A DNA stretch of 37,625 nucleotides from Candidatus Blautia merdipullorum. Its GTDB lineage: Bacteria > Bacillota > Clostridia > Lachnospirales > Lachnospiraceae. Position numbers and translations under genes: made by a program. The stretch is taken from NCBI GenBank assembly GCA_019118685.1, contig DWYL01000215.1:1-37625 (forward strand), in the 5' to 3' direction. The notes under the pieces were generated by a model that was not told where the DNA came from, did not search any database, and worked only from the letters and a program-made list of their open reading frames with translations. Position 1 is the first letter of the stretch. Each line of letters opens with the position of its first letter. Positions 1 to 37,625 of the stretch are shown piece after piece.

Positions 1-91
1 TAATTAGTTTCTAGGCAATTCTATTTTACCATAAACCTTGAGGAGATATTTTATTTTTAACAAGAAAAAATGCCGTGTTTATGCGGCTTTT

Positions 92-108
92 GGCGTTTCG
101 CAAACGCC
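92..108. other. Perfect small hairpin (ggcgttt-cgc-aaacgcc) upstream of first ORF
   Basis: 7-bp perfect inverted repeat with 3-nt loop, next to a second weaker hairpin (gccg..cggc followed by T-run); possible terminator of an upstream gene or a leader structure. Confidence 0.4.
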
Positions 109-138
109 TAAAATAAATTTAGAATCAAAGGAGAAACC

Positions 139-465
139 ATGGAAATATCAAAAAGAGACTGGAAGCTTTTCAGAGAAAAATTACCTGCCTGGCAGGAGAA
201 TTATATGGATCGTCTGATAAATGAGTATATTGGTCTGTTAAGTGATCAGGATAAAAAGGCGTCTGATAAATTCTGGGAGCTTGACAAACAGATCAAGGCT
301 GACAGGCGCCATCCGGGAGTGATTCTGAATGTGGGAAAATCTGAAGCTATATATGATATGGTTAGGCTCATCAGACTCGAAGTGATTACTTTTGATGACC
401 TGGCCGACTTCAGTGAAGACTTGCAGCAGGCAGTAAAGCTGATCCTAGGCAGAGAGCGGAGATAG
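139..465 (+). CDS. Small hypothetical protein (108 aa)
   Basis: ORF with RBS (aaaggag) just upstream of ATG; coherent charged/hydrophobic composition. Confidence 0.65.
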   Translation: MEISKRDWKLFREKLPAWQENYMDRLINEYIGLLSDQDKKASDKFWELDKQIKADRRHPGVILNVGKSEAIYDMVRLIRLEVITFDDLADFSEDLQQAVKLILGRERR

Positions 466-604
466 AGAAAGCTGAAAGAGGCATTTCAGGATTTAAATCA
501 TTTTATCCTTGAATGGTCGCATATGATGGGATGGACAGGAAGGAATATCAGCCCAAAACAGACCTTATAGAAATTTTACAGGATACAGCAAAAGGAGACA
601 AAGA

Positions 605-886
605 ATGCAGGACGAAAAGCTACAGGGAAATGAAAAGATTGAGGCAGCCATTGAAGGCCTTAAAAAGGAGCTTACCCAGGATATGCTTGCCCATACTCTG
701 ACAGTGATCCGCCGCCGGATGAAAGAGGCGGACAAGGTTATGTCCGCCTTTATGGGGAATATGAGACAGCTGTTTGAAGCAGTCTTAAAAACAGAAGAAG
801 TGAAGGGGATCATCGTGAATCCCTGGAACCGGACGATCATGCTGGACAAAAATCTGATCCGCATTATCTTGGGCGTGACGGCATAA
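605..886 (+). CDS. Small hypothetical protein; C-terminus resembles SseB-like proteins (GIIVNPWNRTIMLDKNLI)
   Basis: ORF with AAAGGAG RBS upstream; C-terminal motif resembles SseB-family 'GIxINPxxxxxxLxxxxI'. Confidence 0.5.
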   Translation: MQDEKLQGNEKIEAAIEGLKKELTQDMLAHTLTVIRRRMKEADKVMSAFMGNMRQLFEAVLKTEEVKGIIVNPWNRTIMLDKNLIRIILGVTA

Positions 887-949
887 AGGAATAGCAGCTG
901 ATGGGAAAGGGAACTGTCATTAAACAGAGGACGGTTCTCTTTTTTGTGC

Positions 950-1122
950 GATACGCCCGGCAAGCGGCTGCCATGCTTGCACGAGCAGACATTTGCCGGG
1001 CAAGTACAGCGAGCAGCAAAGCAGCGAGCTGTGCGTTATCGCAGTAATCGTGAGGCGGAGCCGAAACGATTAGATACGCCCGGCAAGCGGCCGCCGCACT
1101 TGCACGAGCAGACATTTGCCGG
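950..1122. repeat. REP/BIME-like repeat cluster: two ~50-bp direct copies with internal dyad symmetry, separated by a hairpin-containing spacer
   Basis: Copy 1 (950-999) gatacgcccggcaagcggctgcc..tgcttgcacgagcagacatttgccgg; copy 2 (1073-1122) nearly identical; copy 1 is bounded by GCCCGGCAA..TTGCCGGGC. Confidence 0.8.
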
Positions 1123-1200
1123 AAAACCTTTCATTCGCTGTAAGTGTTATCTTTTCTCCTCTTATGTTATCATCAGATCAGAACAAGGGAGGTGCTGATC

Positions 1201-1974
1201 ATGAAGACGATTCTTGAGATTGAGAATTTAAGAAAATATTATGGGAAGCAGGGCAGTCAGACAAAAGCCCTGGACGGAATTACACTTCAGGTTATGGAAG
1301 GAGAATTTCTTGGCATTATGGGGAGCAGCGGTTCTGGAAAATCAACGCTGCTGAACTGTATTGCCACGGTGATACAGCCGGACAGCGGCAGGATCAGGAT
1401 GAAGGGAAGGGAGATCCAGTCTCTGAAAGGAAAGAAACTGGCACAATACAGGGGAAGGGAGATCGGCTATCTGTTTCAGAATTTTGAGCTGATCGATAAT
1501 CTGACTGGAAGGGAAAATATTATGCTTCCTATGTCCCTGCATAATATATCGGATCAGGAGAGCAGGGAGAGGATAGAGAAACTGGCGTCTTATTTTGAGA
1601 TTACAGAGGTCCTTGAGAAATTTCCTGCCCAGATGTCCGGGGGACAGAAGCAGCGGATCGCCGCCGCCAGAGCTTTGATCATGAATCCGGGGATCATTCT
1701 TGCAGATGAGCCTACCGGGGCTCTTGACTCCAGAAATGGGAAAATACTCATGAAGAAGCTGGCAGGATTAAATCAGGATGAGAATGCAACAATTCTCATG
1801 GTGACTCACGATACCAATGCGGCCAGTTACTGTAAAAGAATTCTTTTTATCCAGGATGGGGAGATCTTCCATGAACTCCGCCGGGATGTTCCGGAGGAAA
1901 CCCAGCAGGATTTTTATAAGAGGATTCTGAAGGTAATGGCACAATTAGGAGGGGGTAGTGCAAATGTTCTTTGA
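1201..1974 (+). CDS. ABC transporter ATP-binding protein, BceA/antimicrobial-peptide type
   Basis: Walker [10 protein letters not shown], signature MSGGQKQR, Walker [21 protein letters not shown] before ATG at 1201. Confidence 0.93.
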
Positions 1975-4048
1975 ACTGATCAGACGCAACAGCAGAAGAA
2001 GCAGGAAAGAGAACGGGCTGTTTTTTGCCATGCTGCTGATTGCGATCATAGCATTTTACATTATACTGTCATTGTCCAGGCAGGATATTATGCTTTTTCT
2101 CAGGGAGATGGAAAGCGATGCGGTGAATCGTCTCCTCAGCCTGATCCCTGTTTTTTATGTAATGACTCTGGTGATCCTGTTTTTCCTGATCTATTTTGCC
2201 AGTAAGTACCAGCTGGAGAGACGGAGGCATGAATTTGGAATGTATCTGATGATGGGAATGACACGGAACAGACTGTTCTTACTCCTTCTGGCGGAAGATG
2301 TGGGCAGCAGTCTTGTGGCTCTTCTCATCGGACTTCCCGCAGGAGTGCTGCTGTCTGAAGTGATCAGTCTGGTGACTGCACGTCTGGCGGGGCTGGGGAT
2401 CATCGGACATCAGTTTACACTGTCTCTTCAGGCGGTCTTATTGACAGCAGCAGGTTTTTTCGCTATTAAATTTGCCGCCTTCCTGATACTGAGCGCAAAG
2501 ATCAGCCGGCAGGAAATAGGCTCTCTTCTGGCAGAGAGGCCGGAGGAAATCCCCGTACAGCTTTCGCCTGGCGCCTATGGTCTGGCATTTTTCGGAGGTT
2601 TGTTCTGCCTTGGCACAGCGTATTATCTGGCGGTCCGGGGGACGGCGTGGAGAGAAATTCCTGTGATGGGGCTTACCCTTCTTCTTGGACTTTCGGGAAC
2701 CTTTCTTGTTTTTTACGGACTTCGATTTGTGTTTGAGCTGATCATCAGGTCAAAAAGGGGAGACAGGCGTCTTTATGTTTTTAACATGCGCCAGCTCCAG
2801 GAAAATGTGATCCGCCGGTCCGGCGCAATGGCTGTCAGCTCCCTGCTGATTCTGGGGGCGCTCTGCTGTTTCGGAGCGGGAGCCTCTATGGCTGCCTATT
2901 ATGGACAGTCAGAGGAACATGTGCTGGATTATACGTTTATGCCGGAAGAAACAGAGGTTCAGGAAGAAAATCCGGAGCAGGAAGCCTGGAAAGTCCTTGA
3001 CACACTGAATGACAAGGGGCTCTCTGGAGAGTTTTCACAACTGTTTGAGATGAAGATCGGACATATCCGTACTACAGAGGAGTACGAAGATGTTTTTACA
3101 ATGGATGAGATCATGGACCGTGTCAGGAGTCTTCCTGATTCAGAGGATAAAGATGTGCTTCTGAATAATCTGGAATATGCAGATTATCCTCATCTGATCG
3201 CTCTGTCCAGCTACAATCAGCTTCTTTCCGCAGCAGGGCTTCCACGGCTGGAACTGGGGGAAAAGGAAGGGGCGGTATATATGGATCCTGAGTTTGTTAC
3301 AGACGGCCGTATAAAGATCATGGATGAGATTCTTGCTGAAAGACCAAAGACAGAGCTGGACGGAGATCCTGTCTGGCTGACCGGGGATCTTCAGACCACA
3401 GCGGTGGTGACGGATCAGTCGATCACCTTGTCCTTTGCCCTGATCCTTCCGGACGAAACTTTTGCTCATTATACCCGGAACCAGTACGATGTCTATATAA
3501 ATGGAATCCTGAAAAGCAGTGGTTCAGGAAGCGCCAGCCTTTTGGAAAGGATTTCTGAAATGAACCACAGACTTGATGATACGGGCCTGAACTATGAGAG
3601 CTATCTCCAGAATATGGGCCGCCAGCTTTTCTATATAGCCGCGGCAAGCTACCTCACCATCTATCTGGCTATTATTTTCATCATTGTGGCCAATACAGTG
3701 ATCGGGGTCCAGTTCCTGATGAACCAGCAGAAAGCCAACCGGCGGTATAAAACCTTGATCCGGCTTGGGGCGGTGTATGAAACTCTGCGCGGATCTGCAG
3801 ATAAACAGATTAACTGGTATTTCGGCATCCCGGTTCTCGCAGCGGCGGTCAGCAGCCTGTTTGGAGTAAGAGCATTGTTTTCCGGTCTGCTTTCCTCCAG
3901 GACCCAGGGGTCAGTAAAAGAACTGATGGTAATATCGGCGGCTATGATTCTGGTGCTCTGTGTGGTAGAATATATCTATATGACCGCTGTGAAGCGTTCC
4001 AGCAGCCGGTACCTGCTGACGCTTATGGAGCCGGAGAGAGAAGAGTAG
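1958..4048 (+). CDS. FtsX-like ABC permease, BceB-type with large extracellular loop (GTG 1958 or ATG 1964 start)
   Basis: Overlaps end of ATPase ORF; about 10 predicted TM segments with ~200-aa soluble insert; followed by response regulator and kinase. Confidence 0.9.
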   Translation: MQMFFELIRRNSRRSRKENGLFFAMLLIAIIAFYIILSLSRQDIMLFLREMESDAVNRLLSLIPVFYVMTLVILFFLIYFASKYQLERRRHEFGMYLMMGMTRNRLFLLLLAEDVGSSLVALLIGLPAGVLLSEVISLVTARLAGLGIIGHQFTLSLQAVLLTAAGFFAIKFAAFLILSAKISRQEIGSLLAERPEEIPVQLSPGAYGLAFFGGLFCLGTAYYLAVRGTAWREIPVMGLTLLLGLSGTFLVFYGLRFVFELIIRSKRGDRRLYVFNMRQLQENVIRRSGAMAVSSLLILGALCCFGAGASMAAYYGQSEEHVLDYTFMPEETEVQEENPEQEAWKVLDTLNDKGLSGEFSQLFEMKIGHIRTTEEYEDVFTMDEIMDRVRSLPDSEDKDVLLNNLEYADYPHLIALSSYNQLLSAAGLPRLELGEKEGAVYMDPEFVTDGRIKIMDEILAERPKTELDGDPVWLTGDLQTTAVVTDQSITLSFALILPDETFAHYTRNQYDVYINGILKSSGSGSASLLERISEMNHRLDDTGLNYESYLQNMGRQLFYIAAASYLTIYLAIIFIIVANTVIGVQFLMNQQKANRRYKTLIRLGAVYETLRGSADKQINWYFGIPVLAAAVSSLFGVRALFSGLLSSRTQGSVKELMVISAAMILVLCVVEYIYMTAVKRSSSRYLLTLMEPEREE

Positions 4049-4113
4049 GCGGCACAGTCTCTGAGGCACGGCAGGAATTTTGAAAGCAGGAGACCGGGAG
4101 GTGGATATAAGGA

Positions 4114-4803
4114 ATGAAGAAAATCGCAGTTGTGGAGGATGAGCCTTTGATGCGTGAGGAACTGGCTTTAATGCTCAGGAAAGCAGGATATGAAGTAGAA
4201 GAGATCCGGGAATTTGACAGAGTTGCGGATCAGCTTGAAATGCTATCCCCGGATCTGGCGGTGCTGGATCTGAATCTTCCGGGTATCAGCGGATTCCAGA
4301 TCTGCCGGGAGATAAAGGGCAGAAGTCCTTTTCCGGTTCTTGTGCTGACCTCCCGGGATCAGATGAAGGATGAACTTCATGCTCTTGAGCTGGGCGCAGA
4401 TGAATATCTGACAAAGCCCTGCCGTAGAGAACGGCTTCTTGCCCGGGTGTCAAATGTTCTGAAACGCTATGAGGGAAGGCAAAATCTTCTGGAAGGCCCT
4501 GGTTTTCTCCTGGACCGGCAGACTTATACGGTATATGTCCATAATCATTCTGCAGTTCTTCCAAGGAATCAGGGAAAACTGCTGGAGACTTTTCTCTCCC
4601 GGGGAGACCGGACGGTGACGAAAGAAGCGCTGTGCCTGGCAGTATGGGGAACCACAGAGTTTATTGATGAAAATGCTCTGCAGGTGAATCTTACCAGGCT
4701 TAAGAAGACCATGACAGGATTGGGTATGACCCAGAAGATCATCCCGGTCCGGGGTATCGGGTATCGGCTGGCTGAGGGGACAGAAGAGAATCGGAAACTT
4801 TGA
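4114..4803 (+). CDS. OmpR-family response regulator, BceR-like
   Basis: Receiver domain (VEDE..DLAVLDLNLPG..LTSR..KP) plus winged-helix C-terminus. Confidence 0.92.
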   Translation: MKKIAVVEDEPLMREELALMLRKAGYEVEEIREFDRVADQLEMLSPDLAVLDLNLPGISGFQICREIKGRSPFPVLVLTSRDQMKDELHALELGADEYLTKPCRRERLLARVSNVLKRYEGRQNLLEGPGFLLDRQTYTVYVHNHSAVLPRNQGKLLETFLSRGDRTVTKEALCLAVWGTTEFIDENALQVNLTRLKKTMTGLGMTQKIIPVRGIGYRLAEGTEENRKL

Positions 4804-4814
4804 AGGGGGATATA

Positions 4815-5900
4815 ATGGAAAAAATAATAAGGAACATAAAACGGAGGGTATCCTGCTTATGCAGATACCTTCCGTGGCTTTTTCTTCTTCTGGGGGTGGA
4901 CGCTATGGCTGCACTTTTGCTCTGGATTTCTGAGGCAGAGGCTTTTGAGGTGCTGCTTCCGATGATCCTCCTTGGGACAGTCTTGCTGTTTACGGGGACG
5001 GCTGTTGTGCTGGGAAACAGAGAACTTAGGAGAGAAGAGGCTTTCCGGGCTTTTTTAGATAATCCGGATCTTATAAAGGAAGAAGATCTGCTCAGGATAG
5101 TCAGTAAGCCTGAGAGGGAGTCGGTCCGCCTGCTGGGAACTGTACTCAGGGAAAAGGATCTGGCATGCAGCAGGGCAAAAGCTGATGCTGAAGACTATGA
5201 AGAATACGTGGAAGCCTGGGCTCATGAGACAAAGACTCCTTTGTCTCTTCTCACGATGGTGCTGGATAACCAGAGAGAGGAAATCCCGGCTCCTGTTGCT
5301 TTTAAGCTGGAATATATCCGCAGCCGGCTTCAGGAGCACATCAGCCAGATCCTTTATTACGCCCGGCTCAAAAGCGGCAGAAAGGATTATTTTTTTGAGT
5401 ATACAGATCTGAAGGAATGCATTGAAGAAGTTCTGGAAGATTATAGTCTGCTTCTGACAGAGAAAAACTTCCAGGTCAGTCTCCAGGTACCTTCTATATT
5501 AGTATTTACTGACCGGAGAGGGATCCGGTTCCTGATCGGACAGATTGTGAGCAATGCAGTGAAATACTGTTGGAATCAGTCTGACGCCTCAGAAAATCCC
5601 GGGAAGGGGACCGGCAAAAACCAGCCAAAGCTTAAGATCACCCTGGAATCCGGGGAAACAAAAGATATTCTGCACATACGGGATAATGGCATCGGAGTAA
5701 AAGAATGCGATATGCCGTACATCTTTGAAAAAGGCTTTACCGGGGATTCCACAGATCCAGAAAAGAAAGCTACAGGAATGGGTCTGTATCTGTCTAAGAA
5801 GATGGCAAATGATCTGAACCTTGGGCTGGAAGCCTGGTCTGAGAGGGGAAAGGGATTTGAGATGAAGATCAGTTTTCCCAAAGTAGAGTCTAAAATTTAA
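4815..5900 (+). CDS. Sensor histidine kinase, BceS-like (intramembrane-sensing type)
   Basis: Two TM segments with almost no extracellular loop, H-box AHETKTPLS, N/G boxes; ATG at 4815 after GGGGGA RBS. Confidence 0.9.
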   Translation: MEKIIRNIKRRVSCLCRYLPWLFLLLGVDAMAALLLWISEAEAFEVLLPMILLGTVLLFTGTAVVLGNRELRREEAFRAFLDNPDLIKEEDLLRIVSKPERESVRLLGTVLREKDLACSRAKADAEDYEEYVEAWAHETKTPLSLLTMVLDNQREEIPAPVAFKLEYIRSRLQEHISQILYYARLKSGRKDYFFEYTDLKECIEEVLEDYSLLLTEKNFQVSLQVPSILVFTDRRGIRFLIGQIVSNAVKYCWNQSDASENPGKGTGKNQPKLKITLESGETKDILHIRDNGIGVKECDMPYIFEKGFTGDSTDPEKKATGMGLYLSKKMANDLNLGLEAWSERGKGFEMKISFPKVESKI

Positions 5901-6561
5901 GCCGCTGAGTGAAAAAGAACTGCCCAAATTTCCCATTGATTCCCGGATTACTCAGGCGGAGAAGAGACTGGGGGCAGACTGCAGAGAATGTGCAGATGAA
6001 AGAATGGTCTGGCAGATACGCCAGTTAAACCAGCGTGTGTTCCGCTTACTTCAGGGGCTGATCATGTTTAAAAAACAGATCTTGGAGGAAGTTGTCTCAT
6101 GCAGGCTGTATACAGCTAACTATCCCCTGCTGCTCCAGCATATTATCCGGGAAGCAGAATTATATCAGCAGACGGTCTCCATGCTGGAGGAAAGAAAATG
6201 TGTTTCAACAGAAAATATCATGGAGACAGAGCTGTTCTGGAACCAGATCATGATGGAGCATGCTTTGTTCATACGGGGGCTTCTGGATCCCACGGAGTGT
6301 GAACTGGTGGAAACAGCGGATACCTTTGCCGGGGATTACTGCCGGCTGCTGGAGGAGGCCAGGAACCAGGACTGCAGAGCTATAAAGGGCCTTACAAGGA
6401 AAACCTTGGAAACTACAAAAAAATACCGGGATTTTAAAGCTGCGGGGACAAAAGGGATTACGGAATGCGATATACGCTCTATTATCCTTCCCCTTCTGGC
6501 GGATCATGTGCTTCGGGAAGCGAATCATTATCTGCGGGTTTTAAAACAGGAAGGGAAATAG
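5887..6561 (+). pseudogene. DUF2935-family protein, apparently 5'-truncated (open frame from 5887; first ATG only at 6004)
   Basis: Frame reads SLKFKPLSEKELPKFPIDSRITQAEKRL..MVWQIRQLNQRVFRLLQGLIMFKKQILEEVVSCRLYTANYPLLLQHIIREAELY..FWNQIMMEHALFIRGLLDPTE..IRSIILPLLADHVLREANHYL; the expected N-terminal segment is absent. Confidence 0.65.
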
Positions 6562-6629
6562 ATTATGGAGCTGTGCAGATGCAGGGAAATACGCGGAAGA
6601 ATATAAAGAGGCAGAAAGTAAAGAAGACG

Positions 6630-6693
6630 CAGGGATATTTGTACATTTTATGGGAATTTGCCGAGTACGGCTTAAAATGTATAAATATCCCTG
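6630..6693. repeat. Palindromic repeat element: 21-bp arms (20/21 matching) with nested central hairpin
   Basis: CAGGGATATTTGTACATTTTA...TAAAATGTATAAATATCCCTG; centre GCCG-AGTA-CGGC. Confidence 0.85.
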
Positions 6694-6788
6694 ATTTGGT
6701 TCCTGCCTTTGGATAATGCAGGGTTTGTATGGCATTTTTGGGGAAAAGCTGTATAATGGAGATAATAATAAACAGAGGAGCAGAGATT

Positions 6789-7865
6789 ATGGAGAAGAGG
6801 ATTGCAGTAATCTTTCCGGGGGTGGGTTATCATGTAGACAAGCCCCTTTTATACTATAGCAGAAAGCTTGCAGGAAAGTATGGATATGAGATTGTCTGTG
6901 CAGATTATGGAACCTTGCCTTCCGGCATTAAGGGAGATGAAAAAAAGATGTATGACGCCTATGAACAGGCTCTTGCCAATGTGACGGCAGGATTGTCGGA
7001 AGTGGACTTTTCCTCTTATGACCGGGTGCTGTTTATCTCCAAAAGTATCGGGACGGCGGTGGCCGCTTCTTATGACGCCGGGAACCAGATCGGAGCGGGG
7101 CATGTTTTTTATACTCCGGTGGCGGCTTCTTTTCAGGCAATCGGCAGAGAAGGAATTGTTTTTCATGGAACAGGAGACGATTGGGCAGAGACGGATGTGA
7201 TCGCAGCGGAGTGTGAGAAACGAGGGCTGCCCCTGTATCTGACTGAACAGGCAAATCATTCCATGGAGACCGGGGATGTATTCCGGGATCTGGAGATTTT
7301 GGAAACTATTATGAAGGAGACAGATAAGTATATCAAAGAGTTTTCCGGCTCCTGCAAGCTGGAGAAGCGCTTTGAGTTTCGGTACATCCATCCGGAGGAA
7401 GGGGATCAGGCAGCAAGAATCGAACAGATCTGTTTTCCTCCTAATGAGGCATGTACAGAGAAAATGATGAAAGACCGGGCAGCGGCAGCTCCGGAGCTGT
7501 TTCTGGTGGCAGTTGACCGGGAAAAGGGACGGCTTGCGGGGTTTTTATGCGGCTTGGCTACAGACGAAGAACGGTTCAGGGATGAATTCTTCTATGATAA
7601 CACCCTGTATCAGCCTGAAGGAAAGAATGTCATACTTCTTGGACTGGATGTGCTCCCGGAGTATCGGGGACAGGGAGTAGCAAAGGAGCTGATGAGCCGG
7701 TATCTGCAAAAGGAGAGGGAACGGGGCAGAAAGAAGGCGATTCTTACCTGCCTGGAGGATAAGATCCCGATGTATGAAAAAATGGGATTTACCGGGCAGG
7801 GACTGTCCCGGTCTGCCTGGGGCGGCATACCATGGTATGAAATGAGCTGCCAGCTGAATAGATGA
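6789..7865 (+). CDS. Two-domain protein: N-terminal alpha/beta-hydrolase-like domain fused to C-terminal GNAT acetyltransferase
   Basis: N-terminus IAVIFPGVGYHVDKPLLYYSRKL..VLFISKSIGTAVA; C-terminus GNAT core GLDVLPEYRGQGVAKELMSRYL..YEKMGF; ATG at 6789. Confidence 0.8.
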   Translation: MEKRIAVIFPGVGYHVDKPLLYYSRKLAGKYGYEIVCADYGTLPSGIKGDEKKMYDAYEQALANVTAGLSEVDFSSYDRVLFISKSIGTAVAASYDAGNQIGAGHVFYTPVAASFQAIGREGIVFHGTGDDWAETDVIAAECEKRGLPLYLTEQANHSMETGDVFRDLEILETIMKETDKYIKEFSGSCKLEKRFEFRYIHPEEGDQAARIEQICFPPNEACTEKMMKDRAAAAPELFLVAVDREKGRLAGFLCGLATDEERFRDEFFYDNTLYQPEGKNVILLGLDVLPEYRGQGVAKELMSRYLQKERERGRKKAILTCLEDKIPMYEKMGFTGQGLSRSAWGGIPWYEMSCQLNR

Positions 7866-7884
7866 GCCTACAGGAGAAAAAGCT

Positions 7885-8445
7885 ATGATTGAGGTAGAAA
7901 TTAAGCTTCCGGTTCAAAATCTGGAAGAAATCAGGAAAAAGCTTCTGGAGTCCGGCTTCCGGGAAGAAAGTCTGATCGAGGAACGGGACCGGTATTTTGA
8001 CAATGACCGGGGAGAGATCCGGGCCGGCCAAGAGGCTCTCCGTGTCCGGGAAACCAGGGATTGTCTTACAGGGAAGACCCGGGCTCAGATGAATTTCAAA
8101 GGGCGGAAGCTGGATGACCGGACCATGACCAGGAAGGAACTGGAAACAGAAGTGGAAGACGGAAACGTCTGCAGGGAGATCCTTCAGGCAATAGGTTATA
8201 GGCCGGTGGAGCCTGAAGTGATCAAAGTAAGAAGGATGCTGGTGAAAGAATCTGTGACGGCCTGTCTGGATTCTGTACATGGCCTTGGGGACTTTCTGGA
8301 ACTGGAGATCCTGACTGACAGGGAGGAGAAAAGAGAACAGGCCCTTGGGCACATAGAAGATATTCTGAAGGGAATGGGCTATCAGATTTCCGACACGGTC
8401 AGGACGTCCTATTTATCTATGCTTCAAAGCCAGGCTGGGATATAG
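7885..8445 (+). CDS. CYTH-domain protein (class IV adenylate cyclase / thiamine triphosphatase superfamily)
   Basis: MIEVEIKLPV (ExExK motif), alternating charged beta-strand pattern ending ELEI..GY..SYLSML. Confidence 0.88.
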   Translation: MIEVEIKLPVQNLEEIRKKLLESGFREESLIEERDRYFDNDRGEIRAGQEALRVRETRDCLTGKTRAQMNFKGRKLDDRTMTRKELETEVEDGNVCREILQAIGYRPVEPEVIKVRRMLVKESVTACLDSVHGLGDFLELEILTDREEKREQALGHIEDILKGMGYQISDTVRTSYLSMLQSQAGI

Positions 8446-8473
8446 CCAAAAAGAAAGACAGGAATTTAATTTT

Positions 8474-9118
8474 ATGGAAAAGATTAGTGAGAATATCAAT
8501 AGAGAAGATATGCTGGAGCTGACCAGAAGGATGACTCCCGCCAGAACCTCCTTTACCAGGATCGCAGGCTGCTATGTGGATCAGGAGGGAGATTTCGACG
8601 GAAGCTTTAATATAAACTTTTTAAAGCTGTCCCAGAAGGATAAGGCAAAGAACCTGGAGATCGCCAAGACCATTCCTTTTTCAAAAACCAATGTGCAGCT
8701 GAAGAAATATAAAATTGAAGCCGCCGGGAAAGGGCAGGAACTGTTCCGGCTTCTGAGTGCGGTAAAAGAATGCGGATTAAAGAATGACGCGCTGATGGAC
8801 ACCTTCTATGACAGAATCATGGAGAACTATCAGCCCAGAGAACCTTATGGGGTTCTGGTATTCCATGATCGGTATGATGTGCCTGTGAAAACGTCGGATA
8901 AAGAAAGGCAGTGGGAGTCGGAAGAAGTTTATGAATACCTGATCTGCGCCTTATGCCCTCTTGTTGATGAGTATGAACCGGATAAACCTTTCTGGGGATT
9001 TTTATATCCGGCATTCACAGACAGAAGCTGCGACTGGAATCATATAAATATTTTTCACGCCGATGACAGGAACTATGATAAACTGGACAGCCTGTTCGGG
9101 TTGGAAGGAAAAAGATAA
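8474..9118 (+). CDS. DUF4317-family protein (short form)
   Basis: TSFTRIAGCYVD..LLSAVKECGLKNDALMDTFYDRIMENY..LVFHDRYDVPVKTSD..ESEEVYEYLICALCPL..PAFTDRS resembles DUF4317. Confidence 0.75.
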   Translation: MEKISENINREDMLELTRRMTPARTSFTRIAGCYVDQEGDFDGSFNINFLKLSQKDKAKNLEIAKTIPFSKTNVQLKKYKIEAAGKGQELFRLLSAVKECGLKNDALMDTFYDRIMENYQPREPYGVLVFHDRYDVPVKTSDKERQWESEEVYEYLICALCPLVDEYEPDKPFWGFLYPAFTDRSCDWNHINIFHADDRNYDKLDSLFGLEGKR

Positions 9119-9252
9119 AAGAAGGGGTTTGGAAAAATGTTTTCTAAAGCGGAGGTCCTGTTATTTATTCCAACGGGAGGAAACGGCTGATTCTTTGCAT
9201 AAGCGGATAATTACAGGGAACAATCACTGAAAAAAACTGGAGGAGGTTCAAG

Positions 9253-11784
9253 ATGGAAACGCTGAAACTGAGAGATAATTTTTACTGGACAGGTATTGTA
9301 GATGACAAGCTCCGGGTATTTGATATTATCATGTACACGGAATTTGGAACGACTTACAACTCCTATGTGATGAAAGCCGGAGACAAGACTATTTTATTTG
9401 AGACTGCCAAGGCCAAGTTCTTTGATGAATATCTGGAAGAGCTGAAGCAGATCACAGATGTGGAGAAGATCGACTATCTGGTGGTGAACCATACAGAGCC
9501 GGATCATGCGGGAAGTGTAGAGAAGCTTCTGGAGATCAATCCCGGCTTAAAGATCATTGCTACAGGCTGCGCCATTAATTTCCTGAAGGAGATCGTCAAC
9601 GGGGAGTTTACGGCTCTTCCTGTAAAGGACAACCAGGAAATGAAGATCGGAGACAAGACGCTGAAATTCCTGATCGTGCCCAATCTTCACTGGCCGGATA
9701 CGATGTATACTTATATAGAAGAAGAGCAGATCCTGGTGACCTGTGATTCTTTCGGCTCCCATTATGGATTTAAGGATATCCTCCTGAGCAAGGTTACAGA
9801 TCAGGAAGGTTACATGAGAGCCACAAAGTATTATTTTGACAATATTATCGGGCCCTTTAAGCCCTATATGTTAAAGGCCCTGGAAAGAGTCCGGGAACTG
9901 GATATCTCTATGATCTGTACCGGCCACGGACCGGTTCTGGATACACGCATCGATTTTATCCTGGATACCTATCAGGAGTGGTGCACGGTGGTCAATCCAA
10001 ATAAGAAAAAGACAGTGATCATTCCTTATGTAAGCGCCTATGGATATACAAAGGAGCTGGCAGGAGCCATAGCTAAGGGAATCCAGGAAAGCGGAGACAT
10101 TGATGTGCGGTGCTACGACATGGTGGAAGCAGATCAGGCAAAGGTACTGGAAGAGCTGGGATTTGCCGACGGATTCCTTCTGGGATCTCCTACTATTGTA
10201 GGAGAAGCTTTAAAGCCCATCTGGGATCTGACTACCTCTATCTTCGCAGGAACCCATGGAGGCAAGCTGGCCAGCGCTTTTGGAAGCTATGGCTGGAGCG
10301 GAGAGGCAGTGCCGCACCTTATTGAGAGACTGAAACAGCTGAAGATGAGAGTGCCTGACGAAGGATTCCGGGTAAAGTTTAAGCCAAGCCAGGATAACCT
10401 TATTGATGCTCACGATTACGGATATAATTTTGGCTGCCTCCTGCAGAATAAGGAGAATGTGAAGAAATCTACAGGACCGAAAAAACTGGTGAAATGCCTG
10501 GTATGCGGAGAAATTTTTGACGCTTCTCTGGAGGTATGCCCGGTTTGCGGCGTGGGGAAAGAGAACTTTGTACCGGTGGATGTGGAAGAGAGTTCTTACC
10601 GGAAAGACACGAAGAATTTCTATGTGATCCTGGGCGGAGGAGCTGCAGGCTTTTACGCAGCTTCTGCTATCCGGGAGAGAGACAGGACAGGTTCTGTCAT
10701 CATGATCTCTGATGAGCCTTACCGTCCTTACAACCGTCCTATGCTGACCAAGTCTATTATGGCAGAACTGGACGGGGAACAGATTGCTATTGAAGATGAA
10801 AGCTGGTATGAAGAAAACAAGATACGTCTGCTTCTGGAAAAACAGGTGGAGGCTATTGACACAGAAAATAAAGAAGTGATCCTGAGTGACGGGTTGAAGC
10901 TGACCTATACGAAACTGATCTACGCCCTTGGATCCGAATGCTTTATTCCTCCTATTAAAGGAAAGGATAAAAAGGAAGTTATTTCCATCCGCCGTCTTGA
11001 GGATACAAAGAAGATCGGAGCTATGCTTCCGAAGGTGAAGAATGTTGTTGTGATCGGCGGCGGTGTTCTGGGACTGGAGGCTGCCTGGGAAATGAAGAAA
11101 GCGAAATGTCATGTAACGGTTCTGGAAGCGGCTCCCCTTCTGATGGGAAGACAGCTGGATCAGGGAGCGGCAGATATGCTGAAGCTGATCAGCGAAGGGA
11201 AGGATATCCAGATCCATACAGGAGCCCAGATCACGGAAGTCCTGGGAGAGGAGCATGTGACAGGAGTACAGCTGGCAGGGGGAGAAATCTTCCCGGCCGA
11301 TTTGGTGATCGTTTCTGCAGGAGTAAGGGCTAATATTGCAGCGGCAAGTCAGGCAGGGATTGAAACTGACCGGGCAGTAGTTGTCAATGAGCATATGGAA
11401 ACCAGCATTCCGGATATTTATGCCTGCGGCGACTGCGCTCAGTACCAGGGGATCAATTATGCTATCTGGCCCCAGGCTATGGAGCAGGGCAAGGTTGCCG
11501 GCGCCAATGCGGCAGGAGAACCTCTTGTTTACGAAGGGGTATCTGCGGCCCTGAATTTCCATGGTATGGGAACCGCCCTGTTTGCAGCAGGAGATAATGG
11601 AAAGAATTCCAATCTGGTATATAAAACTGTGGAATTTAAAGACATGGGCAAAAAACAGTATCGGAAATATTATTTCCTGAATAACCGGCTTTGCGGTGTG
11701 ATCCTGATCGGAGATGTAAGCGCTATGGCTAAGATGACACAGCTGCTGGAAAAACATGCTACTTATCAGGAAGTAATGGAATGA
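9253..11784 (+). CDS. Flavodiiron protein fused to rubredoxin and NAD(P)H:rubredoxin oxidoreductase (MBL-flavodoxin-Rd-FAD/NAD domains)
   Basis: Diiron HTEPDH motif; flavodoxin domain VIIPYVSAYGYTKELA; rubredoxin CLVCGEIFD..CPVCG; FAD/NAD motifs VILGGGAAG and VVVIGGGVLGLEAA. Confidence 0.95.
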   Translation: METLKLRDNFYWTGIVDDKLRVFDIIMYTEFGTTYNSYVMKAGDKTILFETAKAKFFDEYLEELKQITDVEKIDYLVVNHTEPDHAGSVEKLLEINPGLKIIATGCAINFLKEIVNGEFTALPVKDNQEMKIGDKTLKFLIVPNLHWPDTMYTYIEEEQILVTCDSFGSHYGFKDILLSKVTDQEGYMRATKYYFDNIIGPFKPYMLKALERVRELDISMICTGHGPVLDTRIDFILDTYQEWCTVVNPNKKKTVIIPYVSAYGYTKELAGAIAKGIQESGDIDVRCYDMVEADQAKVLEELGFADGFLLGSPTIVGEALKPIWDLTTSIFAGTHGGKLASAFGSYGWSGEAVPHLIERLKQLKMRVPDEGFRVKFKPSQDNLIDAHDYGYNFGCLLQNKENVKKSTGPKKLVKCLVCGEIFDASLEVCPVCGVGKENFVPVDVEESSYRKDTKNFYVILGGGAAGFYAASAIRERDRTGSVIMISDEPYRPYNRPMLTKSIMAELDGEQIAIEDESWYEENKIRLLLEKQVEAIDTENKEVILSDGLKLTYTKLIYALGSECFIPPIKGKDKKEVISIRRLEDTKKIGAMLPKVKNVVVIGGGVLGLEAAWEMKKAKCHVTVLEAAPLLMGRQLDQGAADMLKLISEGKDIQIHTGAQITEVLGEEHVTGVQLAGGEIFPADLVIVSAGVRANIAAASQAGIETDRAVVVNEHMETSIPDIYACGDCAQYQGINYAIWPQAMEQGKVAGANAAGEPLVYEGVSAALNFHGMGTALFAAGDNGKNSNLVYKTVEFKDMGKKQYRKYYFLNNRLCGVILIGDVSAMAKMTQLLEKHATYQEVME

Positions 11785-11826
11785 AAATGCAGGCAGAAAC
11801 AGCTTAAAAATTTCCTGACAGAAAAG

Positions 11827-11881
11827 GAGACGGATAATACAGACAATGGAGCAGCAGCTTTAAAGTTTATATATCCGTCTC
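11827..11881. other. Inverted repeat GAGACGGATA / TATCCGTCTC (10/10) with 35-nt spacer downstream of flavodiiron gene
   Basis: Direct reading of arms at 11827-11836 and 11872-11881. Confidence 0.6.
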
Positions 11882-11955
11882 AGTTTATGTCCGGGGCAGT
11901 CTAAAAGAGGAAGATGCCCGGCAGTCAGAAAAATTTTTATTTTTTTAGAAATGTA

Positions 11956-11987
11956 TGTAACGAATCTGCTCTTTTTTGGATATATGG
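11956..11987 (+). promoter_or_regulatory. Candidate autoregulatory ECF-type promoter (TGTAAC at 11956, AT-rich element downstream)
   Basis: TGTAACGAATCTGCTCTTTTTTGGATATAT directly upstream of the sigma factor RBS; loose resemblance to ECF -35 AAC motifs. Confidence 0.3.
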
Positions 11988-12008
11988 GTAAAGGAGGTGA
12001 GAAACAAG

Positions 12009-12482
12009 ATGATGGATATGGACTCCATATACAGAGAGTACGCAAATCCAGTGTTCAAGTACCTGATGACACTGTGCTATGAGGAGGAGACGGCCCAGGA
12101 GCTGACCCAGGAAACCTTTTACCAGGCAGTGAAAGGCGCAGGAAAGTATGACGGCTCCTGTAAGGTGTCTACCTGGCTCTGCCAGATCGCCAAGCATCTT
12201 TGGTACCAGGAACTGGACCGGAGAAAAAGAAAAGAAACCAGTCCGTTAGATGAGAATCTTGTTTCCCCCAAGGCAGCCCTGGAAGAGGAATTATGTATCC
12301 GGGAAGAAAAGATGGAATTGTTCCGGAAAGTTCATGTTTTGGAGGAAACCGCGAAGGAAGTCGTACTTCTCAGACTGACGGGAGAGTTCTCCTTTCGGGA
12401 GATCGGAGACATTTTTGGAAAGAATGAAAACTGGGCCAGGGTGACATTTTACCGGGCCAAACAAAAATTAGTGAAAGGATGA
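12009..12482 (+). CDS. ECF-family RNA polymerase sigma factor
   Basis: Region 2 (YREYANPVFKYLMTLCYEEETAQELTQETFYQA) and region 4 (VLLRLTGEFSFREIGDIFGKNENWARVTFYRAKQKL); RBS AAAGGAGGTG, ATG at 12009. Confidence 0.92.
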   Translation: MMDMDSIYREYANPVFKYLMTLCYEEETAQELTQETFYQAVKGAGKYDGSCKVSTWLCQIAKHLWYQELDRRKRKETSPLDENLVSPKAALEEELCIREEKMELFRKVHVLEETAKEVVLLRLTGEFSFREIGDIFGKNENWARVTFYRAKQKLVKG

Positions 12483-12488
12483 GAAGAT

Positions 12489-13460
12489 ATGAAGATAAAA
12501 TGTGAAGTTATCCGGGACTTATTCCCCAGCTACATAGACGGTCTGACCAGCAGGGAGAGCAACCAGCTGATCGAAGAGCATCTGGGAGAATGCAGGGAAT
12601 GCAGAGAATATTTAGATGAGATGAAAGAGGACATTGCAGGTGAGGCGCAGCCTGTGAAGAATAAAAAGGCCATACAGCCTTTTCGGAAGCTGAGGCAGAA
12701 GACCAGGAGAAAAATTCTTTTGGCAGCAGTGGGAGCAGTTCTGATCTGCGGCCTGATCTTTGGAGGAGGCTTTCTGTATTACGGGAGGACCTGGACGGCA
12801 GATTCTGAAGACGTGAAGATGACCATAGAGACCTGGGACGGGGTTGCCTCCATTCGCTTTTCTCCGGAGAAGAAGAACAGCAGGCTTTACGCAGAAACTG
12901 GAGAAGACAATACCATTACCATAGTGGAAGGTAAGCTGGCCCCCTTTGCAAAAGCCTATAATGCCAACGCTTACTGGAGCTGTACGTTTATTGACGAAGA
13001 CACAGCTATGGGATTAGACGGCCAGAATATGGATTTTAGTGAAGACCAAGTGCTGACCATTAAATACAAAGATCGGACAGAGACCATTTCTTTGGCAGAT
13101 CTGGCCCGGGAGGCACTGGAGAATCCTCCTGCACAGTCTGATGAGGTGAAGATGACCTGGGAAAAAGATGATTCCGGAAATGTGATCCTGGGATTTTATC
13201 CGGAGATCTTGGGAGTCTCTCTGAAAGTGGAGGAGACAGGAGAGAATCAGATCCTGATCCGTCAGTATTATAACGGAGAAGATGAGCCTGAAGAAAACGG
13301 CTGCTATTATACCTTCCGGTTTTTAGAAGAAAACAAGATCCAGAAAGGAGACGGAACCGTTCAGGACATTTCCCAGGGAGATGCACTTACTGTCCAGTAT
13401 GAGGACAAAGAAGAAAGCATTTCCTATCAGAGCCTCTGGGAAGGAAAGAACGAGGAATAA
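12489..13460 (+). CDS. Anti-sigma factor with N-terminal zinc-finger (HC2-like) and single TM
   Basis: CEVIRDLFPSYIDGLTS..HLGECRECREYL motif, TM at ILLAAVGAVLICGLIFGGGFLYY, adjacent to sigma gene. Confidence 0.85.
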   Translation: MKIKCEVIRDLFPSYIDGLTSRESNQLIEEHLGECRECREYLDEMKEDIAGEAQPVKNKKAIQPFRKLRQKTRRKILLAAVGAVLICGLIFGGGFLYYGRTWTADSEDVKMTIETWDGVASIRFSPEKKNSRLYAETGEDNTITIVEGKLAPFAKAYNANAYWSCTFIDEDTAMGLDGQNMDFSEDQVLTIKYKDRTETISLADLAREALENPPAQSDEVKMTWEKDDSGNVILGFYPEILGVSLKVEETGENQILIRQYYNGEDEPEENGCYYTFRFLEENKIQKGDGTVQDISQGDALTVQYEDKEESISYQSLWEGKNEE

Positions 13461-13466
13461 AGGTAA

Positions 13467-13503
13467 ACAGAGCTGCCCTATCAATTTAGGGCAGCTCTGT
13501 TTG
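13467..13503. terminator. Bidirectional rho-independent terminator between convergent genes
   Basis: AACAGAGCTGCCCTA-tcaatt-TAGGGCAGCTCTGTT perfect stem. Confidence 0.9.
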
Positions 13504-13523
13504 AAATGCAAGTGATACAGTAT

Positions 13524-15959
13524 CTAGCCCATAAGGACTTCTACTGTATATTTTTTTATACCTTCTGATGGAAGGAGGCAGGTGTTTTCCACAGGTTTTC
13601 CGTTGACTTTTACAGAACGGATTCCTTTCTGTACATGGTCTGGATTCTGTACATGAATGTGATATTCAGCTCCCCGGTACTTCCGGATCACAGTAAATTC
13701 TTCCAGATCAGAGGGAATGCAGGGATCGATCTCCAGGCCCCGGAAGGAGGGACGGATGCCCAGAATATACTGAGACACATTTACAAAAGTCCAGGCTGCC
13801 GTACCGGTAAGCCAGCTGTTTTTGGCTTCTCCATGTTTCGGAGCGTCTTTTCCTGCGATCATCTGAGAGTAAACATAAGGTTCCGTACGGTGGATCTCAC
13901 TGATATCCTCAATATAGGCGGGACAGGTCCTGCGGTAGATCTGGAATGCCCGGTCTCCCCGGCCGATCCGTGTCTCAGCAATGGATACCCAGGGATTGTT
14001 GTGACAGAAAATGCCGGCGTTTTCTTTGTATCCCGGGGGATAGGAAGAAATCTCTCCCAGATTTACATAATATTTTGTGTAAGCAGGCTGCTGAAGGACA
14101 ATCCCATATTTAGTGTCCAGCCGTTCCTTCACAGAATCCAGAGCTTTTTTAGCATGTCCTTCTCTAATGCCGATATCAGCCAGGACACAGAAGCCCTGAG
14201 GCTCGATATATATTTTCCCTTCTTCACATTCATCAGATCCTACCTTTTCTCCGAAGGCGTCGTATGCCCGGATAAACCATTCTCCGTCCCAGCCTGCGTC
14301 CAGTACGGTCTGGTACATTTTTTCCACTGCCTCGTCAGCACGGAGCCCTTCTTCTTTCTGTCCGGTAAGCCGGCAGATCTCAGCGTATTCCCGTCCGTAT
14401 TTTACAAACATTCCTGCAATGAATACAGACTCCGCGACCGGTCCTTCTGACGGACCGAAGGTCTGGAAAGATTCCCCGGGCTCTCTTGAGAAACAGTTCA
14501 GATTCAGGCAGTCATTCCAGTCTGCCCGTCCGATGAGAGGGAGTCCATGAGGGCCAAGGTGAGTCAGAGTATAGTTAAAGGAACGCCGCAGATGCTCCAT
14601 CAAAGGCTGAGCCAGAGAAGGATCGTTGTCGAAATCCACCATTTCTTCCAGAATCGTCAGATCTCCTGTTTCTTTAATATAAGCTGCGGTCCCGGCAATG
14701 AGCCAGAGGGGATCATCATTAAAGCCGCTTCCGATATCGGAATTTCCTTTTTTGGTCAGAGGCTGGTACTGATGATAGGCACTTCCATCTTCAAACTGTG
14801 TGGCCGCAATATCCAGGATCCTTTGACGGGCTCTGTCCGGGATCAGATGTACGAATCCCAGAAGATCCTGACAGGAATCCCTAAAGCCCATGCCTCTGCC
14901 GGTTCCTGATTCGAAGTAAGAAGCAGACCGGGACATGTTAAAGGTAACCATGCACTGATACTGATTCCAGATATTCACCATCCGGTCCAGTTTTTCATCT
15001 TTGCTTTCTACAGAATAGATGGAAAGGAGATCCTCCCAGTACTTTTTCAGAGCTGCCAGAGCTTCCTCTGCCTGACGGTCTGTGGAAAAACGTTTCATGG
15101 CTTCCCGGGCTCTGTCCTTTTTGATCACGTTGGGAGCTTCCCATTTGTCTTCGTAGGGATTTTCACTGTAGCCCAGGATGAAGATAAAGCTTTTGGATTC
15201 TCCGGGAGCCAGTGTGACTTTCAGATGATGGGAGCCAATGACTGCTCCTCCGCTGGCCACAGAATTTCCGGCAGTGCCCTCCCAGACATTTTTTGGATGT
15301 TCAATGCTTCCATAAACCCCCAGAAAATCATCACGGCTTGTATCGAAGCCGTCAATTTCCGCGTTCACCGTATAATAGGCAAAGTGGTTCCTGCGTTCTC
15401 TGTATTCTGTTTTGTGGTAGATTTCGGAGCCGTGGATTTCCACCTCTCCCAGGCTCAGATTCCGCTGAAAATTTGTGGAGTCGTCTACTGCGTTCCAGAA
15501 ACAGAATTCTACATAAGAGGTAAGGTCCAGTGTCTCTATAGAGGCATTGTCGTTTGTCAGCACGAAACGGTTTATCTCGCAGGATTCATGTAGAGGAACA
15601 AAGGCTGTGAGATCTGCCCGGATCCCGTTTTTAGAAGCAAGAAATCTGCTGTAGCCCAGTCCGTGGCGGCACTCATAGGAGTCCAGGGGAGTTTTTACAG
15701 GCTGCCATCCCGGGGTCCATACCGTGCCCCGGTGCTTGATAAAGTAGTACCGGCCGTTGGTATCCGCAGGCACATTGTTATAGCGGTAGCGGGTAAGGCG
15801 GAGGAGCTTTGCGTCTTTATAAAAGCTGTAGCCTCCGCAGGTGTTAGAGATCAGGGAGAAAAAGTTTTCGTTTCCCAGGTAATTGATCCATGGAAGGGGA
15901 GTAGCGGGAGATGTGATGACATACTCTTTGTCCTGATCATTAAAGTATCCGAATTTCAT
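13524..15959 (-). CDS. GH94 glycoside phosphorylase, cellobiose phosphorylase-like
   Basis: [64 protein letters not shown] start typical of cellobiose phosphorylases; catalytic region [10 protein letters not shown]; start at 15959 with GGAGG RBS. Confidence 0.9.
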
Positions 15960-15994
15960 GTGAATTTCCTCCATTTATTAAAAATCTTTACTTC

Positions 15995-16657
15995 TTAAAG
16001 GCTGATATTCAAAGCAGCTTCTTCTCTTTTCTGTTCTTCTGCTTTTTCCAGCTCTTTTTCATAGGGTTCAAATACCTTTTTAAATACAAAAGACTGGCAG
16101 TAAGCAATGAAGGCAAATCCGAAAAGTACCATCATCAGCTTCATGGGAGCCAGGAAGACGCAGAGGAAAAGCACCATAGCATAGATGAGCAGGAGAGCCA
16201 GGGTTGCCTTTACATTGCTCATCATCAGACAAAAGGCATTGATCAGAGTCTGCTTCGTGGAATTGTTAAATCTGGCGATCAAAGGAAAGGTGTAAGTAAA
16301 AGTAAAAAGCCAGACAATCGCTCCCACAGCCATGAGTCCGGTAATCACTGCTGCCGGGATCCCTCCCAGGTTAAACCAGAACGCCAGATTAAAAAGAATG
16401 ACAGCTCCGATCACAAAAAGGACGGCAAAAGCAGCAGTGCCGGATTTTAAGTTTTTACGGAATTCCTTTATATAGGTACGCACCAGGTACCCGTATTCTC
16501 CCCGGGCTTCTCTCAGCGTTACATAATATAGAGAAGAAAGGGCTGTGCCAATGGTAATCACCGGCAGACAGGAAATAAGAAATACTAGATTCAGTACCAC
16601 AAAATTACAGAGTGTGTTGATAAAATCAAGCACAGGGTTAGCCAGCGTTGTTTTCAT
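15995..16657 (-). CDS. YesL/DUF624-family membrane protein
   Basis: Multi-TM 220-aa protein with FINTLCNFVVLNLVFLISCLPVITIGTALSSLYYVTLR start; located beside an LplABC-type transporter. Confidence 0.85.
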   Translation of the reverse strand: MKTTLANPVLDFINTLCNFVVLNLVFLISCLPVITIGTALSSLYYVTLREARGEYGYLVRTYIKEFRKNLKSGTAAFAVLFVIGAVILFNLAFWFNLGGIPAAVITGLMAVGAIVWLFTFTYTFPLIARFNNSTKQTLINAFCLMMSNVKATLALLLIYAMVLFLCVFLAPMKLMMVLFGFAFIAYCQSFVFKKVFEPYEKELEKAEEQKREEAALNISL

Positions 16658-16915
16658 AGAAAATGATCCCTCCTATTTTTTATGATTAAATATTCTCATC
16701 AGATAATTCCTGATGTACTTAATATATAAAGGGAAAAATAAATTGACTACCATAAAAAATCGCACTGAAATACGGAAAAAAATAGATATTTTCCGGAAAA
16801 ATATAAAAAAAATCTAATTTAAACATGAAATAAGCATGAATTATTCCGGTATTCTTTTTAAAATCCAGGTGCTAGGATAAATCCAGACAAGCAGTTGAGA
16901 TAGGAGGTAGGGAAA

Positions 16916-17863
16916 ATGAAAAAAGGCAATACTGCTGTAAAGAGCATGCCTCAGAGCAGAACGGCAAAAAAAAGCGGCTTCAAATATTTTCTCTGGATTC
17001 TGCCGTTTCTGATCCTGGCGTTTTTGTTTTCATATTTTCCGCTGCATGGATGGATCTATGCGTTTTTTGATTACAAACCGCCCAGAAGCCTTGCAGACTG
17101 CGAATTCGTAGGACTGCAGTGGTTCAAGATGCTCTTTACCAACGAAACACAGGTGGCACAGCTGATTCAGGTTATGAAGAACACATTTGCGATGAGTTTA
17201 CTGGGAATTGTGACTTCAATCCTTCCTCTTGGGTTCGCGATTTTCCTGAATGAGATTAAGTGCAAAAAGTTTAAGTCGTTTGTCCAGACATTTACGACTT
17301 TGCCCAACTTTATAAGCTGGGTGCTTGTTTATTCAGTGGCGTTCGCATTGTTTTCTTCAACCGGTATGGTAAACAGCCTGCTGGAGAATGCGGGGATCAT
17401 AACGGAACCCATCAAGTTCCTGGACAGTGATGCCCATACATATCTGTGGATGCTTCTGTGGAACACATGGAAAGGCCTTGGATGGGGAGCGATTGTTTAC
17501 CTGGCATCCATCGCAGGAATCGATCAGGAGCTTTACGAGGCGGCCAGCATTGACGGCGCGGGACGCTTTCAGCTGATGAGGCACATTACGCTGCCGGCTC
17601 TGCTGCCAACATTCTTTATTATGCTGATGATGGCGATCTCCAATTTCCTGAATAATGGCCTGGATCAGTACTTTGTATTCCAGAACTCATTTAACAAGGA
17701 GCATATTCAGGTTCTGGATCTGTATGTTTACAACATCGGTATGACAGGCAGCAGCTATTCACTGGCAACTGCCATCAGTATGCTCAAGAGTATTATCAGC
17801 GTGGTGCTTCTGTCCATATGTAACGTGGTATCCAAGAAGACACGCGGAGAATCCATTATTTAG
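16916..17863 (+). CDS. Carbohydrate ABC transporter permease (LplB-like)
   Basis: EAA loop YEAASIDGAGRFQLMRHITLPALLPT; RBS GGAGGT. Confidence 0.93.
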   Translation: MKKGNTAVKSMPQSRTAKKSGFKYFLWILPFLILAFLFSYFPLHGWIYAFFDYKPPRSLADCEFVGLQWFKMLFTNETQVAQLIQVMKNTFAMSLLGIVTSILPLGFAIFLNEIKCKKFKSFVQTFTTLPNFISWVLVYSVAFALFSSTGMVNSLLENAGIITEPIKFLDSDAHTYLWMLLWNTWKGLGWGAIVYLASIAGIDQELYEAASIDGAGRFQLMRHITLPALLPTFFIMLMMAISNFLNNGLDQYFVFQNSFNKEHIQVLDLYVYNIGMTGSSYSLATAISMLKSIISVVLLSICNVVSKKTRGESII

Positions 17864-17883
17864 AAAGGAGGAAAGAGAGAAAG

Positions 17884-18795
17884 ATGAATTTTAAAAAGAA
17901 AAAACTCACTGCCGGGGACGTGTCCTTTAACATTATCAACTATGCAGTTTTCGGGATTTTTACTTTGATCTGTATCTATCCTTTCTATTATATGGTGATC
18001 AATACCTTAAGCGCCAATGACCTAAGCGCTGCAGGTGCGATCAATTTCCTTCCAAAAGGAATTCACTTTGAAAATTATAAGGCACTTTTGGAACTGAAAG
18101 GACTTGGCACAGCAGCTCTTGTTTCTGTGGGAAAGACAGTCATTGGAACCGCGCTTACCGTTATTGCCACAGCTTTTCTGGGCTTTATGTTCACGCAGGA
18201 AAAGATGTGGAAGAGAAAGTTCTGGTACAGATTCATTGTGATCACGATGTACTTTAACGCCGGACTTATTCCAATGTTTATCACAATGAAAAACCTGCAT
18301 CTGACCAATACTTTCTGGGTATATGTGATCCCCACGATCATCCAGCCCTTTAATATCATCCTGGTGAAGACTTATGTGGAATCTCTTCCAAAGGCTCTTC
18401 AGGAGGCGGCGGAGATCGACGGAGCAGGAATCTTTAAGATCTTCTATAAGATCATCCTTCCTACATGCACCCCGATCCTGGCAACTGTGGCAATCTTTGC
18501 CGCTGTAAACCAGTGGAACAATTACCAGGACACCCTGATCTATATTACAGATCAGAAACTGTATTCCCTTCAGTATTTATTGTATACTTACATCAACCAG
18601 GCAAGCTCCCTTGCGGCAATGGTGCGGAACAGCGGCGCCGGCGCGGTAAGTGCCGCGGCTTTGGCTACCCAGCAGACTGGAACTTCCATACAGATGACTG
18701 TATCGGTAGTGGTAGTGCTTCCTATTCTCTGCATCTATCCCATGTTCCAGCGGTTCTTTGTAAAAGGTATTATGATTGGTTCTGTTAAGGGATGA
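17884..18795 (+). CDS. Carbohydrate ABC transporter permease (LplC/YtcP-like)
   Basis: EAA loop LQEAAEIDGAGIFKIFYKIILPTCTPILAT; C-terminus VKGIMIGSVKG typical of LplC. Confidence 0.93.
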   Translation: MNFKKKKLTAGDVSFNIINYAVFGIFTLICIYPFYYMVINTLSANDLSAAGAINFLPKGIHFENYKALLELKGLGTAALVSVGKTVIGTALTVIATAFLGFMFTQEKMWKRKFWYRFIVITMYFNAGLIPMFITMKNLHLTNTFWVYVIPTIIQPFNIILVKTYVESLPKALQEAAEIDGAGIFKIFYKIILPTCTPILATVAIFAAVNQWNNYQDTLIYITDQKLYSLQYLLYTYINQASSLAAMVRNSGAGAVSAAALATQQTGTSIQMTVSVVVVLPILCIYPMFQRFFVKGIMIGSVKG

Positions 18796-18870
18796 GAAAC
18801 TTATGAAAAACAGAATTATAACTTTACCATTTGATGTTTGGTATATTAAAATTAAGAAAAGGAGCGTATT

Positions 18871-20664
18871 ATGAAAAAGAAATTAATCAGTGCTTTACTG
18901 TGTACTGCAATGGCGGCATCTCTTCTTGCCGGCTGCGGCGGAGGAGAAAAGAAAGCCGAAAACACAGGATCGAAAGATGGAAACTACGAAGACTTTATTA
19001 CGGTAGACGTATATGATGAGTTTGCTAACTATCAGGGGATCCAGAGCGGATGGTTTGCAAAGATCGTAAAGGATAAGTTCAATATGGAATTGAACATCAT
19101 CGCCCCGAATGTAGCCGGCGGCGGACAGACCCTGTATCAGACCCGCTCTGCGGCAGGAGAACTGGGAGATCTGGTCCTGATCAATACTTCCAATGGAAAA
19201 CTGAATGATGTAGTGGAAGCAGGGCTTGTTATGGACGCTACAGATCTGATGGAAGGAAAAGATATTGTAGCCAACTATGGAGACGCCATTGAGGTGACCA
19301 ATGAAGGACTCTCAGAAGAAGGCATGTTTGCGTTCCCCAACTCTGTATCCTCAGATGCCGCAACAGAGCCCAGCGAAGGTCTTGAACCTACCTTTGGACC
19401 ATATATCCGCTGGGATTATTACAAACAGCTGGGATATCCGGAGATGAAAAATCTGGATGATTTCCTGGATGTTCTGGAGGATATGCAGAAAATGGCAAGA
19501 GAGCAGGAAGGCTCTGATGATATTTATGCCATTTCCCTGTTTAAAGACTGGGACGACAATATGATGAACAATGCAAAACAGCCATGCTGTATGTATGGAT
19601 TTGATGAAGTTGGATTTGTTCTTTTAAGCGCAGATGGAACGGAAAAACAGAGCATCATTGATGATGATTCAATCTATGTAGATGTTCTGAATTTCTTCTA
19701 TGAGGCAAACCAGAGAGGTCTTGTAGATCCGGATTCTACCACACAGAACTATGATACCTGGTCTGCAAAATATACAAACGGAAAAGTACTCTACTGCCCA
19801 TGGCCATGGGTAGGCCAGAACCTGTATAATACGGCAGAGAACAAAGAAGCCGGCAGAGGCTTTATGTTTGCTCCTGTTGAAGATATGAAGATCTTCTCCT
19901 ACGGAAGCTGTCCGGAAGGCAACTCAACTCAGATCATTGCTATCGGCAGCAATGCGGAAGATCCCCAGAGAATGGCTGACTTCATTGACTGGCTTTATTC
20001 ACCGGAAGGAATCCGTCTGAATGGACAGGCAAACGGCGCCGCTGGTATTGAAGGCCTTACATGGGAAATGAACGAGGAAGGCAAGCCGGTCCTTACAGAC
20101 TTTGGCAAACAGGCGCTTCCTATGAATGATGTGGAAGTACCGGAAGAGTATGGCGGCGGCAACTGGAAAGACGGCGTATCTGCCCTGAACTTTAAGACAG
20201 TGAACCTGGAAGACATTGATCCGGCAACGGGAGAGGCATACGACTACCAGACCTGGGAGACTACCATTGCCAATAATCAGACACCTCTGGATAAAGACTG
20301 GGCAGAGCATATGGGCGCTTCCTCTACTATGGAGTATCTGGAAAACAACAATATGCTTGCAGTAGCTCCGGGCTCCAGTTATGCAGTACCGGAAGCTGAT
20401 TCCAATATTACTACCATCCGTGGACAATGCAAGGCAACAGTTATCGACAATTCCTGGAAGATGATCTTTGCTGAAAATGATTCTGACTTTGACAGTCTCC
20501 TTAAGAACATGCAGGATACTGCAGAAGGACTGGGCTATGCAGATGTCCTTGAAGTTGATATGCAGAATGCAGATGACTGGACTGCAGCAAGACAGGAATC
20601 CGCAGAAAACTATCCGGAAGGCAAGACAGCAGAAGCTGAGACTACAGAGACACCAGCTGAATAA
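18871..20664 (+). CDS. Extracellular solute-binding lipoprotein (LplA/YtcQ-like)
   Basis: Lipobox LLAGC; ~600-aa SBP immediately downstream of two permeases. Confidence 0.92.
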   Translation: MKKKLISALLCTAMAASLLAGCGGGEKKAENTGSKDGNYEDFITVDVYDEFANYQGIQSGWFAKIVKDKFNMELNIIAPNVAGGGQTLYQTRSAAGELGDLVLINTSNGKLNDVVEAGLVMDATDLMEGKDIVANYGDAIEVTNEGLSEEGMFAFPNSVSSDAATEPSEGLEPTFGPYIRWDYYKQLGYPEMKNLDDFLDVLEDMQKMAREQEGSDDIYAISLFKDWDDNMMNNAKQPCCMYGFDEVGFVLLSADGTEKQSIIDDDSIYVDVLNFFYEANQRGLVDPDSTTQNYDTWSAKYTNGKVLYCPWPWVGQNLYNTAENKEAGRGFMFAPVEDMKIFSYGSCPEGNSTQIIAIGSNAEDPQRMADFIDWLYSPEGIRLNGQANGAAGIEGLTWEMNEEGKPVLTDFGKQALPMNDVEVPEEYGGGNWKDGVSALNFKTVNLEDIDPATGEAYDYQTWETTIANNQTPLDKDWAEHMGASSTMEYLENNNMLAVAPGSSYAVPEADSNITTIRGQCKATVIDNSWKMIFAENDSDFDSLLKNMQDTAEGLGYADVLEVDMQNADDWTAARQESAENYPEGKTAEAETTETPAE

Positions 20665-20673
20665 ATGAATAAA

Positions 20674-20707
20674 AAATATCCCGGAAGCATTTCTCCCGGG
20701 ATATTTT
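20674..20707 (+). terminator. Rho-independent terminator or attenuator after SBP gene
   Basis: AAATATCCCGG-aagcatttct-CCCGGGATATTTTTTT. Confidence 0.88.
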
Positions 20708-20726
20708 TTTGCAGGAGGTACAGATT

Positions 20727-22748
20727 ATGATTTATAATAAAATAAAGAAGATCCTATACGGAGGAGATTATAATCCGGAACAATGGCCGAAAGAAATCTG
20801 GAAAGAAGATATGAGACTTTTGAAAGAAGCCCATATTGACACCCTGACCTTAAACGTGTTCAGCTGGGCGGCTCTTCAGCCTTCTGAGGAGGAGTATGAT
20901 TTCTCAAGGCTGGATGAGATCATGGATATGGTTAAGGAGAATGGTTTTCAGGTGTGTCTGGCTACTTCTACCGGAGCGCATCCTGCCTGGATGGCGAAAA
21001 AATATCCGGATATCCTCCGCAGGGATTTTAACGGAATGAAACGTAAATTCGGGGGCAGACATAATTCCTGCCCAAACAGTCCCACCTACAGGAAGTATTC
21101 CCTGCGTCTGGCCCAGAAGCTGGCCCGGCGTTATAAAGATTACGACAATATTATCGCATGGCATATTTCTAATGAGTACGGTGGAGAGTGCTACTGTGAG
21201 AACTGTGAGAAGGCTTTCCGGGTCTGGCTGAAGAAAAAATATAAGACTCTTGAGGAACTGAACAGAGTCTGGAATACGGCCTTCTGGGGACATACCTTTT
21301 ATGATTGGGAGGAGATTGTCCTTCCTAATCTGCTCAGCGAGCATTTTGAAGAGAACCGGAGCCAGTTTCAGGGGATCACTCTGGACTATAAAAGATTTAA
21401 TTCAGAAAGCATCCTGGAATGCTGCCGGCTGGAGTATGAGGCTATTAAAAAGATCACGCCTCACATCCCCATTACAACTAATCTGATGGGATTTTATAAA
21501 GGCCTGGATTATAAGATGTGGGCAAAATATCTGGATGTGGTATCCTGGGATAATTATCCTGCCAATGAGGACTCACCGGCAATGATTGCTATGAGCCATG
21601 ACCTTATGAGAGGCATCAAGGGAGGACAGCCATTCCTGCTTATGGAACAGACACCAAGTGTGACCAACTGGCTTCCTTATAATGCCTTGAAGCGTCCGGG
21701 AGTGATGAGACTTTGGAGTTATCAGGCGGTGGCTCACGGGGCAGACGCAGTGATGTTTTTCCAGATGCGGCGTACAGTGGGAGCATGTGAGAAACTCCAT
21801 GGAGCAGTGATCGATCATGTGGGAACCAATCAGACAAGGGTTTACCGGGAGGTTCAGGCTTTGGGAGCTGAGCTGGAAAAGATAGGACAGGAGACCCTGG
21901 GAGCAGTGACAGAAGCAAAAGTGGCTTTGTATTTTGACTGGGATAACTGGTGGGCCGCTGAGTGTTCCGCAGGCCCCAGCTGTGAACTGAAGTACAAAGA
22001 AGAGGTCCTGAACTATTATGAAGCCTTTCACAGCCTGAACATTCCTGTGGATATTGTGGGACCGGAAGATGACCTTGGCAGCTATAAAGTTCTGGCAGCT
22101 CCTCTTTTGTATATGACAAAGACAGGATATGATGAAAAGATCCGGAAGTTTACACAGAATGGGGGAATTTTTATCACTACATTCTTCAGTGGAATCGTGG
22201 ATGAACATGACCTGGTGATCCTGGGAGGATATCCCGGAAGGCTCCGGGATATTCTGGGCATCTGGGTGGAAGAAGAGGATGCTCTTCCCTCCGGGACGGA
22301 AAACAGTTTTGTATACAGAGGAACACGGTATCCTGCCAGACTTATCTGCGACTTGCTCCATTCAGAAGGGGCGGAGGTTTTGAGTACCTATGAGTCTGAT
22401 TTTTACGCAGGCATGCCGGCTGTGACGGTAAACCATTTCGGAAAAGGCCGGGGCTACTATGTGGCAGCCCGTTCCGGCAAAGCCTTTTACAGGAAATTCC
22501 TTGGAGATATCTGTGAAGAGGCAGGTATCCAGCCTGTTATTTTGCCTCAGGAAGGATTGGAAGCTGCAGAGCGGAAAAATGAAAACGGCCGGTTTTTGTT
22601 CCTGCTGAACCATGGAAACCGTGAACTGGAAGTAAAAGTCCGGGAAGGGGGAAAGGATCTGATCAGCGGAGAGGCATATTCTCCGGGCGGCAGGATCTTC
22701 CTTGAAGCAAAAGGCGTGAGGATTCTTAAGATTGAGGAAAAGATTTAA
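20727..22748 (+). CDS. Beta-galactosidase, GH42 family
   Basis: ILYGGDYNPEQWP; HISNEYGGECYCENC with acid/base motif; LLMEQTPSVTNW nucleophile region; RBS GCAGGAGG, ATG at 20727. Confidence 0.93.
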   Translation: MIYNKIKKILYGGDYNPEQWPKEIWKEDMRLLKEAHIDTLTLNVFSWAALQPSEEEYDFSRLDEIMDMVKENGFQVCLATSTGAHPAWMAKKYPDILRRDFNGMKRKFGGRHNSCPNSPTYRKYSLRLAQKLARRYKDYDNIIAWHISNEYGGECYCENCEKAFRVWLKKKYKTLEELNRVWNTAFWGHTFYDWEEIVLPNLLSEHFEENRSQFQGITLDYKRFNSESILECCRLEYEAIKKITPHIPITTNLMGFYKGLDYKMWAKYLDVVSWDNYPANEDSPAMIAMSHDLMRGIKGGQPFLLMEQTPSVTNWLPYNALKRPGVMRLWSYQAVAHGADAVMFFQMRRTVGACEKLHGAVIDHVGTNQTRVYREVQALGAELEKIGQETLGAVTEAKVALYFDWDNWWAAECSAGPSCELKYKEEVLNYYEAFHSLNIPVDIVGPEDDLGSYKVLAAPLLYMTKTGYDEKIRKFTQNGGIFITTFFSGIVDEHDLVILGGYPGRLRDILGIWVEEEDALPSGTENSFVYRGTRYPARLICDLLHSEGAEVLSTYESDFYAGMPAVTVNHFGKGRGYYVAARSGKAFYRKFLGDICEEAGIQPVILPQEGLEAAERKNENGRFLFLLNHGNRELEVKVREGGKDLISGEAYSPGGRIFLEAKGVRILKIEEKI

Positions 22749-22765
22749 AGAAAGGAAAGGGAATT

Positions 22766-24250
22766 ATGACAGAACAACAGGAAAAAGAATATCTGGAAGA
22801 GATCCACAGAGTTGCAAAAGGGGGACCTTATACTCCGGACTGGAATTCTCTGTCCCGGCTGGAACCTCCTCTGTGGTTCAGAGAGAGCAAATTCGGGATC
22901 TTTATCCACTGGGGGCTGTACAGTGTTGCAGCTCATGCAAATGAGTGGTACTCCAGGAATATGTATATAAAGGAAAAAGAAGAATGGGAATATCACAGAA
23001 AGACCTTTGGTGAACATACAAAGTTTGGCTATAAAGATTTTATCCCTATGTTTACAGCGGAAAAATTTGATCCTCAGCAGTGGGCGGAGCTTTTCAGGGA
23101 AGCAGGAGCAAAGTATGTATTTCCAGTGGCAGAACACCATGACGGATTCCAGATGTATAAAAGTGAAATTTCAAAATTCAATACTTGGGATATGGGACCT
23201 CATAGGGATATCCTGGGAGAACTGAAGACAGCTGTGGAAAATCAGGGGATGACATTCTGCACTTCTTCCCACCGGGCAGAGCACTGGTGGTTCATGAGTC
23301 ATGGAAGAGAGTTTGACAGTGATGTGAAGGAACCTATGAAAAGAGGAGATTTCTACTGGCCGGCGATGCCGGAGCCGGATGAGGCGGATCTTCAGAGCCG
23401 TCCTTATCCTTCCCGGGAATTTCTGGATGACTGGCTGCTGCGGACCTGCGAGATCATAGACCGGTATCAGCCTTCTCTTCTTTATTTTGACTGGTGGGTT
23501 CAGCATGAAGCCTTTAAGGAGCCCCTTCAGACTCTTGCCGCTTATTATTACAACCGGGGGGCCCAATGGGGAAAGAAAGTGGCCATTTGTTATAAGCATG
23601 ATGCTATGATGTTCGGAAGCGGCATCCTGGAAGTGGAAAGAGGCGCTCTGGCAGAGGCCAAGCCGTATGTGTGGCAGACAGATACTGCCATTGCAAAAAA
23701 TTCCTGGTGCTATACAGATACTTTGGAGTATAAGACCAGCGGACAGATCATCCGTACCTTGATCGAAGTGATCAGCAAGAATGGGAACCTGCTTTTGAAT
23801 GTAGGACCTAAAGGAGACGGCACTATTCCTTCCGAGGACGCCCGGATCCTGGGGGAGATCGGCCGGTGGATGGAAAAAAACGGAGAAGGAATATATGGCA
23901 GCAGGCCCTGGCGCAGATCCGGAGAAGGAAAAGTACAGATCCGGGAAGGACAGTTTACAGATAATGAAGAACTGCCCTATACAAAAGAGGATATTCGATT
24001 CACTGTAAAGGGAGACAGCATCTATGGGTTTATTATGAAATTCCCAAAGGACGGACAGGTAACGATCCGCTCATTGGCGGACTCAGAGGATCAGAACCGG
24101 GCGGAATTTCACGGGCTGATCCGGGAGGTAAGCCTGCCGGGATATAAGGATGCCCCGCTGACCTGGACAAAGGACCGGAGGGGCCTTCATCTGACAGTTA
24201 CTGGAGTAGAGACAGAGCTTCCGGTGGCAGTTAAGATCCAGGTGAAATAA
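22766..24250 (+). CDS. Alpha-L-fucosidase, GH29 family
   Basis: KFGIFIHWGLYSVAAHANEWYSRNM; YVFPVAEHHDGF; LLYFDWW nucleophile region; LLLNVGPKGDGTIP. Confidence 0.93.
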   Translation: MTEQQEKEYLEEIHRVAKGGPYTPDWNSLSRLEPPLWFRESKFGIFIHWGLYSVAAHANEWYSRNMYIKEKEEWEYHRKTFGEHTKFGYKDFIPMFTAEKFDPQQWAELFREAGAKYVFPVAEHHDGFQMYKSEISKFNTWDMGPHRDILGELKTAVENQGMTFCTSSHRAEHWWFMSHGREFDSDVKEPMKRGDFYWPAMPEPDEADLQSRPYPSREFLDDWLLRTCEIIDRYQPSLLYFDWWVQHEAFKEPLQTLAAYYYNRGAQWGKKVAICYKHDAMMFGSGILEVERGALAEAKPYVWQTDTAIAKNSWCYTDTLEYKTSGQIIRTLIEVISKNGNLLLNVGPKGDGTIPSEDARILGEIGRWMEKNGEGIYGSRPWRRSGEGKVQIREGQFTDNEELPYTKEDIRFTVKGDSIYGFIMKFPKDGQVTIRSLADSEDQNRAEFHGLIREVSLPGYKDAPLTWTKDRRGLHLTVTGVETELPVAVKIQVK

Positions 24251-24273
24251 GAAAGGACGGCTGAAAGATTTAT

Positions 24274-24972
24274 ATGAGTACGACTATTTTATTTACGGGG
24301 GACAGTATTACAGACGGGAACCGGTATAAAGAGGAAAAGGACCGGGGAGACCTGAACCATCAGATCGGGCACAGCTATGCTTATGTGATCAACGCCCTTC
24401 TGGGCAGCAGATACCCGGAAAGGGATTTCCGGTTTCTGAACCGGGGGATTTCCGGGAACCGGATCATCGATCTGTATGCAAGGATGTATGAGGATATGAC
24501 AGAACTGAAGCCGGATATTGTGAGTATTCTTGCAGGAGTCAATGACGGCCCCCAGGCTGAACATGCATACCATGCTACAGGAAGAGAAAAGTATGGGACC
24601 CTGTACCGTATGATGCTCCGGGAACTGAAACAGGAGCTGCCTGAGGTGAAGATCATCCTGTGCGAACCATTTATAGGACAAAAAGGACCGGTATATGACA
24701 GCAATTTTGAAAGATGGAAGTCCTGTATGGAAGGTTATCAGGAAGAGGTCCGTATAATCGCGGAGGAGTTTGGAGCTGTGTTCGTGCCTCTTCAGGAATG
24801 CTTTGACCAGGCATGTGAAAAGCAGGATACAAAATACTGGATCTGGGACGGAATTCATCCTACAGAGAACGGTCATGGACTGATCGCAAGGCAATGGCTG
24901 AAGTACGCCTCAGAGCTTTTGGAGATTCCCCGGGAAAGAAAAATGTACGGTATTCCGAAGGAGTCTTTGTAG
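24274..24972 (+). CDS. SGNH/GDSL-family hydrolase (likely carbohydrate esterase); C-terminus replaced at a junction with GH3 sequence
   Basis: Blocks I TGDSITDGNR, II GISGNR, III AGVND, V DGIHPTENGH; last ~14 codons are out-of-frame GH3 DNA. Confidence 0.88.
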   Translation: MSTTILFTGDSITDGNRYKEEKDRGDLNHQIGHSYAYVINALLGSRYPERDFRFLNRGISGNRIIDLYARMYEDMTELKPDIVSILAGVNDGPQAEHAYHATGREKYGTLYRMMLRELKQELPEVKIILCEPFIGQKGPVYDSNFERWKSCMEGYQEEVRIIAEEFGAVFVPLQECFDQACEKQDTKYWIWDGIHPTENGHGLIARQWLKYASELLEIPRERKMYGIPKESL

Positions 24973-25331
24973 GCTACCGGTATAACGACAGCTTCCACAT
25001 TTCTCCTCAGTTTTGTTTTGGACACGGGCTTTCGTATACAAGCTTTGAATACAGAACTCCGGAACTGATCCAGGAAGAAGGAGAAAGATATGTCTGCTGT
25101 ACTGTAGTTAATGCCGGCGAAGTGGAGGGAAAGGAAACCGTTCAGATTTATCTGGCCCCCTTAGAGAGAAAGGCAGAAGAGCCGGTGCAGCAGCTGAAAG
25201 GATTTGAAAAAGTAACATTAAGGCCGGGAGAAGAGAAGAGGATAAAGATCCGGTTAGAAGAAAGTACAGAAGGAATGGAGATAAGGATCGGAAGCTCATC
25301 AAGAGACACCAGGCTGACCATCAGACCATAA
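24930..25331 (+). pseudogene. Truncated GH3 beta-glucosidase remnant (C-terminal fibronectin III-like region only)
   Basis: Frame reads PGKKNVRYSEGVFVGYRYNDSFHISPQFCFGHGLSYTSFEYRTPEL..VVNAGEVEGKETVQIYLAP..VQQLKGFEKVTLRPGE, typical of GH3 C-termini; catalytic domains absent. Confidence 0.88.
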
Positions 25332-25350
25332 AGAAAATAAGAAAAAATAG

Positions 25351-25404
25351 GAAAGCAGCCCCCAGAAGAGGAAATCCGGAAAGCCTCTTCCGGGCGCTGC
25401 TTTC
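25351..25404. terminator. Bidirectional terminator between GH3 remnant and treR-like gene
   Basis: GAAAGCAGC..AGAAGAGG....CCTCTTC..GCTGCTTTC inverted repeat between convergent ORFs. Confidence 0.85.
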
Positions 25405-25422
25405 TTTTGATGTGCAGAGAGA

Positions 25423-26157
25423 TCAGCTTACAGATCTGCGCACCGCATTATCCTGGAAACGAAAATAGTCCGGCCGGTGCCGGGACTGGGTAAACTCAAA
25501 CATGACCCCGTCGCTGTTATAAGTATGACTGGTGATCACAGCCAGGCAGTTGTAGTCATTCACATCTAATTCCAGATATTTCTCATCGATCTGTGTGATT
25601 TTTTCTACGGTCATCACCCGCTTGCTGTTTACAATGGTCATGTGGAGGGTGTTTTCCAGATATTCATAAATAGAATTTTCGGCAATTTCCGGAGTCAGGC
25701 CGCAAGCAGCGCTTTTCAGAAAATAGTTGTGATTGATGATCAGAGGTTTTTCGTCTAAAAAATGGAGACGCTGAATATAATATAATTCAGAACCCACCGG
25801 GAAGCCTGTCCGCCTGGAGATTTTCTCGTCGGCGGTAAGCTCCATGAACTGAAGGACTACGGAACGGCCTTTTTTATGATTGCGGATAGAAGACTCCTTA
25901 AAAGATTCGATACCGCCGATGGTATAGGCCGCCTGTTCCACAGGCCGATAGATATTCCGGACACCTTTTCCCTGCATGGTCTGGACATAGCCGTCCATGA
26001 CCAGACGGCTCACTGCCCGGCGGATTGTGTTGCGGGAGCAGTTATAAGACTGTACCAGCTGATTTTCGGAAGGGAGCAGCTCCTGATAGGCATATTCTTC
26101 CTCTTCTATTTTTTGTTTTAAATCTTTGTAAATAGTTTCATACTTACTTTTCGGCAT
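25423..26157 (-). CDS. treR: GntR-family transcriptional repressor, TreR-like
   Basis: wHTH YKDLKQKIEEEEYAYQELLPSENQLVQSYNCSRNTIRRAVSRLVMDGYV plus UTRA domain; divergent from trehalose PTS. Confidence 0.88.
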   Translation of the reverse strand: MPKSKYETIYKDLKQKIEEEEYAYQELLPSENQLVQSYNCSRNTIRRAVSRLVMDGYVQTMQGKGVRNIYRPVEQAAYTIGGIESFKESSIRNHKKGRSVVLQFMELTADEKISRRTGFPVGSELYYIQRLHFLDEKPLIINHNYFLKSAACGLTPEIAENSIYEYLENTLHMTIVNSKRVMTVEKITQIDEKYLELDVNDYNCLAVITSHTYNSDGVMFEFTQSRHRPDYFRFQDNAVRRSVS

Positions 26158-26177
26158 ACTATGATCACGTCCTGTCT

Positions 26178-26284
26178 TGTTTAAACATCTCATGTTTTCA
26201 TTATATAAAAAAAATTGAAAAAGTCAAGAAAACAATGTTGACATGTTTAAACAAGTGTGCTATTTTATACTTGTTCAAACAAGT
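26178..26284. promoter_or_regulatory. Divergent treR/treP promoter region with three palindromic operator candidates
   Basis: TGTTTAAACA at 26178-26187 and 26244-26253; ACTTGTTCAAACAAGT at 26269-26284; -35 TTGACA 26238-26243, -10 TATTTT 26261-26266. Confidence 0.8.
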
Positions 26285-26308
26285 TCGTGAAAAGAAGGAG
26301 GTACAAGC

Positions 26309-28273
26309 ATGGCAAAATATACAGATGACGTCAAGGCATTGCTGGAGCTGATCGGCGGAAAAGAGAATATTGCGGCAGTGTCTCACTGTATGACAAGAAT
26401 GAGATTCGTTCTTGCAGACGAAAAGAAAGCAAACGCAAAGGAAATTGAAAAGCTGAAAAGTGTAAAGGGAACCTTTACCCAGGCAGGGCAGTATCAGGTA
26501 ATCATCGGAAACGATGTATCTACTTTTTATAATGAGTTTACTGCCTATGCGGGGATTGAAGGTGTGAGCAAAGAGGCGGCCAAACAGGCGGCTAAGACCA
26601 ATCAGAACCCGATCCAGAAGATCATGAGCAACCTGGGAGAGATTTTTGCTCCCATTATCCCGGCTCTTATCTGCGGCGGTCTTGTACTGGGCTTCCGTAA
26701 TGTGATCGATGCCATTTATTTCTTTGACAATGGAACCAAAACGATCGTTGATATTTCTCAGTTCTGGGCAGGAGTGGACAGCTTTCTGTGGCTCATCGGT
26801 GAAGCCGTATTCCACTTATTGCCCGTAGGCATTGTCTGGTCTATTACCAAAAAAATGGGAACCACCCAGATCCTTGGTATTGTATTAGGTCTGACACTGG
26901 TATCTTCCCAGCTTCTTAACGGCTTCAGTGTGGCTTCAACCCCGGCGGATCAGATACCATACTGGGATTTCGGATTTGCCAAGGTAAATATGATCGGTTA
27001 TCAGGGACAGGTTATCGCAGCCATGATGGCAGGTTTTGTACTGGTATACCTGGAAAAGTTTTTCCGGAAGATTTGTCCGGCGGTGGTCAGTATGATCGTA
27101 GTTCCGGTCTGCTCTCTGGTGCCGGCAGTATTTATCGCACATATGGTAGTAGGCCCCATCGGCTGGACCATTGGAAACGCTATTGCAGACGTGGTTTACG
27201 CAGGTCTGACTTCTAACATCCGATTTGTATTTGCAGGAATCTTCGGATTATTATATGCGCCTATCGTAATGACAGGTCTCCATCATATGACAAACGCTAT
27301 TGACTCTCAGCTGATCGCAGGTCCCAGCAAAAGCACCATCCTGTGGCCCATGATCGCACTGAGCAACATCGCACAGGGATCTAGTGTGCTGGCTATGACA
27401 GTTCTTCAGAAGAAAAATGAGAGAGCTCAGCAGGTCAACGTTCCTGCATGTATTTCCTGCTACCTGGGCGTAACAGAGCCGGCGCTCTTCGGCGTAAACT
27501 TAAAATACGGATTCCCGCTGGTTTGCGGTATGATCGGTTCTGCCTGCGCAGCAGTGATCTCTGTAGGCTTTGGAGTGGAAGCTCTGAGTATCGGTGTTGG
27601 CGGCCTTCCGGGTATCTTGTCTATTAAGCCAGAGTATTACCTGATCTTCCTCCTGGCTATGGCTGTAGCGATCGTAATTCCTTTTGCACTGACATTTATC
27701 GTAGGAAAGGCAAAATTATCTGCTGCAGACAGACTGGGAGAAGACTACGGAGAGGAGTCTCAGGTTGTTGAAGAGGTACAGGGACCGGCGGCACAGACAG
27801 AAGAAGCAGCAGAACCTCTCACAGAATTAAAGGCCGGACTTACCGGTAAGGTAATTCCTCTGGATGATGTTCCGGATGATGTGTTTTCACAGCATATTAT
27901 GGGCGACGGCGTTGCCATTGAGCCTGAAAATGATACCGTAGTAGCCCCTGCAGACGCAAAGGTAGGAGTAGTTATGGCAGACTCCGGACATGCCTGTGGT
28001 CTGATCTTTGCGAATGAGATGGAACTGCTGATTCATGTAGGAGTAGATACCGTTGATATGAACGGAGATGGATTTGAGCTTCTTGTAAAAGAAGGAGATC
28101 AGGTAAAACAGGGACAGCCCCTGATACGTTTTGATAAGGAAAAGATCAAAGCGGCAGGTCATCCTTATGTGACTGTATTTATTGTTACCGAGGAAGGACA
28201 GGCTAAGAATATCCAATACCTTACAGGTATGGAAGCAGAGGCAGGAAAGACACCGGTTATCAAGTTTGAGTAA
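26309..28273 (+). CDS. treP: Trehalose-type PTS transporter EIIBC fused to EIIA
   Basis: EIIB ISHC-type site AAVSHCMTRMRFVL; EIIC of glucose/sucrose superfamily; C-terminal EIIA (HIMGDGVAIEP..LLIHVGVDTV); followed by treC-like gene. Confidence 0.9.
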   Translation: MAKYTDDVKALLELIGGKENIAAVSHCMTRMRFVLADEKKANAKEIEKLKSVKGTFTQAGQYQVIIGNDVSTFYNEFTAYAGIEGVSKEAAKQAAKTNQNPIQKIMSNLGEIFAPIIPALICGGLVLGFRNVIDAIYFFDNGTKTIVDISQFWAGVDSFLWLIGEAVFHLLPVGIVWSITKKMGTTQILGIVLGLTLVSSQLLNGFSVASTPADQIPYWDFGFAKVNMIGYQGQVIAAMMAGFVLVYLEKFFRKICPAVVSMIVVPVCSLVPAVFIAHMVVGPIGWTIGNAIADVVYAGLTSNIRFVFAGIFGLLYAPIVMTGLHHMTNAIDSQLIAGPSKSTILWPMIALSNIAQGSSVLAMTVLQKKNERAQQVNVPACISCYLGVTEPALFGVNLKYGFPLVCGMIGSACAAVISVGFGVEALSIGVGGLPGILSIKPEYYLIFLLAMAVAIVIPFALTFIVGKAKLSAADRLGEDYGEESQVVEEVQGPAAQTEEAAEPLTELKAGLTGKVIPLDDVPDDVFSQHIMGDGVAIEPENDTVVAPADAKVGVVMADSGHACGLIFANEMELLIHVGVDTVDMNGDGFELLVKEGDQVKQGQPLIRFDKEKIKAAGHPYVTVFIVTEEGQAKNIQYLTGMEAEAGKTPVIKFE

Positions 28274-28285
28274 GGAGGATTTTCC

Positions 28286-29935
28286 ATGGCAGATTTTAAG
28301 AAAAGCGTTGTGTATCAGATATATCCCAAGTCCTTTTATGACAGTAACGGAGACGGACTGGGAGATTTAAGAGGTGTAATAGAAAAGCTGGATTATATAA
28401 AGGAACTGGGTGTGGACTACATCTGGATGACGCCGTTTTTTGTATCTCCTCAGAAAGACAATGGATATGACGTAGAGGATTACTATAACATTGATCCCAG
28501 ATACGGCACCATGGAAGACGTAGAAGAGCTGTCACGGGAAGCCGAAAAAAGGGGTATCCGCCTGATGTTTGACATGGTGTTCAACCATACCTCTGACAGG
28601 AATCAGTGGTTCCAGAAAGCTCTGGCAGGAGATCCCAAGTACAAAGATTTCTATATCTTTAAAAAAGGACCAAAGCCGGGAGTTCCTCCAACCAACTGGG
28701 AGAGCAAGTTCGGCGGAAATGCCTGGGAATATGTAGAGAAGTTTGACGAGTATTACCTTCATCTTTTTGATGTATCTCAGCCTGACCTGAACTGGGACAA
28801 CCCGGAAGTAAGAAAAGAAGTCCAGAATGTGATTAAATTCTGGATGGGAAAAGGGATCAAGGGCTTCCGTTTTGATGTGGTAAACCTGATCAGTAAGGGA
28901 GAATTTGAAAACGATTACGAAGGGGACGGCAGAAGGTTTTATACCGACGGTCCCAATATCCATAAGTATCTCCGGGAACTGAACGAAGCCACTTTCGGAA
29001 CAGACGCAGAGATCATCACCGTGGGAGAGATGTCCAGTACCACCATGGAAAACTGTTATCAGTATGCAAACGAGGACGGTAAAGAATTGTCCATGGTTTT
29101 CAGCTTCCACCATCTGAAGGTTGACTTTATGGGAAATGAGAAGTGGGTCATTGTTCCCTTCGATTTCCAGAAGCTGAAAAAAATCCTCTTTGACTGGCAG
29201 GTGAACATGGGAAAACACCATGCCTGGAATGCTGTATTCTGGTGCAACCATGATCAGCCGAGAGTGGTTTCCAGATTTGGAAATGTGGAAAAATACTGGA
29301 AAGAATCTGCCAAAATGTTGGGAACTGTGATCCACTGCCTCAGAGGAACTCCTTATATTTACCAGGGGGAGGAACTGGGAATGACCAACGCCGGATTCAC
29401 AGATATTTCTCAGTATAAAGATGTGGAGAGCCTGAATCATTTCCGGATTCTTCAGGAGAAGGGCTTGACGGAGGAAAATGCTTATCAGATCCTTCAGATC
29501 CATTCCAGAGACAACAGCCGGACCCCGATGCAGTGGACCAGCGGAGAAAACGGCGGATTCACCACAGGAGAACCCTGGATCCAGGTAAATAAGAATTGCT
29601 CCTATATTAATGCGGAGGCAGAGCTTCAGGACGAAGACTCTATTTTCCATTACTACCGGAAACTGATCGAACTAAGGAAAAAGTATGATGTGATCGCTTA
29701 TGGAGATCTGAAGCCTTTAGATGAGAAAAATCCTTCCGTTTTTGCTTACGAGAGAGAATATCAGGGAGAGAAGATGCTGGTGATCTGCAACTTCTACGGC
29801 AAGAATACAACATGGGATTCAGAGACAGAGCTGGGAGAGTACCAGTGCGTTCTGAGCAATTATGAAGAGCACAGCATAGTGGACAGCAGGATAGACCTAA
29901 AGCCTTATGAGGCAGTTGTGCTGTATAAGAAATAA
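28286..29935 (+). CDS. treC: GH13 alpha,alpha-phosphotrehalase (trehalose-6-phosphate hydrolase)
   Basis: KKSVVYQIYPKSFYDSNGDGLGDLRGV; GFRFDVVNLISK; NHDQPRVVSRFG; gene context with PTS and TreR. Confidence 0.92.
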   Translation: MADFKKSVVYQIYPKSFYDSNGDGLGDLRGVIEKLDYIKELGVDYIWMTPFFVSPQKDNGYDVEDYYNIDPRYGTMEDVEELSREAEKRGIRLMFDMVFNHTSDRNQWFQKALAGDPKYKDFYIFKKGPKPGVPPTNWESKFGGNAWEYVEKFDEYYLHLFDVSQPDLNWDNPEVRKEVQNVIKFWMGKGIKGFRFDVVNLISKGEFENDYEGDGRRFYTDGPNIHKYLRELNEATFGTDAEIITVGEMSSTTMENCYQYANEDGKELSMVFSFHHLKVDFMGNEKWVIVPFDFQKLKKILFDWQVNMGKHHAWNAVFWCNHDQPRVVSRFGNVEKYWKESAKMLGTVIHCLRGTPYIYQGEELGMTNAGFTDISQYKDVESLNHFRILQEKGLTEENAYQILQIHSRDNSRTPMQWTSGENGGFTTGEPWIQVNKNCSYINAEAELQDEDSIFHYYRKLIELRKKYDVIAYGDLKPLDEKNPSVFAYEREYQGEKMLVICNFYGKNTTWDSETELGEYQCVLSNYEEHSIVDSRIDLKPYEAVVLYKK

Positions 29936-29943
29936 AAATTTAA

Positions 29944-29975
29944 GAGAAAGAGGTGCGACAGCCTCTTTCTCTTCT
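29944..29975 (+). terminator. Rho-independent terminator after treC
   Basis: GAGAAAGAGG-tgcgacag-CCTCTTTCTC followed by T-rich tract. Confidence 0.88.
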
Positions 29976-29982
29976 TTTACCC

Positions 29983-30004
29983 TTTGTGTAAAATTTGTGT
30001 AAAA
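29983..30004. promoter_or_regulatory. Tandem 11-bp repeat (TTTGTGTAAAA x2), candidate Pho box
   Basis: Exact tandem repeat; complementary strand reads TTTACA-N5-TTTACA; ~100 bp upstream of phosphate transporter gene. Confidence 0.5.
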
Positions 30005-30107
30005 TCAAAGAAATAATTCTTGAATTAATTCTTTATAACGGGTATAAATGTAACTGTACGGTTAAATTAAAGTGAAAAATATGTGAAAGTACTAATGGAG
30101 GAGAAAA

Positions 30108-31754
30108 GTGAAGATTACAGATTTTTTCAGTCTTTTAGGAGGACTGGCCTTGTTCCTTTACGGTATGCAGATGATGAGCAACGGCCTGGAGGCTGCTGCC
30201 GGAAACAAAATGAAACAGATCCTGGAAAAGCTGACAGCCAACCGCATTCTGGGAGTCCTGGTGGGAGCCGGGATCACAGCAGTTATCCAGTCCTCATCTG
30301 CTACCACAGTTATGGTGGTAGGCTTTGTTAATTCAGGTATGATGACTCTGCAGCAGGCAGTATGGATCATCATGGGAGCCAATATCGGTACCACTATTAC
30401 CGGACAGCTGATCGCCCTTGACGTAGGAGCTGTGGCGCCTCTTCTGGCATTTTTGGGAGTGGCCCTGGTAGTATTTATTAAGAAACAAAAGGTTCATCAT
30501 TACGGCTTGATCCTTGCTGGATTGGGTATCTTGTTTGTAGGTATGGATATGATGAGTGCGGCAATGATGCCGTTGAGAGATTCCGAAGCCTTTATTGCCC
30601 TGCTGACCCAGTTTTCTAATCCTATTCTGGGAATTCTTGCCGGCGCGGTATTTACTGCGATCATTCAGTCTTCCTCTGCTTCTGTAGGTATTCTTCAGGC
30701 ATTGGCTTCCAGCGGACTGATCGGACTGGGAAATGCGGTGTTTGTACTGTTCGGACAAAACATTGGTACTTGTATCACGGCCATTCTGGCGGCGATTGGG
30801 ACCAGCAGGAACGCTAAACGCACGACAATCATTCATCTGATGTTTAACCTTATTGGCACAACGATTTTTACTATTGTCTGTATACTGACTCCTCTGACAG
30901 AGGTGGTAGAGGCATTTACTCCTGATAATGTGGCAGCTCAGATCGCAAATATGCACACATTATTTAATGTTGTGACAACCTTGCTGCTGCTTCCTTTCGG
31001 CACATACCTGGCGAAGCTGGCTACAAAGATTCTTCCAGAAAAGAAAGACGAAAATGCAGATGTTATGCATATGGAGTTTATCCGTCCTATGGAAACTAAG
31101 AGGGATACGCAAATAGGGCTTTCCGCTATTGCCGTTACAAGCATTCGTAAAGAAATCCACAGGATGATGACCATGGCAAAAGAAAACGTGGATATGAGCT
31201 TTGAGGCAGTAAAAGAAGGAAAAACTACGCTGCTGGAGGAAGTCAGGGAGAGAGAAGAGTATATTGATTTCCTGAATAAGGAGATTTCAAAGTATATCTC
31301 TAAGACACTGGTAAATGAAAGCAATCCCAGAGATTCCAGATACATTAGCGCACTATTTAAAGTATGCGGGAATGTGGAGCGTATCGGTGATCATGCTATG
31401 AATATCTGCGAGTATACCAAGACTATCGAGCGCCAGAAAATTTCTTTTTCTTCCGAGGTAAAGAGAGAGATCGATGAGATGAAGAAAATCTGCGATCAGG
31501 CAATCAATTATCTTTCAGAAATCGGACAGGAACCGGGACAGAAAGAAGATATCAAGGTAATCGAGGATATTGAACAGAAGATCGATGATATGACAGAAGA
31601 CTATCGTCAGAAACAGCTGGAGCGTATGCAGAAAGGCACTTGCTCAGAAGAAGGCTGTATCATCTATTCCGAAATGCTCACAGACTTTGAACGTATCGGC
31701 GACCATATCCTGAATATCGGGCAGGAAATGGGAAGAGGAAAAGTGAGCGCATAG
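30108..31754 (+). CDS. Na/Pi cotransporter family protein with C-terminal PhoU-like domain (GTG start)
   Basis: QSSSATTVMVVGFVNSG and QSSSASVGILQALASSG repeats, GANIGTTIT/GQNIGTCIT; C-terminal PhoU-like helices with ERIGDH motifs. Confidence 0.94.
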   Translation: MKITDFFSLLGGLALFLYGMQMMSNGLEAAAGNKMKQILEKLTANRILGVLVGAGITAVIQSSSATTVMVVGFVNSGMMTLQQAVWIIMGANIGTTITGQLIALDVGAVAPLLAFLGVALVVFIKKQKVHHYGLILAGLGILFVGMDMMSAAMMPLRDSEAFIALLTQFSNPILGILAGAVFTAIIQSSSASVGILQALASSGLIGLGNAVFVLFGQNIGTCITAILAAIGTSRNAKRTTIIHLMFNLIGTTIFTIVCILTPLTEVVEAFTPDNVAAQIANMHTLFNVVTTLLLLPFGTYLAKLATKILPEKKDENADVMHMEFIRPMETKRDTQIGLSAIAVTSIRKEIHRMMTMAKENVDMSFEAVKEGKTTLLEEVREREEYIDFLNKEISKYISKTLVNESNPRDSRYISALFKVCGNVERIGDHAMNICEYTKTIERQKISFSSEVKREIDEMKKICDQAINYLSEIGQEPGQKEDIKVIEDIEQKIDDMTEDYRQKQLERMQKGTCSEEGCIIYSEMLTDFERIGDHILNIGQEMGRGKVSA

Positions 31755-31777
31755 TCTGATAAAAATACAGAAGGATA

Positions 31778-31823
31778 CAGGGCTTTTACAATGGCGGAAG
31801 AAAAACGCTGAGTAAAAGCCCTG
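31778..31823 (+). terminator. Rho-independent terminator after Na/Pi cotransporter gene
   Basis: CAGGGCTTTTAC...GTAAAAGCCCTG followed by TCTTTTG. Confidence 0.85.
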
Positions 31824-31919
31824 TCTTTTGTTAATTCATTGTAAAAAAGCTTTGCAAAAAAACAGGCCTCTGTTATGATTAGATTTGTATGTTACGAAAG
31901 AAGAGAGAGGAGAAGAACT

Positions 31920-33272
31920 TTGAATTATACTTGGGATGATCTCTTTTGGATCTTTATTGTGTACTCTTTTATCGGATGGTGTGCGGGAGTGACCGCTAAT
32001 GCTCTCAGAAGAAAGCGCTTTATTAATACTGGATTCCTGAATCTGCCCATCTGCCCTGTCTATGGAGTGATCGGCGTAGCTTACTGTATTTTCCTTACGG
32101 AATTAAAGGAAGAAGTGTTTTTCCTGTTCCTAGGCGGCGCGGTAGTCGCCTTCCTGCTGATCGTTGTGACAGGAGTTATCCTGGAAAAAGTATTCAACCG
32201 AAAGTGGTGGGACTACAGCCAGGCCAGATTTCAGTTTCAGGGATATCTGAACTTTGTCCACCTGCTATTTTTCGGTGCTGCGGCTGTTTTGTGTATTTGG
32301 TTCGCAAACCCGCTGCTGCTGGACATGGTCCATATGCTTCCGGACAAGGTGGAGATGGCTTTGGAAATCTGTCTGGGAATTCTGGTGCTGACAGATGTAG
32401 TATTTTGTGTGGCCACAGTGACTCAGATGCACCGTTCCGCGGCCCAGGCTGTATTTTTTGACTATGTTCAGAACTTTACAGAGGATTTCGGAAATGCCCT
32501 TACAAGAAGAGTCCAGAAACGTATGACAAAGGCTTATCCTAATATCCAGCTGGGAAAGATCCTGGAAGTGCTGAAGCCAAAGGAGAAGGCTACAGTCTTT
32601 GCTCAGGGATGCAGCTTTTATAAGCTGGTCTGGATGTTTATCATCGGCGCTGTGGGAGGAGTCGTGGTAGAGACCATTTTCTGCAGGTTTTCCATGGGAG
32701 AATGGATGAGCAGGAGCAGCTTTGTCTGGGGCCCCTTCAGTATTGTCTGGGGATTTGGCTGCAGCTTTCTCACTGCCTTGCTGTATCGTTACCGTGACAG
32801 AAGCGATCGGTATATTTTTCTTTACGGAACCATTTTAGGCGGCTTTTATGAATATGCCTGCAGCGTACTTTCCGAGAGAATCTTCGGGACTGTTTTCTGG
32901 GATTACAGTGAGATTCCCTTTAACCTGGGAGGAAGGATCAACCTTCTCTACTGTTTTTTCTGGGGGATCGCCGCGGTAGTCTGGATCAAGATCCTGTATC
33001 CCAGATTTTCTGACTGGATTGAAAAGATTCCCATGAAGCCCGGAAAGATCATTACCTGGTGTGCAGTGATTTTCCTTACTGTGGATATGGTGATGTCAGC
33101 CCTTGCCCTTTATCGCTACAACGGCAGGCTGACAGATCCGGAACCGGACAATGCCCTTGAAACATTTCTGGATCAGCATTTTGACGATCAGAGAATGGAA
33201 AAAGTTTATCCAAACGCAAAAGTACAGGGAGAGGACGGAACATGGGAAAAAATGAATGAATTGAACCCATGA
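31920..33272 (+). CDS. Polytopic membrane protein of the 'putative ABC transporter permease' CmpB-like family (PF06541), with two internal copies; TTG start
   Basis: Repeat 1 FIVYSFIGWCAGVTANALRRKRFINTGFLNLPICPVYG..WWDYSQARFQFQGYLNFVHLLFFG; repeat 2 FIIGAVGGVVVETIFCRF..SSFVWGPFSIVWG..FWDYSEIPFNLGGRINLLYCFFWG; RBS before TTG 31920. Confidence 0.8.
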   Translation: MNYTWDDLFWIFIVYSFIGWCAGVTANALRRKRFINTGFLNLPICPVYGVIGVAYCIFLTELKEEVFFLFLGGAVVAFLLIVVTGVILEKVFNRKWWDYSQARFQFQGYLNFVHLLFFGAAAVLCIWFANPLLLDMVHMLPDKVEMALEICLGILVLTDVVFCVATVTQMHRSAAQAVFFDYVQNFTEDFGNALTRRVQKRMTKAYPNIQLGKILEVLKPKEKATVFAQGCSFYKLVWMFIIGAVGGVVVETIFCRFSMGEWMSRSSFVWGPFSIVWGFGCSFLTALLYRYRDRSDRYIFLYGTILGGFYEYACSVLSERIFGTVFWDYSEIPFNLGGRINLLYCFFWGIAAVVWIKILYPRFSDWIEKIPMKPGKIITWCAVIFLTVDMVMSALALYRYNGRLTDPEPDNALETFLDQHFDDQRMEKVYPNAKVQGEDGTWEKMNELNP

Positions 33273-33339
33273 ATCTTTGTATGATCTGTGATATAAAAGG
33301 AAATGTATGAATGCAAATAGAAGAAAGGCGGGATGATAT

Positions 33340-33858
33340 ATGAAAAAATTGCTGGTAGTAGTGGATATGCAGAAAGACTTTATTGATGGGGTCCTGGGAA
33401 CGGCGGAAGCTGTAAAAATTGTGGAACCGGCGGCTGCAAAGATCAGGGAGGCTAAAGAACAGGGCGAAGATATTATCTTTACAAAAGACACCCATCATAA
33501 GGATTATCTTATGATCCAGGAGGGAAGAAAACTTCCTGTGCCTCACTGTGTGAAAGGAACTCGTGGATGGGAACTGGATGACAGGATCGGGGAACTGGCC
33601 CGGGGCTGCAGGATCCTGGAAAAACCTTCTTTTGGAAGCATGGAGCTGGCTGCGCTGGCACAGCAGGAAAATTATGAAGAGATTGAACTGATCGGATTGT
33701 GTACGGATATCTGTGTGATCTCTAATGCTATGCTTTTAAAAGCTGCCTTGCCGGAAGCAGTGATCAAAGTAGATCCTTTCTGCTGTGCAGGAGTTACTCC
33801 GGAGAGCCATAAAAATGCTCTGGAGGCTATGAGAACCTGCCAGATAGAGTTGTCCTAG
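33340..33858 (+). CDS. Cysteine hydrolase (isochorismatase/nicotinamidase superfamily)
   Basis: LLVVVDMQKDFIDG (catalytic D), K in EKPSFGS, IELIGLCTDICVISNAMLLKA (catalytic C). Confidence 0.93.
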   Translation: MKKLLVVVDMQKDFIDGVLGTAEAVKIVEPAAAKIREAKEQGEDIIFTKDTHHKDYLMIQEGRKLPVPHCVKGTRGWELDDRIGELARGCRILEKPSFGSMELAALAQQENYEEIELIGLCTDICVISNAMLLKAALPEAVIKVDPFCCAGVTPESHKNALEAMRTCQIELS

Positions 33859-33865
33859 AAAACGA

Positions 33866-34013
33866 GAGGCTGTCCCATTAATCAAAATCGAGAATATTTA
33901 TACATTTTATTGCTCAGTCTGCGCAGCTTTGAGCCTATGGTCTCAAAGCTTGCTTGACAAATTCGCATAAAATGTATAAATATTCCTGACATATGATTAA
34001 TTGCGACAGCCTC
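33866..34013. repeat. ~148-bp palindromic MITE-like element between convergent genes
   Basis: Arms GAGGCTGTC..ATTAATCA..GAATATTTATACATTTTAT / ATAAAATGTATAAATATTC..TGATTAAT..GACAGCCTC; centre AGCTTTGAG-cctatggt-CTCAAAGCT. Confidence 0.85.
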
Positions 34014-36349
34014 TATGGTTTTAGAAAAGTAATTTCCGCGGTGAAAAGATCAGCGTCTGTGAAGATTTCCAGCCTTCCGCCCTGAAGCTCTGTAAAACTT
34101 TTAGCAATAGCCAGGCCAAGACCGCTGCCTTCTGTATTTCTGGAAGTATCTCCTCTGACAAACCGTTCCGTGATTTCGCTGGGATTGAAAGTCAGTTCGG
34201 TAGCTGAGATATTTTTCATTGAAATTTTTACATGATTTTCAGTATTTTCCATAGTGATATACACTCTGGTATGAGGCATGGCATATTTTGTGATATTTAT
34301 TAACAGGTTTTCGAATATCCGGTAGGTGCGCTGGGAATCCAGGGAAAGGATCACCTTTTCCTCCGGGAGCTGCCAGCGGAAATACAGATCTGTGGCATCA
34401 ATTTTATCCTGGAGTTCCAGTTTCACCTGGCGCAGCAGGCTGACAATGTCAACATCCATTATATTCAGCTGCACGGTTTTGCTGGTAGCCTTGCTGATCT
34501 CAAATAGGTCTTCGATAAGTACCTTCAGACGGTTGGCTTTTTGATCCAGGATTTGAATGTATTTTCCCTGGTCTTCTCTGGAAAGTCCGGGGTCTTTCAA
34601 GAGATCCACATAGGTGATGATCGCCGTAAGAGGTGTCTTCAGGTCATGGGACACATTGGTGATCAGATCTGTCTTCATTTTTGTGCTTTTTACCTCTTCA
34701 TCCACAGCCCTTTGGAAACCGGTGCGGATCTTGTCGATCTCTTCACGGAAGGGTTCAAAGACACCCAGATCATCAGGGATCGTCCCGTTTAAATTTCCCT
34801 GGGCCAGCTCATTGGTAGCCTGAAGGAGGAGCTGATACTGATCCTGGATATTACGCACATATCTGCGCAGAAGGAAGAACAAAATGACCGAGTAAATAAT
34901 CAGGGCAGCCAGTCCCCAGTACCATAGAAGGCTGATGAAGCCCAGTATGATGAAATTTATCAGAACAAGCTTTAAAAGCACCCGGGAAGCATTATCCCGA
35001 AGATCTATATGGAGAAGTCCCTGATAGATCCGTTTCGCCCATTTTACCATCCATGGCCAGATCCGGTAGGTAAGCACCCGTCTGCGGAGATATTCTCTGG
35101 GACCCATGACAAAAATATGCCGGAAACAGGCAGCAGTCCAGTAGCAGACCGCAAAGATCAGCACCCAGCCCAGAAGCCCCCAGAGATACTGGATAACAGT
35201 AGCAGCGCCTTCATGAAGACCTATACTCACAAGCACACTCCGGATAGACTGATGATCCAGAGTACTGGGATCTGCCGTTACACTGACTCCAAGGCTGACT
35301 ATACACAGAGAGATCAGGCATACCGGTTCAAAGGGATAAGAGAAGATTTTCTCATTTCCTGTCTCTAAAACCTTTACAAAGGGAAGAAGAAGGGCTGCCG
35401 CAGCCACAAATCCCACAAAGGTCATAAACAGCACAAGGAGATCTCCTGCAGCATCATAAGTATCGCCTGCGTATAAAATAGAGGGATCATAGTCTGAAAA
35501 AGATTCCAGAGCTGTTTTTGTCATGGCGAAGCAATAGATCCTGTTCTGAGGAGGCTGAAAAGTTTCCGAAAAAGAAAAAGAATAGTACTCCCTGAGGGAA
35601 TCTGCAGGATCATTTCTTGCAATTTCATTTAAAGCCTGGGAAGCATTATCCTTCTCATGGGTAAGGAAAGTAGTAGATTCAATATTTCCTTTCGCACCGT
35701 ATTCGATCACTGCCACAAAGGCATAACCGCTGCTGGAGTCCAGCACAGAGTTTGTCTGGATATTGTCCAGAGACTCATAAAGGGAATCCTGACTATCTGC
35801 CAGAGACTGGTTGGAATCCAGTGTGCTTCCGGTTTCATCCAGCACTTCATATTCGATAAAGGAACGGATCTCGGAAAATTTCGTATTCCAGTTATTATAC
35901 ATAGTTTGAAAATCATCGGAAACCCCATAGAGATCCTCTTCGGGGGTTGCTTCTGCGGCGTCTTCTTCCGGGGAAGATTCTTCAGTGTCTGGACTTTGAG
36001 CAGCCCCATCCTCTGAAGAAGGTTCTTCGGAGTCGGTATCTTCTGAAGTCTCCTGATCAGAAGAATTCTGTTCCCTTTGTGTTTCCAGGGAAGTATCTCT
36101 TTGAAAAAAGATCTCAAAAGGAGTCAGGCTGCTTCCATGTTCCCTCTGGTATTCTTCTGCATAGAGGACGTAAGTATCCTTTACGAGCTGATCCATCAGA
36201 TCTGTATTGGAATAGGAGATCTGTCCGTTTTCTTTCTGCTGGCTGATGTAATGAGGCCGTATGAACATCATTGCCAGGGACGGCAGAAGGATGACCAGAG
36301 CGATGATCACAGCAGCCAGTTTATGATAGTTTTTCGATTTTATATCCAA
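34013..36349 (-). CDS. Membrane sensor histidine kinase with large acidic extracellular domain and several TMs (TTG start)
   Basis: HAMP-like region, H-box NVSHDLKTPLTAIITYVDLL, N/G boxes; overlaps upstream RR gene by 29 nt. Confidence 0.92.
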   Translation of the reverse strand: MDIKSKNYHKLAAVIIALVILLPSLAMMFIRPHYISQQKENGQISYSNTDLMDQLVKDTYVLYAEEYQREHGSSLTPFEIFFQRDTSLETQREQNSSDQETSEDTDSEEPSSEDGAAQSPDTEESSPEEDAAEATPEEDLYGVSDDFQTMYNNWNTKFSEIRSFIEYEVLDETGSTLDSNQSLADSQDSLYESLDNIQTNSVLDSSSGYAFVAVIEYGAKGNIESTTFLTHEKDNASQALNEIARNDPADSLREYYSFSFSETFQPPQNRIYCFAMTKTALESFSDYDPSILYAGDTYDAAGDLLVLFMTFVGFVAAAALLLPFVKVLETGNEKIFSYPFEPVCLISLCIVSLGVSVTADPSTLDHQSIRSVLVSIGLHEGAATVIQYLWGLLGWVLIFAVCYWTAACFRHIFVMGPREYLRRRVLTYRIWPWMVKWAKRIYQGLLHIDLRDNASRVLLKLVLINFIILGFISLLWYWGLAALIIYSVILFFLLRRYVRNIQDQYQLLLQATNELAQGNLNGTIPDDLGVFEPFREEIDKIRTGFQRAVDEEVKSTKMKTDLITNVSHDLKTPLTAIITYVDLLKDPGLSREDQGKYIQILDQKANRLKVLIEDLFEISKATSKTVQLNIMDVDIVSLLRQVKLELQDKIDATDLYFRWQLPEEKVILSLDSQRTYRIFENLLINITKYAMPHTRVYITMENTENHVKISMKNISATELTFNPSEITERFVRGDTSRNTEGSGLGLAIAKSFTELQGGRLEIFTDADLFTAEITFLKP

Positions 36350-37034
36350 CTCCCCACACCACCTTTAAATATTTTGGCTCTTTAGGGTTGATCTCGATTT
36401 TCTCCCGGATATTCCGGACGTGGACCATAACGGTTTCTGTATTCACTGCCCGTTCATTCCATACCCGTTCGTAAATTTCATCTGCCGAGAAAACCCTGCC
36501 AGGATTTTTTACAAGCAACAGAAGAATTTTAAATTCCATAGGAGTCATTTTAACAGGAGTGCTGTCCACACGTACCTCAAAAGTGCTTTCGTTAACTTCC
36601 AGCCCGCCTATGGCATAGACGGTATCGGTGTTTTTTTCCTCTTTTTCCTGGAGCTTTTCCATGAAACGGCGGTAGCGGCGCATCTGGGAATTCACTCTTG
36701 CCATCAACTCCATGGGAGTGAAAGGCTTTGTTACATAGTCATCGGCGCCGATATTCAGTCCCATGACTTTATCTACTTCTTCTGACTTGGCTGAGAGCAT
36801 GATGACAGGGAAATCGTGTTTTTCTCTGAGTTTCATGGTCATAGTGATCCCATCCATTCTTGGCATCATAATATCCACGATCGCCAGATGTATCTCTTCT
36901 TTTTCCAATACCTCCAGTCCTTCAACGCCGTCGGCGGCCATGAAGACCTGATAACCCTGGCTTTTCAGATAGATTCCCACACCCTCTCTGATATCTTTGT
37001 CGTCCTCCACGATTAAAATGTGATTCATTTCCAT
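36321..37034 (-). CDS. OmpR-family response regulator
   Basis: Receiver MNHILIVEDDKDIREG..LAIVDIMMPRMDG..KPF and winged helix ERVWNERAVNTETVMVHVRNIREKIE. Confidence 0.94.
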   Translation of the reverse strand: MEMNHILIVEDDKDIREGVGIYLKSQGYQVFMAADGVEGLEVLEKEEIHLAIVDIMMPRMDGITMTMKLREKHDFPVIMLSAKSEEVDKVMGLNIGADDYVTKPFTPMELMARVNSQMRRYRRFMEKLQEKEEKNTDTVYAIGGLEVNESTFEVRVDSTPVKMTPMEFKILLLLVKNPGRVFSADEIYERVWNERAVNTETVMVHVRNIREKIEINPKEPKYLKVVWGVGYKIEKLS

Positions 37035-37127
37035 GTTTGATTCTCCTGTCTTATGCTGTAAATATAGATTACAATATTAAAAGGTGACATGTGTAAAAAC
37101 GAAAGATTTTCTTAATAATTACAAATG

Positions 37128-37149
37128 AAAACCTGGATTTTCTGGTTTT
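37128..37149 (-). terminator. Weak terminator hairpin downstream of aroC
   Basis: On minus strand AAAACC-n10-GGTTTT immediately after the aroC stop. Confidence 0.45.
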
Positions 37150-37157
37150 TTATCCCA

Positions 37158-37625
37158 TTACAATAAGGGGGCAAAGAAATCTTTGATCCGGTCCATTCGT
37201 GTAGTCATAGATCCCAGCAGTGCGTCTAAGATCACAAGAGCTGCCATAGACTCCACTACCACTACCGCCCGGGGTACAATAATAGGATCATGGCGGCCTT
37301 TGATCCGGATCTCCATAGGCTCTCCCTTGCGGTTTATAGTTTTTTGAGGAGATGCAATAGATGGAGTAGGCTTAAAAGCGGCCCGGAAGACGATAGGGGC
37401 ACCGTCGCTGATGCCGCCGGTGATACCGCCGGAATGATTTGTGATTTTCACCGGCTTTCCCTGCTCATCCGCATCATAGCCGTCGTTGTTTTCAAGTCCT
37501 GTGGATCTGGCAGCGTCCATACCGGAGCCGATCTCAAAACCTTTTACTGCTCCAATAGAGAGGACGGCTTTTGCCAGGGCAGCATCCAGTTTGTCAAATA
37601 CCGGTTCTCCCAGACCGGCTGGAAC
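37158..37625 (-). CDS. aroC: Chorismate synthase, C-terminal part (truncated by window edge)
   Basis: Minus-strand frame open to window end: [71 protein letters not shown]. Confidence 0.96.

Follow-up and report, generated by a model that had tools for sequence, protein, structure and literature searches.

How did the end of an esterase gene come to consist of DNA from a GH3 gene? In the window (the whole stretch of 37,625 nucleotides from Candidatus Blautia merdipullorum that was analysed here), an SGNH/GDSL esterase gene runs out of frame into the 3' end of a GH3 gene, in the middle of a set of genes for carbohydrate use (Table 1). An earlier note on this DNA, made from the sequence alone, had read the arrangement as a deletion scar. 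Open reading frames, Pfam matches and the identity of the 3' part to GH3 proteins bear out the out-of-frame fusion; the gene order in relatives changes the account of what was lost.

Table 1 Coordinates of the features at and around the scar
Feature	Position	Strand	Evidence and remarks
GH94 phosphorylase, probable cello-oligosaccharide phosphorylase	13524-15974	-	Pfam Glyco_hydro_94, 2e-170
DUF624 (YesL-like) membrane protein	15995-16657	-	Pfam PF04854, 2.7e-16
ABC sugar permease, permA	16916-17863	+	Pfam BPD_transp_1
ABC sugar permease, permB	17884-18795	+	Orthologues in the clusters of relatives
Putative ABC substrate-binding lipoprotein (SBP)	18871-20664	+	Position and a weak NCBIfam substrate-binding match
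GH42 beta-galactosidase	20709-22748	+	Pfam Glyco_hydro_42, 3.5e-155
GH29 alpha-L-fucosidase	22766-24250	+	Pfam Alpha_L_fucos, 5.3e-100
SGNH/GDSL esterase	24274-24972	+	232 aa; ends ...LLEIPRERKMYGIPKESL; stop TAG 24970-24972
Deletion junction	24915-24930	+	Relatives on both sides compared codon by codon
GH3 C-terminal remnant, Fn3-like domain	24915-25331	+	GH3 residues ~560-697; natural stop TAA 25329-25331 kept
Hairpin 3' of the GH3 stop	25349-25406		Fold -35.5 kcal/mol, z = -4.8 versus shuffles; then CUUUUGAU
Trehalose operon beyond the hairpin	25423-29935	treR (-)	GntR-type treR-like regulator, EIIBC-Tre PTS with EIIA domain, phosphotrehalase treC

Two genes joined out of frame

The catalytic domain of the esterase is complete, from the start of the GDSL domain to the C-terminal D-x-x-H block: the protein matches the Pfam GDSL lipase/esterase profile (PF13472, 8.9e-25) over profile positions 1-177 of 178, and both GDSIT and DGIHPTENGHG are present. 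Its best relative, in Mediterraneibacter agrestimuris (locus L013), is 73% identical over residues 4-216. The predicted C-terminal peptide, ...EIPRERKMYGIPKESL, departs from that of an ordinary esterase in its last ~14-16 codons, which are GH3 DNA read out of frame; about 14 novel residues had been counted previously. The stop codon was indeed supplied by GH3 sequence, although it is a TAG lying out of frame within that sequence and not the stop of GH3 itself. Comparison with 12 homologues showed an end that is naturally variable, and the esterase presumably still works, its new tail being harmless.

The overlapping frame reads ...FGDSPGKKNVRYSEGVFVGYRYNDSFHISPQFCFGHGLSYTSFEY... and, as had been claimed, remains open to the natural GH3 stop, over 145 codons without an internal stop. 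This remnant matches the Fn3-like domain of GH3 C termini (PF14310, 7.3e-13) and neither the N-terminal catalytic barrel (PF00933) nor the (alpha/beta)6 domain (PF01915); the intact homologue in L055 carries all three. Over 138 residues it is 61% identical to the C terminus of the GH3 protein of genome G189 (697 aa) and 54% identical to that of genome G211 (689 aa), both from other Lachnospiraceae-like genomes, and its matches to the C termini of ~690-aa GH3 proteins in general (54-61% identity, E 1e-49 to 1e-53) show that its GH3 identity is far beyond chance. It begins at about residue 562 of 697, which agrees with the loss of some 80% of the gene proposed earlier. Six intact homologues share 37 invariant positions, and the remnant retains every one; in a tree it has a short branch and falls among the GH3 genes of clusters of this type (support 0.998). 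Because of these retained residues and the short branch, the loss was probably recent.

A stand-alone Fn3-like gene was considered and rejected. In about 790 genome look-ups, strong matches sat in GH3 frames of ~690-830 aa, the exceptions being the window itself, congener G004 (where a deletion left a longer remnant) and G424 (in which the frame begins at a contig end). The genome of the window itself has eleven other matches to the remnant, each within a large open frame and at most 45% identical.

At the join, GCTTTTGGAGATTCC is compatible both with an esterase C terminus (LLEI) and with a GH3 motif (A-F-G-D/E). On one side, LLEI resembles the C termini of homologues (LLEISGK, MLDIR, LLGIS and VLNIS), so the sequence would be esterase-derived to about 24927; on the other, intact GH3s have A-x-hydrophobic-G-E-F-P-G, which A-F-G-D-(S)-P-G fits, and the GH3 part would thus begin between 24915 and 24921. 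The junction had been placed at 24925-24940; it lies slightly upstream, at ~24915-24930. Within it, GCTTTTGGAGATT fits both parental frames, which suggests a short shared homology as left by recombination at a short direct repeat, with breakpoint and repeat length not fixable from relatives this diverged (54-73% identity).

Beyond the natural GH3 stop, the long, strong hairpin is probably the original operon terminator of the cluster, bidirectional and common to the convergent treR. The trehalose operon to which treR belongs is convergent on the GH3 remnant.

Gene order in relatives

In relatives, GH3 is separated from the esterase or transporter genes by three others, those for an AraC-type response regulator (RR), a sensor histidine kinase (HK) and a YicI-type GH31 alpha-xylosidase. 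GH3 follows GH31 and is full length where intact (689-710 aa). The earlier view that GH3 had stood directly after the esterase and had lost its 5' part alone (~1.7 kb) does not hold against this order; in M. agrestimuris an alpha/beta-hydrolase gene is additionally present in the interval, and the deletion comes to ~7.7-8.7 kb.

In the L013 locus of M. agrestimuris, permA, permB, SBP, GH42, GH29 and esterase are colinear with the window at 72-88% identity (85% for permA, 88% for permB, 72% for SBP, 76% for GH42 and 74% for GH29), and DUF624 is 72% identical over 108 residues. There the esterase is followed by the alpha/beta-hydrolase (338 aa), RR (-), HK (-), GH31 and GH3. Genome G211 (L055) has the order GH94 (-), DUF624 (-), SBP, RR (-), HK (-), GH31, GH3; its SBP is 64% identical to that of the window (for which no Pfam match was found), and it has, at the same place, an orthologue (77-79% identity) of the GH94 that in the window marks the left edge of the ancestral cluster. 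Congener G005 (L140) carries GH42, DUF624, permA, permB, SBP, RR, HK, GH31 and GH3 (710 aa) in the same relative order, with permeases 74-80% identical to those of the window, as in L141 and L058, and in G423 (L126) and G420 (L127) RR, HK, GH31 and GH3 again lie together. RR and HK are present in L013, L055, L140, L126 and L127.

In the window, the next cluster element after the esterase is the 3' fifth of GH3, on the strand and at the position that an internal deletion predicts. Inspection of syntenic loci, which had been suggested as a check, yields a full-length GH3 downstream in cluster relatives, but with three genes intervening. No single genome was found that combines GH42-GH29-esterase with a complete GH3: M. 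agrestimuris shows the order, but there GH3 itself is broken at about residue 334.

One further locus of this cluster type, in genome G262 (L056:178-1557 and 4005-6322), has GH42, RR, HK and GH31 apparently broken into several short ORFs and a full-length GH3; it appears to be either another decaying copy or the product of sequencing errors.

A probable single internal deletion

We consider it highly probable that a single internal deletion within a xylogluco-oligosaccharide cluster explains the esterase-GH3 scar. The ancestral order would have been GH94 (-), DUF624 (-), permA, permB, SBP, GH42, GH29, esterase, perhaps the alpha/beta-hydrolase, RR (-), HK (-), GH31 and GH3, closed by the terminator. 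The deletion would have fused the esterase, at its 3' end, to GH3 codon ~562, with a loss of about 8.7 kb on the L013 layout, or of about 7.7 kb had there been no alpha/beta-hydrolase. Both regulators, GH31 and 80% of GH3 (~560 codons) would have gone, and what is left of GH3 would be a pseudogene fragment from which the esterase takes its out-of-frame TAG. A short shared sequence such as GGAGATT, with a predicted length of about 7-13 bases, would most likely have served for illegitimate recombination or replication slippage. In the loss of several internal genes, the out-of-frame fusion of the ends and a junction that fits both parents, the locus is like ordinary bacterial deletion-scar pseudogenes formed by illegitimate recombination at short homologies; nothing sets it apart from them except that the same target gene was apparently broken independently in two relatives. 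The mechanism is ordinary genome decay, and the principle is already well known.

GH31 alpha-xylosidase, RR, HK and intact GH3 are all absent from the cluster in the window, and we searched for them elsewhere in its genome. The RR query gave no match at E<=1e-45, and neither HK (best 35%) nor the 5' part of GH3 (best 41%) has a close copy. One YicI-like GH31, 56-57% identical to the cluster GH31s, is apparently split over two contig ends (C217:3-1724 and C183:1-525; L109 and L110) and has DUF624, two other GH31 genes and a distant ABC transporter as neighbours. It was rejected as a relocated cluster gene: the cluster GH31s share 66-84% identity among themselves, and each of them shares 55-58% with it. 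Because it is equally distant from all of them and lies in a different cluster, it is a paralogue, one that might partly compensate for the loss. The idea that the missing DNA resides on another contig was likewise discarded, as the searches with GH31, HK, GH3 and RR gave paralogues only.

These searches bear on the remaining doubt, the assembly: the true cluster could be intact and the junction the result of misjoining or collapse. The assembly is a draft (362 contigs, completeness 99.85%, contamination 3.68%), and one GH31 gene is apparently split across contig ends; an artefact is nevertheless very unlikely, because the missing genes were not found elsewhere in the assembly and a join made by chance would not have hit upon the right downstream gene, and in the right orientation. 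At most ~13 bases are shared at the join, which would be shorter than the k-mers usual in assembly, and a comparable scar exists in the single-contig genome of G004.

A slimmer chance attaches to insertion or shuffling, by which a transporter-GH42-GH29-esterase block would have moved beside an already truncated GH3. The esterase was found in only 1 of 19 other congeners searched, at 34% identity, and several relatives have clusters without the GH42-GH29-esterase part, both of which would fit such a move. M. agrestimuris, however, has the same block in the same cluster, upstream of RR-HK-GH31-GH3, and because of this arrangement a single deletion suffices.

Least probable of all is that the GH3 fragment, or the esterase with its 14-residue tail, is a working product kept by selection: the uninterrupted frame, the full set of invariant residues and the open GH3 3' fragment of G004 would suit it, but a recent deletion accounts equally well for the absence of decay, the fragment is without the catalytic N-terminal domain, the scar has no usable start codon and no internal promoter match, and the fragments of the window and G004 differ in length and partner gene. 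No in-frame ATG, GTG or TTG occurs near the junction except ATG 24894, inside the esterase, so independent translation of the remnant is unlikely; a promoter scan of the region gave no match. The GH3 remnant as a whole is probably not translated.

Function of the cluster

By its gene content, the window resembles the remains of a xylogluco-oligosaccharide utilization cluster. In Ruminiclostridium cellulolyticum, the locus Ccel_2451-2457 and its neighbours encode a characterized cytoplasmic xylogluco-oligosaccharide pathway. It starts with Gal42A, after which Xyl31A and Glu3A take turns on XXXG; according to a legend in the same paper, the cellobiose phosphorylase of R. cellulolyticum was yet to be identified (PMC4780118). 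All of the classes found there (GH42, GH31, GH3, a sensor with an AraC-type regulator, and an ABC transporter with two permeases) occur in intact relatives of the window. The GH31 of these relatives scores 1215 bits against the NCBIfam alpha-xylosidase equivalog (cutoff 606), and its closest solved structures are of the E. coli YicI type. The clusters considered here differ from that of R. cellulolyticum in the addition of GH29, the SGNH esterase, DUF624 and GH94. The genome of the window differs further: the ABC transporter (16916-20664) and GH42 are present, whereas the sensor, the regulator, GH31 and most of GH3 are missing. A literature search returned nothing specific on gut xyloglucan clusters or on a general precedent.

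Judging from their families, GH29 would take off fucose and the esterase acetyl groups, and cellobiose or cello-oligosaccharides would be the substrates that GH94 phosphorolyses. Import of oligosaccharides and stripping of fucose, acetyl and galactose are probably still possible, and the dedicated alpha-xylosidase, the beta-glucosidase and inducible control, and with them the dismantling of the backbone, would be lost, unless paralogues elsewhere cover for them. We predict that this cluster by itself does not enable the strain to complete the breakdown of oligosaccharides of xyloglucan, a plant hemicellulose. Two genes also change annotation, one to a GH3 fragment and the other to an esterase with a foreign tail.

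Breaks in other genomes

Together with breaks in two other genomes, the scar offers a small, testable case of the decay of a carbohydrate-use cluster in gut Firmicutes. It is possible, if doubtful, that gut Lachnospiraceae are losing this cluster over and over, each time by a different and independent event that strikes GH3 (an esterase-GH3 deletion, a GH94-GH3 deletion and insertion of an IS1380-type element); the genomes are too few to call GH3 preferentially lost. Were this so, selection on the last steps of the pathway would seem to be relaxed or negative, and the outer, side-chain-removing half kept in this strain could reflect a cross-feeding specialization. The three breaks would be separate events because their breakpoints differ.

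In G004, a congener with a complete single-contig genome, position 12111/12112 (L129:11722-12795) is where the 3' end of GH94 (-) directly meets GH3 residues 470-696 (+). The GH94 piece comprises 130 aa and is 77% identical to GH94 of the window, and no YicI-like GH31 was found in the G004 genome (best 28%). Here a cluster of the same type has suffered a separate and larger deletion, in which nearly all of it went.

M. agrestimuris was also tried as a source of an intact GH3 end, and failed. Its GH3 (L111:1-420, the end of L013) follows its homologues to residue ~334, and the frame ends at 355 aa; next comes an ORF that encodes a transposase domain of the IS1380 type (PF13701, 1.1e-11) and extends to the end of the contig.
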